Of a stretch of DNA of 64,000 bases, positions 1 through 64,000 are shown piece after piece. The stretch is from Agarophyton chilense. Lineage: Eukaryota; Rhodophyta; Florideophyceae; Gracilariales; Gracilariaceae. Within the stretch, counting starts at the first letter, position 1. Each line of letters opens with the position of its first letter. The stretch lies in assembly GCA_030374765.1 (NCBI GenBank), contig JARGXX010000016.1:248001-312000 (forward strand), given 5' to 3'. Under the pieces are notes generated by a model. That model ran no database searches. It saw nothing but the letters and a program-made list of their open reading frames with translations, and was not told the DNA's origin. The position numbers and the translations under genes are program-made.

Positions 1-3000
1 AGCTTTTTAACATGGTTTGTCGCGCTAATGATCTCGAAGTTAATCTAGTTGCTTGCGATTCTAAGCTGCAACCAACTGCAGCTCGTTTGGTGAAGCCGGA
101 ATTCCATATTGATGCCGAGTTGTCCTTTCCCCCCACTCAGCGCGTAGCACCTCGGAAAATTCGTCGGTGGATGAAGCACGGCTCAATTGTTCCATGGGTT
201 GAATGTTTATCCGCTCGCGCAAGTCCTTCCGAGAAGGACACTTTCGACGGTTAATTATCTCGAGAAATTCCTGCCTTGGAAATGGCTCTTGCTGCCCTGC
301 TAGTCGATTTTCACCATCTGCCTATCATATTCTCAGCTGGGATGGAGCGTCTCATTAAGCATTTGCTGGTGATTGAGGAGGCTTTGACTTTAGACAGGAA
401 GAAAAGAGGTGATTTTTACAAAAAGAAACTCGCCTTTATGGGACTGGGTGGCGGCGCGCTTTCTTGAACCCGCCTCGTTCTCTGACGGAAACTGAGAGCA
501 CGGACCACGCCTCCTCCTTCTTGCCTGCTTGATACTGGGGTAGTTCTACCGCAGTCGGAAGGCGGCTTGTTTTTACAATGAGCAGATTGAGGACGGGCAA
601 CTCGATCCACCATGTAAGTGATCAGACCGACGCGGACACTGGTTTACTGGAGCGGCCGCACATACGTGAAGCGATTGCACGTACTGTGGAGTTGTATGAT
701 GTTTGTAGATCAGTCTTCCCAGAGACTGACCCAACTTCCGGATACACCGAGGGCTTGGGAAGGGGCGACAACTGCAAACTGGATTGGATGTTAGCAGCCG
801 TCCCTCCCTCATTCGGGGCTTGGATTGTAGATTCCGCAAAGCTTCTGCCAAAGCGGGATCTTTAACGTGTCACTGAACAATTTCTCATCAAATCGAAATC
901 AGATTGGCCCTTCAAGACGGAACTTAATCGAAAAAGAATGCATTTGGGGGTTAAGAGAGGTCATTACCCTCATCAACTAAAGTGAATGAAGGAAGTCAAT
1001 ATGATCGTGTTAACGGACCCTAGAGACGGATTTATCGAGAACTCGATGCTTGAAGTCTGAAAAAAGTATGGTGAGTCGGAAAGTCTTATTTGGGGAGGTG
1101 ACAGAGCTAACCTTCTCTTCAACGAATAGGCTAGCTATACTGAGCTTTCTATACCTGATATTCTCTCCACATTGCGCTTTCCCCTGGAAAGCAGCTCATT
1201 GCAGGCTGTGATATCTCTCAATTATACAGCCGCCTTCAGGCCCCCAATTTCTTTGTCTCACTCCTCGGTTTTCCGAAAATTCGCTACTCCCTTGTCGAGA
1301 CCGATAGTACCTCCGAATACGTCTTACCATGTCTCAAATGTGTTCCTATGAAAGCCACGTTTGCAGTAGCTCTCGCGCAAGCAGTATCCGTGTCTATTCT
1401 TGAGCGATGCTATCGGGGACGCCGTTTTCCTTTGTCGGAGCTGGTCGATTCCGTTTTGAATCAATAAAAAGGTCTTCAACTATCTTATATTGATGATCCA
1501 AAGTCTGTAGGGCCCTCAGCTCATGGTGTTAACACATCGACCAACCGCATCGCAGAAACTTTAGCGCAAACCAACCTGAAGATCGAAGTCGACAAGAATA
1601 TCTATACAGCAGGCACTGAAGCAGGGTAAGCGTTGGGTCTCTGGTGGTGGACATCTGAGATCCTTGCCGTTCGTCCAAATTTGGCGGTCAAGCTTTTCGA
1701 AATAAACTCTGCAGCTCTCGCAGCTGGTTCGGTTTCGCCGCACAATATGCAGAGTATCATAGGTACCTGGACGTGCGCGTGCATACTTCGAATACCTTCC
1801 CTCTCGGTGTTTCAAACTGTTTATCATCTTGCTGTGCTTCCAAACCCCAATCTCCGTCGTATGCTCTTTCCTTCGCAATGCGCAGAGTTGTCTGCGATGC
1901 TGGGTTTCTTCCCGTTATTATGAGCCGATCTAAGCAGAGAAATCAGCCTTCGTTTATATGCTTCAGATGCTTGCACACTTGATTCCGGAGTTTGCTATGC
2001 GAATCGGGGGAAGAACGGCTGCCATCATTCTTGAGTACGTGTCGGGAGACCCGAGTACAACGAGGGTGGTACAAAACTTTGGTTCACTCTAACGTTTGTG
2101 ATGACAATTTAGGGCATCAGATATCGCCTTGTTACTCCGATTTCATGGCAACGCTCTCTTTCAAAACGGTATTCTGCTCAAAATGGCGCTTTAAGCGGTT
2201 CCATATCAACGTCTTTGAAGCGAAAGCTGTTCTTCTTGCAGTAAGTCACATGGATAGTTCACAAGTCCTCTCGGGTAAACGCGTTGAGATGTTCGTTGAC
2301 ACCACTGCATCACTTGGAACAAACGCTAAATGCAGGTCTTCTTAACGTATTATGAATACCACCTGTCGTCGGATCGCCTTTTCCCTTCTGAAAAACGATC
2401 TTTTTTTCATTTAGTATTGGATTCCTACAGAGCACAATCCAGCAGAAGGTCCTTATAGTCTACTCGCCCCTCGTTCTAATGTCTAGAACTTATCGCCCCA
2501 TCCGCGCACAAGTTTGTGCTGTTCAATTCCTTCGCCAATCTTCGCCAGTGCAGTCTGCCACCGCAGAAATTCAAATGCTACCGGGCTGGTGTTCTACCGT
2601 TTGCAGCTTGGCAAAAAGCTCATCATTTTCTTTCGCAAAGTGTTGAGAAATTGGATGAAAAACTTGCTTAATACGCCAGACATCTATTCGATTCAAACTC
2701 TCGCGGTGGCCAGCTCCAGAAATTTTTCTTTTCACTTTATGGCATAGAGTTGTCTTGGGCGTACTAAAAAGGCAAGCTTTTCTGCGCTCGACAAGCAGCT
2801 CGCAGTTGGGAAAAAAAGTTCCTTTTAAATCCCCACCACTGCTTTCGAAAGAAATCACCAGTGCCATATGCGCCGTTGTCGTTCAACAAAGTTCTGAACA
2901 CCTTTTGTTGCTATTGTGTTAAGTTTTCACGCGCACTTACTTGCAAGAGAACTATGTGTCCTCCATGTAGGGGACTTATTCTTCCCGTAAGACACCCCGT

Positions 3001-3100
3001 CTTGCAGACTTTCAAGTCCAGTCTCTAGCAAGGCTTGCAATTCGTGATGAAAAGACCGGAAAAGACGATTATGTTCTTCTTACTGAATCGTAGCTGTTGT
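1..3100 (+). mobile_element. DIRS-like retroelement fossil (RT and RNase H remains)
   Basis: Degraded reverse-transcribing element on the plus strand. A reverse transcriptase block lies at about 1.1-1.65 kb and includes a YIDD catalytic-type box near 1.48 kb. An RNase H-like block follows at about 2.15-2.45 kb, with the pattern INVFEAKAVLLAVSH, GKRVEMFVDTT and a trailing WIPTEHNPADGP. That last motif is typical of DIRS and related tyrosine-recombinase elements, where RNase H follows the RT. The stretch from 1 to about 0.9 kb has short open pieces that may be gag-like but is not identified. No terminal repeats or recombinase were recognised. It is broken, with many breaks, and looks old. The exact ends are not visible, so the limits are approximate. 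Family assignment is inferred from the RNase H motifs. Confidence 0.5.
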
Positions 3101-3618
3101 CCCGTTTGAAAAAGTTTCATAGATCTCGAAGACGTCTTGGAAATGCTGTTTCCCTGTTTTATTCGTCTTTTGCGCATCTATCAAAGGACTTGAGAAAGTG
3201 TTCATCTCATACCTCTCTTTTTTTCTAAGGCTACACTTTGCATTCGTTTCGCTATGGTGGCGCAATGATTAATTGGCTTAATGAAATGAATATGTAATTC
3301 AATGGGCTGAAAGGCAAATGGAAATTAGAAAAGTGTTGCCACGGTTACTGAAGTGCCGTGAGTGCTATCGCTTTGAAAGTTTTGCTACAGGACTATGTCG
3401 AAGGTTTGATAAGGTCACGTGCAGATGGATGGAATCAAGCCAATTAGTGAGAAGGGTGAAAGACTGAAGAAAGCTTAAAGTGGTCCCGGCGGCCTTTTGT
3501 TTCTTGATTTACCTATCGCAGTATTCATTGATAATGTCTGCGCCACCTGGGCAGTCAGTGACTTTTAAGTGGAGATCTCAGTGCCAAATGTTACTTTGTG
3601 TGTCATTTTTTGTCTTTT

Positions 3619-4008
3619 TGTTGTGCCTGACTGGCTTTGGCACAAATCCCCAAGCCGGATCTCAAACGATCAGAATCAAATCTGTATCGAGATGGTGTTA
3701 CCGTTGGAAAAGGTCGTGAACAAAGCGACACTATCTTGGCTCACAAAAACGAGTCGACCCCCGTCGACTCTGTCGCCCAGTGATCTGTCGAGAGGAAGGT
3801 GAAGGGACGCAGATAGACGGTAGGTCAATTTTATTAAAGGCAACATACTCAGTCGAAGAAACGGACTGACGTACTGCAACTTGCCATCTGACTCTCTTCT
3901 CCAGCTGACGTAATTCTCGCACGCACGCGAGCATCAACGTATTTTCTTTTCGCATCGGGATCGACCCGACGCACGCGAGCAAGCGCACCTAACCCACGAA
4001 GCGGGACA
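3619..4008 (+). repeat. 5' LTR of the gypsy chromovirus fossil
   Basis: A 390-bp direct repeat matching 8452-8841 without gaps. It starts TGTTGTGC and ends ACA, and the 5-bp duplication CTTTT abuts it on the left. Confidence 0.93.
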
Positions 4009-7000
4009 GTAATTACTTCTTCGCGTTTAACGTTTCTAAGTTTCTTGTGTTTGTTTGTTTGCTAAGCAGGTATGTCTGATCGAACAGGCAAAGATACCGG
4101 GGCTGACTCTGAGATCGTCAGACAGACCACTGTGGTCGGTCTGGAGGCTCCCCGACTGAAGAGCATAGACATTCCGTCTATCGCTAAGTTCCTCAAGAAG
4201 CGTGAGCTTTATGAGGCGCAGGTTGAAGAGAAGAAGTCGCATGGCGACGAGTCGCTGAAACCGATCTCTCTGAAGAGCTCGATCGAGCCGCTCGTTCAGA
4301 GGATGCTTTGGCGCGCGTAAGTTTCTGGAGGCTACGTCGCTGGCTGAGGTTACTGAGGAGAAGCTGCGGGCCTGTCTTGAGGCCGGCACAGAGGTTGCGT
4401 TCAATGATCTCCGCAAGGAGGACTGGCAGCGCATCGTTAAGAACGTCAAGATGGACATGACGATCCGTGATGCTCGTGGCCGAATCTGGCAGTTGGTCCT
4501 CGATTATGAGGAGGCGCTGGAGGCTGAGGGGTATAAGAATGTGTTGGACAAGTTTCCTGAGGTGGCCATCTCTCACCTGAGAACCAGGACCAAGCCGGCG
4601 CTGCTGAAGACGCACATGGAAAACCTTATTGAGATGAGAAGCAAGGAGCAAATTCACAAGACCGGTTTCTTCAAGTACGTCGAGATCATGGTGGAGGAAG
4701 CGACCATTGTCGAGAAGGTGGAGCGCATGGACGTGCGCCATCGTCCGGGTAAGGACGACGACAAGCCTTTCTGGCAGAGAAAGAACCAGAAGAATGGTCG
4801 TGCATCTGGCTCGTCGGTTATTGACAATATGAACCGTAACAAGCCCGGCACCAATAAGCGCAAGTTTGAGATGCCGACTTGTCTGAACCCGAGGTGCCAC
4901 GAGCACCACTTTCTACGTGATTGTAAGAACACCTTGGATGCGCGTAAGAAAGAGCTGATTGAGAAGTATCGCGCTAACCGCCCGAAAAAAGTCAAGTTTG
5001 ACACCAAGGGTGGAAGGAGTGATGGAGCTGTTAGCCGCGTTGGTGCTGCGGCCATCGACAGTCATTCGACGTTGTTCAGCGCGACGCTTGGGGCTGGAGC
5101 GATTGAGATCGTGGTTATGGCGGATCAAGGGTCGGACATCAACGTCCTTCCCAAAAATATCGCCGAGGAGCTGAACCAAAATGGGTTTATTTTAAATAAG
5201 GTGTCTTTGAATAACACCAAGTCTTTCGACACCGTCCTAGAGGGTGAAGCAAAGTTGACTTCGTCGGAGAAGGTGCAGCTGGATGTGACTCTACGCATTC
5301 GTCATGGCTCGAAGATTTTGCTCCGCAAGATGTGGTGGCACGTGGTCGACCAGCCGATTGCGTGCGTGCTGATTGGAAGAGAGGACCTCGCTGCGCTGGG
5401 GTTGGACAATAAGATCTTGCTGCAGGCAGCCGCAGAGCGTCTAGATGGAGTGGCGGACATGCCGTCGCTGCTGGAGGAACACGCGCGCAAGCAGAACGAG
5501 CTTGCCATGCGCAATGCCGTGCGCGTTAACGACGAGGACCCGCCGAGTCTGATCGCGGCACTCTGGGATGATGGAATTTTTCACTCCGAAGGGGGAGCTG
5601 AGAAGGATTGCCTGGAGGAGACTGACGTTTATGTCGACCTCGGCGAGGATGACCCTGACGAGATTACAGAGGCTTTGCATGGCGGCGTGGTCGCCGCCCA
5701 AGAAGCTGGCTTGAGCGAGGCTGGGGCGCAGAAGCTTGCCGACCTACACAAACGGTATCGGCAGGTTTTCGACTTAGGCTGGGCAAATCCCCCCCAGCCA
5801 AGGTCAGACCTTTAAGGGTTGCAACCCTGCCGGGCAAAAAGCCCGTCAAGGTGAAGGCGCGGCGGTATCCTGCTGCGCAGCGGGCGTACTTTAAACAGTA
5901 CGTGGACCAGTTGGTCAAGATGGAATTTTTTGTTCCAAACCCCGATGCCGAATGGCAAGCCGCACCGCTCCTAGTACCGAAGCTGGGATTGAGGGCGCAG
6001 TTCCGCATGGCCATCGACCTCCGGCCGGTCAATGCTGCTACGGTCAAGCAAGCTTGGCCCATGCCGCACGTCGAGTCAGAACTATATGGCTTTGCTGGAA
6101 GTAAGTGCTTCGCGGTGCTGGACTTCGTTAGCGGCTACTGGCTCATTTGTGCACTGTTGCCGTTGAATGCAGAACGCAATACCAGACTTTGCGCGCACTG
6201 TCGCCCCGCTAACGGCCGTGCTCGAGAGGGCTTATAGGCTAGAGGGCCGAAGGACTAAGAGGTCTATCAAGGATGTGCCGTTGCGCAGTTTGGCTTGGGG
6301 CGCTGAGCACGAACAGACCTTTCGAGCCTTGCAAGACAATCTTTGCAACGCGGTTGAGCTGGCATACCCGAAAGAAGGGTACATTCTATGCGTCTACGCT
6401 GATGCGTCGGAATATTTCTGGTCCGGCGTGGTGACACAGACCAAGCCAGACCAGCTCGCTCGACCAATCGAGGAGCAACGCCATGAGCCCCTCACTTTCC
6501 TCGGCGCCGAGTTCAAGAAGGCAGAGCGGAATTGGAGTATGTTCGAGAAGGAAGGGTTTGCTATTATGCAAGTGTTCGACAAAATGGACTACCTCTTCTT
6601 CGACGAGCAACCAGCGCACGTCCACACAGACCACCGCAATATCCTCTTCGTCTTTTCCCCGCTCGCTTTCGAGCCGGCACTCGGCCGCCATATTGTGAGT
6701 AAGGTGCAACGCTGGGAATTATTTCTATCTCGGTTTGACTACATACTTGAGCACATCGATGGCGACAAGAACGTCTGCGCAGATATGCTCACAAGATGGT
6801 GCAAGGGTTACCGCGTTGAGCAGCATCACCCAATGCGCACTACCTGCTCTCTATTAGAGACTACAGCATAAATGGTGTCAGCTGCTGATGATATAGAATG
6901 GCCAAGTATATCCTCGATTCGTGACGCGCAGGAAAGATCAAGCTCACCGAAAGCTGGACTGGCACTCGATCCGGATGATTGGCTCTGGAAGAAAGGGAGT

Positions 7001-8451
7001 CGCATCTGGGTGCCTGAGGATGATGCAGAGCTACAGCTCCGAGTGCTGATAGTGTCACATGGTGGCACGATGGGCCACCGGGGCCAGGACGCGACCGAAA
7101 GCACAATACGCGAGAGTTTCTACTGGTCGACGCTCAAGCAGGATGTCGCCACCTTTGTGCGTCGCTGCTACCACTGTTTGGTGACACGCACGGGTGAGGT
7201 CATACCTCGCCCACTAGGGCAGGCGCTGCACGGGTCCAGGGTGAATGAGGTCCTTCATGTGGATTTTCTTTACATGGGCTCAAGTAATGCAAAGATGAAG
7301 TATCTACTGCTGATGCGCGATGATCTCTCTGGGTACGTATGGCTCTGGCCCGCTGAGGCCGCTACTAGCCTGGTAGCCGCTGAGGCTTTAACTATGTGGA
7401 TAGCTTCGTTTGGAGGGTTCGAGTGGCTCGTGAGGGACCAGGGAACACACTTTAAGAACCAACTCCTGCACGACCTGACGGCTGAGCTTAAGGTGAAACA
7501 TCATTTTGCGACCGCCTACTCGCCCTGGGCTAATGGGACAGTAGAGCGTGTCTGCCGGGAGGTGCTCCGCGCGTGCCGCGCACTACTGGCTGAATGGAAA
7601 ATGTCCCCGCGCGAGTGGCCGGCGGTGTCTGAATGCATACAAAGCGTTCTTAATCACGCACCGTCGCGCCAGCTCGGCGCTCGGGACCCTGAGGCGCCGC
7701 GCATCTACCGCACGCCGCTGGAGGTCTTTACAGGACATCGACCTGTCAAGCCTTTGCTGCGCGCGTTTCCGGTCGAGCACTATAGGACAGCTACGCTGGC
7801 ATCTGAGGTTGAAGCGCAGAAGCTGCTGAACATCAACGATCTACAGGACGCCCTGCGGGATGTGCACCGCAACGTTTCTGGAAGGGTTGGCGTTGCGCGA
7901 CAAAAGTGCATTGATCGCCATAATAGGCTCACCCAGATTGCAGCTCAATCATTCAGTGTTGGCGACTTTGTGCTCGTACGAAGAGCACAGAAGAAGGGAC
8001 ACAAGCTGCTGTTCCTGTGGAAGGGACCGCGCAGGGTAGTGACGACAAAGTCACCCTGGGTGTACGAGGTGGAAGACCTCGTACGCAATAAGCGTGAAAC
8101 AATTCACGCGCGTCGGCTGTCGCTCTACCGCGAGGACATGCTGGAAAATGAAACCGGCGCTGATATCTACAGCTACCTATTCTGAAACGGTGATCGAAAG
8201 TGCTCGCGAGATACGAGACATTCGCGAGGGCGAGGGCGCGCTTGAGCTCAATATTGAGTGGGAGGGTTTACCAGATGAGGTCGATCGGACTTGGGAACCT
8301 CTCGCCAGCGCCTCCGCCGATCTTCCTGGCATGCTTGAGGACTTTCTGGCGACATCGGGGAAGCGGGATCTCAAGCAGACCGCAATCCGACTTTGCTAAT
8401 TCTGATGCTTCCGAAGACCTGCCTATTGCAAGCTTCAGGTGCATGGGGCGC

Positions 8452-8841
8452 TGTTGTGCTTGACTGGCTTTGGCAAAAATCGCCAAGCCGGATCTTAAAC
8501 GATCAGAATCAAATCTGTATCGAGATGGTGTTCCCGTTGGGAAAGGTCGTGAACAAAGCGACACTATTTTGGCTCACAAAAACGAGTCGACCCCCGTCGA
8601 CTCTGTCGACCAGTGATCTGTCGAGAGGACGGTGAAGGGACGCAGATAGACGGTAGGTCAATTTTATTAAAGGCAACATACTCAGTCGAAGAAACAGACT
8701 GAAGTACTGCAACTTGCCATCTGACTCTCTTCTCCAGCTGACGTAATTCTCGCACGCACGCGAGCATCAACGTTTTTTCTTTTCGCATCGGGATGGACCC
8801 GACGCACGCAAGCAAGCGCACCTAACCCACGAGGCGGCACA
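8452..8841 (+). repeat. 3' LTR of the gypsy chromovirus fossil
   Basis: Partner of 3619-4008, same length, about 96% identical by eye, followed directly by CTTTT. Confidence 0.93.
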
Positions 8842-8846
8842 CTTTT

Positions 8847-9494
8847 GCAGCAGACATATGTAGTGTATTTAAGTAAAAAGTATGAGAAGATATAAAAGCA
8901 CTAAACTGGAATTGAAGTAGAGACACGAAAAAGCAAGGTTAAAATAACTTGGAAACATGGTTTGTTGAGCGGAGTGATCTGAAGTTGTCGTTTGAGTTAA
9001 GTAAAGATTTTATGTTTATGGTATGGACGGGTATCACTACTACCACAATGCGCGTAAAATATAAAAAATAAAAACTGGACGACAGCTTAAAGAGAAGTGG
9101 TAGTGGGTTGGGGAGCTTTTTGCAAAAATAGATGCAATAGTCTGTTTCTTTCGGTGGATAAGCATATGATTGTAAATATTGCAATACTTTAGAAAATGAT
9201 TTGCTACCACTGCTGCGTTAAAAGCGCAATTGTTGAAGAATGGGGGAAATTGGCTGAAAGTTTGAGGTAGAATTTCCTGAAAAGTATGGAGAAGGTTTGC
9301 ATGAACAAGACGAGCTATTAAGATGGTGTTGGACCATACCATAAATGAATTGATGCTTGTTCTATTGTGTGCTCCCACCGCAGCGCGTGATTCACTCTTC
9401 GTTCGTTTGTTCTCTTGCTTGTCGGTTTGCTTGTCTCCAAGGCGCACGCGCAGCGCACACGACGGCCGCAGTTGGCACCTGGGCGGCAGCGAGC
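8847..9494. other. Intergenic stretch before the NDUFAF5-like gene
   Basis: AT-rich DNA from the gypsy target site to about 9.35 kb, then a sharp rise in GC near 9.4 kb that probably marks the promoter and 5' leader of the next gene. No gene or repeat was recognised in it. Confidence 0.5.
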
Positions 9495-10367
9495 ATGCTG
9501 CGCTCGTGCACGGCGGCCACGCTCGCGGCGGCGCGCCGGCGCCGCAGCAGCAGCTGCAGCAGCAGCAGCAGCAGCAGCGCGGCGCTGTTCGACGTGGAGG
9601 CCAAAGCATCGCAAAAGGCGCGAGCGGCAAAGCGCGTCGACGCCGAACGCTTCGAGTACCTGCGCAACCACATGGCGCGCGAAGTGGTGGAGCGTCTTCA
9701 CGACATTCGTCGCGACTTTCCACTCGCGCTCGACCTCTTCTGCGGCCACGCGCACGTGCTTCGCGCCCTCCAGGCGCGTCACAGCACCAAGATCGAGCGC
9801 TTGCTACAGACGGACGTACACCAAGCCGTCGTGGCTCGCGCAGCATCGCATGCAGACGGCATTATTAGTCATCACCAAGACGCGTTTGTGTTTCGTGAGG
9901 GTGACCATCCCTCAAAACTACGCGTGCACGACGACACGTTACATGCAGTGTTATCGGTGGGCGCGTTACATTGGGTGAATGATCTACCCGCGCTGTTACG
10001 CGCGGCAAGCAGCAAACTTCGCGCAGACGGTTTGGTGTTGGGCGCTTTGTTGGGCGGCGATTCGTTGTATGAACTGCGCGCTAGTCTTCACGAGGCTGAG
10101 GACGAGTTATTGGCGCGCGCTGCGGCGCGTACTTCGCCTACGGTGCGCGTGGGCGACGCGGCGAGATTGCTGGCAGACGCTCGCTTGTTGGCTCCCGCCG
10201 TGGACGTCGACCGCGTCGTCGTGTCGTACGCCGACATGTGGAGTGTCATGCGCCATGTGCGCGCCATGGGCGAGGGCAACGCGCTACGCGCGCGTCACCA
10301 CTGTGCGCCGCGTCGCGTACTTGATCGCGCCGCCGCCATCTACGCCGAGCGCTTCCCCGCGCCGCTC

Positions 10368-10399
<32 letters not shown>

Positions 10400-10469
10400 C
10401 GACATCAACAACAACGTCGGCGTTGCCGCCACCTTCGATCTCATCTACTTCATCGGCTGGAAGCGCTGA
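9495..10469 (+). CDS. NDUFAF5: NDUFAF5-like mitochondrial complex I assembly methyltransferase-fold protein
   Basis: Predicted 324-residue protein. The frame is open further upstream but without an ATG; the first ATG (9495) gives an Arg/Ser/Ala-rich leader suited to mitochondrial import. The methyltransferase-fold core shows a motif I variant, LDLFCGHAHVLRAL, and the family signature VGALHWVNDLPALL. The C-terminus TFDLIYFIGWKR matches the usual end of the family. In animals NDUFAF5 acts in early complex I assembly in the mitochondrial matrix and hydroxylates an arginine of NDUFS7; that role is inferred here by homology. Oddities are a run of Ser codons in the leader and an (AAC)n tract near 10368-10400 that inserts a poly-Asn stretch just before the conserved C-terminal strand. 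No introns. It is the first gene of the GC-rich island. Confidence 0.88.
10368..10400 (+). repeat. (AAC)n microsatellite inside coding sequence
   Basis: Tandem AAC units encode about eleven consecutive Asn, followed by a second short Asn group, within the C-terminal part of the NDUFAF5-like protein. Confidence 0.9.
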
Positions 10470-10972
10470 GCGCGGCAGCTTCCCTCCAGGGAAGGGGCCT
10501 CCTCCCCCGGGGCCGCGACACGCACCCACGTAAGTAGCGTACATAGCGTTCTGTACACGCAACCACCAAGCAAGCAACCAACCGTCGCCGCCCCGTCAAT
10601 TCACGTCACACGTGCGCTTACAGCGCGCGTTTTTATGTTTGGTGCCGCTCTTTGCGCCGTGCCGCGCGCCCCCCACCCCCCCCCCACCCGCGGCGCCGCC
10701 TTTTGTGCGCGCGCCACGCGTGCCACCGCTTCGCTTCCGTTGCCGCGCACCGTTGCACGCCCGCGCGCACGCACTGTTGCGCCCTCCCCCGCCGGGCGCG
10801 CCTTGAAGCGTACCACGTCACATGCGCGCGCCATCCTCCTCCCAACCCCCCTCCTCCAACCCCCTCCCCTTACCCCTCCCCCTCCTCCCTACCCCCACCC
10901 ATTGCCCCTTCCCCTCCCTTTCCTGTTCCCCTCCCCTGACGCCCCAGCCTCTAGCCCGGCTGCGTCGTCAGA
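10470..10972. other. Pyrimidine-rich intergenic/promoter stretch
   Basis: After the NDUFAF5-like stop the plus strand becomes strongly C- and CT-rich (about 10660-10950), right up to the ATG of the malectin gene. A comparable C-rich leader precedes the serine protease at about 18250-18300. It probably contains promoter and 5' leader; no gene is supported. Confidence 0.5.
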
Positions 10973-13489
10973 ATGGCTCCCCTCTACTCGCACGCCGTCG
11001 CTCTCCTTCTCTTCGCGTCGCTGGCCCTCGCCGCCCGCGTCCTTCCTCCCCCAAATGTGTCCCTCCCCAATTCCCCCCGCCTGCTCCCCTTCGCCAGACA
11101 GGTCACCGAAGCTGATCTACCCCGCGTCCCTCCTTCCTTCAACATCAACTCTGGCGGCCCCGCAGTCGGCCGCTTCGTTGCCGACAACCCAGCCTGGCTA
11201 GTCGGCACCTCCGACGTCTTCGTTACCGACGACGCCGTCATCGGCGGCGCAGAGCCTATCAACCTCCCCATGTACCGTTCCCATCGCTTCGGCGTCGACG
11301 CCTCCACCTGGGGCTATGACATCCCCGTCGCCGACCCCGGAACCTACGCCTGTACCGTCCACTTTGCCGAAACCGATGCTGCCTCCTTTGTCGACGGCAG
11401 GCGCGTCTTCGACCTCGTCCTCGCCACCGCCCACGGCCCGCCCGCCGTCTTCCCGAACATTGACATCACCGCCGAGCTGGCCGGCGCCCAATTCACCGTT
11501 CTCACCAAGACCGCCCCATCGCTCCTCATCACCGGCATTCTCTCCGTTCGCGTCGTGTCCGACGTTGGCAACCCCATCATCTCCGGCATCACCTGCGAGC
11601 GTCACGCTGACCTACCGGACGGTGTCGCCCCAGACTTGCAAGCCGCTCCCATCATTCCCACTGATGCCGTTGTGCCCACCACCCCAGAGCTCACCTTCCC
11701 TGAAACCAACGTCGACGTCAATTGCGGCGGCCCCTCGCTCGGCCGCTTCGTCGCAGACACCACAGAAGACTATTCATGGATTCGCGGCGAAACCTCCATG
11801 TGGGAAGGCCCAGAAGGCGTCGTCATCGGCGGCGCGCAGCCGCAAGACGCCCCCGCCGTTCTCTCCCACCGATACGGTGTCGCAGGATCTCAATGGGGCT
11901 ACACCATCCCCGTGCTCCACCCCGGCATCTATGATTGCTCGCTTCATTTTGCCGAAACCGACACCGCGTTCTTTGTCGTTGGTGCTCGCGTCTTCGATGT
12001 CACCGTCAACGGCGTCACGCTTTCCGATATTGATGTCTTTGCCGAAACCGGCCGCGCTGAGTTCACTGCGCTTGTCAAGACTTTTTCCGAGCTCACTGTC
12101 ACTGATTCCATTGTAATCGACCTCAAGCCCAAGCTTGGCGACGCCTTTCTCTCCGCCATCACTTGCGCAAAAACCGCACAGCTTCCGTTCGTCTTCACCC
12201 CACAGCCTTCAGCTACCCCGGCAACCGTCGGTCCGCAGCAAACTGTCACTCCACCTGAGATGGACCGCGAAACCCTCGGCCCAGACACCGCCGAAACAGT
12301 CAACCCGGACGTCACCGAGCCGCAAGTCCTCGTTCCTCAGCATGATGACGCAGCTGCCACCGACGTCGTCATTATCGCCGGCGGTGACCAAGAGGAGACC
12401 GAGACTCCTGGCGTATCTGAAACGGCCGATGCTGAAACTGCTCAAACTGATGACAGTGCGCCGCCCACTGCAACTCCCGAGATTGTGCCGCCTGTGCATG
12501 CTCCCGAGAGCGTGCTATCCACCGCAACTCTTGCGCCTGGTGAATCTGAAACTCCTGAGAGTATGCCGCCCGCCACAATTGCCACCCCCGCTCCCATCAA
12601 CCCGGACGAGACGGACATGCCCGTGGAGAGTCCCTCGCCTGAGGCGAGCACGCCAGTGTCGCCGGAGGACACTACTTCGCCCTCTCCACAACAGTCTCCG
12701 TTGGTTGAGCCCACGGCGCAGGCCGCGCCGTCAAGCACATTTGATGCCGCCGGAGAACCGCTCGATTCGCTTAGAGAGACAGCCCTCACACCCGTTGACT
12801 CTCAGCTTCTCATCAGTTACAACCTGGGCGTCACCATTGACGACGGCAGCCCGCTAACGAGCCGGGTACGAGACGCAATCAAGAAGGTTGGTAATGATGG
12901 CATAACTGGCGACTTGCAATGGGCCGCAACTGATATCAGTCGAGATGATGATGCTATCCGTCAGAGTGACACCGAGTCTGATTACATTATGGTCATGCAG
13001 GTTCTGTACGAAGCAGAACAGGATCGAGAGCGGTCGCAAGCACGATTTGTAGAATTTGTTCAGAGTGGCGAGATGAACGATAACTTGAGAGAAGAAGGAT
13101 ATGGAAACGTGGCTATTTCTATACGCGATGCATCCAATGCACTTGGTTCTGAGTCGGAGTCTTTGACCCAAACGTCTACCATTGTGGCTGTCATTGTCGG
13201 CTGCACGCTACTCGTTATGGTAATGGTATCAATCGTCGTCTTTTACGTTCTTCGACGCAAACGCCGTAGCGGAGACGACTTCGACGCCCCTCCCCCTACC
13301 ATGAGTGAATCTGAAATGTCTTCCGTTGTCGAAAGGACAGAGACGGCGGCCTCTATCGAGTATCTGGATGATGATTCGACTTTCACTGCTGCCACCAGTC
13401 GTGCTGGAGAGAATCCAGACCAGATGGCCTATGTCAAGGACGCCTTAGGTCGCGGCACGGATGGTGCCCATGGAACAACCTCGCTCTGA
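10973..13489 (+). CDS. Type I membrane protein with two malectin-like domains
   Basis: 838 residues, no introns. Order: signal peptide (1 to about 21); malectin-like domain 1 (about 56-213; FNINSGGPAVGRFV, HRFG, WGYDIPV, YACTVHFAETD); malectin-like domain 2 (about 250-405; VNCGGPSLGRFV, HRYG, WGYTIPV, YDCSLHFAETD); Ser/Thr/Pro/Glu-rich stalk (about 410-600); folded-looking juxtamembrane region (about 605-733); one transmembrane helix (about 735-759); Arg/Lys stop-transfer; acidic Ser-rich tail of about 75 residues. Malectin domains bind carbohydrate: diglucosylated N-glycans in animal ER malectin, wall polymers for plant malectin-like receptors. This points to a surface glycan-binding protein. 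There is no kinase domain in the tail. The next gene, on the opposite strand, ends 400 bp downstream and may share the C-terminal half. Confidence 0.85.
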   Translation: MAPLYSHAVALLLFASLALAARVLPPPNVSLPNSPRLLPFARQVTEADLPRVPPSFNINSGGPAVGRFVADNPAWLVGTSDVFVTDDAVIGGAEPINLPMYRSHRFGVDASTWGYDIPVADPGTYACTVHFAETDAASFVDGRRVFDLVLATAHGPPAVFPNIDITAELAGAQFTVLTKTAPSLLITGILSVRVVSDVGNPIISGITCERHADLPDGVAPDLQAAPIIPTDAVVPTTPELTFPETNVDVNCGGPSLGRFVADTTEDYSWIRGETSMWEGPEGVVIGGAQPQDAPAVLSHRYGVAGSQWGYTIPVLHPGIYDCSLHFAETDTAFFVVGARVFDVTVNGVTLSDIDVFAETGRAEFTALVKTFSELTVTDSIVIDLKPKLGDAFLSAITCAKTAQLPFVFTPQPSATPATVGPQQTVTPPEMDRETLGPDTAETVNPDVTEPQVLVPQHDDAAATDVVIIAGGDQEETETPGVSETADAETAQTDDSAPPTATPEIVPPVHAPESVLSTATLAPGESETPESMPPATIATPAPINPDETDMPVESPSPEASTPVSPEDTTSPSPQQSPLVEPTAQAAPSSTFDAAGEPLDSLRETALTPVDSQLLISYNLGVTIDDGSPLTSRVRDAIKKVGNDGITGDLQWAATDISRDDDAIRQSDTESDYIMVMQVLYEAEQDRERSQARFVEFVQSGEMNDNLREEGYGNVAISIRDASNALGSESESLTQTSTIVAVIVGCTLLVMVMVSIVVFYVLRRKRRSGDDFDAPPPTMSESEMSSVVERTETAASIEYLDDDSTFTAATSRAGENPDQMAYVKDALGRGTDGAHGTTSL

Positions 13490-13660
13490 ACCAATCTTTC
13501 AACACGATTGTGAAATTGCTCTGAACTGTGTCGCAAATCATCCAAACTTCGCTACTTTTGTCGCCATCTTCTCTTCTTTTTGTTTTAACTGTAAAGGATC
13601 CGTATCTTACTCGAGCCCGTTGAAGAAACGATTTTCGGGGGGCTTTGACGAGGGCAAACC

Positions 13661-13666
13661 AATAAA
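13661..13666 (+). terminator. Polyadenylation-type signal AATAAA after the malectin gene
   Basis: AATAAA about 170 bases past the malectin-protein stop, on the same strand, in the 400-bp gap between two convergent genes. Confidence 0.45.
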
Positions 13667-13835
13667 AATGAACTTTGACCTGTTTTAGAATGGTCTAGTT
13701 TACTTTTTTTCTTCCTAGAATGTGAATGGCCTTTTTGTTATGTATACAAAAGTAACGAGAATAGAGCACACTTCTACGCGACACAAATGACACAAAAGAC
13801 ACAAAAGCGGTTGAACATGGGTTCTGTTCTGGCGC

Positions 13836-13858
13836 TCTCTCTCTCTCTCTCTCTCTCA
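13836..13858. repeat. (CT)n microsatellite
   Basis: Uninterrupted CT dinucleotide run of about eleven units, just beyond the stop of the minus-strand gene, so probably in its 3' untranslated region. Confidence 0.9.
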
Positions 13859-13890
13859 ATAGTCATTCACTGTTCGACAAAAACACGGTC

Positions 13891-15648
13891 TCACTCCAGA
13901 ATTTCGACGCGGCTTTCGTGCTCGGCCCCACCAGCTTGCTCCGCTCGCCAATCCAAAAGTCTGGACTGGTTCCGCAGCACTGTCGCGCCGCGAGGATTCA
14001 CTGGAGCTCCGGTTTGAAAGCGACTGGGCGTGGAGTCGGTACTGGTCATGGAGCGAAAAGAAGTAAGAGTGGGCGGATCAATTTCTTCCCCGTCAATTGT
14101 ATGTCTTGGCGAATTGGATGATCGTTTCGTCCACAAAAAGGCAACCACACAAACCGCAACAAGAGCCAACACCCCTAAACAAGAGCCTAGAATAGGCCAT
14201 ATGTTTCTACTTTTGTTGTTGCCACTAACCTCGTTGTTTGTTCCGGAATTCCCGAGCTCGCCACCAGTCGCTGCGGACTCCTTTAAATTCGGTTGCTTTT
14301 CGGAATCTATTGCCCCGATATCCTCGATTGGCACTTTTGCCCTGTCTTGTACATCCTGTAGTATATTGTTATAAAGTTGAACATAGATACTCTTCGTCGA
14401 AAGAGTGGAGCGCAGAAAACGTTCAAGTCCGCCAGAGAAAATATGTTCTTGCAAGTGCATCACATCGCCATTCAAATCAGAACCAGAGAGCATACCCTGG
14501 TAATTTAGGACCCACAAAAAGAACCTTGTCCCTCTCTCCTGTACCTCTTCACCAGGAGATACGAACACTGGCTTCCAGTTTTTAGCCGCCGTGTCTGTCT
14601 GCTCCGCAAGATATTCTCGAATATGCGTGTCCAATTCCGGAGAAACCATTGTTACAGATGTGCTCCTCACGGATATATCAACCTGTACGCGGGACTTTTC
14701 GTCCTGAGGAGTAGTCTCACCCACGGACTGACCGGTAGATTGGTTAGATGCATCTGTTGAAGCCATGGACGCGGCAGGTGTATGCGAATCGGTAGCTTCG
14801 GTATTTCCATTGGTCATAGATGGGCTGCCGTTGGAGAAAGAAGGAAGAACGTCAAAGATTGAACTGGAATCAACTATCGATGGAGAGGCCTCAGGATCCG
14901 ATTCTTCCGCCTGCTCCTCTTGCGGAGAAGAATTTTTGACGCCGGCACTGTCCTCTACTACGATTTCTACGCCTTGAGAGTTAGAACTGTTTTGTCCGCT
15001 GGCGAAATTGTCGTCATGATCTTCTTCCACTTCAGGGGAAGAATCCAATTCATCCCGCAATTCTGTAATGCTTTTCACATCGCCATTGTCTGCGAGGGTG
15101 CTAGAATCGTCCAAGTCGCGATTGCCGCTTTCCACGCTACTCGACTGACTGGGGTTGACGACAGTAATTGGTCCTATCTCAGATGGTGACGGCAAAATTT
15201 CCTCTTCCACATTAAGCTCAGTGAGCTCCTCTGACATGCTTCCCGGCGTCTGCAGATCATCAATAGTGAGAGTGGGGGTGCCAGGCTGCACAGAAGAGAA
15301 TAAATTCTCAAGTGTGTCCCTCCCGCTGCCATCATTCGATTGTTGGGGCTGACGCAGCACGGATTTGGTGGGCGGAAACCCGTCTTCGCCTCTCACCAAT
15401 CGCTTGGTTTGAAGCATTCGAGAAACAGCGTGAGGCCCTTGTGAGCGACGCGCTTCGGAATTACTGTTGTCGCTCGCAGCTGGGTATTCGTTCCATGGCA
15501 GACTACATGGTTGACGTGACTGAAGCTGGGCGGTGGCCGCAGCAGATGGAATGGCGTCGTCTAGGGGAAGAACAGCGCCGCGAGCAGAAACAAGTAGCGC
15601 CACCAACGGTACGAGAAAAAGCGCTGAACGGGAGACGAAAGGTTGCAT
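13891..15648 (-). CDS. Acidic single-pass type I membrane protein of unknown function
   Basis: 585 residues from the ATG at 15648; the frame is open further upstream but without an ATG. The start gives a clear signal peptide (MQPFVSRSALFLVPLVALL). A long low-complexity ectodomain rich in Ser, Glu, Asp and Pro follows (about 40-315), then a juxtamembrane segment with predicted strands and helices (about 318-470), a transmembrane helix (about 482-507) and a tail of about 75 residues. No known domain was recognised in the ectodomain. The tail pattern GEEIDPPTLTSFRSMTS resembles GDDFDAPPPTMSESEMSS in the neighbouring malectin protein, and both have a similarly sized juxtamembrane block. The two genes lie tail to tail and may be related through their C-terminal halves. 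Role unknown; a surface protein is inferred. Confidence 0.75.
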   Translation of the reverse strand: MQPFVSRSALFLVPLVALLVSARGAVLPLDDAIPSAAATAQLQSRQPCSLPWNEYPAASDNSNSEARRSQGPHAVSRMLQTKRLVRGEDGFPPTKSVLRQPQQSNDGSGRDTLENLFSSVQPGTPTLTIDDLQTPGSMSEELTELNVEEEILPSPSEIGPITVVNPSQSSSVESGNRDLDDSSTLADNGDVKSITELRDELDSSPEVEEDHDDNFASGQNSSNSQGVEIVVEDSAGVKNSSPQEEQAEESDPEASPSIVDSSSIFDVLPSFSNGSPSMTNGNTEATDSHTPAASMASTDASNQSTGQSVGETTPQDEKSRVQVDISVRSTSVTMVSPELDTHIREYLAEQTDTAAKNWKPVFVSPGEEVQERGTRFFLWVLNYQGMLSGSDLNGDVMHLQEHIFSGGLERFLRSTLSTKSIYVQLYNNILQDVQDRAKVPIEDIGAIDSEKQPNLKESAATGGELGNSGTNNEVSGNNKSRNIWPILGSCLGVLALVAVCVVAFLWTKRSSNSPRHTIDGEEIDPPTLTSFRSMTSTDSTPSRFQTGAPVNPRGATVLRNQSRLLDWRAEQAGGAEHESRVEILE

Positions 15649-16358
15649 TATATTACAAAGAAAGAGAACAACGCTTCCTTTCGGAAACAAGAATAGTTGA
15701 GGGGACGCCTTTCAAGAAAAGATTGATTTGAAACGGAGTACGGATACAAAAACCGAGAGCGACAGAAGCGTGGCTCAGTCGTCGGTGCAATGCAGTGGCA
15801 AAGAAACCAAACAAAGTAGTATGACGATTCGAATATCGCAAGATGTTGGTAGACCTTGACTCGAAGTACAGACCGTTTCGAACGCAAATTGGTATGATGA
15901 GCATACGTATGTGCGGGAAAAAAAGGAGTACGGAAGAAACAGGCATGGCACCAGGATTTTGCCAAGTGGTACAGAAGCAGGAAAGAAGTATGTGCGTTCG
16001 AACGGATAAAGAGGGCCCGCGAGAAGTGGCGGAAAAAAGAACGACATTGGAGGGCAGATTCCATGGTGTGGAGAGGAAAAAAGAACCAACAGGAGTTTGG
16101 AGTCAGAATTGAAAACGGTGCGGCACGAGGGGAGTGAGCACAGACGAGTAAGAGTATTGCAGCGGGAGTAATAGTTGGCCAACAGCAGAGAGTGGTTTCG
16201 GCGGGCAGTTGGTACTGGGCCCGAGGAGCTGTAAAAGGTGTGTGGTCATGGATACGACGAAACTATCACAGCGTGAGCCACGTTGAACGGGGAGTGGGGC
16301 GTGGTAGTAGGTACATAAGGGCTTCAAACGCGGATGGAGGTGTAACATGTTGGAGGAC
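15649..16358. other. Intergenic, promoter side of the minus-strand membrane protein
   Basis: About 700 bases between the ATG of the acidic membrane protein and the stop of the next minus-strand gene. Open pieces here lack family resemblance. Presumed promoter and leader; nothing else seen. Confidence 0.4.
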
Positions 16359-16745
16359 TCAAGCGGAGGAGTGAAGCTTGTGAATGTAGCGAAGAGTGGT
16401 TTGAATGTGAGCATCTATCTCGAGGGCACGATGCTCGGCAACGACCATGAGGTCGGTGAGCGCAAGCGACTGCGCATGTGACAGTTCCGATTGCGACTGG
16501 GCGCGTGACTGCAGTAATGCGCGAGCATTGAGAATGGAGCGGTGCAATAGCGCGTTGGAGGCGTTGCAAGCATCCACGACGAAGTGGGCGCGCGGGGGGC
16601 GGTCGGACGGGTCGCGCTCAAGAAAGGCGAGATTGGCGGAAGAGGCGATGCATCGTGAGGCATCTACAGCCATTTGCAAGTCGGCGGTGACGCGGTCGAG
16701 GGTGCGCGTGGTACTGAACGCCCGTCGCACGATGGCGGGAAGCAT
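16359..16745 (-). CDS. Small helical protein, possibly mitochondrial, unknown function
   Basis: 128 residues with an ATG start. The N-terminus MLPAIVRRAFSTTR is a textbook-like mitochondrial presequence (basic, with RRAFSTT). The rest is Ala/Leu/Gln-rich with almost no Pro after residue 51, consistent with one or two long helices. I do not recognise the family. Support comes from GC-rich codon use like the neighbours and from the position: head to head with the GH16 gene across about 305 bases. It could still be a chance open frame. Confidence 0.42.
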   Translation of the reverse strand: MLPAIVRRAFSTTRTLDRVTADLQMAVDASRCIASSANLAFLERDPSDRPPRAHFVVDACNASNALLHRSILNARALLQSRAQSQSELSHAQSLALTDLMVVAEHRALEIDAHIQTTLRYIHKLHSSA

Positions 16746-17050
16746 TCAGCAGGCAGGTGTTGAGACAAACGATTGTGCTGATGAAGGTGTCAATGATGGT
16801 GCCGATGGTGGCGTAACTACGCGGAGGGATGGGCGGATGACTTGGAGAGCGTTTCAGATGATGAGGCGCACGTGGCGCGCGTGGTGAGCGCGTGTGGTTG
16901 CGCCTTCGTTGTCCACTGCGGTGCGCAAATCAAGCTGCCCAACTGCAATCGCAACTGTTACAACGTTTGTAAGATTCCTCATCGTTGCCGCAGTCGCCAC
17001 CGTCGCCGCCTGATGCGACGATTTTGCAAGCCACGACACCAAGCGTTTGG
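16746..17050. promoter_or_regulatory. Probable divergent promoter region
   Basis: About 305 bases between the ATG of the small minus-strand gene and the chosen ATG of the GH16 gene. If both genes are real, their promoters must share this space. No specific element could be named. Confidence 0.35.
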
Positions 17051-17887
17051 ATGGGAGCACGGTGTATCATTGTGGCACTCGGCGCATGCGTGTGGTACGC
17101 GCACGCCTCCAAGGCGTCATCGTCATCAGCAATTGGGGACGCACGGCGTGAGCAGTGCATAGTTCCGGACCATTGCTACTTTCTGGAGCGTTTCCAAGAG
17201 CGAAACGGCGAGCGGTGGGAGGTGGAGCACGACTGGGCAAACGAGCTTCCGTTCAACGGCGGTTGGAACCGTGACAATGTGCGCTTCGACGAGCAAAATG
17301 CACAGCTAGTGCTGTCTGTGGACAACAAGCCCACGAGCGGCAAGCCGTTCTCCGCGGCGCAGGTTGCCACACGCAAGTGGCACGGATACGGCTGCTACGA
17401 GGTGCGCATGCAACCAGCAGCACAGTCAGGCGTGGTGACGGCGTTCTTCTCGCTAACCGGACCGTACGACCAGGCGCCCGGCGGTGGCACACAGCACAAC
17501 GAGGTGGACATCGAGTTCATTTGGCGCCCGGGCCCGACGCGAGTCGTGCTGCAAACCAACTACTTCACAGACGGACGCGGCGGGCACGAACAGCTAGTGG
17601 AGCTGCCAGCCGACGCGCACCGCGCCATGCACAACTACGCGTTTCGGTGGAACAGCTCAGGCGTGGAGTGGCTTGTGGACGGCGTTAGCGTGCGTTGGGC
17701 GTCTTCGATGACGCCCAAATTACGCGACAGTCCACATAAAGTGTTCTTCAACATGTGGCCCGTGCACGACAACGTGGCGGACTGGGCGGGGCGCTTTTCG
17801 TTCTCGCGACGCGTGTTTGCGTTTGTGGACGGCGTGCGCTTCAGCAGCGGCGAGCGCTGTGCCATTGCCAACAACTTCGACCCGTAA
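17051..17887 (+). CDS. Secreted GH16-family glycoside hydrolase or transglycosylase, XTH/lichenase-type active site
   Basis: 278 residues from the ATG at 17051, chosen because it gives a clean signal peptide (MGARCIIVALGACVWYAHAS); an in-frame ATG at 16985 would bury it. The active-site strand reads HNEVDIEFIW, so nucleophile E151, D153 and acid/base E155 are all present. The ExDxE spacing lacks the extra residue (beta-bulge) of laminarinases, agarases and kappa-carrageenases, and is that of lichenases, fungal CRH and plant XTH enzymes. Downstream LQTNYFTDGRGGHEQ and the WLVDGVSVRW segment also resemble XTH. Expected activity is cutting or re-joining beta-glucan chains in the wall; the substrate is not predictable. 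The XTH C-terminal extension is not evident. No introns. Family assignment is firm, substrate open. Confidence 0.87.
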   Translation: MGARCIIVALGACVWYAHASKASSSSAIGDARREQCIVPDHCYFLERFQERNGERWEVEHDWANELPFNGGWNRDNVRFDEQNAQLVLSVDNKPTSGKPFSAAQVATRKWHGYGCYEVRMQPAAQSGVVTAFFSLTGPYDQAPGGGTQHNEVDIEFIWRPGPTRVVLQTNYFTDGRGGHEQLVELPADAHRAMHNYAFRWNSSGVEWLVDGVSVRWASSMTPKLRDSPHKVFFNMWPVHDNVADWAGRFSFSRRVFAFVDGVRFSSGERCAIANNFDP

Positions 17888-18320
17888 TCGGCGGTGGCGG
17901 CGGCAGCGCGACGGAGACACTCACAGCCGTAGAGACTGTACGTAACTCGTGCTTGCAAGTTGGCGCGGCCGCTTAACAGACGCACGGACATGCAATGTTG
18001 CTAGCCAGAGAGCTCTAGAGAGAGCGAGCAACGAGCAAGTTCTCTACAAAGGGCAATCCAAAATCTTGGCAACTTTCAGTATCTTTGAAGGGATACATGC
18101 AGTGGCGCGTCTTTCTAGCTAGGCACCCATGTACCTTCGTACGTTAACGCCACGTTGCGCACCTCCCAACGTTCCAAACACGTGTGTTCTCGTAGCTAAC
18201 GTGCCATTCGTTGCAGAAGCGTTTACCCTCACAGCCCAATCCAAGCGCATCCCCCCCCGTTCCCCCCTTCACCCCCTCCCTCCCCCGTACCTCCTCGTTC
18301 ACCGGCAACCGCCTGCAGAC
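17888..18320. other. Intergenic before the serine protease gene
   Basis: About 430 bases. The frame of the next gene is open back to 18129 with an upstream ATG, but the translated leader there is Pro-rich and not signal-like. A C-rich tract at about 18250-18300 precedes the preferred start. Presumed promoter and leader. Confidence 0.4.
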
Positions 18321-19670
18321 ATGCCGCTCTTTCGCCCATGCTTCTCTTTCTACCTCCTCGCCACGTCGCTTATCGCCGCCGCGTCCCCGCCCCCATCCAT
18401 CACCTGTCCCGTTGTGCTTCCGCGTGCCTCTCACCAACGCGTCATCGGCGGCATCCCTGTCGTATCCACCACCCAATCTTATCTAGTTTCGCTGTCCAAC
18501 CCTAACAACACATTCGTTTGCTCCGGTTCGCTGCTCTCGTCGCGATGGGTCCTCACCGCTGCCCATTGCGATGTCACCGTCAAGTGGCGCGTTCGTCTGG
18601 CCACCTCCTCCGCCACCTCCGGCTCGCATGTCCCCATTTTTCGCGTCATCAACCACCCCTCTTACATTATCGGTCGAGTCGATTCGCCCGGTGACATGGC
18701 GCTCATCCAACTGGCCGCAGATGCTCCGTCGGACACCTCCTTTGTGTCCATCAACGTCAACGCCTCTCTCCCGATATCCGGCTCTTTTGCACGCACCAGC
18801 GGCTATGGTCGCACCACCGTCAACTCTGCTACCAGAAACCCTAAGCCCAATCAGGTTGACGCCCCGGTCAACAGCCCAATCCGATGTCGCCAAATCTATA
18901 AGGGCTACCTTAACATTCGCCAAGACCTCTTCATTTGTGCCGGCTATGGCAAGAATTCTTGCCATGCCGACTCGTGCAATGGTGATTCGGGAGGCCCGCT
19001 TGTCCAGTACAACCAGCATGGACGCCCGGTGCAGATAGGAATTACATCCTTCGGTTTGCGCTGCGGTGACAACGGTGTCCCTGGTGTCTACATCAGGCTT
19101 TCGTCCTACATACAGTGGATGGCGCAAAATGGTGCCGAATTCACCACTTCGTCGAGCGTCAGTTCCACATTTGCTGCCGGCAGTTCCGAGGCTGCCAAAG
19201 ATCAACCCTCCGCCACAATACAAGAGTCCCAAATAGGTGACTTGCCCGGCTTTTCGCGCCGTAAGAACACGCTTGTCATCTCCACCGTATGGTTTGCGGT
19301 CATTTGCGTCATAGCGGGAATATCCCTTATTTCTCTAATCGGCTTATCCTTCGCCTTTCTTTTCGGAGGCCGCCGCGAATCTGCCACATCCCCTTCAGAG
19401 TTTCAGTCGCCGGCTATTGACACCGCCCCTTCTTTGCCCCCATTCCATCGCCACGCAGCAGGCACACAGCAGCACAAAGATGTGCAGCGAGCGATAGATA
19501 TATTGCAATCAGTTATAAACGATGACATGTCGCAACCGTCGCGCAACAGTACCCCTTCGGAGTTTGAGGATAACGTGTTTGCACCATCAGTACACGCAGA
19601 GCAGTTCTCAATCAGACCGGCACGACCACCCGTCCAACTCCCTGCTCCACCTTCGAATATGACTTCATAG
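18321..19670 (+). CDS. Membrane-anchored trypsin-like (S1 family) serine protease
   Basis: 449 residues from the ATG at 18321, which starts a signal peptide (MPLFRPCFSFYLLATSLIAA); an in-frame ATG at 18129 is less likely. The activation site is Arg followed by VIGG. The catalytic triad is complete: H82 in LTAAHC, D125 in GDMALI, S223 in GDSGGP. The residue six before the serine is Asp (D217), which in trypsin sets cleavage after Arg or Lys. The catalytic domain (about 41-275) is followed by a Ser-rich linker, one transmembrane helix (about 313-340) and a cytoplasmic tail of about 105 residues. So the enzyme is probably an anchored surface protease with its catalytic domain outside. Substrate unknown. 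No introns. It ends 197 bases from the end of the convergent five-unit bestrophin gene. Confidence 0.88.
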   Translation: MPLFRPCFSFYLLATSLIAAASPPPSITCPVVLPRASHQRVIGGIPVVSTTQSYLVSLSNPNNTFVCSGSLLSSRWVLTAAHCDVTVKWRVRLATSSATSGSHVPIFRVINHPSYIIGRVDSPGDMALIQLAADAPSDTSFVSINVNASLPISGSFARTSGYGRTTVNSATRNPKPNQVDAPVNSPIRCRQIYKGYLNIRQDLFICAGYGKNSCHADSCNGDSGGPLVQYNQHGRPVQIGITSFGLRCGDNGVPGVYIRLSSYIQWMAQNGAEFTTSSSVSSTFAAGSSEAAKDQPSATIQESQIGDLPGFSRRKNTLVISTVWFAVICVIAGISLISLIGLSFAFLFGGRRESATSPSEFQSPAIDTAPSLPPFHRHAAGTQQHKDVQRAIDILQSVINDDMSQPSRNSTPSEFEDNVFAPSVHAEQFSIRPARPPVQLPAPPSNMTS

Positions 19671-19867
19671 GCTTTTGCACCATTCAACAGTTTTTAACAC
19701 ATTAGCAACATCGATACTACATAGAAATTTTTGCGTTCTTAGTTCAACAACCGAACGAACTCGTTTACACGATAACAATTACTCAGCCCTTTAGATACTC
19801 TACATGTTTAATTTTGCCCACCTGAAAACAAATATTTAATGCGCTTCCTCAACGGACACAAATGTCA
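19671..19867. other. Short gap between convergent genes
   Basis: 197 bases between the protease stop and the stop of the minus-strand bestrophin-like gene. Both 3' ends must lie here. AT-rich, nothing else seen. Confidence 0.4.
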
Positions 19868-22800
19868 TCACTTCCGGAAGAGGGTTCTGCCAATTACGAA
19901 TTCTCCTCTTCCACTTTCGACGATGTCCCTCACCCCATTCCTGTATAGATCAAGATTTTTTTTCACAGTCAATATGGCCGTGTCGACGAAATCGTCCATA
20001 GGAATGTCGGACACATCATATCCAAAAGGATTTGACAACTCGGAAGCCCATCTCTCGATACCAACCACTCCGTACGTCACGAATACCACCCAAAGAATTG
20101 TCAACCATCCGCTTGATTCTACAAGTCCGAGGGGTAGTAGTAGTAACCATATAACCATAAAGATTCTCAAGTGTTGCACATACCCGTACGGCAGAGGCAC
20201 TTGCAACATCCGTTCACATTCAAAAGCCGATTCCTTTAGCTGCTGCAAGTACTTCCACATGTATTCCACTTCCTGCCCACTGGCAGGATATTCACTTCCT
20301 TCGCTTGCAGAAATCCTATCACCTTTGGCGAGATAGTTCTCCACGAGATCTAAGCAATAATTCGCTCTTTCTCTGACCGAGAGAAGCTTTTGAACGTCCC
20401 CATTGCATAGGATTTCTTCGTATTTCTCTTTGTAGTCCTTTCCACGTAGCTGACCCATCAAAGCAATCGGAAAGGCCGCCAAGTGTGCTGCTATTCGTTC
20501 TAAGTCATCGGGGTGCCATACACCACTGCGGTAGCTCTCAAACAAGCGATTGCTTAAAACTCTTAGTTTGGAAATGATCCCCTTCTGCCATACGTCAACT
20601 GCTCTTACGTACCTCCAGTGACTATCATACAGACGGAAACCCAGAAGCAAGAATAAAGCAAACCCAACATACTCCTCCACCGAACTGTCAATTGCAATGC
20701 GAGAACAAAACCATGGCTCACATGAATCATTGAATGCGTCGTCAAACGGAAAGCTCTGGGATACCAACCATGCAAATGTGATCGCGGCGACCGTCCAGAT
20801 AATAACCGAGGTCGTCAACAATGGCGCCATAACGTTAATAGCTAATTTCAATCTTTGTAGAACACGAGCTCGAAATCCGTTTGGTTGGGTCTGCATGCTT
20901 CCCTCTACTAACACTTCCTTCCAGAATAGACGAACTGGACTGGGATAGTCGAGCCCAATCCCTCCGCTTCGATAGTTTTTCCGAATGAATAAAACATCTT
21001 CAACAATTTTGCGCGCAAAGCTGTCCAAATCTAAGTCGTTCATATCTGAACCAAATGGATGCTCAATTTCCGATGCGATGGTGTACATGCTAGAAGGAGT
21101 TTGAAAGTCAGATGACGGTCTTCATGAGGCAAAAATAAATGGATAAAACTTACCCCAATACACCGTAACCAATGATAGAAACCCACAAGATGGTGAACCA
21201 GCCTGTCACGATAGTAGAATTTCGCAAAGATGTTAATACCAAGCATGTGCCAATAGTTTCCTTTTCCTCTCTTAACCCAACTTACCTGATATCTCTGCCA
21301 ATGCAAATGGCAGTATTAGGAACCAAATAGCAAGAAGAGCATTCAGGAGCATCACAAACCCTGGGGCAATTGGAAAAGCTGACAGAAATATCAATTGCTG
21401 TGCAGCTTTCTCCAACAACCCCATCTCTCGTTTCATTGCAATAAATCTTTTCCCGTAAGTAATCTTTTGAGCAGCATACTCAGGCCGACTTGCTGCGGCG
21501 AGTTGGTACGCCTTGACCACTTCCACACAGTATCGAGACATGTTATCAGCACAATGAACACGAGCAAGATCTTCCTGCGAGAGGAGCCCCTTGATTTCTC
21601 TAATATCGCGAGAGTTTCGCATCTGATTCTTCAATACAATAGGTATGCAGGCTATAAAAGCAATAATACGGTTGTGATCCCCCTTGTGAATGGCCCCATC
21701 GTCAAACAAGGTCAAAAACTGAACGGCAAGGGAGTGACAGGCTGAGTGAAGTGTATCGGCCCACGAAATCCCGGCGTCCTTGCATCTATCGAACGCAGCA
21801 TTCACGTAAAAGCCAAGAAGTAAAAATGCTACATCAGATGTTAGAAAAGTCATTCATAAAGGTCAATAGATACTATTCAAATGGATGAATAGTATCTCCA
21901 GTCCGAAGAATCCAACTTGAACTTACCTGCAAACGAAACATAAGTTGCTATTGAGGTGTCGATGCTTATTCGGGAAAGCCACCATTTAGCAGGCTCTGAG
22001 CGGTCCCTGGATATGTATGACAGAACTACGGCCAATGTCGTGTAGCAAACTATGAACATCAATCCCTTCCATGGCACAGAGTTAAGTAAATGAGAGTACA
22101 AGCATGGTTTCACGCGTGGTTTCTCAAGCTTGTCAAAATGAAACACAGGCTCTCCAAATTCTGAGGGAAAGCTTTCATCCATGCGAGGAACGGTGAGCTG
22201 CTGGGTGACTTTTTGATTTCTCAAGGCAATACCTAGGTCTGCCTCAGAATCTGGGGCAGAGGGTCCGATGAGTCGATGACAGTCCCATTGCGTGCTGCGC
22301 ACACCTTCAAGGATGAATTCAGCCGTTTCGAGACATATGTCTTCCACAGGAATATCAATTGAGTCCTTTCCGTAGGGGTCGACGAGTTTCACAGCAATTT
22401 GTTCTAACCCGATGACACCATACGATATAATTGGCGTCCAAAGAATTGTGAAGAATCCAGTTTTTGGAGTCATTGCAAATGGAAGCAAGATCAACCATAT
22501 GATAGTGAAGAGGTGTTGGTGCTCCGTGTAACTTTTGACAACTGGAAAGCGTTTCACTCCGAATGCGCGCTGAGTAAGCTCCCGGATAGTTAAAATCCGG
22601 TTCAGCATCCAGATTACCATTGTTGCTTGGCAATGGAATGGTCCCATCTCGTCGTGTCCTTCCCGATCTTTTTTGTCTTGGAGAATAATGTATGCCTCAA
22701 TAGTCTGAAGCAAGTACGAAATACGGTCAGAACTGGTTTCCAATCTTTGTTTGTCTTCGGCAGATAACAAACCATCCGTATACTTCTCGGGCTTCTCTTC

Positions 22801-25609
22801 ACCGCTCAGGAGACGGTCTCGGAAAGAAAGAGGGATCTGCACAATGTGCGCGATGATGCGTTCTTTGTCGGTCTTATGAAACATTTCTCCGCGAAAGTTT
22901 TGGCATATTTCGATTGCGAGTGTTCTTAAGAGCATCTTCAGGTCTTGTATAAGCCTTGCTCCTGATTCATATCTTCCAATAGCATCAGATGCACGAAATG
23001 CGAGAATCATAAACAACGCAAATCCAACATTTCCCAAAACACCTAGGTCAACGTCTATCGGGCTGCACCATCCACGGCAAGAATTCCTCTTTCCATCGCC
23101 CCATGTAAACGACAATCCGTACGATGTAAACACGGCAATGATGCTCCAAAGAAATAATGCAACCATATCTCGAACCCTGACAGACGGGACGCTATCAAGA
23201 AGGGAGACTAAAGATACTAAGGGAGATGGATTATTGTTCTTCTGAGTGAATTTCAACCATTTCCACATTGACCGTCTAGTCTTCATGTCATCTTCCGCGT
23301 GAGAAGTAGTCTCTCGTGTTTCAACTTCCTGTGGTTTGAAGATATCTTTCGAGTAAGACGATTCATGGACAAATCCGACGGTTCCGTACCGACTGTTTTG
23401 ATAGATATCGTGAATGGAATGCTTAATTTCGCTGCAAAAAGATTGGAGTGGGATGTCGTACTCGTCAAAACCGAAGGGATCAGCAAGGTCTTTCCCAATC
23501 TTGAGCAAGTTCAGCACCGAAAAGCTGATAGGAACGATGTAAACGAACACTAGAAAGCCGTTGAACTCGACTAATGCCAGGGGTAATAAGGCTAACCAGA
23601 AGAACGCAAAGACCGTGAGATGGGTCGTGAAAGACTGTGAAATGGGGAATCTGTGCATTGCCACGCATTCATGCACAGCGATTTCGATCTTCCTTAACGT
23701 GAAGGCGACGGTGTTGCCAGCACCTCTCACCGGAGAGGCCAATAATTTGCAGGTTTGGTCATCGCCACATTCTAAACTATTTTGGTAGCCATAGATGACA
23801 TCCATGGCGTGCTCGAATAGGTCGTTAGCTTCATCAAACGCGGCGACATCCTTTGCAGACAGAATACTGTGTAACTCCGTCGTGTCCCTTGTATCTCGAA
23901 GCATCTGTTTGGCAGCGTAAGGCAATGCAGCAAAATGCGAGAAGAGACGCTCCCGGTCTCCGTGATGCCATGTGCCTGGGCTGCAAGACATTGCAAAACG
24001 GAAAGCAGCTTCTTCGATTGCGGGCTTGAGTTTGCTTTGCCATATTTCAAGTCCTCGCGAGTACCGTTTGTAAGCATCGTTCAACCAAAATCCTAACACA
24101 AGGAATACGCCAAGACTCACATACGAATCAGTAGATCCACCCACTGGAATGTATACGCACCACCATCGACATGTACTGTTGTCTTCATTCCTCGTGATGC
24201 CCCACGTGAAGAATACAACAAACGTCGTCCAGAAAAGTACCACCACGACCCCAAGAGCAACGTCTTTGGAGGAATAGATAGGGCGTAATACGGAAAGTAG
24301 AGAGTCGATGAGAAATCTTTTGGTCTTTCGCTGTTCTCCAGTGGAGGTCTCCGCACACCGCTCTTCTAACCATTTTGGATGGTCGTTCTGTGGATAAATT
24401 ACTTGGGTGTATGCCATTCTCTCTGATGAAAAGGCCTGAAGAAGTTGAAGCGATGTCTCAGCTGCCATTCGATTGAGCTTGATATCTTGTATGTCGTGCC
24501 CAAACGGGTGGTTTAGAGCGCTGGCAATCGTAAATAGCATGGAAACACCGTAAGTAACAAGGACAGTCCATAGCACAGTAAACCTAGAATGCAACATACA
24601 AAATGAAGTTATAAGTGTGTCAGCGTGGAACCGTGACAAAGGAAAAAAGTGAGAAATCTTACCATCCGCTTGTTTCAATCACAGCGAGCGGGAGAAAGAA
24701 CATCCATATATACAAGAAGATCTCAAGATGATTGACATATCCGGCAGAAGGACTAAAATTTGATATCGCTGTGAGAATACCGGCTTGAGAATCGATAGCA
24801 TCTACGTTGTTCATGATCAGGTGCTGAGTGCTTAGGCCAGCTGGAGTACTTGGCATGGCTACCGATTGGAATGAAACTAGTGCATCGTCTTGAGCAGCAC
24901 TGAAATATGTGCGAACAACCCTAGAGCAATGGAGGTGCATACTATTTGCAGCCATAACATCATCAATGTCGGCGTCGCAAAGAACACCCGCAAGCTGCTC
25001 ACCCTCTCGCTCTCCTCTCAGTTCCATCTTTAGAGCGATTGGAATCGCAATAAGGTGTCCGACGATACGTTCCAGGTCCCCGGGATGCCACGAACCTGCA
25101 GGAAACCCCTGGCGAAGGTCCCTGACAACATATCGCAAATATGCAGCCATATGAGTCCATCCAAGCTGTGCCTCCCAGTAACGGCTACTGGCTTCACGAA
25201 TGAAGAAGCCAAGGAGAATGAATAATGCCCAGCCAACAGCATACGACACCGAAGATGAAACGACAAGACGAGATCTCCAAAACTCAACAGAAAGCGAGTC
25301 GCCACCATCCGGTGCGAGGGAGTATGATATAAGCATAACAATGGAACTCCAGAGTATCTGAACTAGAAGAATTCTCTTCGGAATGGTCTTTAACAACATG
25401 TTGACTAGGGAAAAATCGGAAGGCTTTGGCTCCGGCGGAGAATGTCCTAGCTGACCGATGGCCGCTGCCGTTTCCAACCGTAGAGCGAGCGCTCTATGCG
25501 AAAAGTTATGGTACGAAGGACCTCTGGAAGGCGCGGGTGCCTCCTCATCGTCAGAGACGAAGGATCCTGTTGATTGCTCCCCTAGACCTGCTTTTGCAGG
25601 AGAAGCCAT
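19868..25609 (-). CDS. Giant protein with five tandem bestrophin/UPF0187 channel units
   Basis: Predicted 1805 residues in five exons: 25609-24663, 24583-21927, 21828-21286, 21202-21154, 21089-19868. All introns (79, 98, 83 and 64 bp) are GT-AG and the total is an exact codon multiple. The start is the first ATG; the frame is open upstream without one. Five units lie in a row (about 65-366, 409-716, 771-1081, 1146-1431, 1474-1790). Each has the pore-helix pattern (A)LF-LLGF, then an H-x-x-D-x-x-R-I or similar cytosolic motif, then LLPLALVE with GW or GF, and closes with (H/D/N)P(F/Y)G-D-x-x-D(I/L). This order matches plant VCCN1 and bacterial bestrophin-like anion channels. Known bestrophins assemble from five single-unit chains, so this may be a one-chain channel. 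The N-terminus (1-65) is Ser/Pro/acidic. Family firm; single-chain channel inferred. Confidence 0.9.
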
Positions 25610-28600
25610 GGAGCGCTGATGCTGGGCGGAGTTCAATTATTACGTCTCGAAAGGCCCACGGTAGTATAGAGATGGAATCGGTGAACTCTGCTCTACTCCG
25701 CGAAGCAACTGTACTCGAGGCATGGAGAAAAAATCATAAACGAAGAGTGAAACAAAACTTGCCATGGCACGGGGGAGTATAATCCGATTAAAACCAGAGC
25801 GTCTGGCGCAAGATTTCACTATAGGAAGACCTCATATGTCGGTTGAGATGATAGGACGAAGTTACGCTTCACAGACTATAATATCTTCGGTATTTCCCGC
25901 TGTATTCGCGACTCGAGACTGTCGAGAGCGCTGTAAGTCCCGAGCAAGACCATGAGAGCCATCCACACCTTTCATGCAAATGGAAACTGCGTCATTACCA
26001 ACAGGTAAGAGTAAAATAGTAAAATTTATCTTCGTCAGAGGGACATGATCAGAACGGTGCACGAACCTGGATACAATGCTTGCACCCTGACTGGAACGAC
26101 AATCTTCGGCGTTCTACAACTCCGAAACTTGACCTCAAACAAAGCCAACGAGCATCGAGCTCCGTGGGAGGGCAGAGCGCGAAGCGAGCGACGATGCATG
26201 CGTAGGTACGCGCATCTGCAGCTGCTCCAGGTTAGGTCATCTTCGTAAAGGCATGTAAAGCTTGATGGGGTAGAATGCTAGCAATCCAACCCTTAGCAAT
26301 CAATTTCCTGCAAGGTTGACCGTGTTGTTGTAGTGAATCACAAACAATGCGAGAGATTTTCTCTCGATAGAATTTAGAGCATATCTATTATGCCCCTAAA
26401 ACGTAATTTAGAGGCAAACTTTTGGAATCAGGCATCTCTATTCCGTCTCCAAAACCCATTTTGACTCGAAAATTTTAGCGCAGCTTCGCTTGTTCAGAAA
26501 TAGTCTCCTCTTCTACATCGGTACACATCAAAAGTTCAGCGCCAGCTACTCACTTCATTCGTTCCAATTCTCAATACAAAGTTCAACCAAACCAACCACT
26601 AATAAAAATTCGTCTGTCGCCATCGCACTGACAGATAACAGCATAGAAATTCAACCCACTACAACGTTCGAATAAATTTTCAAATGCCGTTCTTACCCGA
26701 TTCAAGCCCGTGCATTAGAAAACATTTCAAGATAAATTTTGTCAACATCAGCTACAAACATATCTAACTTTGCAAAACCCTCAAACAAAACCAAAACAGT
26801 GCATCAGTGGCGTGCGTACAAAATCAGCACAATGTTTCAAATCCAGTTATTCAACCTTCAGATTTTGTAATCAGGTAAGAAATTTTGCCTAGTACCAAAA
26901 AAACGTTAAACAAAAAAATGAAATCAAAACGAGGAAAAGCATCCACCAATAGATTTCTTAATCAAGTTGAAAACCATTGAGAGATAAATATCATACACCG
27001 AGAAAAGATGTAATTTTCTTTGAGACGTGGTTTGAACAATTTGCTGTTGAACCAAACCAAAAAGAGAAACGTTTTAAAGTAGGGTGGAAAGAAGCTGCAG
27101 TCGACGAAAAATGGTGCGAACTACACATTATTTGCGCTCGACATGAAGGAAATTGTCGCAAGTAGCGCAGATTTTTTTTCCGCCAAGAAAAAGTTGGAGA
27201 GTCAAAAGATCTCTCAAACCAATGACAAAGATATCTCAGATAATACTATGAAGATTTGGAGGAGTAATGCAGGTTATGAAGCTTTAAAGGGTGTATTCCA
27301 GTATTCCTTGGAGTTTCTTTACATTGATGCGGTAGACATTTTAAGCAGGCGACCAAAGTTTGGCGAAGAATACAGAATAACCAGCAAAAGAGTATATGTA
27401 TATGTAGTATAGTGAGCTACAGTATAGTAATGATGCGAAGTCTTGGACCTGGACGGTTGCAGGTATGCATCGTGTTCTACAGTGGTTTAGTTAGCAATTA
27501 GTTTAGATTTTCGCTATATGATTATTAGATAGATATAATTAAGTAGATAGGGAGGTGCACCTCAAAAACACCTCTCGTGGCCAGGTAGCAAAGAGTGTCA
27601 CTGTAGGTCGGGTGGCTGGTTAGATATAATTCTTCATCAAGAATGGCCAACCCTGCCACTATAGTAAAGTTAAGCACCTACTAGACTACTTTTACCCCAT
27701 TTGGATTCTACAGTCAAGCACTAAGGCAATTCTAGTGTCTTTACGGGTTTTCGGACCCTCGTGCGCTGTCCACCACCGTCTACCAACGTGGTCTCAGTAC
27801 GACTGCCGTTACTGTTGTACCCTTCAGTGGCTGGCGATTCCACACCTTCCAAGTATCTTCAATTTCCTCCTCCGAGGTCGAACCCGTTGCGCGCTTGCTT
27901 GAACCGACAGATGTTACACCCCGCTACAGTTTTGGTTTATATTAAAGTGTACCGTGTCAAACGAGAAGCCAAGAACGCTAAGATTAAGAACGAAGATGGT
28001 AAAATTTAATAATTAAACGACGAAAATATAGAGGATGAAAGCTTTGTTGTCATTAAGATCTCTGACACACGGCCAGTCGAAATAAAGTAAAGCTAACAGA
28101 TGAAAAAGGAATGCAGCATTAAATGGTAAGTTTAGAAGATGTTTCGAACCTGTCAGGGAGAGAATTAGAAAACCAATCAATTCATAGAGTGTTTACCGAG
28201 AAGGAGTGAGATTTAGAAGCGAAATAACCGTGGGCTGAGGTTACTCCAAGCATTGCCGGAAGGAATTCAAGAAAGATGGGCGCTACTGAAACGAATCACG
28301 AGAAAAGAATACGACACTTTTCCGGCATGACAAGAGTAAACATCAAAGTTCCAAATGCAATATATCATGGAGAGCATTAGACAGACTTTGAAGAGCTCCT
28401 GGTCTGAAGATGATGAGGGACCGAAGGAAAAGGCCCCACTCAATGTCCTCGATTATGAGATAACTCATTTTGCTAAAAAAGCTCCGAGAGATTTCCCTGT
28501 TCGTACAAAAGGCAAAGTCAATCAAGATTTTTTGTACACTAAATCTACTTCTCTGAGGTTCCCTTTACTTACTAAATGGTTCTACAGATAAATAAAATAG

Positions 28601-28990
28601 ACGTGTATATGATGGGGGCCTGCAACGCAATGACGGGTGGGTCAGCGTACGCGTCTTGACCGGTGGTAGCGTGGTAGAGCTGTTTCTAAGGTTCATATCC
28701 TTGACGGCGGCACTCCCAGAGTACTTGCTGCAATGGGCTGGCGTTTACTGCGTAGCCCTACACATTGGAGCTACGGAAACATCGGCTTGAAGACCAAAAG
28801 GTGGAACTCATATACCAAAGGGGGTTATTTAGTATCCTAACGGTGCCTACCTTACTCTAAGGGAGAAGCGTCTCTCGACCCAAGTAAGTAGTACCGGCGA
28901 GGCGCTGGGATCTCTCTGGCACTATAATGCTAGTCTTTTACACTAATTATAATAAATTAATAATCTAAATCAGTCCAGCTGAGGTCGGCC
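25610..28990. other. AT-rich intergenic and unassigned repeat-like DNA
   Basis: Upstream of the five-unit gene the DNA turns AT-rich. Up to about 26.9 kb I see no gene. From about 27.0 to 28.6 kb there are short Lys/Glu-rich open pieces on the plus strand (for example 28355-28591) that resemble decayed element coding sequence but match no family I can name. A perfect 12-bp palindrome GAGGTGCACCTC sits at about 27551-27562, and a small hairpin (ATTCTT/AAGAAT) near 27.63 kb. No host gene is supported. Confidence 0.35.
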
Positions 28991-29399
28991 AGTCCACGTG
29001 GCATCTGTCAGTTCCCTCAGGGCCCGGCGGCTTACAGAGCTCAACCGTTATCGTTACTCCTTCACATATCTCCCTCCTTAGGATTCGACCGTCACGGCGA
29101 AGTCCAAATTGCCTCACACCCTCCTGGGGGTCTGGCTCTAATTGGAACTTATGGTGAACCTCCAATCTTGCCTTCGGGGTCGGAACGTCGTGATCCTCAG
29201 CGTCCTAATGGTCTGGACACGAGCGGTGCCGTACCCGACATATCGACGTCTTACAACCAATGCGGGTGTTAGTTGCTCTCGTTACCAGCGGGTGCGACGG
29301 GGGCGTCGCATGGCAACCATACTCGAGGGTACCAGTGCGTAAGAGCTGACCCATGGCGCCAGGTTGGCAATTTGTTCACCTAAGGTCCTACACGCGCAC

Positions 29400-29434
29400 C
29401 AGGAGGGGGGAGGGGGGGGGAGGGGGGGGGAGGT
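29400..29434 (+). repeat. G-run cluster able to form a G-quadruplex
   Basis: Successive runs of four to ten G separated by single A, about 35 bases long, on the plus strand. Such runs readily form G4 structures; no role is evident. Confidence 0.8.
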
Positions 29435-29587
29435 TCCTTGCAACTTTTACTATCCTTTCCTATTCCCTTGGCGACCTTACGCGCGTCGTGCGCGCTTCGT
29501 CCATTTGGGGTCACGTCGGTCATTCTGCCCCATTCGGTTTCATCTTCCCTCCTTTACGTCGCGGTATTTCTCCATTGGTCGCGCGCA

Positions 29588-30212
29588 ATGCCGCAATCTC
29601 CTTATAAGCCCGTCGGATACGGCAATCTCCCTCCAGACTTTGTCGCTTCCCTCGTTTTTCCTATCCATTTCTCGGCGGACCAGCCTGAGGGCAGCGGCGC
29701 CATGGCTTTGAAGAACCAAGCGGGGAGCTTTTCGGGACACCAAATGGCTTGTGAGCGCCTCGGAGACCGCTAAGACCATACCATCGGAAGAAATCAGTGG
29801 GCAGCGCGTCATGCCATTCTGTCGTCCCATTGGTATTACTGCCTCGATGGAAATTGTGACATTCCTGAAGGGAGCTTGATCCTGGGCGTGTCACTCGGTG
29901 CGCTACGCCGCGGTTGTCCAACAGGGTCAAGATCTGAAGACCGCTATAGTCAACATCCTGCAGCAGGAGGCCCAAGTGATGTCCCAGAGGGCTACTGCCG
30001 ACTGGGATGCCCTGTATGATCTAAGTTTGAGAGACCGGGAGGCTTCCGATGGTGACGATAGTTTCTCAAGTGAATCTCCCCCGAAGAAGCGTGCTCGCCT
30101 CGCTAGGGCCAGTCCTACTGGTCCAGTTGGCTCCTCAGGTGACCCTAGTCCCGGCTTCGCTCCTGCAGGTTCCATTGAGGACGACGGAGCTACTCCTGCG
30201 CCGCCCCAGTGA
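29588..30212 (+). other. Unassigned coding-like stretch antisense to, and beside, a gypsy fossil
   Basis: Two open pieces on the plus strand. The first is short with an ATG at 29588. The second (29898-30212, no ATG) encodes a 104-residue acidic, Ser-rich sequence with a basic nuclear-signal-like PPKKRARLAR. AATAAA-type bases follow at about 30271. It lies just past the 3' end of the minus-strand chromovirus remains, in opposite orientation. Whether it is a host relic, an accessory part of the element or chance is unclear. Confidence 0.25.
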
Positions 30213-30399
30213 GTCCTGTTGGTGTTAGGCGCTCTTTCGCGAACCTTGAGGTCATGGTGTTAGTTTGTCAAATAAAGTAATGCTTGTGCTTTCCCAAGTT
30301 CGTTCTTGTATCTCAAACGTGCGTGCCCCAGAACGGCGTTCAACCTTGAGAGAGTCTCGTGTCTTCCTCATGGGTCGCCTTAGGACTGACTTTGTTCTC

Positions 30400-33300
30400 T
30401 GATGCGGGAACTACGGCGAACCGTCGTGCTCCGGCGCACCGTCGTGTCGGGAGGCGTTTCGAGAGACGTTTAGGGATTTTTCGGGCCAATGGTTGCCCCC
30501 TCCTGAAGGCTGCGATTCGTGTTGCCGCTTTTGCGCCAATAGCGGGCGATAAAATAAGCCGGAATGGTTTGAGGCTCTTGCCAAGTGTCTTCCTCAGATG
30601 TGTAGCCAATCCAACGGACGCCATAGCACATAGTTCCATCTTCTCCGCGACCGGCGGAGATGATGCGCTCAATCACATATTCCGGTTGGTATTCATTCTC
30701 CGGCATGAGAGTGTGGTCCAAGGGGGCGAATCCATCGGAGTCGGTTGGAAGAGATGGGTCCTCGTCGTTGGCATTGACCATCGGGTCCATGGGATTAGTC
30801 GGGTCCACGGGAACTGCCTTAGGGGGTGTGGGGACTTCGGCGTCGACCTGAGGTCGTAGTGATTCCGTTGGGCCAGGGGACTGGGACTTTGGAGATGCGG
30901 GGGAGCTGGGGGCTCGTGCCACCCGATCAATAGATACGGTGCCCTGTAGGCCGTCAGTTAGTAACGTAATGGTATTTAAATTGGCCTTAAGGACTTTTTA
31001 TGGTCTCGTCGAGCGGGATAAGAACTTCCGCGTAGTGCCCTCCAGTTCCTCATTGTCCTTCAGTGGCCGGTCCAGGTAAACAAGTTCTGCTTTCTCAAAG
31101 GTCGGTGTGTTCCAAACAGCATTGTCGAAATTGACCTTGTAACGCCGTTGGAATTTGGTCAGTACAGTTCTAGCCGATTGGATAATGCGGTCGATGCGTC
31201 GGCCCGAGTAGCGCTTCGCCTGGGTAGGATTCATCCCTTCGGTTATGTCCTGGGGTATGATTGACTCTTGAAGGTCAACAGCTATCGACGGCGGCGCTCT
31301 CGTTAGCGTTAAGTCGAAAGGTGTTGTCCCCGTGGAAGCGTGCACCTGCGTGTCGTAGGCATAAACCAGTGGCTCAACTTAGTCGTCCCAGTCCAATTGA
31401 TGTTCCGATACGTAGTGTGCCAATCGGTCCAGAAGGGTGCGGTTAAAACTTTCGGTTTGGCCAATGGTTTGGGGGTGGTACGCCGTGGTGGTCATATGTT
31501 TGATACCTAAGGTAGCACAAACGTGTTAGAAGAATTTGGATACAAACTGGCTGCCATTATCCGTAAGGAGTTAGATTGGCATGCCATAGGGATATACCCA
31601 GTGGGATAAGAAGGCCGTGGCGACATCCGTAGCTGTTGTCTTCCCTAGGGGTAGGGCTCGGGTAAGTTTTGTAAACCTATCTGTTGTAACCAAAACAAAC
31701 CGTTTCCCATGGGACGAATTAGGCAAAGGCCCAAGTATATCCATCGCGACAAATTCCATCGGGCCTGCGGCGGGAAACCCCTTCAATTTGGCTTGATGTT
31801 TGGCGCGAGACCCTCGGGTTTGTGCGAACGATGTACAGTTCCGTGCGGGTTGTCATAGGTCCTGCGCCATCAGTGAGCAGTAGAAGAACTTCCGTAGGGT
31901 CTAATACATTCGTCGGCCTCCAGGGTGACCAGCCAAGCGAGGGAAATTGGCGAGGTATAGGAATCGCGCCCTTAGCAAAGTTGGTATCACCCGTTGGAGT
32001 GCGCCATCCAGCGGTGAGCGGCGACATAGTTGTCCAAATCGGTCAGAGTCGAACAGGCATCCAGGGGTTCCCACCAATTGCGATGTTTCCTTGCAGTACT
32101 CTTTTTCGACCTGCGCCTGTAGAAGTCCTTATTAGTTATAGGGAGGAGCTCTTTTTCCTTCGGGGATATCGCGTTAACCTTAGGTGATGTCGAATTGAGC
32201 GGTACTGTCTTCCAGTCCAATAGGTATACATCGTTTTCCTTTTCCCCAGGATCCTCCAATTGCACCTTACCCACAAGGCCATCCGTTTCCGTATAGTCCT
32301 GAGGCCCATCGTCTGTAAAGTGGGTAGTAATTAAGTCTTCCAATGGAGTGTCATCAGTTCCGTCGGTAATGATTCGCGAGAGGGCATCTGCTGCTTGGTG
32401 CTTGATGCCTGGCCTATAGGTTATCTCGTAGTCATATTCAGACAGCCTTAAACGCCACCGAGAGAGGTGAATTGATGCATTGGTCATATGGAGTAGCCAG
32501 CGGAGTGAATCGTGATCTGTCCTAATGGTAAACCTAGTTCCCTCGAGGTACGGGAGGAGTGTCAATATGGACCATACGATGGCTAGATATTCCTTTTCGG
32601 TAGTACTTTAGTTTCGCACCGCGCTGATGAGCGTTCTGTTCCAGTATCCAATCGGTCGATAGTCCTTCGGTGACTCCTTTTCCTGTACCATTACACATCA
32701 AACTTGGACATCAGAGGCGTCTGTGTCCAGGACAAAGGGCCTATTGCGTTCTGGTAAAACCAATATAGGTGGGCTCTGCATTTTGTCCTTTAGGGTCTGA
32801 CATGCCTCGTACTGGTTGTCGGTAAGGGCTTCGAACTCCGAAGGTGTTCCTTTCTTCAGCATCGCGTTGAGAGCGGTCGAGATCTTGGCAAACCCTTGGA
32901 CGAACCGTGGGTAAACGTTGCGCAAGCCCACGAAGGATCGTAGTTCCGTGTGGGTCCTAGGCGGCTTAGCATGGCGAATCGCATTTGTGGTCCGTGTGGC
33001 CACCTTTAGCTTTCCTGGAAGGACGACGTGACCGAGATAGTCCAGTGAAGCCTGGACGAAAGCGCATTTGCGCAGTTTTAGTGTTAATCTAGCGTCTTGT
33101 AGTATTGCTAGCACCTTCTTCATGTGGCGAAGGTGTTTCTTTACGGTCCGTGAGAAGGTTTTAACGTCATCCAATTGGACCAGGGCGAACTTCCATTTGA
33201 CTCTGGACAGTATGATGTCCATTACCCGTTGGAACGTTGCTGGTGCATTCTTTAAACCAAAGGGAATACGAGTAAATCTGAACAGACCTTCATGGGTGGT

Positions 33301-36300
33301 AAAGAATGTCAGCGCTCTCGCATTTTCGGCCGAAGGGATTTGCCAATATCCGGAGTTAGCGTCCAATGTGGTAAATACGACAGCTTCGCCTAAGGAATCC
33401 AGACAGTTATCCATGCGGGGTATCGGGTATGACTCCCTCTTGGTTACTGCGTTCAGCTTCCTGTAGTCGACACAGAACCTGACGGAGCCATCTTTCTTCG
33501 CCACGAAGACAAGGGGACTTGCCCATTCGGATTGGATTGGAGGCGCCGGCTCTATGATTTGAGCTTTGCGCATCTTGTCCATCTGGTCGGCGACAATTTA
33601 CCTACACTTAAGGCCTGTACGGTATGGGTGCTGGAACTGTGGTCTAGCATCATCCTTAAAGTCAATGCGGTGTGTAGTTGCTCTGATTGTGCCCAATCTA
33701 CCTGACCACATGGTCTGGTATTCCCTGAGGTGATCAAGTACCTGAGGCCTACAGGATTTGAAATCTGCGACGATAGCGACCGTCCCCTCCCAAGAGTCGA
33801 CGTCCTCGTCGGGAGTTCGCGTTGAAAGGTTATCCAATTGGGGCTTCATGATGGCTACGGGCGCGGGTAGAGTGATGCTAATCACTGTACCTTTAGGTAA
33901 CCGTACGGGTTTATCTCTGAAGTTGCTGATTGTAACCAAGAAGTGCCTGTTAGGGTGGATGTCCACTACTCCATTGGCAATCAAGGAAAAGTGCTTCAGA
34001 ACCATTTTCGGGTGGTTCTGAATCGTTACGAGACCTGAGGACTGGGAATGGACGGATACAGCGATTTGGGTCATCGGGGGTATCGTTACGGCCTTTGACA
34101 GGCGAACCTTATTCGACTTCGTGGTGTCGGAGATAACCTCTCGTTTGCGGTTAACTTCTGGACCTGGGGCGGAGCCGGTTGTGGAGATGGAAGGTACGCG
34201 GTATAATGCGACTTTGATAAGGCCTGGTTAAATGGCTTTAATGTATCGATCGATAAAGGAGGTCCCTAGGATTGCTTCAGTGCCCAAGATAGGACATACA
34301 AGGAACCACGTGCAGACTTTTAATTGTCCTAACTGGAGGTAAAGTGGTGCTATCCCTTTAATGTCCATTGGTCTACGTGATGCATTGGTAATCGTTGGGG
34401 TCTACCTTGCCTGAACGAATTCTTGCCAACCCAGTGGGAGTAGCTTAGGATGGACCAAGTTGGGACCGGCGACTGTGTCCAATACGGCTGTGGTCACTCG
34501 AGAGTTGTTGAAACGAAGTCCCACGGTTACTCGAACTTTGTAATTCTCCTTCCTGAGGATACAGACAGGGTCGTTATTGTGTTCCAATTTTGGTTCATCC
34601 TGAATGGTCCATTGTTAGTGGTTTGTATTGGGAGGTGAAGAGCTCTTTGGCTCATAACCGTCCAATTGGTTGAGGCAGGGGCTCAGAGAGGGAGGATTTG
34701 CCTGGCGGCGACCCTCTAAAAGTTTTCTGATGGGGTTTCCGTTTCTTCCTGAGGATAGGACTCTTGTTCGGGGTCGTCCGAATTATCTACAATTGCCTGG
34801 AACTGTAAGGCTTTGATCGGAGTGTCCGGAGGCGTTGCATAGCGTGAGCTTCCAGGGGTCCCTGTGGTTCATTGCTGTGCCCTGTTAAACATTCCTTCGG
34901 ATCTCTGCATCCGGTAATTCTCTTCCCTGAGAGCCAGGAGGATTTTTCGTGCGTCCTCAGGTAGATACCTCGTGCAGTCACAAGGTAGAGCAATGGAAAG
35001 GAAGACGAAGCAAGCCCCTGGGGCGTGATCAAAAACGTCCTTGCGGGGCGGAAAGGGAGAATACTTGGGCGTTGGTGGTCCAGTGGTCGCTGTAGTTCCT
35101 TGGGAGGTATATGATGGGGGCCCGGACGGAGGAGCACTGAAGTTTACCACGAGGACATTTCCCGAGTCGGCATAATAGAGTGATGATTCCATATCTGATT
35201 CCGTGGAGCTAACCAAATGGGCTTTGTCGGGTTTACGCAATTGGGTTGCGCGTCCTCTGGATAGGTCAGCATTCCGCCTGGAAGTCCCGTAGGTTTTTCC
35301 ATAACCTTCGGCATAAGTAACGAGCCTTTGGAAGGAGTATTGTGGGTTTTCCGTGTGGTAATTGCGGACATGTGTCCGAATGGCAGGGATTAGTCCCGTG
35401 ATGAAGTGACGTTTGAGCCGTCCTTCGGAGAATACGTTTCCACGTCGGTAAGCCTTCTTCCGTAGGTCGTCTGCGAAGGCTGATTCGGTCATGTTGGAGC
35501 TCCGCCGAAAGGATATTACTTCCTGAGGGGCATCCATTTTAACTTCATCGGTGGCGTAAGTTTCCAAGAGGTAATAAAAAACCTGAAGGTATGACCTGAG
35601 CAGCTCACGGTCTTAAGCATCCACTAGGTCAGTTGTGTCGGATATCTTCGAAACCAATCGGCAACGCGCTTGTCCTGTAAGGAAGAATTAGAAAAGGTAC
35701 AGAGCGGCGCCCTCGTGGACGCCGTTCTGATCGCAGGCCGTATGGAAAAAACTGATAAATCTAAGGACAGCAATGGGATGGGAACCAGAGAACTTGTCCG
35801 TAATGGTTGGTTGCATCCGTTTGGCCCATTTGGCGACTCTTCGAGCCACCGAACCAGAATATTTCGGGGACCTGTCGGCCAGCTGGTAGTTCCGGTAGTC
35901 TAGAACCTTAAGGAAAAGTTCGTTTATGGTTTTCAGTGGTCTGAGGCCTCGAGCGGCAGCCTCATACACTTCCGAGTCGGTCGTTTCGGTCGAGGCCGAT
36001 TCGGAATCGCTCGTGTCCGAATGGTCTCTTCTTTTGCTTCTTCTGTTCTTCTTTCTCCTGCGGGTACTTCTTTTCTCTCCAGTGGAATAGGGACCTAAAG
36101 GGTCGATCTCTCTATCAAATCCGATAGCGCCCTGAGGTCGCTGTACCTCATATTGTCCTTTGGGTAGGGCAATATATCCCTCATCTAGACACGGAGCCTC
36201 TCTTGTGCTCCTCGATTGTCCTTTCATTGGATTTTCCTGATGATGTTCCCGGATACACATACACTGGTCTCCTGGCTCAGAAGAAAGAAGTACCCATGAT
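30400..36300 (-). mobile_element. Ty3/gypsy chromovirus fossil, minus strand
   Basis: Parts read along the minus strand from right to left: gag-like sequence with a Ser/Arg/Lys-rich stretch (about 36.3-34.9 kb), protease region (about 34.6-33.6 kb), reverse transcriptase (about 33.6-32.7 kb, with KKDGSVRFCVDYRKLN), RNase H (about 32.6-32.2 kb, with FTIRTDHDSLRWLL), integrase (about 32.0-31.0 kb, with FVAMDILGPLP) and chromodomain (about 30.75-30.5 kb, with YGVRWIGYTSEEDTWQEP). The domain order and chromodomain define a chromovirus, a lineage distinct from the one at 3.6-8.8 kb. I could not identify its LTRs, so ends are approximate. It is broken, with many breaks, and looks older than the first chromovirus. 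Confidence 0.87.
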
Positions 36301-36599
36301 GGTAAAAATTGGTCGCTTGGACCTTTCGTCTATCGCACGTCATTGGATCCTCGTTGGATTTTTGTACGAAATACACCGATCAGTGAGCAGAAGATTGAAC
36401 CTTCATCACGGAACCTATTTTTACAGAAGAAATTTGAAACCAGGTCTAGCCGTTCGCTGAGTTCATCGGTCAACCCGTAGTTTATTTGTGCAGATTTGTG
36501 AATTATCGTCTTCTATCGTCATCCATTTTGGTTGTATCGATTTTCATATGTATTGTTTTCACTGTGTGAAACTGTATTACGTGTTCGCATTTGGTGGTC

Positions 36600-37440
36600 T
36601 GGTTTACCAGTTGATATTGGGCTACGATACCTTCGAGAATCCGCTCGAGTAAAGATAAGCTCGATTCAGTGGAACCCTGTTTAGAAACCTCTATAGAGGC
36701 TGCAAACCGCATATATAGTGAGGTGAGAAACAAGTCGCGATCGAGAGCAGGCGCTCGTGCCCCTTCGGAGGTACCGACGACGGTTGCTCAAGAGAATGCT
36801 ACCTCGTCTATACCTGATTTCACCGAAGGACCAGCCTCACGAGCCGAATTGCAGCAACACTATGCGTAATCTCCGACTCAGAAGTTCCGTCTGGAGCAAA
36901 TCAAAATTCAAACTAACTTGTCTAGATCGTCTTTGAAAACGTTTAAAGTAGAGAATGTTGCCTTGAAGAACCAAAAATTGGAAACAATTCGTATGGCCCA
37001 TACACTTCGAACAATCCAAGAAGATCTGAACCATTTGCTAGAAGATCACGGATATGCTACCGGGGCTTTACCATAATTGGAAGTCACTGTTGGGGAGGTC
37101 GTTACACGTGTCAACTCTCGCTTGCAGCAATTGGAAAATGTGGTGAACGCACCGGCATCATTTCCTCACACGAAATTTCACGCTGCATAATTGATGGATG
37201 CCGAAACAGAGTCGCACAAATAGAAGCCGAAGGGGCAGAAGCTGTCTTCGAAACGTTCGAAATCAAAGAAGTTGAAGAGGAACAGTGATAGTGAAGAATA
37301 ATCCCATTGTTTGGAGGCGCGTTATTGTAACTCTGAGAATTCCGAAGAGGACAGCTCATCAGAGGATAAGAGTTCGAGAGAAGATGACACTCGCTGGTCG
37401 AGAAGGAAGAAGAGTGGTCAACCCCTGTCGCGTCGCAAAA
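36600..37440 (+). mobile_element. Gag-like relic, plus strand
   Basis: A coding-like plus-strand stretch with coiled-coil character, a spacer and a Ser/Lys/Arg-rich end recalling the basic Ser-rich part of the gag in the neighbouring minus-strand chromovirus. Probably a remnant of another LTR element. Broken, several breaks, limits uncertain. Confidence 0.3.
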
Positions 37441-37479
37441 ACGAACCGGCTTAGAAAGGCCTAATCTTCAGGTGGGGAT

Positions 37480-39370
37480 GATGCAATGGTATCCATATTG
37501 AGAACTGTAACAGAGGCTACCCCACCCCTGAGGGGTGCGGAGGAACTGCGCACTTTCACGCCTTCCGGTGATGGCCTACCGGGACAAGGTGTGGCTGCTG
37601 GGGAAAGTGGAACCTTTTCTGTCGAAGAGCTATAGTCATCTTGAGAACCACTGACAGCTATCACTTTCCGGACAGCTTCGGGTATTTGAGAAGCTTTTCC
37701 GGGACCTCGCGCCAGCTTTGGTGTGGACCAGTACCGACTGGGGCACTGGGGATGCCGAAGGCGCCGTCGATCCGGCAACATCACGTCTCATTTCGTGCTC
37801 ATCATGTTCGTAGCGGATGGTTGAAGTACTTGTCAACGGTGGTAGAAACGGTGTACGTCGCGAGGAGGTACCGGTGCAAGATACCGCCGGAGAGCTGTGC
37901 TTCCTTGCGGTGCTCTGATTGCGCGACTTCTCCTTTTAATCTTCCCAAGCTCGTGGTAAAAAATAATATGGTTTCGGCTGCGGCCACTTTCGTTGGGAAT
38001 TTTCCTTTCCTTCCAATGCTTCTGTCGGACATTCTTTTTCTTTGTCGGTGGCTATTAAGGAAACGTTTAGATGGTTTAGCGCAGCAATAAAAATATGTAG
38101 AGGGGCGGGCATTTTGATGGGGATCGATCGTTTCGGTTAGCAATTCAATGATGCCATACCACTGAAAGAGAATATTCTCTTAAAAGGGTTTACGCCTATT
38201 TCAGGGGTACGAAAGAACCAGAAACCTGATTTTATTTGGACATGGTACTGCACGGGCAAAATTTCCCGGGTGAGGGACTGGGAGGCTGCCGCCGAGAGCA
38301 TCCACGGCCACGAAGTTCCTGTCAATTTCTATCCTTACAGGAAGCGCCAAAAGACGCGAGAAAATACCAATCTCGCAGAGACCCTGTGATCTGCGCCGTG
38401 TCCTGCATCGGCAGTATATGTTTCCTTCCACATCACGGCCCTGTCCAAGACTTATCCCAGTTTCATCGGAGGTTATCCGGGTCTGTATCTGTCTCGAAAA
38501 CGACCGCATAGAATTTTGGCGAGCCAAGGTGGAGCATGTAAATCCGCTGTCCGGCCGAGATGACGTCCAGGCGACCGCCATGATGATGTATGAGGCTGTA
38601 CATGGATACCAGCGGATGCGATGCGAGGAAGAGTTTCTTCGCAATGGAGATATCCTCAGAGAAGTAGATGAGGATGGGAACCGCGGTCGGGCAACCCGGC
38701 CGGCGAGTATGTTTAAGTTTTTTGGATATGTAAGGCGTCCTCATCGAGGGAAGGTGGGAAAAGAGATATGCAACGTCGGCGGACATTGGAAGTCCCGGCC
38801 GGGCGGGATGCAAGAAACTAGTGGAGAAGAATATCAGAGAATACGCGAAGCACAGACAGATTTGTTGCCACGCGTTGCTGCCACGGAAGGATAGTTGAGT
38901 AGTGCGAGGACATGCCGCCACCTCGAGGTGCTCGGAGACAAAGTGAATGCTGTATGTGTGCCCGCCAAGATTGATTTTGTGATGCTATTGCAGCGGACAC
39001 TGAGAAGGTCGAAGAGTGTTTATGGACGGGAAGTGTTCGATATCGTGCTGCAGCGTTCAGAAGCAGTAGTGCAGTACCCGTGCGACTTCAGATTGTTTCA
39101 ATACGTTGCCCGACATGTTCGTAACCACTTCAGTGCCCTAGTAATATTTCCACCTTCAATTATGGACACAGAGCATTCGTCCAAACACATACACGAGGCC
39201 TGCATCACTTTCTCAACAGCAGCTGCTATGATGGCATGGCTATGCATAACAAGTCACGCCGAAAGAAAGTTGCTCCTGGAGAAGGAAGCCAACATGGAGG
39301 CCAGACGGATGATGTGTGTGTTGGGATGCGTGCAGTGGAGCTCTGAGGATCTAAAGGGCGCATTTTGATT
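37480..39370 (+). other. Unidentified decayed coding-like region
   Basis: Several plus-strand open pieces with reasonable composition, the clearest starting with an ATG at 38418 (to 38894, 158 residues), followed by an open stretch to 39368. Sequence such as DFIWTWYCTGKISRVRDW near 38.23 kb looks like real protein, but I recognise no family. The pieces are in different frames, so this may be a broken gene or an element remnant. Confidence 0.25.
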
Positions 39371-39892
39371 TTTCATCGAAGGGAGCTGCGCCACGGAAAC
39401 TGGCGAGGGGATGAAGCCCAACGAACAGCGGTGGGTTTCGATATCGCCGTGTGGGACAACTAGAACAGCGCTTCCGAATGCCGGCCGGCCCTGATGGAGT
39501 GTTATCCTGGCCTCGGCGATGGAAGCGCTCGAACGGATATTGCGATTTCTCAAGGCATGCACGCATTTGCAGTAGAGAGATAATGCGACGGGGAACTGTA
39601 CAAGAAGATGTTCAGCCTGTGAAGCATGGAATCAGGACACATCCACCTAGGCAGGATCACTGTCAGTATTCCCAGCGCTCTAGTTCACGGTCCAGAACTT
39701 TGTTCTAATGTTTAAAAGCTACGCAGCAGGCAGGTGGTAGGTGGTTTATTCGTGTAGAAAACCACTTTGTTGTGTTGTAGTTGGCGCAGGAGTATACTAA
39801 GTAGTTGGGACGATAAGTTGGCCGTTGGTGTGTGTACACGAGCGCCAGTCAGAACCAGCACAGGACCCTATTTGTAGCAAATTTATGAATGG

Positions 39893-40191
39893 TGGTGCTC
39901 GGTTGGAATGAGAGTGGTTCCCTATCACTAATCGACGTAGAGCACCAATGAAGTTCTGATGGTTCAGTGAACCATTGAACATCGCCCACAAACCTGAAAT
40001 CGTAGTGGTTCCGTACCATTAAAATGCCTTATGTCGTCTAGCGGTTTCGCACCACTACCCACAATTGTACAACACTTTTTTTAGTGGTACCCTACCAATG
40101 TTCAGTGGTAGAAAAATGAACCACCGAAAATAGTGATATGAATCACCAAAAAATTGTGGTGCAGTACTTGTTACCATGAACCATGGTTCAT
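39893..40191. repeat. Array of short decayed palindromes (RTGGTTC/GAACCAY)
   Basis: About eight or nine small inverted repeats in 300 bases, most built from a shared half-site. The best are a perfect 16-bp palindrome at 40176-40191 (centre GAACCATGGTTC) and 8-bp arms around one base at 39959-39975. Weaker ones lie near 39913, 40004, 40039, 40083, 40104, 40131 and 40155. Half-sites recur at spacings near 45 and near 22 bases. It abuts the copia relic that begins about 40.17 kb. Confidence 0.6.
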
Positions 40192-41060
40192 ACGTGGACA
40201 GTTTAATCATCATTGGAAATAATTCCTTCATGAAGTTTACAGATAGAACTGTGGAGCGTTTTGAATCAAGAAAAAGAGTTGTTGGAAAATTCAACTTTGA
40301 TGGTGTTCAAATATTGGTCGCAAAAAGGAAACATGAAACACACCAAGCCCAGTTTATCCAAAAAATCAAGCGATAAGAGAATTCTTCTATTTTTTCAAAG
40401 TTCAGATTTAAAAAAGCTCAGCTAGCATGGCTTGTCGACACCGTTCCAGAAATATCTTTTTGGTTAGCAATACCAGTCTCGTAACGGAAAACATATTCAA
40501 TCAGTCTCATGAGAAAAGAATGAATAAGGTCATTCGACACCTCAGAAAAAAGTCACTAATCATGAGATTCGTAAAACCAGATCTTTAATCATTATGTATC
40601 CGAGCTTATAGTGACTCATCGTTCGAAAATAATGAACACAATACATCTCAGCTTTGCTTTCTTATAGTATTGTCTGATCGCTTCAAAATATGCACTATCA
40701 TCCAACATAAAAGCTATAAGAACCGCCGCGTCGTAAGGTCAGTGCTTAACGGTGACTTTTATGCTTCTGTACACACCTTTGATTTCTTCTACACTCCGAA
40801 ATTCGATTTTGAATCTATTCTTACAAAGATTATACAAACAAAAAGTTTCACAGACTCCAAAAGTTTTTTTGTTATAATCACGAAACCTTCGTCCACTGCG
40901 TAAAAACGTCTGAAAATTGACATTTTTGCCGCTCTACAAGCTTATGGAAGAAATAAACTTTCAGATGTCGGATTTGTGAAGTCTGAAAAGAATATAACTG
41001 ACAACGTGAAAAAGACATCCAACGAAGTTTTTGATTAGATATATTAATTTAATTGTAGTG
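40170..41060 (+). mobile_element. Copia relic: end of RT and RNase H
   Basis: Plus-strand remains of a Ty1/copia polyprotein. A reverse-transcriptase tail (YVDSLIIIGNN, then FNFDGVQI) lies at about 40.18-40.37 kb. RNase H follows at about 40.65-41.05 kb (RRVVRSVLNGDFYA, FTDSKSFFVI, LSDVGFVKSEKNITDNV), aligning with the RNase H of the young copia element at 51.2-51.7 kb. No LTRs identified. Broken, several breaks, and incomplete. Confidence 0.62.
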
Positions 41061-42360
41061 AATAAAAAATTAAACAGTGGATTATTTGAACAGGATCCGA
41101 GACACTTGCTTTTGCAAATAGAATAAATTCCGAGTGTAGTGAATATTGTAGTAAATTGTAACGAGAGTAAAGAACTAGTCAAAAGTGCAAATAAAAGTAT
41201 TGCTACTGCGTGGGTACTTTTTTGTTAGACTATCTACAAGATTGGTTTCGATATAGATGTTTGTAATAACAAGGTTTTGTTTGTAGGTATATTCGATGAA
41301 ATTTTCATTTGCTGATTTGGTCAACTATCATGGTATGCTACAGATGAGTATTTAAGATTGAGACGAGAAATTGTCTCGTCTTTGTCTCTCATCATCGTTA
41401 CCATTACCAATAGAGGAGTTCATGGGAAAAAATTCACTTCGCCGCTGTAGCATTCTGGATGCACCTGAGTTCGACAGTTCGAAAATACTACGAAGTCGCG
41501 ATACGGCATTCATAAGTTAATGCTTGGGCTATACTCGATCACGAGAAGTTATGAGAATAATTACTTCATGGAAAGATTGGGACAGGAGAAATTAATTAGG
41601 AAGTACTGTATTTAGTGTACACTGTAAGGTGCCATCACCAAATACACATTATTTGGTATTATTTAGATAATTGTGTAGTGGCACGCCACGTGTATGCAAT
41701 ACTGCACAGTACTTTCGTTGCCTCTTGGCACATTAAAGGGCGCAAGGCCCAGGTGAGGACGGCAAAGGCCAACCATCAACCAACTCAACACCATCTTGGT
41801 GAGTCCTAGAAATCCTAAAGTGGTTCACCACGAAGGGGCACCTATAGTATCAGTTCTTAACCGTTCTTAGCTATAGCTCTTGTTCTGAGGATACCCTCTA
41901 CTGTTGCGCGTTTACCGCCCCTTTTCTACAGCCTTCTGTGTGTGTGTGTGTTGTTTTCTCTACTGTTACCTGGTTATTTGTGTTGTCACAAGGTTTGTCC
42001 AGCCGATCTCGTGTGCATTACGTACCGCTGCATCTCTACATTCTCTTCGTGAATACATGTATTTTCCCCATTGTTCAGGCACACCTGGCCGCTTTCCGCG
42101 CATTCCCTTCTTTTCTAAGAACCGTCACTCGCAAGGCGTCACCCGCTCTTGGCGGTTATTTCTGTGGATACCCACTGCACCGAGACCTTTACAGTTTTCA
42201 GTGGAAAACCACAGTCGCCATATTTCGTGACACGTAATAATACCTGTGCTCTATAAGACTCAAAATGCGAGCGAAGCCATTTCATTTTAAACTCCGGAGG
42301 CGAGTAAGCGAAATTGAAAAAAACCCTCGCCAGGCGCCCCCTCACGACATGGTCATTTTG
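41060..42360. other. Unassigned AT-rich and repeat-like DNA
   Basis: No gene recognised. Contains a (TG)n run at about 41936-41953. The stretch at about 41.6-42.2 kb has the look of an LTR (mixed CT-rich and promoter-like sequence), but no partner was found in this window. Confidence 0.35.
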
Positions 42361-42369
42361 AGGAGTGGC

Positions 42370-43401
42370 GCTCCCGCGAAATTGCATAACCGAAACATGG
42401 CGGAAGTGCAATAGACTTCGTACCCGACATCTACCGTCACGCTGCATAGCCCGCTTGCACCGGGAAGCAGGACCTCTCCGCAGCCAAACTCAACACCAGA
42501 AGGGCTCAGTACCACTTGCGTTCCATCACAAGCTGCAACCGCAGATCCAGTGCCCTCTCAAACGCTTGAGCGGCAGAGCAAAAAGCACCGAAGTCGATTT
42601 TCTAATGCGAAAGACGTCATGCTGCTCAAAGCTGTTACCGAGGTGGATGCGCACGTTTCATCCGCATTGCAAAACGCAGTCTCGTTTCGAGGAAGCCCTA
42701 TCCTTCTTCAAGTGCTCTCTCTCTCCGTTCTTTTTCAACAGAGATGCCGAATCTACCTGGAACACTCGAAACAATGGCTTTATTAAGATTTGAAAGGACC
42801 ATCGCGAAGAATCAAAACGGAACGAGACCGCGTCAGGCATTCTTGAGGTTGGGAGAGAGCGAGAGACGCGGCTTGATGATATTATGCTCGCTGTACACGA
42901 GTCCGATGAGCAGCGTAAGATGGAGAGAGACGAGCGAACGGAGTTGGACAAACTTTTGAAAGACTCGGGGCAAGAGATACCTCAACGAGCTCTATCAAGA
43001 TGGCATGCGGAAGATGGGGATGGGTCGGAGGTCCTTCAGAACGGTGGTAATCGTGGTATACTCCAAACTCAAGGGAGGGTCTAAAGCGCAATTTTACGCC
43101 GGATTCGGACGAAAAAGATCGTGATCTCATAAGTGAAAGAATTGCGACTCGAAATGCGTTCGAGTAGAAGAGATTCAAAATTGAGGAGAAGAGACTCGAG
43201 TTCGAGATTGAACTGGAAGAGCGTGATGTAAGTCGCCAAGATCCTGTACAGGTAAATGGTTCCTGGCGAATTGCGGTAGAAGAGAAGAGAGTAGAATTGG
43301 AGGAGAAGCGACTGGAGTTGGAACGCGATAAGCGCATAGGGGTTCTGGGGGAGAGAAAAGAGGTGCTATCAGTCTTGGAAGCGTTGGTAAACAAGCTGTA
43401 G
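42370..43401 (+). pseudogene. Broken gene with possible Myb/SANT-like start and coiled-coil end
   Basis: An N-terminal part reads KKHRSRFSNAKDVMLLKAV, like the first helix of Myb/SANT-type DNA-binding domains. A charged middle follows (SDEQRKMERDERTELDKLLK at about 42.90 kb). The end is a coiled coil of Glu/Lys/Arg heptads (KRVELEEKRLELERDKR near 43.29 kb), closing at 43401. This Myb-like plus coiled-coil layout is common in multicopy eukaryotic families, some linked to DNA transposons. The parts are in different frames, so the gene is broken by several frameshifts. The DNA-binding assignment is weak; the coiled coil is clear. Confidence 0.42.
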
Positions 43402-44448
43402 TGAGTCGTCCATTTTCCGCCGTCTGCTTCTCGCTCGGCCGTCGATTTTTCTCTCGTTATGCTTCGAGCCCTCGAGCCCTCACTACGTTTGGACTCGCTA
43501 CGGCTTCGATGGTCTCTCCGCACAGCTCGATAAAAACCGATGGTTGCCGCTGCTCGCGCGAGGCAGGCAGGCGGACTGTTATGTAACGTAAAGATAACTT
43601 GTCAATGTTGGCGTTGCACACATGAAGTTGCTACTTGTCTGCCCACTGCCATGCAAACTCGTAAGATCCACAGGAGTGTTGCTGCTTTGTAATCAAGCGA
43701 AATTGGCGATTTGCGCACTTTGACGCGCTAGAGTGATGATGATAACGAGGTCCACCTCCATATCGATGGAAAACAACATTCTACGCCTTCGAGAGCGCAG
43801 GCGGCGTATAAATTGGCCGATAGAAAAGTTCTTGTGTTTCATAGCGCTTTCAGTTCAGTAGTAGCATAGAGGCCTTTGTATGTAATATTCATGTCCATCT
43901 CATTTGAGATGACATGCGGAGCCCCGTAATCGTGCTTGTCTGCAAAATCCGGCAACAAATGACAACACGTAAATGTCTCATATTTGCCGCACAAGGCGAT
44001 CTCATTTCTTTTCGTAAGCTCTCTAATAAAAACTTTCAACGTCTTTTTCAACATCATCATCTTTTCCAGAGTCCTCTACTCCGTCTACGCCGAGTCTGCC
44101 GCCCCTCCGTGTTTCACACCGTCCACGCCAAGTCTGCCGCTCCACCATATCGTACGCCGCGTACAATGACACATTTCAAACCGCACTCCTGCGTCGTTCG
44201 TAGTTTGTGCCACAGATGCCCTCCACTCTCGACGGAAGGTGTAATGGCGGACTATTAAGGAGGCGAGATGCGGTGGCGGCGCATGGGTGCACAAGCCACG
44301 TGTCTAGACACAGGTATTCTACTATTGCATCTTATAGGTGGAAGCGCAACAGTAATGTTTGCAACAATCGATCGATGGAAAACGGTTTTCCCTCAGACAA
44401 AGATAAAGGGCTTCCACCACAAATGCGCACTACATCAAAACAAAGGCC
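43402..44448. other. Intergenic stretch without a recognised gene
   Basis: No gene supported. A short tandem duplication of about 45-50 bases (CCGTCTACGCCGAGTCTGCC and its diverged copy CCGTCCACGCCAAGTCTGCC) lies at about 44.08-44.15 kb. Confidence 0.35.
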
Positions 44449-44453
44449 GTAAT

Positions 44454-44635
44454 TGTTAATATCCGTGCAGCTCATGCAAGGCGAAGTCGCAGCACGACAC
44501 ACACACCATTACGTGTACACCGCGCCCTGCTCCGTAGCTTGCACTGAAACAAATAAAATGCACTGCCGCCGACAGTGGTCACTCCTACCGTTAGATAGGC
44601 CAAGGGAGGGAGGCTCCAGCGCTCAGGTTCCAACA
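44454..44635 (+). repeat. 5' LTR of the old copia element
   Basis: 182 bp, ends TGTT/AACA, partner of 50320-50450 plus 56538-56590. Left flank GTAAT is the target duplication. Confidence 0.88.
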
Positions 44636-44689
44636 TGGTATCATCGCCTGGATCTGCGCACCACTGCAGGACCTCTATGGGCTGCTTTT

Positions 44690-45060
44690 CGCTTCGCCTT
44701 CGGGCGCATCCTCGACCTAAGACTTCTGCGCTTCCTCGGCCTCCGGCCTCCGTGCATCTTAGTTTTCGGCATCCGCGCATTCCCGGCCTTCGTCCTCCGC
44801 GCTTCATCAACCTATGGCTTTTGCGCTTCCTCGGACTCCGGCCTCAACGCTTTCATGGCATTTTGCCTCTGCCTTTCTTCAGCCGTACGGCCCCCACGCG
44901 TCATCAGTGCATTGGCTTGTTCCTCCTCCCTGCGCCTTGGTTCTTTGGATTGCGTCTCGCCTACGTGCATCGATTACTTGGCTTGCTCCTCCGCTCTGCG
45001 CCTTGGTTCCTCGTCTTGCGCCTTTCTCGCTTCGAGGTTTGACCGCCTGGGGCTATCGCA
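44690..45060 (-). other. Antisense charged coiled-coil-like stretch in the leader of the old copia element
   Basis: Between primer site and gag of the old copia element, the minus strand encodes a strongly charged, Ala/Glu/Arg/Gln-rich sequence with a repeated unit (DEEPRRRAEEQAK and SKEPRRREEEQANAL). It could be captured host sequence, an element part, or an artefact of a CT-rich repeat. It is decayed. Confidence 0.28.
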
Positions 45061-48000
45061 GTCCTCCGGGTCTTAAGTTTTATCTCTCTCTCTCGAGAGA
45101 GAGACGAATTCAATCAACAACATACCTCCCTGTCCTTACAGGTCGAGAAGCTCCCTACAATCTAAGGTTGAGAATGAAGTTCCTCAATCTCTCCGGGAAG
45201 CTGCGGGGAAATATGAATTAGAGGTGGTGGGAAGTTGCACCTACCTCTGTTAAGAGCCTCCACGACCAGACTGCTGAGAAATTCTTACATAAGTCAGGTA
45301 AAACCATCCGGGTACACACACAATCAAAAAGGGTACCTGAGGCAGCATGGACTTTGATGGGAGTTTATGACTATCATGCTGAGAACCGGGTCGGAAATCG
45401 ATTGGGAACTTGAACTAATCAGCTTGGGATGCATCACACTAGATAACTAGCTCTGATGGGGAGTGCTCTGCGGACCTTCGGTGACAGGGTGTCTCATCGT
45501 TCAGTCTCAGTCACAAACAATCATTGGAGAGTAGAGAGAATTTTTTTTTCAAAGGTCGGGTCTTTGTGGTGCGGGGTTTGCTGCTTAATTGCGGGGAGCT
45601 GTACAGCATCGATCGCCTAGCTCCCTGGGTTGGGCTGGGATCACCATAAGTTTTTAATTACTACCTCCACCCTTAGGGAACGGGCGAAGTTGAAGTCAAA
45701 GAAGAAGAAATAGTTTCTACTAAAAAAGTTGCGGACTCTTTTCCCGCTCAAGGAGGTTAACTGTGAGGACACCTTTTCCGCTTAAGTAGGTTAATCTTAT
45801 ATCCACATTTACAAACAATTTCGAGTGCTCAAGAGGCTCTCTTTGGAAAGCTACCGAAGCTCAAGGTTCCCAAAAACTACATTCTATGGTGCCGTCGTCT
45901 TCTACCGTATCTTCGCCGGGACGATGTTTTTCTCAGCGGTTTTGGAACCTTGCCGCGAAGGATTCAATCTCAATAGCAGTGAAATGAGGTCTTGGTTCGA
46001 GAAGTCCGTAAAAGCGAAGAGTACCATCATATTTTTCCTCGGTGATTCCGCTCTTGCTCTCGTCCGTACCTTCGTGAAAGACGACGGCAAAATGGCCGAG
46101 GACCTTTGGGATGAACTGCAGCGAGTGTACACCACATCCAATACACAAGCTGTTCAGAACATCCGTCATCGCTTAGAAACTCTCGTTTTCAGAGATAGTG
46201 AAGACTGGAACAAGCATGTGTCTAAGTATTTGGAAATTGTTGGGGAACTTGCAGCTTTTGACGAAGAGCTTTCGGAAAAAGAAAAAGTTTCAAAGCTCAT
46301 CCGAAGTCTTCCAAACTCTTTCGCCCCTTTGCCCATGATGTCCAACCTCACAAACGCCGGCTTCGACTCCATCGTAAATGCTGTCGAAACCAAAGTTGCT
46401 CGCAGTAAGAAACCGAAGAACCCGGAACAATCTTGCACCACTACGCCCTCGTCAGTAACACAACCTAAGGCATACACGGCAAGAAGAAATGAACGCAGAC
46501 GACGTACCTGGCGAATCAAGTCATCTTCCGACAGGGATCGTGGCGACAACAACTGCTACTACTGCAGTCGTCGCGGTCACTACGCTCGAGACTGCTACAA
46601 ACGAAAACGAGAAGAATATAACGACAAACATACTTCTCGCAAATCTGACCGTCAATAAAATATTTCGAAAAATGGTGTTGGCCGTAACTCGCAGTACCGA
46701 CCACAATACAACCAAGGTCGAAAACGTCAATCCAACTGGAATTCACGCTGTGCACCAAGGGGGATTGGAAATGGAGATAAAAACTTCAACCCCCGATCAT
46801 ACGTAGTGCAAAGGGATGATGAACCTCCGCCTTCATATCCACACAACTGCAATGTGGCAAAGTACAGGGGTAACATCGCGTTACTCTCCCAACATAAAGT
46901 CGATTCGGCCTACATCGACTCTGGCGCAACGCACCACTTCTAACATTCGCGTAAGTCCTTTATCCGCTACAAGCGCATGAACATTGAGCTCGTACAAGCC
47001 ACTTCCGGCACTGCTCGTCTTCTTGGGAAAGGCCACCTATGGATAACTCCCGACCATGGTACAGTCGTTGAAGCCTACCATGCAACGTCTTTCGAGGCCA
47101 ACATACTATCCGTTGGTGTCCTTAGCGTTGATTTTATGGTGTTATTCACTTCTACATTACGACCCTATAATGGATGCTTCATTATAGAAAACCATCGTAA
47201 GACCGAAGTCATCTGGGAGACACAAATTCACAAAGGGCTCTTCACATGAACCTCACTCTCCATGAAAAGGACAAACAGGCAATGATGATCAATGCTAGCA
47301 ACACCAAACAGGAACTTGCTTTGGAATGGCATGGACGCACTGGTCACCTGCACCCTTTGAGATACGAAATTCTCTGAAGGGCTTTCGACTCTGTTCCATA
47401 TTTTCAAAGCTCTATCCTCGAGTCCCCAACCTGCATTCCTTGCCTAACTGGTAAGATGAATCGGAAGCCACTCGTTCCTAAACCCAATTCCGTGACAACA
47501 TCTAACCAATTAGATCTGATACACATAGATGTATCTGGAAAGATTTCGCCTTCCTTATCAGGGGCAATCTATGCGATCACAATCTTCGACGACCGCACAT
47601 CTAAGTCTGAAATTTTCGTCGCGAAGGACAAGAGCGGTCAAACTATTCGCAAGAACTTAGAATGGTACAAAAGCCGATCACAGGTGGACCTTAAAAACTT
47701 CCTTCGCTTGAAACATGTTCGTCTTGACGGGGCAGGCGAACACAAAAGTGAAGGATTGGAAAGATTTTGCTTCAAAAGTGGCATCAACCTGAATTACTCT
47801 CCCTCCGCATACGCCTCTAAAAGAAACTGGGAAGCCGAAAGGCTCATTCAAGAACATTGGACCAGGACTCGCGTGCTTCTATTTGTAAGCAAGTTAACGA
47901 TAGCCTTCTGGGCTGAAACCATGAACCACGCGAACTGGCTCCGAAATCGAGCTCCGTCCTCGACGATACAGGAAAGGATTCCAATGCTGGAGTGGGACCC

Positions 48001-50319
48001 AACAAGCGAAGTCGATTTCTTCCACATTCCCGAGTTTGGCCAAACTCGCTATGCTTTTGTGTACCGCTCTAAGACAGTGGCAAACAAAAAGTTCCTCCCA
48101 CGTTCCATATTTGCGTAGTTTGTTGGATTGAAAATTGACACAACACTTTTCCGTGTGTTTGTCCTGGAAAAGAACTCGGTTATCACTTGTCACAGCTTGG
48201 ACTTCAAATCCGTCAACTGCTCCCCACTTCCCAGTATTTCTACTCCTCTGGAAGGAGTAACAAGACAAAAAGAGACCGAGAACACAGAATCTTCACAGAA
48301 TCTTACGAAAGCGAATTGGACGGTCTCGAAATGGAGGAACATCTGATCAAGGCATTCACCACCATGACTCACAACTTCCTTAACGTTTGGATCTCCAAGA
48401 AAATTCTAGACGACCCCTCGGTTCCGAACAGCTTCAATGAAGCCTGCACGGATGGCGGCTGGCGCGAAGCCATTGATCATGAAATGAATGCGCTCATCCA
48501 TCGTAAAACATGGGAACTAACTCCACATAAATCTTGGATGAAGCCAATTTCCTACACATAGGTGTTCAAGGAAAAGATGCTCGATGCGATCGGGAAGAAA
48601 ATTCTGAAGAAAGAACGCTGCTTTTTAAGTGGGGACAAGCAAAAGCCGTTCGTTGACTTTGATCCTTTGGACACATACGCTCCTGTGGTCGGTCATGAAG
48701 CTCTTCGCATTCTCCTAGTCTTTGCCGCTGCACACGATCTTGTTGTAGAAGGCGCAGACATTTCCAACGCATACTTGTACGGCAAACTGGATGTGCCGAT
48801 CATCATGGAACAGCCAACAAACTCATCTGAAATACTCCAAAAGCCAGATCACGTATGTAAACTGCTCCACTCTATACATGGAACAGTACAGGCTGGCATG
48901 ATATAGGGCTCTCTCTTCTCGAAAACTGTCTTTTCATGGAATTTTGTGACATCTGCATTGGACTCGAGAGTATTCATGTTCCAGAAAAAAGAAAGTCTCG
49001 TTATCCTGGCTGTTATCGTTGAGAATTGTGAGTTCGCTTCAAACAGCTCTGAGCTTCTTAGTAACTTCAAGGAAAAACTTTTAGCAACCTTCGATGTCAA
49101 TTTATATGGGGAATTAAAGGCATTCATCGGATGGAGCATTCAACGCTCTCCCCTCGGCATCAAGGTCTCACAGTAGGGATACGCTCTGCAACTACTCAAG
49201 AAGTTTGGCATGAAGCATTCCAACCCAGTTGGATCACCTTTACCAACTGCACCAAATCTTCTACCAACCAAGGAAAAAGAGAACGTACTCTCCACAAGCG
49301 ATCATGCGAACTATCGCTCTGGAATCGGTGGACTTCTTTACATAGCGGTATCCACTGGCCCGGATCTTTTCTATCCTGCTTCGGCTCTTTCAAAACATTT
49401 GAATAACCCTTCTGAATGACATAACTCCCTACTGAAACCAGTTTTCCGATACTTGATGTGTACTATTAACCATGGACTTTATTTTCCGTCTGGGTGTTCA
49501 ATTTCCCCTGCTTCTGTTCGTGCAATCGCTGACGTCGATGCACTTTATACATGTGCAAAGAAAGTTATTTGGATAAGAAAACTATTTTGGGAATTTGAAC
49601 ACCGTCAGCCTTGGAGGGAAGAATTATGGTACGAGGCTGTATAGGTTTTGATTGACAGCTCGAATGCATTTTTCTTAATCTCTGCCCCGCATATATCGAG
49701 TCCGAATAAGCATATTGACTTAAAGATGCACCATGTGAGAGAGTTTTCTTGTATAGGAATTGTTGAACTTGACCATATTCCCAGGAGTCTACAGATCGCT
49801 GAAATACTGACAAAGTGTGCGTCCCTCCAAGATGTAATGGGAATTGTTGGCTTGATGAAACTTGACTCATTCTGATGAAAAATTGTGAGAACTACTAACT
49901 ACTACTACCCGAACTTTTGTTTTCTTTTTGTGTTTTTGTTTTACTACACGATTTCGTTTTAAATAATGATTTGGGTTCACTTTTGAATATTTGTTTTGTT
50001 CTTTTCAATTCTTCTTTTTTCTCCACAGAAACGCTTAATTTTTGTCCGAAGAGGTTTTATATGTGTTCTGGGTTTTGGAGCTTACTGATGCGAATGAAAT
50101 GGTTTCAATATGTGGCAGCTATGTGATGTATTTGTTCTACGTTTTTTTGCTATGTTTTTTACGATCATCACGCCTCTCACTTCTTAAAAATGCTGTGCAG
50201 GGAAGAGACAATTCTGGATAAGAGATGTCTAAGTTATTTTTTTTATTGTCGGATTGATCCTGAGCTCGATCTTCAAGGTGGTGAATGTTGAAGCCTTGGT
50301 TCTTCGCCGTGATGGACGG

Positions 50320-50450
50320 TGTTAATATCTGTGCACCTCATGTACGGCGAAGGCGCAGCATGACACACGCATCATTACGTGTACACTGTGCCTTGCTCCG
50401 TAGCTTGCACTGAAACAAATAAAATGCACGGCCGCCGACAGTGGTCACAC
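50320..50450 (+). repeat. 3' LTR of the old copia element, left part
   Basis: Matches the first 131 bases of 44454-44635. It ends in CACAC, the target duplicated by the nested insertion. Confidence 0.88.
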
Positions 50451-50786
50451 TGACGATCTCTTCGCTGGCGGGTCCTCTTGCGTTGGCACGGCGGTAAGCG
50501 CGGTCCGGTACGGTATCGATAGTAACCTAGAAGGTCGTAGGATAGATTGTAGGGACAAGGATGTAGAAGACCAGAGCTGACAACAGCCTCTGTACGCAGC
50601 CGGGCACGAACAATCGTGTTACCTAAACTGCTTATCTTCTTTATTCCTTGTGTCTTGTCTACCACATGGGTCAGATCACTAGCGAGCTCACTAGGAGCTT
50701 AAGTAAAATTCTAACTACCTATGTGGTCCACAAAATGCGGCCCAAGCGGGCCTCTGACGCAAGTACGACTGTCAGCCTGACATGCA
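50451..50786 (-). repeat. 3' LTR of the young copia element
   Basis: 336 bp, almost identical to 56196-56532; outer flank CACAC. Confidence 0.93.
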
Positions 50787-53700
50787 CACTCCCTCCACTT
50801 GCGGAAGCGGCACGATTGGGCATCGAAATTTGAAAATAAAATACCTGCCAAGGTTCGAACCCAGGTCCCTAAAGGAGCGTACAGTACCAGATCGGTATAA
50901 ATACCGGTCTGTCAACCACGGCGGTCGAGAACTGACCTGCGTCGATTGACGTGAGGGGCGCGGACGTGCTTTGCTGTGGTGCCCTTACACGGGTACCGCA
51001 GAATTGAGGGGTCTGGCTTCGCCAGATAAGAGGGGCTTTCCGAACGATGTGTCGTACGCCTCCGTTCTCTTTTTTTCGAGAGACCTTAAAGGTGAACTTT
51101 TGCACATGTATCGGAACATACGATAGCAGCAGTCCGTCGCCATTCACCATTTGGTTGTTACATTTCTCCTGCGGGTCGATGACATTCGCTCGGATCTGAG
51201 CGAATAATATATTGTTCAGGTACGATTTTCCAAATACCAGTCCTTAAAACTTCCCGAAGCGGTGTGACATTTGTTCTCTTCGTGAGATGGTCTGCAAGAT
51301 TTTGACCACTACGGATGAAACCAATGTCCGAGATATGACCTGAGTGGTATCCTTCGCGAGCGATGGCGATGTCAATCATCAACCGTTTTTCGGATGTACG
51401 AGACCCTTTGTGGATAATGTCAAACAAAGACTTTGAATCAGTGAGTAGACAAACCGGGAGCGGTGATGTGCCAAGTAGGTGTCCGAGCTCGGTTGATAGC
51501 GTAAAGGCGGCATCGTACATATCTGCAAAGGCGATGAGTTCAGCTGCGAACGAAGAGCGAGTAACTCGTCGTGCCTTATAGGATTTGAACGCGATTGGGA
51601 TGACTCTACCGAAACGGTCCGACAAGAATACGATGTAACCAAGCTGGGAGGTTAGGTCCGCGTTCGTAGCGAATGATGCGTCCGATACCCCAAGTAGGTG
51701 AAGCGAATCACGGTCAAGCTTCGGAAAGTGTACCGAGAGGTCATGAGATTTTGCGTTATCGATGGTCTCATTGACTCTCTTGATAATACCCTTGCGGTCT
51801 TGTTCAAATCGGTCCTTGGTGACTTGCGTGAACTGCGAAACGTGATATAGAATATCAATACGCGAGTGCGCGAGCCATGCGAGCTTCATCCGAACTGAGG
51901 CGAAGTCCTGAAAGGTAGCGTCTTTTCCCAAGTTGGTGAGCTTCTTGACGTAGCTTTGCTGCGTTATGCAGTAATCACCAGTGTGGTTGGGTTCTATCTG
52001 GAATCCCGTGAAGAAACACGGAGGAATAGAATCCGCCTTCGCTTCGAACTTTTCCCGTGTGCGGTCGCAAATAGCGCGAAACTCATTATCACCAGAGCGG
52101 AGTAGATCATCCACATATGATCCTGAAAGACCAATAAGGTTACCATTTCGGTGAAGGTATTACAACGCTGGGTCTGATCGCATTACCTTCATACCCAAAT
52201 CCAATCGGTGGTGCTTATCCATTGTAGAAAACCATAGGTCTCCAGATTCGCATAGACCATAAAGTGGTTTCAGAAGTTGTAGCGCCTGATTCGGCTTCAA
52301 CTCGAATTCCGGAACGGCATCAGCGATGAATAATTCGCGTGAAAGTGGTTCCAAAGATTGCAAGTAAGCCTGCGTGATGTCGTTGGTCCACAACTCAAAA
52401 CCTAAAAGGGATGATAGCGCAAGGATAATTCGAACCGATTGTGGTTGGAGCGTTTGACTGTAGTGAGCCATCAGGTGTTTCATCCGATCACGGTGTCCGC
52501 CGATGACATATCGGGCTTTGAACTTCTCTTCACCGTCTTCGGCTGACTTGATAGCCAAAACAAATCGACCGGGTAAGACATTCCCATCGGGTGGTATGTC
52601 CTGCTTCAGGATGACCTTAAAGGTTCCCCTTTCGAGCAATCCTCGAAGCTCTTCCTTCTTAGCGATAGCCATGCGCGGGTCGTGTGCGCGGGGATCACTA
52701 GAACTAAGAATCTCCGTCATAAAGACGTCGTCAACCTCCGAACGGTAGTGACTTATAGCGTCCATTAACTCGCACATATGGGTGTGAGATACCTCTTGCG
52801 GTCGAGCGTAGGGCTTCACCTGTGCGAAGTTGAAGGAACTTACGTTCGCATTCTGAGACAGACGTAGATGAACAAGCTTCGCGTCATGATCGACAGCGAT
52901 GATCTCAAAAGGTCCAAGCCATTCACCGATACGGTTTGCAACGATCTTCTCCCTCCAGACGAGAACTTTGTCGCCAGGTTGGTACGCGACGTTAGCCGAT
53001 GACGGAACGTTGTGGCGTAGTGCACGCTGAACGCGGAGTTTTGCCATGTGCTGTTCCATCTCCTTCCGAGCGGTGCTAACCAATTGGGCTCTTTCGTCCA
53101 GAGTAGCTTTGGATTGAAGATCCTCGCCAAGTATACGAAGTGAAGGAAATTCTCCAAATACCAGTACGGATGGAACTAAACCTTCGGGCCCAAGAGTGTT
53201 GTTCATCGCATAAACTGAAAAGGAAAGTAGCGTACTGAGCTCCACATTGGGAGAGACAATTCTCAGTTTCCTAAAGGTCTTTCGAAGCGGATCATGATAT
53301 CGCTCGCCTATACCCATGGAGGAGTGAGATTCGATCCCCGTCCGTATAACATCGATGTTGGATGATCTTGCGAGAGAAATGAAGCTTTTACCGAAAGCGG
53401 AGCCTTGATCGACCTTGATGCGGTTCGGTATCCCAGTGTAGATCGATATCCAACATTCAACAATGCACCTCCATATGGTCTTAGTCGAGACGTCGGGAAG
53501 AAACCGAGCGGCCGAAAAGTGCGTCTGAGCGTCAACCATGTGTAGGACAGGTTTCCCTTCGAGGTACATGATGTCAATGATTATCTCTTCATTGAATCGA
53601 ATGTTTCCTGTACCAAGCGAGACTTTAAACCGAGTTGGTCCGGGCTGGATCCGTTGACATGGATCGCAGGAACGACTAATCTCCTCGAGCTGCCTTTGGG

Positions 53701-56195
53701 CTTCCGGGGTGGTGTCATCTGGACGAGCTCTCCGCAACAAGTTGTAAAGTTTCTCCGAGGACGGGTGGAAAAACTGTCGGTGCAACTTGGTTAGCTGTTC
53801 CGTCGTGAACATAGTCAATACCGGGACGGTGTATTCGGCATATAAATGTCCATCGAATCTGGTCAAAGGTACTTGCCAGTCGTCAATGACATAAGAGTTA
53901 CCATCTTCTTCCATCACGGTACGCTTTATCAACCGGTTGGTCACTGTACATGGAGTCAGTGAGTGCTGGTCGAGCACGTCCATTCCCATGAGAGCAGGTA
54001 TGTCTGCTGCGACGACATCGAATTGTACCGATATGGTTCGTATCCCTGGAGGGGTACTCAACGGGATTGTTATCCTTCCCATGGACTCATATACGGAGTC
54101 AGCGAACCTGAACTTGCGGTTTGACCTTAGTAGGCGTAGCTGCTTACCGAAACGGTTGTAGATCTTACGAGCTTCCTTGATACCGATAACAGAGCGCGGT
54201 GCGCCATTGTGTACGCAAAAGCCTGGAAGATAACCTTTGTCGGTACGTTTTGTAAACGGGGAGCTGTACACAGAAGTACAGTCGATAACTTCTTTCCGGT
54301 GTCGGTGGCATTTGAACCGGTTGCGCTTGGATGCGATACTGCGGTGTGCAGATGCATTCTTCGGATGGCTAGGAGCAAGCGCACCTTCTAGGCATCCTGG
54401 AAAAAATCTGAACGGTCCTTGAAGCGAACGTGCTTCTTCGAATTAACATTAACCGACGGTGGAGCCGAAAGAGAAGAAACCAAGTGGGTGTGAAGTTCCT
54501 TTTGGTCCACGTAGTTGGTTATATCGGCGTCCGAAAGTGTATGTGGATCTGAATACTGGTCGTCTGCCGTTAAGGTGAAAAAGGTTTCCAAGTCTGTGGA
54601 TTCCTTATTCTCCGACTCGGTGTCAGACGAAGTGTCTTCATCCCTCAGGGAATTCACGACCTCAGATAGGACGTGGATTGCTGGATTACCCTGTTTGAGA
54701 GAATTTACAACTCCATTCCGAATGCGGTTGAATCTTGAACCAGTTGGGTGATCCTTTGCGAAGTGATCTTCGCTTCCACATATGTGGCACTGCATCCGTT
54801 TTCCATCCTTTCCAATCGGGTTGCGTCTCCTTTGATACATCCGAGAGCGACCTTTCAAACGGTTTGGTGGTACACCATACTGTTGGTAGAATGTACCTGA
54901 TGAACCAGAGGGTGTGTCTCTGGAAAGAGTCTTCTTTTCTTCCTGTAACTGGATCTGTTCCCGTAGAGCGGTCACAAATCTGTTGAAGGTAAACCGTGCG
55001 GTAGTCATTTGGGAGATTGGAGTCTCAGCCCATGACTTGGTGAGTACGGCCTTACGTAGGAAACGTTTCTTGTGCTCATCAGACCGAAATTGAGGTGGGG
55101 CCTGAGGTGTAAGAGCATTGATCTTGTCTACCAAGTTGGTCAGTCCAGAGTCCGAATCGGTTAATCCTTTCTCTTCCATGATCTGGTCAACACTGATACG
55201 TTCAAGTTCAGCTTGAGCGGCAAGTTGTCGAGCATCATTGTCATACTCGTCCAACATGGTCTTCACCATAGCCTGGAAAGGCATACCGGGTACGGTGTTC
55301 TCGAAGAAGAATTCTCGAGCGGCCCCTCCGAAGACGTTCACAAAGAACTTCTGACGTTGATCTTCAGAGAGTTCAAACTGATGAGAGCAAACCTCATAGT
55401 CCCGAAGGGTGTAGCGAATAGACTGTTCCTTGGAGCCGTTGAACTTCAAATCCTTAAAGTAGGTGGCGACCGAAGCGGCCTTTTTTGGCGTATCCTTGTT
55501 AGGAAACGACGGCGGCGTAGGGAAAGTCTGGTGTCCCGAAACGGTGGGATTTCCGTGCGAAGCACCTTGTGGTGTCGGTCCAAGAACGGTTGGAGAGTTA
55601 CCATTGTGGTTCGCGGGTGTTGCCGACTGCGGCGAGTCTGCATTCTGGAAAAAAAATGAAGGCGGTGGAGGAGGAAGAACCTGTAGGTTACCCCTTGATC
55701 CAGTTGGATTCGAGAAGTACGGGCTCGAATTGCGGACTTCCTTGTAGGCCTCAACCATTTTCATCACGTCACTAACACCATTTTGGTATGCAGTGGAGAG
55801 CCAAACGAAAGCCATTAAGCTTTTCACTGTCCGATCGTCCGGTGCTAAAGCGTTCACGATAGTCTCCGAGATCGGGAAGGCGTTGAAGAATCGAGCGGCG
55901 TCGTACAGCAGCACTATTGCGTACGTACTGTGACGGAAAACCTCTTGGGTGAATACCAAGACAGGAGCAGGAAGGTATGCTTCAATGTCCCCCTCGACGG
56001 TCGAAACATCATGAGATCCATCTGCGGCAAATACATTCAGCAAGTATTTGGCAAGATCGGATACTGCATGCGAGATGTAGTCTCGAGCGTGAAAGTTGTC
56101 AAGACGTTTCAGCAATGCCTGACGTTGCGCGTTGCGCGCGTCACTTGAGCTGCCCGCCATAAAGGTAGTACTACGAAGAAACCAGGAATCCGGAT

Positions 56196-56532
56196 TGACG
56201 ATCTCTTCGCTGGCGGGTCCTCTTGCGTTGGCACGGCGGTAAGCGCGGTCCGGTACGGTATCGATAGTAACCTAGAAGGTCGTAGGATAGATTGTAGGGA
56301 CAAGGATGTAGAAGACCAGAGCTGACAACAGCCTCTGTACGCAGCCGGGCACGAACAATCGTGTTACCTAAACTGCTTATCTTCTTTATTCCTTGTGTCT
56401 TGTCTACCACATGGGTCAGATCACTAGCGAGCTCACTAGGAGCTTAAGTAAAATTCTAACTACCTATGTGGTCCACAAAATGCGGCCCAAAGCGGGCCTC
56501 TGACGCAAGTACGACTGTCAGCCTGACATGCA
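56196..56532 (-). repeat. 5' LTR of the young copia element
   Basis: 337 bp, partner of 50451-50786; outer flank CACAC at 56533-56537. Confidence 0.93.
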
Positions 56533-56537
56533 CACAC

Positions 56538-56590
56538 ACCCACCGCCAGAGAGGCTAAGGGAGGGAGGCTCCAGCGCTCCAGTTCTGAGA
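56538..56590 (+). repeat. 3' LTR of the old copia element, right part
   Basis: Matches the last part of 44454-44635 (shared core AGGGAGGGAGGCTCCAGCGC). It is followed directly by GTAAT. Confidence 0.82.
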
Positions 56591-56595
56591 GTAAT

Positions 56596-57242
56596 CCTCC
56601 CAAAGTAGATGATCTCTTGCGCAAGATATACATAGTTACAAATTAAGAATTGGCATATGCTATGCAATGAAAGAGAAAGGATCATAAAAAAGTCTTGAAA
56701 TCGGAAACAACCATTCTTGAAGAAGAATATATCGCACAATAAAAGAAAGACAGACACACAAAAGTTCTTTTTTTGCAGATATCAACGTAATACGCTGTGC
56801 TATGGAAGAAAGAAGGTCTTTCTCCACTCTAGTTTTGTTGCGGTGTAGACGCTTGGCTGCTGTCTGCCTGACATTCAACATGTGGCTTTAATTTATGCAA
56901 ATACCATCAAGCATGAATTTTGCGGACAAACCGTCAAGCTTTTCGAAGATGTAACATCCTGCCGTTAGGCATAAGAGCTTGTGATCACGATGCAATAGTA
57001 TTTGGGATGGGGGCAACTGGTCTTTCTGAGACCTTCCTTGTGCACCTCAGCTCAGCTTGCGTGCACGAAAGGGCAGATACTTTCTACCTTTCACACCTGA
57101 CCAAAAAGATCGTGCGTAAGCTGTCTGTGAAGCGCCAAATAAGGCAAAATTAGTAGTCAAAATGTCCAACAAGAGTCATGCGTGACATGGCATTCGTGTT
57201 TCAGTGTGAGCCATGAAGATGTGTTGATGTGCAGCTAGAGAG
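56596..57242. other. Intergenic before the ABHD13-like gene
   Basis: AT-rich, about 650 bases, no gene recognised. Presumed to hold the promoter of the following gene near its right end. Confidence 0.4.
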
Positions 57243-57302
57243 ATGAGACCAAACACGCGCAATCGTTTCAAACGAGGCCATTTATTACACGGGAATCTAA
57301 CC

Positions 57303-58434
57303 ATGACGCTCAACTTGGCCCAGATTTTCGTAGTGGCTGGAGCAACTATTAGTGGCTCTGTTCTCGCTGCTCTCTACGTTTTTCAAGAGAAGCTTGTATA
57401 TCACCCCACGATCCCGACTCGAGAATATGAGAAGAATCCACAAGACTATGGAATGGACTACATTGATGTCGATGTCCTGACAGAGGATCGCGTTCGAATT
57501 CACGGATGGCTCATCAAACAAGGTCGTCCAAAAGAAGCGCCTACTCTTCTCTACTTTCACGGCAACGCCGGAAATATTGGGCATAGGTCAGTTATTATTC
57601 CTTACCAATCGTCATCTACAGATTTGCGTATGTTTTTATGAATCTCACACGAATAGACGTTTGAATATCAAAGACTTCCCGATGTTCGTTACTATCATTC
57701 CGACGGATTCAATGTTTTTATGGTCTCGTATCGTGGTTATGGCCGTTCGGATGGCTATCCTTCAGAGAAAGGAATGAAACTTGATGCAGCGGCTGCCCTG
57801 GAATATGTTCGAGACCGGAGCGACCTCGTAGACACAAATCGCATCTACGTCTTTGGCAGATCCATAGGTGGCGCATGTGCTATTGCACTCGCCTCGAGCT
57901 CGACTGCAAAGAACACAATTCGCGGTGTGATTGTCGAAAACACTTTCACGTCAACAAATGAGCTTGTTGACATATTACTGCCACCACTGCGACCGTTCAA
58001 AGCCTTCAATAGAAACAGATGGGACTCATTGAGCATCATCAACGAAATTCAGGTACCGATTCTATTTCTAAGGTAAGACATGTCTTGAGATGAACGTCTG
58101 TTGAGTATCTACGCCTCAAAAATCCACTCCTAACAAACCGATATGCTGTGATATCTGTTGATGACAGCGGTATGCAGGATGCGTTGGTTCCCCCGGAACA
58201 CATGAAGAAGCTCCGCGCTGCGGCGCGCAAGGCGCCCTTTTCTACTATGCACATTGTCGAGAATGGTGGGCACAACGTAAGTAGACTCGCATATTAACCT
58301 CGTTCTCAACTTGCTCTGGCGAAGACCTAACGAGTTCTCACTCTTCTGATCCGTAGGATACATGGTGGCAAGGGGGTGGCCAATACCGCAGGGAAATCCG
58401 TGAATTCTTGAGACGAATAGAAGAAGGATCGTAG
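57303..58434 (+). CDS. ABHD13: ABHD13/Bem46-like alpha/beta hydrolase, membrane-anchored
   Basis: Predicted 289 residues in four exons: 57303-57586, 57674-58072, 58168-58276, 58357-58434. All three introns (87, 95 and 80 bp) are GT-AG and the total is an exact codon multiple. An in-frame ATG at 57243 would add 20 basic residues. The N-terminus holds one hydrophobic anchor (LAQIFVVAGATISGSVLAA). Family motifs follow: YFHGNAGNIGHR (oxyanion loop), VSYRGYGRSDGYPSE, nucleophile serine in GRSIGGA, catalytic Asp in SGMQDALVPP, and catalytic His in NGGHNDTWW. All triad members are present. Bem46/ABHD13 proteins are endomembrane serine hydrolases; some relatives remove acyl groups from proteins, so the substrate is left open. 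It is convergent with the 6PGDH gene. Confidence 0.9.
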
Positions 58435-58803
58435 GGCGGTTGTGGCGTCGATATGGCTAGCGTTTTTGTCATACCTTCTGGGAGTACGTCATGGTGCTGT
58501 GACGAATGTGGCTGTGGACGTAAACAGCAGCACGTTGCGCGCCTCGTTGCTCTCTTGCAGATGCAACGAGGGACGCACGCAACGCTTTGCTGCTTGGCTG
58601 TCCATGCTGCACAGATACTGCTGAGTACCCAGAGCGTGAACAGTGGGTTAACTCATGATGCGAAACAACTATTCCGAGCACCAACGTTGACGCGCATGAT
58701 GTGCACATTGGGTAAAGATCGTGCTGGTTATTGTTTTAAGGACAAACTGCTCAATGCCACATCGACACTTGTGATTTTAATGGTTCGTCATTGCTGAACA
58801 CAC
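58435..58803. other. Gap between two convergent genes
   Basis: About 370 bases between the stops of the hydrolase and the 6PGDH genes. A Cys-rich open frame here has no family support and is taken as chance. Confidence 0.45.
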
Positions 58804-60453
58804 TTATTCCTGCTTGACCGAAACACCATCAGAGCTCCAACGGGTGTGGTACACACCGTCCTTGTCAATACGCTTATACGTATGTGATCCGAAGAAATCC
58901 CGCTGTGCTTGTACCATCTGCGCAGACATGAGCACTTCCCGTCTGAAACTGTCGTAGTAGTTCAGTGAGCTACCAGTGGCAGGGATAGCAACGCCATTTG
59001 TGATGGCGAGAATGGCGATACGGCGCCAGCTGCCCTGTGCAGCAATGAGTTCGGCTGCAAATTCTTCGTCAAGAAGCAACGATGGAAGGCTGGCATCACG
59101 GTCGTACGCAGCTTTGATGCGATCCAAGAACTTGGCGCGAATGATGCAACCGCCTTTCCAGATACGAGAGATGGCTCCGAGGTTTAGACCCCAGTCACCC
59201 TCGACACCAGCGGTTCTGATTATGTTCATACCTTGGGCGTAGGAGCATATCTTTGAGGCGTATAATGCTTTGCGCACATCTTCAACAATCTGCTTCTTCA
59301 TGTCTGAATTGGTCTCAGCAGCGAACGACGGTCCTTCCAAAATGCCGCTGGCAAGCTGGCGGTCTTTCTTGAGGGAAGAGATGAATCGAGCTTCCAAGGC
59401 AGCGCCGATGGTAGGGGCCGGAACGCCTCTCGCGGCCGCTTCTTGCATCGTCCACATACCAGTGCCCTTCGAGCCTGTTTGGTCCAAAACCTTGTCCACC
59501 AGGTAAGACCCGTCACTGACGACATCATCTTTCTGGTGAAGAATTTTGGCAGTGATCTCAATGAGGAAGCTTTGCAACTCGGCTGCATTCCATTCCTCAA
59601 ACACCTCGGCAATCTCCTCAACGGAGAGATTAGCAACGTTGCGCAAAAGGTCATATGCCTCTCCGATGAGCTGCATGTCACCGTATTCAATGCCATTATG
59701 AACCATTTTCACGTAGTTGCCAGCGCCTCCCGGGCCGATGTATGTGACACATGGTCCGTCGTCGACCTGGGCGCTGACCTTCTCCATCATGGGCTTTACA
59801 AGTTCCCACGCGCTCTTCGGACCACCGGGCATGAGACTAGGACCGTAACGGGCACCCTCTTCACCGCCAGACACACCCATACCCATGTACATGATGCCCT
59901 TTTGTTGCAGGGCCTTTCCTCTCCTCTCGGTGTTGGTGTAGAATTCGTTACCGCCGTCGATGATGAGATCGCCCTCTTCCAGCAAGTCCTGCAGGGTGGC
60001 GATGGTGGCATCAACAGGTGCGCCAGCCTTAACGAGGATGATGATCTTCCTGGGGCGCGTGAGGCCCTGCACGAAGTGGGCAACGTCCTTGTAGCCAGTG
60101 AGGCGATGAGAGAGGTTCTCCTGTTCAGCCCTGGCGACGGTGTCATCAACCTTTGCGGGGCTTCTATTGTGCACGGCGATGGAGAAGCCCTTGTCAGCGA
60201 TGTTGAGGGCGAGGTTCTGCCCCATGACGGCCAAGCCGACGAGACCGATATCGGAGAGGGCGGTGGAGGCGGCAGTGGCGGCGGCGGCGCCGGGACTCTC
60301 GGAAATGACCATGGTGGCGGCGCGACGAGCAGCGGGAAATGCGGGGAGGCAGCGGGAGGGGGGACGAAGAGAAGGAGAAGCAGCGGCAGCAGGAGACACG
60401 AAGCGGGAGCGGCACAGAGGGGACGGAGAGAGAAAGGCTGGAACGGGCGACAT
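58804..60453 (-). CDS. PGD: 6-phosphogluconate dehydrogenase, decarboxylating, with N-terminal extension
   Basis: 549 residues from the ATG at 60453; the open frame runs further upstream but without an ATG. It converts 6-phosphogluconate and NADP+ to ribulose 5-phosphate, CO2 and NADPH in the oxidative pentose phosphate pathway. NADP-binding GLVGLAVMGQNLALN starts near residue 75. Further landmarks are DGGNEFYTNTERRGK, GVSGGEEGARYGPSLMPGG, the active-site region GGAGNYVKMVHNGIEYGDMQ, the signature DQTGSKGTGMWT, and the C-terminal HTYKRIDKDGVYHTRW. The core matches the usual 470-480 residues. The extra 70 or so residues are rich in Ser, Pro, Ala and Arg with few acids, with Phe near the start, like a plastid transit peptide; a second Met sits at about residue 48. 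Plastid location is inferred. No introns. Divergent from the MORC gene. Confidence 0.95.
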   Translation of the reverse strand: MSPVPAFLSPSPLCRSRFVSPAAAASPSLRPPSRCLPAFPAARRAATMVISESPGAAAATAASTALSDIGLVGLAVMGQNLALNIADKGFSIAVHNRSPAKVDDTVARAEQENLSHRLTGYKDVAHFVQGLTRPRKIIILVKAGAPVDATIATLQDLLEEGDLIIDGGNEFYTNTERRGKALQQKGIMYMGMGVSGGEEGARYGPSLMPGGPKSAWELVKPMMEKVSAQVDDGPCVTYIGPGGAGNYVKMVHNGIEYGDMQLIGEAYDLLRNVANLSVEEIAEVFEEWNAAELQSFLIEITAKILHQKDDVVSDGSYLVDKVLDQTGSKGTGMWTMQEAAARGVPAPTIGAALEARFISSLKKDRQLASGILEGPSFAAETNSDMKKQIVEDVRKALYASKICSYAQGMNIIRTAGVEGDWGLNLGAISRIWKGGCIIRAKFLDRIKAAYDRDASLPSLLLDEEFAAELIAAQGSWRRIAILAITNGVAIPATGSSLNYYDSFRREVLMSAQMVQAQRDFFGSHTYKRIDKDGVYHTRWSSDGVSVKQE

Positions 60454-61018
60454 GGTACTTGTGTACAGCGGGGGGCGGCGGCGGTTTTTATCGACGCGCG
60501 GATGGCACGAAACGGAGAAAAAGCGCGTGGGTGTGCAGAGACTGCCTGCCCTATGCCGGGCTGACCTCAACGAGACGCACTGCGACCGACACGATGGCAG
60601 CGCGCCACGCGCGCGCTCTTTCTCTGGTCGATGTCCCGTCACTGATCACGCGTCGTGCGCGCGCGCGCGTTTCTCCACGCCGCGTTTCTCTCCGCATCTA
60701 ATGGAAATGGCGTCAGTTTCTCTGCCCCCGGTAGCCCCCGGTAGCTCCCAGTAGCTTCTGTTGGCCTCGCATGTAGGAGGCTACTCACTGTGATGCAGAG
60801 CCCGACCGCGCGCGGCCACTTCGCTGTTTGGCCGCCTTGCGCGCTCCAGACAGAAACGCCCAAGTCCAAGCACTGCTATACGTCGAGGTGGCTGATACCT
60901 CTCCAGTTTTCCCGCCCGCACCCATGATGAAAACATCCCCCCTCTCGACGTTGCCCCGCGCACGCGGCTGTTGTTTCCTCACAGCCTCCTGCTTAGCGTA
61001 CCGTTACCGTCCTCGTTC
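60454..61018. promoter_or_regulatory. Divergent promoter region between 6PGDH and MORC-like genes
   Basis: 565 bases separate the two ATGs, so both promoters must lie here. The sequence is GC-rich, with a CG-alternating run near 60656-60672 and a short repeated GGTAGC(C/T)CC motif near 60730-60752. No TATA box was identified. Confidence 0.5.
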
Positions 61019-64000
61019 ATGACGCTCAAGCGCGCGCAAGCGTCGCACGCTACCCTTCTCCACAAATGGCCGTTGGGAGCCTTTTCGTCGCTCATCGACG
61101 CTACGCAAGCGTGCAATGGTGTGTGGATCGATGTGTTGTTCACACAAAGTAATGAACCTTTCTTTGTCATCCGCGATCGTGGCGAAGGCCTTTCGCGCTC
61201 TCAACTGCTTGCTCGCACAGCTGTTTCGTCTCCAGTGCGCGACTGGCAGAGCGGCCGTGCGTACTCTTCTGCGTGGCAGGCTGCCGCCTTTCGTCTCGGT
61301 GCTGATGTCACCATTCTCACCAAGACGCGTCATGCGTGCTTTGCCGCCCTGCTCAGCCGTGAACGCATTGCCGACTTGCGCCACCCTCATAGCGAGTCGC
61401 CGAATGTCGTCATCAAGTGGCATCATTCCGTCTCCGAACGTGACCCGCAAGTAGCCTCCTTGTGTACATACTCGCCATGGCAGTCTGTGCGCGAGCTTTC
61501 CGCTGTCTTTGACTCTATCTCACCCACTGGAACGCTTGTCGCCGTTTCTTCTCTTAAAAGAGATCTTCAACAAGCACAACTTGAGCTCGATCTTGACACC
61601 AATCGCTTTGATATTCGTTTGTCTGCGCTGCCGCACAAACAACACAATAATTTTATATCCTCTATCCGCCTCTCGCATTCTTTACGCTCATATCTCGAAA
61701 TGCTTTATCTCAATCCCACCTTTCGTATACATTTGCGCGGTCGTATTGTGCGCGAACGAAGATTGTCTGCTAGTATGTTTGGACGCCGAAATTTTGTTTA
61801 CAATTACACCCCACCTGCATCATCTACCACTTCGTCTACATCCGCTGAAAAGAGACTCGTGTTCCAACTTGGCTTCGACCATGCAGCCCATGAAAATGAG
61901 TATGGTATGCTCCTATATCACAACCAACGCCTCATCAAGCCGTACGTCAAACTCGGCTTCCAGATTCAGCCACAGAATCAAATCAGAGTGGTTGCTATTG
62001 TCGAGGCCGATCATCTTGTCCCGACTCCAAACATGCAGGCTTTCGAAGAACATGAAGCCTACCAGGACCTTGTTTTCGCATTGGGTCAGTCGCTCAAGAT
62101 GTTTTGGGCACCTTACGGTTCCATGACGAGTGTTTACCGTAACCATTGTAATGATCCCATGCTCAAATGGGTCCGTTGCGATGTTTGTGCTCGGTGGCGT
62201 CGCCTAGGTCCCAATGTCCCTCACCCATCCGACACTTCATGCGCGCTGTGGACTTGCATCATGAATACGGGAGGCACAAATGCGTGTAATCAAGCAGATG
62301 ATGCTGATGACTGTAAAGTACCAGTCAGCACACTAGCCCAAAGACCTATATCACCTATATCACCGTACACCGAGTGTCAGAAACGACCGTCTTCCTCGAG
62401 CTCACCTTCAAAGGGTCGAATGAAAAGACCACGACACTCAACAACAGTTGTTCCTAGTTTATTGCATATCGAGCCCACTCAACAAGATGAAGCACTTGGA
62501 ACGACGTCCCCCATTCCAAACTTGCAGAGTCCTATCGGCCTTGATAGCTGTACGCCCGAGCTGGTGGTTTCGGAGGGCGCGGAACTTGGAACTGATCCGT
62601 TCAGTCTCAACGAGAGAGATAGTCCGTTTTGCAGTTCAACATCCTCGCCGGACAACATGCTAGAGAAAGCTGCCAGAGCAAAACCATTACCAAATGCCGT
62701 GCGTGAAGAAGATTCGGATGTCAAGTGTTTGGAAACTTCGATCCTGGCGCCAGAGTTCGCAAAACCTCCACCAATTAAGTCTTCATTTGCTACCATAGAA
62801 AATCCATCCAAAGAGTTCGGTTTTGAGAAGGGGATATCCGCAGCAGACGCTCATATTCAAGATTTTTTCAAGAGCTCTGCGCAAACGACTAAATCGCTTC
62901 TTGGCGATCAAATGAATAGGAAGGACCTTTCATATGCTAAAACTCACGACACACGAGAGGAATGCGTAATACAAGCTCACAAGAAAGAACGGGAAAACAA
63001 TGGTGGACAAAAATTTACTCCTGCCATCGTACCAGAGTCTCAGGCCAAGCCAAATAACATTAGTATACAAGGTTTGACTCGCCCGGAGGTCGTCCGTCAC
63101 ACAACTCCGGTAGTTATACCTTTGGTCAGGGAAGTTGTTGTCCATCATAGCTCTCAATTTGTTGATGTCAATAACGGGACAACTTCTGTGCAAAAACTAC
63201 CTGTAACTCGAAAAGGGGTCCCCGACGCAATGATCCTAGCCTCAGAAGGTGTATCTTCTCCCCTTGTGGCTCAAAATCCTGCGCCATATGATGCCCAACC
63301 TTCATATAATTCTACTGAAAGGAACTGCACGCAAATCGGAAACAGATGTGAAAACGAAGAAGCCATCAAGCTTCTTCTAAATCTTCGTACTCGAGAGTTG
63401 GCCGAAGGTCAGTGGGACCTTGTAGAAGGCTCGAAAACCTTAACACAGGAACGAGGTTCGGATGATATCGAACCAGAACGAAACAACGAAACGAAGGTAG
63501 TGGCTGACTTGACGGGTGCTTCAAGATCACAAAAAGTTGCGGGAGCTGATGTGGATGATTATCGCCAAGTTGGTCGTGATATCCCAGACCCGTTTGGGGA
63601 GCGGAGCAAGCCCGTGTCCCCGGCTCAGAACTTGCTACAAACTCCCACCAGGTCAGTTTACAATATTCCACCAAGGGGGCTCTCTGGTAACTTCGGATAT
63701 ATGCCGGGAATGCCATCTCCAAACACAGCAAATCCTTTTCTCGATTTAACCGCTGATGACATGCTTGGGGGCACGCCTCTCAATGATGTCGACTTGTCAA
63801 AAGATTTTCTGGACCTAGATGACGTGGGCAGATTAAAAACGCCTGCACAAAGAAAGATTCCAAGCAAGGGTACTCCTTCAAATTCGCGCTTTGCTGTGCG
63901 GAAAAGTCAGCTACACGTCCTTGACCAGTTCTCGCCTGATACACTGCTTCCTGAGATAGCGATCGGACCGGGTCTTGCAAAACAGATCGTTTCAGATGTG
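61019..64000 (+). CDS. MORC-family protein with degenerate ATPase motifs and a CW zinc finger (runs off the window)
   Basis: Open from the ATG at 61019 to the window end: 994 codons, no stop, no intron needed. Residues 9-130 align with the GHKL ATPase of MORC proteins (SHATLLHKWPLGAFSSLIDA; later FRLGADVTILTKT), and 130-380 with the S5-like part (YLEMLYLNPTFRIHLRGR, YGMLLYHNQRLIKPYVKLG). A CW zinc finger starts at W384 (WVRCDVCARWRRL, then WTC and a fourth Cys). The rest is a long Ser/Pro-rich disordered tail. MORCs are nuclear ATPases in gene silencing and chromatin compaction; CW fingers often read histone H3 lysine-4 methylation. Oddly, the expected E-L-x-D-N-A box reads SLIDAT, and the glycine lid with its lysine (usually GNGFKSG) is not preserved, while DRGEGL is. 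ATP hydrolysis may be lost. The C-terminus is outside the window. Confidence 0.86.
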   Translation, partial: MTLKRAQASHATLLHKWPLGAFSSLIDATQACNGVWIDVLFTQSNEPFFVIRDRGEGLSRSQLLARTAVSSPVRDWQSGRAYSSAWQAAAFRLGADVTILTKTRHACFAALLSRERIADLRHPHSESPNVVIKWHHSVSERDPQVASLCTYSPWQSVRELSAVFDSISPTGTLVAVSSLKRDLQQAQLELDLDTNRFDIRLSALPHKQHNNFISSIRLSHSLRSYLEMLYLNPTFRIHLRGRIVRERRLSASMFGRRNFVYNYTPPASSTTSSTSAEKRLVFQLGFDHAAHENEYGMLLYHNQRLIKPYVKLGFQIQPQNQIRVVAIVEADHLVPTPNMQAFEEHEAYQDLVFALGQSLKMFWAPYGSMTSVYRNHCNDPMLKWVRCDVCARWRRLGPNVPHPSDTSCALWTCIMNTGGTNACNQADDADDCKVPVSTLAQRPISPISPYTECQKRPSSSSSPSKGRMKRPRHSTTVVPSLLHIEPTQQDEALGTTSPIPNLQSPIGLDSCTPELVVSEGAELGTDPFSLNERDSPFCSSTSSPDNMLEKAARAKPLPNAVREEDSDVKCLETSILAPEFAKPPPIKSSFATIENPSKEFGFEKGISAADAHIQDFFKSSAQTTKSLLGDQMNRKDLSYAKTHDTREECVIQAHKKERENNGGQKFTPAIVPESQAKPNNISIQGLTRPEVVRHTTPVVIPLVREVVVHHSSQFVDVNNGTTSVQKLPVTRKGVPDAMILASEGVSSPLVAQNPAPYDAQPSYNSTERNCTQIGNRCENEEAIKLLLNLRTRELAEGQWDLVEGSKTLTQERGSDDIEPERNNETKVVADLTGASRSQKVAGADVDDYRQVGRDIPDPFGERSKPVSPAQNLLQTPTRSVYNIPPRGLSGNFGYMPGMPSPNTANPFLDLTADDMLGGTPLNDVDLSKDFLDLDDVGRLKTPAQRKIPSKGTPSNSRFAVRKSQLHVLDQFSPDTLLPEIAIGPGLAKQIVSDV

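Follow-up and report, generated by a model that had tools for sequence, protein, structure and literature searches.

Known bestrophins are C5 homopentamers, and the algal rhodopsin-bestrophin fusions (bestrhodopsins), in which one bestrophin unit per chain is fused to rhodopsin, are said by Rozenberg et al. in 2022 to form giant pentameric channels. Bestrophins of solved structure usually carry one unit per chain, whereas the red algal gene described here carries five. The published account of KpBest presents it as a homopentamer of one-unit chains and as a Na+ channel without a Ca site, gives its neck as I62, I66, and F70, and includes the aspartates D301 and D304 in the Ca clasp of BEST1 (PMC8496536); the VCCN1 neck is given as P184, L188, and F192 (PMC9076864), and PDB 7ek1 is named MdVCCN1 (PMC11638005). 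VCCN-like genes are known from red algae, and multiple units go unmentioned in the excerpted parts of the reports on them (PMC5948301, PMC4890181). The open-access literature searched yielded no description of a five-unit bestrophin chain, in keeping with the view of the initial annotation of this DNA that such a protein was undescribed. Judged from its sequence, we put the probability at roughly 0.7 that a single chain of this protein would form a complete bestrophin pentamer whose pore is asymmetric, likely an anion channel.

A gene with five Bestrophin_2 units

The gene lies on the minus strand of the window (the whole 64-kb stretch of DNA that was analysed), and its model runs from start to stop codon at 19868..25609 and encodes 1805 aa. 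Exon 1 (24663..25609, 947 nt) encodes an extension at the N terminus together with most of unit 1, exon 2 (21927..24583, 2657 nt) completes unit 1, holds units 2 and 3, and begins unit 4, and exon 3 (21286..21828, 543 nt) encodes a part of unit 4; exon 4 is a 49-nt micro-exon within unit 4 (21154..21202), placed by the model and by junction comparison, and exon 5 (19868..21089, 1222 nt) encodes the end of unit 4, unit 5, and the stop, all on the minus strand. The five exons sum to 5418 nt, an exact codon multiple corresponding to 1805 aa plus stop, and 4/4 introns start with GT and end with AG, so that the rebuilt model bears out what had been read from the letters alone: five GT-AG exons, an exact codon total of about 1805 residues, and a second exon that takes in the last part of unit 1 and reaches into unit 4. 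When the predicted protein was aligned with seven relatives, it was continuous across all four junctions except for a 10-residue insertion in P0004 adjoining junction 3; P0009 begins just past junction 1 and is hence uninformative for that junction. An alternative annotation of the same gene, P0001, is without 29 aa within unit 5. An Rfam search of the 64-kb window returned 0 matches.

All five units matched the Pfam family Bestrophin_2 (PF25539), with E-values from 1e-26 to 1e-44 and scores of 94-152 bits, the curated cut-off being 27. Unit 1 lies at aa 70-366 (24433..25402, with intron 1 inside), unit 2 at aa 414-710 (23401..24291), unit 3 at aa 780-1076 (22303..23193), unit 4 at aa 1146-1434 (20984..22095, with introns 2, 3, and 4 inside), and unit 5 at aa 1484-1777 (19955..20836), each on the minus strand. 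The claim that a bestrophin pattern occurs five times in order therefore holds, and the Pfam family suggested for checking it, PF01062, has to be replaced by PF25539: no PF01062 match was found in the units or elsewhere in the own genome, but control genomes were equally silent, which makes that search uninformative, and PF25539 fits instead. One weak match of the PF25539 search, on contig C117, proved on closer look to be noise. Because of the PF25539 E-values and the existence of relatives, a chance origin of the five-unit pattern is excluded. Of the four transmembrane helices per unit that mark the bestrophin superfamily, the hydropathy profile displayed TM1, TM2, and TM3 in 5/5 units and set TM4 apart from TM3 in two, units 1 and 3; no match to a rhodopsin domain was obtained in five overlapping pieces covering the whole 1805-residue chain. 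The longest direct repeat family within the gene is only 32 nt at 66-72%, and the units are thus not recent copies at the DNA level.

A model that merges separate genes or transcripts would give the same picture, an explanation to which we assign an extremely low probability. P0050, a transcript-derived protein labelled complete, consists of unit 5 alone and so speaks for separate transcripts, although it comes from another species and is 48% identical to the nearest own locus. Against such a merger, exon 2 by itself contains the whole of units 2 and 3 along with portions of units 1 and 4, the junctions are continuous as described, proteins of ~1490 aa hold units 2-5 each as one predicted protein, and P0006 and P0008 each hold all five units in one predicted protein. 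Furthermore, the transcript-derived P0007 matched the own paralogue L033 exactly with intron 1 spliced out, and extended as a single run through L033 units 1-4, taking in the micro-exon and entering the exon that follows. The frame of P0007 is lost inside the micro-exon, which leaves its unit 5 unread, and the transcript evidence concerns the paralogue L033, not the window gene; the spliced run nevertheless makes separate genes less likely.

Unit number and order among relatives

The own genome carries four further five-unit loci with identical unit order, together with two single-unit genes. In total, 35 multi-unit proteins were found, comprising five from own-genome genes (P0001 from the window gene, P0002 from L034, P0005 from L035, P0007 from L033, and P0031 from L036) and 30 from elsewhere. 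Four of the 30 outside proteins (P0003, P0004, P0006, and P0008) extend end to end, from ahead of unit 1 to past unit 5, and hold exactly five units, each with five Pfam stretches; 20 begin within unit 1 and continue through units 2-5, two begin in or ahead of unit 2 and run on through unit 5, and four end early. A sixth unit or an altered unit order was found in none of these 30, and every unit stretch of the relatives had its best match within the window gene in the unit of the same number. The fixed order and count proposed in the initial annotation are accordingly seen in the family, with exactly five units in each end-to-end relative and the order never altered. A two-unit-sized search returned 38 proteins, which were either pieces of five-unit genes, starting or stopping at known intron positions, or single-unit fungal or unnamed proteins. 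Each protein search scored 7999-8000 candidates sharing most words, a selection that rare forms may escape. In bacterial and archaeal genomes, as in viral contigs, scans with two short patterns each, by which distant kin can be missed, confirmed no relatives, and NCBIfam gave none for five queries.

The number five might have another cause, with the chain joining other five-unit chains or single-unit bestrophins in mixed pores. The four other five-unit loci and the two single-unit genes of the own genome could supply partners for such co-assembly, and coupling between neighbouring units was not clear in the covariation of 24 chains: with the 28 chains reduced to 24 by dropping near-identical ones, and with units 2-5 considered, pairs between neighbouring units numbered 57 vs 49.4 expected in the top 100, 169 vs 148.1 in the top 300, and 506 vs 493.4 in the top 1000, a slight excess. 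We regard mixed pores as quite unlikely, given that the unit number of each end-to-end relative equals the ring number of the family and that no intact 2-, 3-, 4-, or 6-unit chain was recognised among the matches listed, where pieces were judged by their break points.

The units of one chain share 19-33% identity, and the mean identity between relatives is similar for all units (43-50%). In trees of 86 and 42 rows, built from part of the multi-unit proteins, each unit position formed one side of a branch with support of 98-100. These results demonstrated that each unit position evolves as a separate lineage and that constraint is similar at all five. The five units formed one clade apart from single-unit relatives with support of 96/94 in the 86-row tree, but this clade did not hold in the 42-row tree (p-AU 0.208), to which the own single-unit genes had been added; descent of all five units from one fusion is firm in the first of these trees alone. 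The gene probably encodes a natural single-chain pentameric channel, with an asymmetric pore, whose subunits were fused in a fixed order in an algal ancestor and kept as five.

Neck and PFGxDxxD residues by unit position

The neck-lining positions were mapped by indexing against KpBest and are -8, -4, and 0 relative to the neck phenylalanine, the KpBest F70 position. PDB 4wd7, 4wd8, and 6iv0-6ivw, which we take to be KpBest, carry I, I, and F at chain positions 65, 69, and 73, which fits the KpBest neck. A hydrophobic three-residue neck on TM2 was present in 5/5 units: W-I-F in unit 1 (neck phenylalanine at 25205..25207), L-L-F in unit 2 (24088..24090), F-M-F in unit 3 (22996..22998), F-L-F in unit 4 (21809..21811), and F-L-F in unit 5 (20636..20638), all on the minus strand. 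At each of the five unit positions, most sequences keep the neck phenylalanine. Position -8 in units 1-5 is W, L, F, F, and F in the window gene; across sequences that are related by descent and thus not independent, and with P0001 left out because it duplicates the window gene, W was found in unit 1 in 12/12 overall (8/8 outside the own genome), L in unit 2 in 32/33 (28/29), and F in unit 3 in 30/35 (26/30), in unit 4 in 27/35 (22/30), and in unit 5 in 23/30 (19/26), the remainder in unit 5 being Y. The neck residues therefore differ among unit positions yet are conserved by position across relatives. The initial annotation had also held that pore positions vary by unit, which agrees with this pattern, and had pointed to F, W, R, Y, and R after LGF/LAF; those residues are correct, but their position is F+1 and does not line the neck, and the argument for pore asymmetry is better based on neck position -8. 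Another column, that after 'FP' at the start of TM3, was rejected as the aperture, as it maps to chain position 210 whereas KpBest I180 corresponds to 183.

In the proposed mechanism, the gene would encode a single-chain bestrophin of five diverged subunits in order, joined by linkers, and the unit number suggests that one chain would most likely fold to make a single ring of five units about a central pore. Neighbours in the chain would then be neighbours in the ring, the hydrophobic neck would be built from the five fixed rows W-I-F, L-L-F, F-M-F, F-L-F, and F-L-F, and the function would most likely be that of a bestrophin/VCCN1-type anion channel. Position-specific neck residues would equally suit a polyprotein, that is, one chain cut in its linkers into five subunits that then form a heteropentamer of fixed composition, as they suit a heteropentamer cut or uncut, and the linkers of the six chains measured, at 43-108 residues, are long enough for cutting. 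Such processing appears unlikely to us: a repeated cleavage-like motif was not seen by eye in at most nine linkers per position, and a tail containing W, as in single-unit relatives, is kept by a loose pattern after unit 1 (23/33) and unit 4 (21/30). The tail occurred 0 times after units 2, 3, and 5, an absence that counts against the single-chain ring.

The PFGxDxxD motif of the window gene has PFG in 4/5 units, PYG in unit 3, and both aspartates in 5/5, so that the earlier report of PFG-D-x-x-D in all five units stands for the aspartates and fails for the PFG of unit 3. Among the window gene and its relatives, D at PFG+4 was found in 29/33, 32/35, 30/35, 29/30, and 28/30 sequences for units 1-5, respectively, and D at PFG+7 in 32/33, 34/35, 33/35, 30/30, and 27/30. 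These two aspartates presumably equate with the BEST1 Ca ligands D301 and D304, and calcium gating of the five-unit chain is only possible. That most sequences retain the neck phenylalanine and these aspartates at every one of the five positions, with conservation about equal across all units, argues against linked bestrophin units that fold with channel function lost and serve as a scaffold or regulator, a reading that the unusual W in the unit 1 neck favours and that we hold to be very improbable.

Comparison with known channels

The single-chain pentamer favoured here would share much with described bestrophins. KpBest and the five units belong to a common fold family by profile and have a hydrophobic neck in matching columns, the PFG motif, and the +7 aspartate; they differ in that KpBest has one unit per chain and A at PFG+4, whereas here there are five diverged units per chain and D at that position. 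The x-L-F form of the VCCN1 neck resembles L-L-F and F-L-F of units 2, 4, and 5, and unit 5 matched PDB 7ek1 at E 3e-05; VCCN1 is likewise a pentamer and an anion channel, but its chains carry one unit each and assemble as a homopentamer, it has an N-terminal domain of its own, and it is located in thylakoids. Animal BEST1 and BEST2 are pentamers with a neck gate, and D301 and D304 seemingly lie at PFG+4 and PFG+7; they have one unit per chain, and the remainder of their acidic cluster is not kept here. PDB 7pl9, labelled Rhodopsin, was among the structure matches of the units, and bestrhodopsins differ from this chain in pairing one unit with a rhodopsin, in contrast to five bestrophin units and no matched rhodopsin domain.

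Bestrophin stoichiometry and the gating roles of each subunit are hard to test, since the subunits are normally identical, and a natural chain with five fixed positions, each diverged individually, would permit changes in a single subunit without engineered concatemers and would reveal how evolution breaks the five-fold symmetry of a channel. The red alga has at least five such genes, for which chloride, bicarbonate, or osmotic balance is the candidate physiology. An analogy is provided by Nav and Cav channels, in which a ring usually made of separate identical subunits is formed by four domains of one chain, with fixed order and an asymmetric pore. The idea of a single-chain ring is similar, although the fold is unrelated and the symmetry four-fold rather than five-fold; if the reading is true, this gene would relate to pentameric channels as the four-domain sodium and calcium channels relate to tetrameric ones.

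Gene structure and transcripts of the five-unit bestrophins

The five-unit bestrophin gene runs on the minus strand from 25609 down to 19868, in five exons of 947, 2657, 543, 49 and 1222 nt joined by GT-AG introns. The spliced 5418 nt encode 1805 residues plus a stop, which bears out the exons, introns and exact codon total proposed in the initial annotation. In a protein alignment with seven relatives, the four exon junctions read continuously, the sole break being a 10-residue insertion in P0004 that adjoins junction 3; P0009, another protein found by search, begins just past junction 1. Five overlapping pieces that jointly span the entire chain each matched Bestrophin_2 (PF25539, E 1.4e-26 to 2.3e-44), and no other Pfam family rose above its own cut-off in them, in agreement with the bestrophin assignment made from sequence alone. 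A profile derived from these units located units 1 to 5 at residues 70–366, 414–710, 780–1076, 1146–1434 and 1484–1777 of this minus-strand product. Hydropathy made TM1, TM2 and TM3 visible in all five units and TM4 distinguishable only in units 1 and 3. No DNA repeats longer than 32 nt joining units were found within the gene.

The database protein of this gene, P0001 (Agarophyton chilense, Rhodophyta, Gracilariaceae), is identical to the chain apart from 29 residues missing in unit 5. These residues lie in frame at 20528–20614 and are kept by the gene model, and the gap reflects an annotation error or the alternative use of an in-frame intron. Searching the genome (79.8 Mb, 135 contigs) revealed four further five-unit loci, L033, L034 and L035 on contig C4 and L036 on C75 (proteins P0007, P0002, P0005 and P0031, respectively), all with the unit order 1-2-3-4-5, and two single-unit bestrophin genes, L031 and L032, on C13. 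In the four paralogues the profile match of unit 1 is broken at 248/249, identically to the window gene, and that of unit 4 mostly at the window gene's positions; an intron close to where unit 4 begins is present in the window gene, L034, L035 and L036 and missing from L033.

P0007, which the style of its name lets us read as the product of an assembled transcript, matches L033 exactly. Its residues 1–343 correspond to exon 1, residues 344–1410 cover without interruption the last part of unit 1, units 2 and 3 and most of unit 4, and the sequence then enters the micro-exon, with bases missing and the frame lost, followed by the next exon. From this path, a single RNA of L033 covers units 1–4 and extends to the exon holding unit 5. 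The few bases absent from the micro-exon, near nt 5840–5890 of the gene strand, point to either an assembly error or unusual splicing. Counting against a single chain, P0050, a transcript-derived protein from another species, carries unit 5 alone.

Several other genes were recognized in the window. A trypsin-like serine protease gene (PF00089, E 6e-38) on the plus strand (18123–19670) converges on the bestrophin gene, and its product has a hydrophobic segment close to the C-terminus. A gene of glycoside hydrolase family 16 (PF00722, E 2.2e-28), which may encode a cell-wall enzyme, occupies 16973–17887. An 844-aa open frame at 10955–13489 combines two malectin-domain stretches with a hydrophobic segment close to the C-terminus and is possibly a surface receptor-like protein. 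6-Phosphogluconate dehydrogenase (PF00393, E 1.7e-119) is encoded at 58804–60645 with a long N-terminal extension that may be a plastid presequence, and retrotransposon fragments with integrase (rve), RVT_1 and RVT_2 frames were found at 6872–8185, 32698–33597 and 52160–54442.

Relatives and history of the units

A search with the whole chain returned 35 proteins, multi-unit without exception, whose database entries are labelled hypothetical or 'Bestrophin/UPF0187' or left unnamed; five belong to this genome and 30 come from elsewhere. Four outside proteins extend from before unit 1 to beyond unit 5 and hold exactly five units by the five-unit profile and by Pfam alike: P0003 from Gracilariopsis chorda and P0004 from Gracilaria domingensis, by which the five-unit gene sought in other red algae was recovered, and P0006 and P0008, whose contigs of 6448 and 8339 bases exceed the coding length by ~1.0 kb and ~2.75 kb. 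Another 20 begin within unit 1 and carry units 2–5 to the end; 18 of these start at profile positions 240–264, adjoining the conserved first intron, and so look like unspliced predictions. Two more begin in or before unit 2 with the units through 5 present, and four end early. The profile search found no sixth unit in any of the 30. A two-unit-sized search gave, among the matches listed, only fragments of five-unit genes and single-unit proteins, and pattern scans yielded no bacterial, archaeal or viral relatives.

In the relatives, each unit stretch had its best match in the window-gene unit of equal number. An 86-row tree was built from the window gene plus 17 of the search's 35 proteins (three of them own genes), with the bacterial KpBest as a distant row and stretches under 170 profile positions left out. 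In it, each unit position formed one side of a branch with support 99–100, and the five units jointly split from seven single-unit relatives at 96/94. In a 42-row tree including the genome's own single-unit genes, the unit positions stayed firm at 98–100, but the joint five-unit clade was not firmly recovered (p-AU 0.208); L032 clustered there with the single-unit proteins P0052 and P0055–P0058 (99/99), and L031 is far more divergent. The position-specific branches indicate that the unit order was set before the sampled lineages split and that no unit switched position among the rows sampled. Mean identity between relatives is similar for every unit (43–50%), and the units of one chain share only 19–33%.

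As the initial annotation had supposed, no five-unit or tandem bestrophin appears among the open-access papers listed, and none was found on bestrophin in Gracilaria. VCCN-like genes have been reported in red algae (PMC5948301, PMC4890181), and the available portions of these reports do not mention multi-unit chains.

One chain as a candidate channel

Bestrophins are pentamers around a single pore, and in animal bestrophins each protomer wraps the adjacent one with its N- and C-terminal extensions (PMC8496536). Joining a C-terminus to the next N-terminus by way of the linkers, 43–108 residues long in six chains measured, would therefore be easy. That one chain is one channel is the simplest account of exactly five, ordered and individually conserved units, and closure into one ring appears most likely from unit number, order and residue fixation. 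Covariation across 24 chains leaned only slightly towards neighbouring units, which made up 57 of the top 100 pairs versus 49.4 expected. Alternatively, the pore might mix units from several chains. A W-containing tail, found by a loose pattern, follows unit 1 in 23/33 and unit 4 in 21/30 sequences and likewise ends five of seven single-unit relatives, and was found after none of units 2, 3 and 5 (0/35, 0/35 and 0/30). Two further alternatives to the one-chain channel are a polyprotein cleaved afterwards and a chain serving a non-channel role.

Pore and putative calcium-site residues

Most sequences retain, in each of the five units, the aspartates at PFG+4 and PFG+7, which we equate with BEST1 D301 and D304. 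D301 and D304 are calcium ligands (PMC8496536), so calcium gating of the five-unit chain may be possible.

The neck of KpBest consists of I62, I66 and F70 (PMC8496536), which align to positions −8, −4 and 0 as counted from the phenylalanine of LGF. The corresponding rows in units 1–5 of the window gene are W-I-F, L-L-F, F-M-F, F-L-F and F-L-F. Position −8 is W in 12/12 chains for unit 1 (8/8 outside this genome), L in 32/33 for unit 2 (28/29), F in 30/35 for unit 3 (26/30), F in 27/35 for unit 4 (22/30) and F in 23/30 for unit 5 (19/26; the remainder Y), these sequences sharing kinship so that the counts are not independent; it is F in 7/7 single-unit relatives. Position −4 is looser than −8, and mixed in unit 4. 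The residue following the neck phenylalanine, earlier proposed as the mark of an asymmetric pore, is indeed kept by position in units 2–4 (W in 33/33, R in 33/35 and Y/F in 31/31, respectively), but lies outside the three neck positions. The middle neck residue L is like that of VCCN1, a plant thylakoid chloride channel whose neck is P184, L188 and F192 (PMC9076864).
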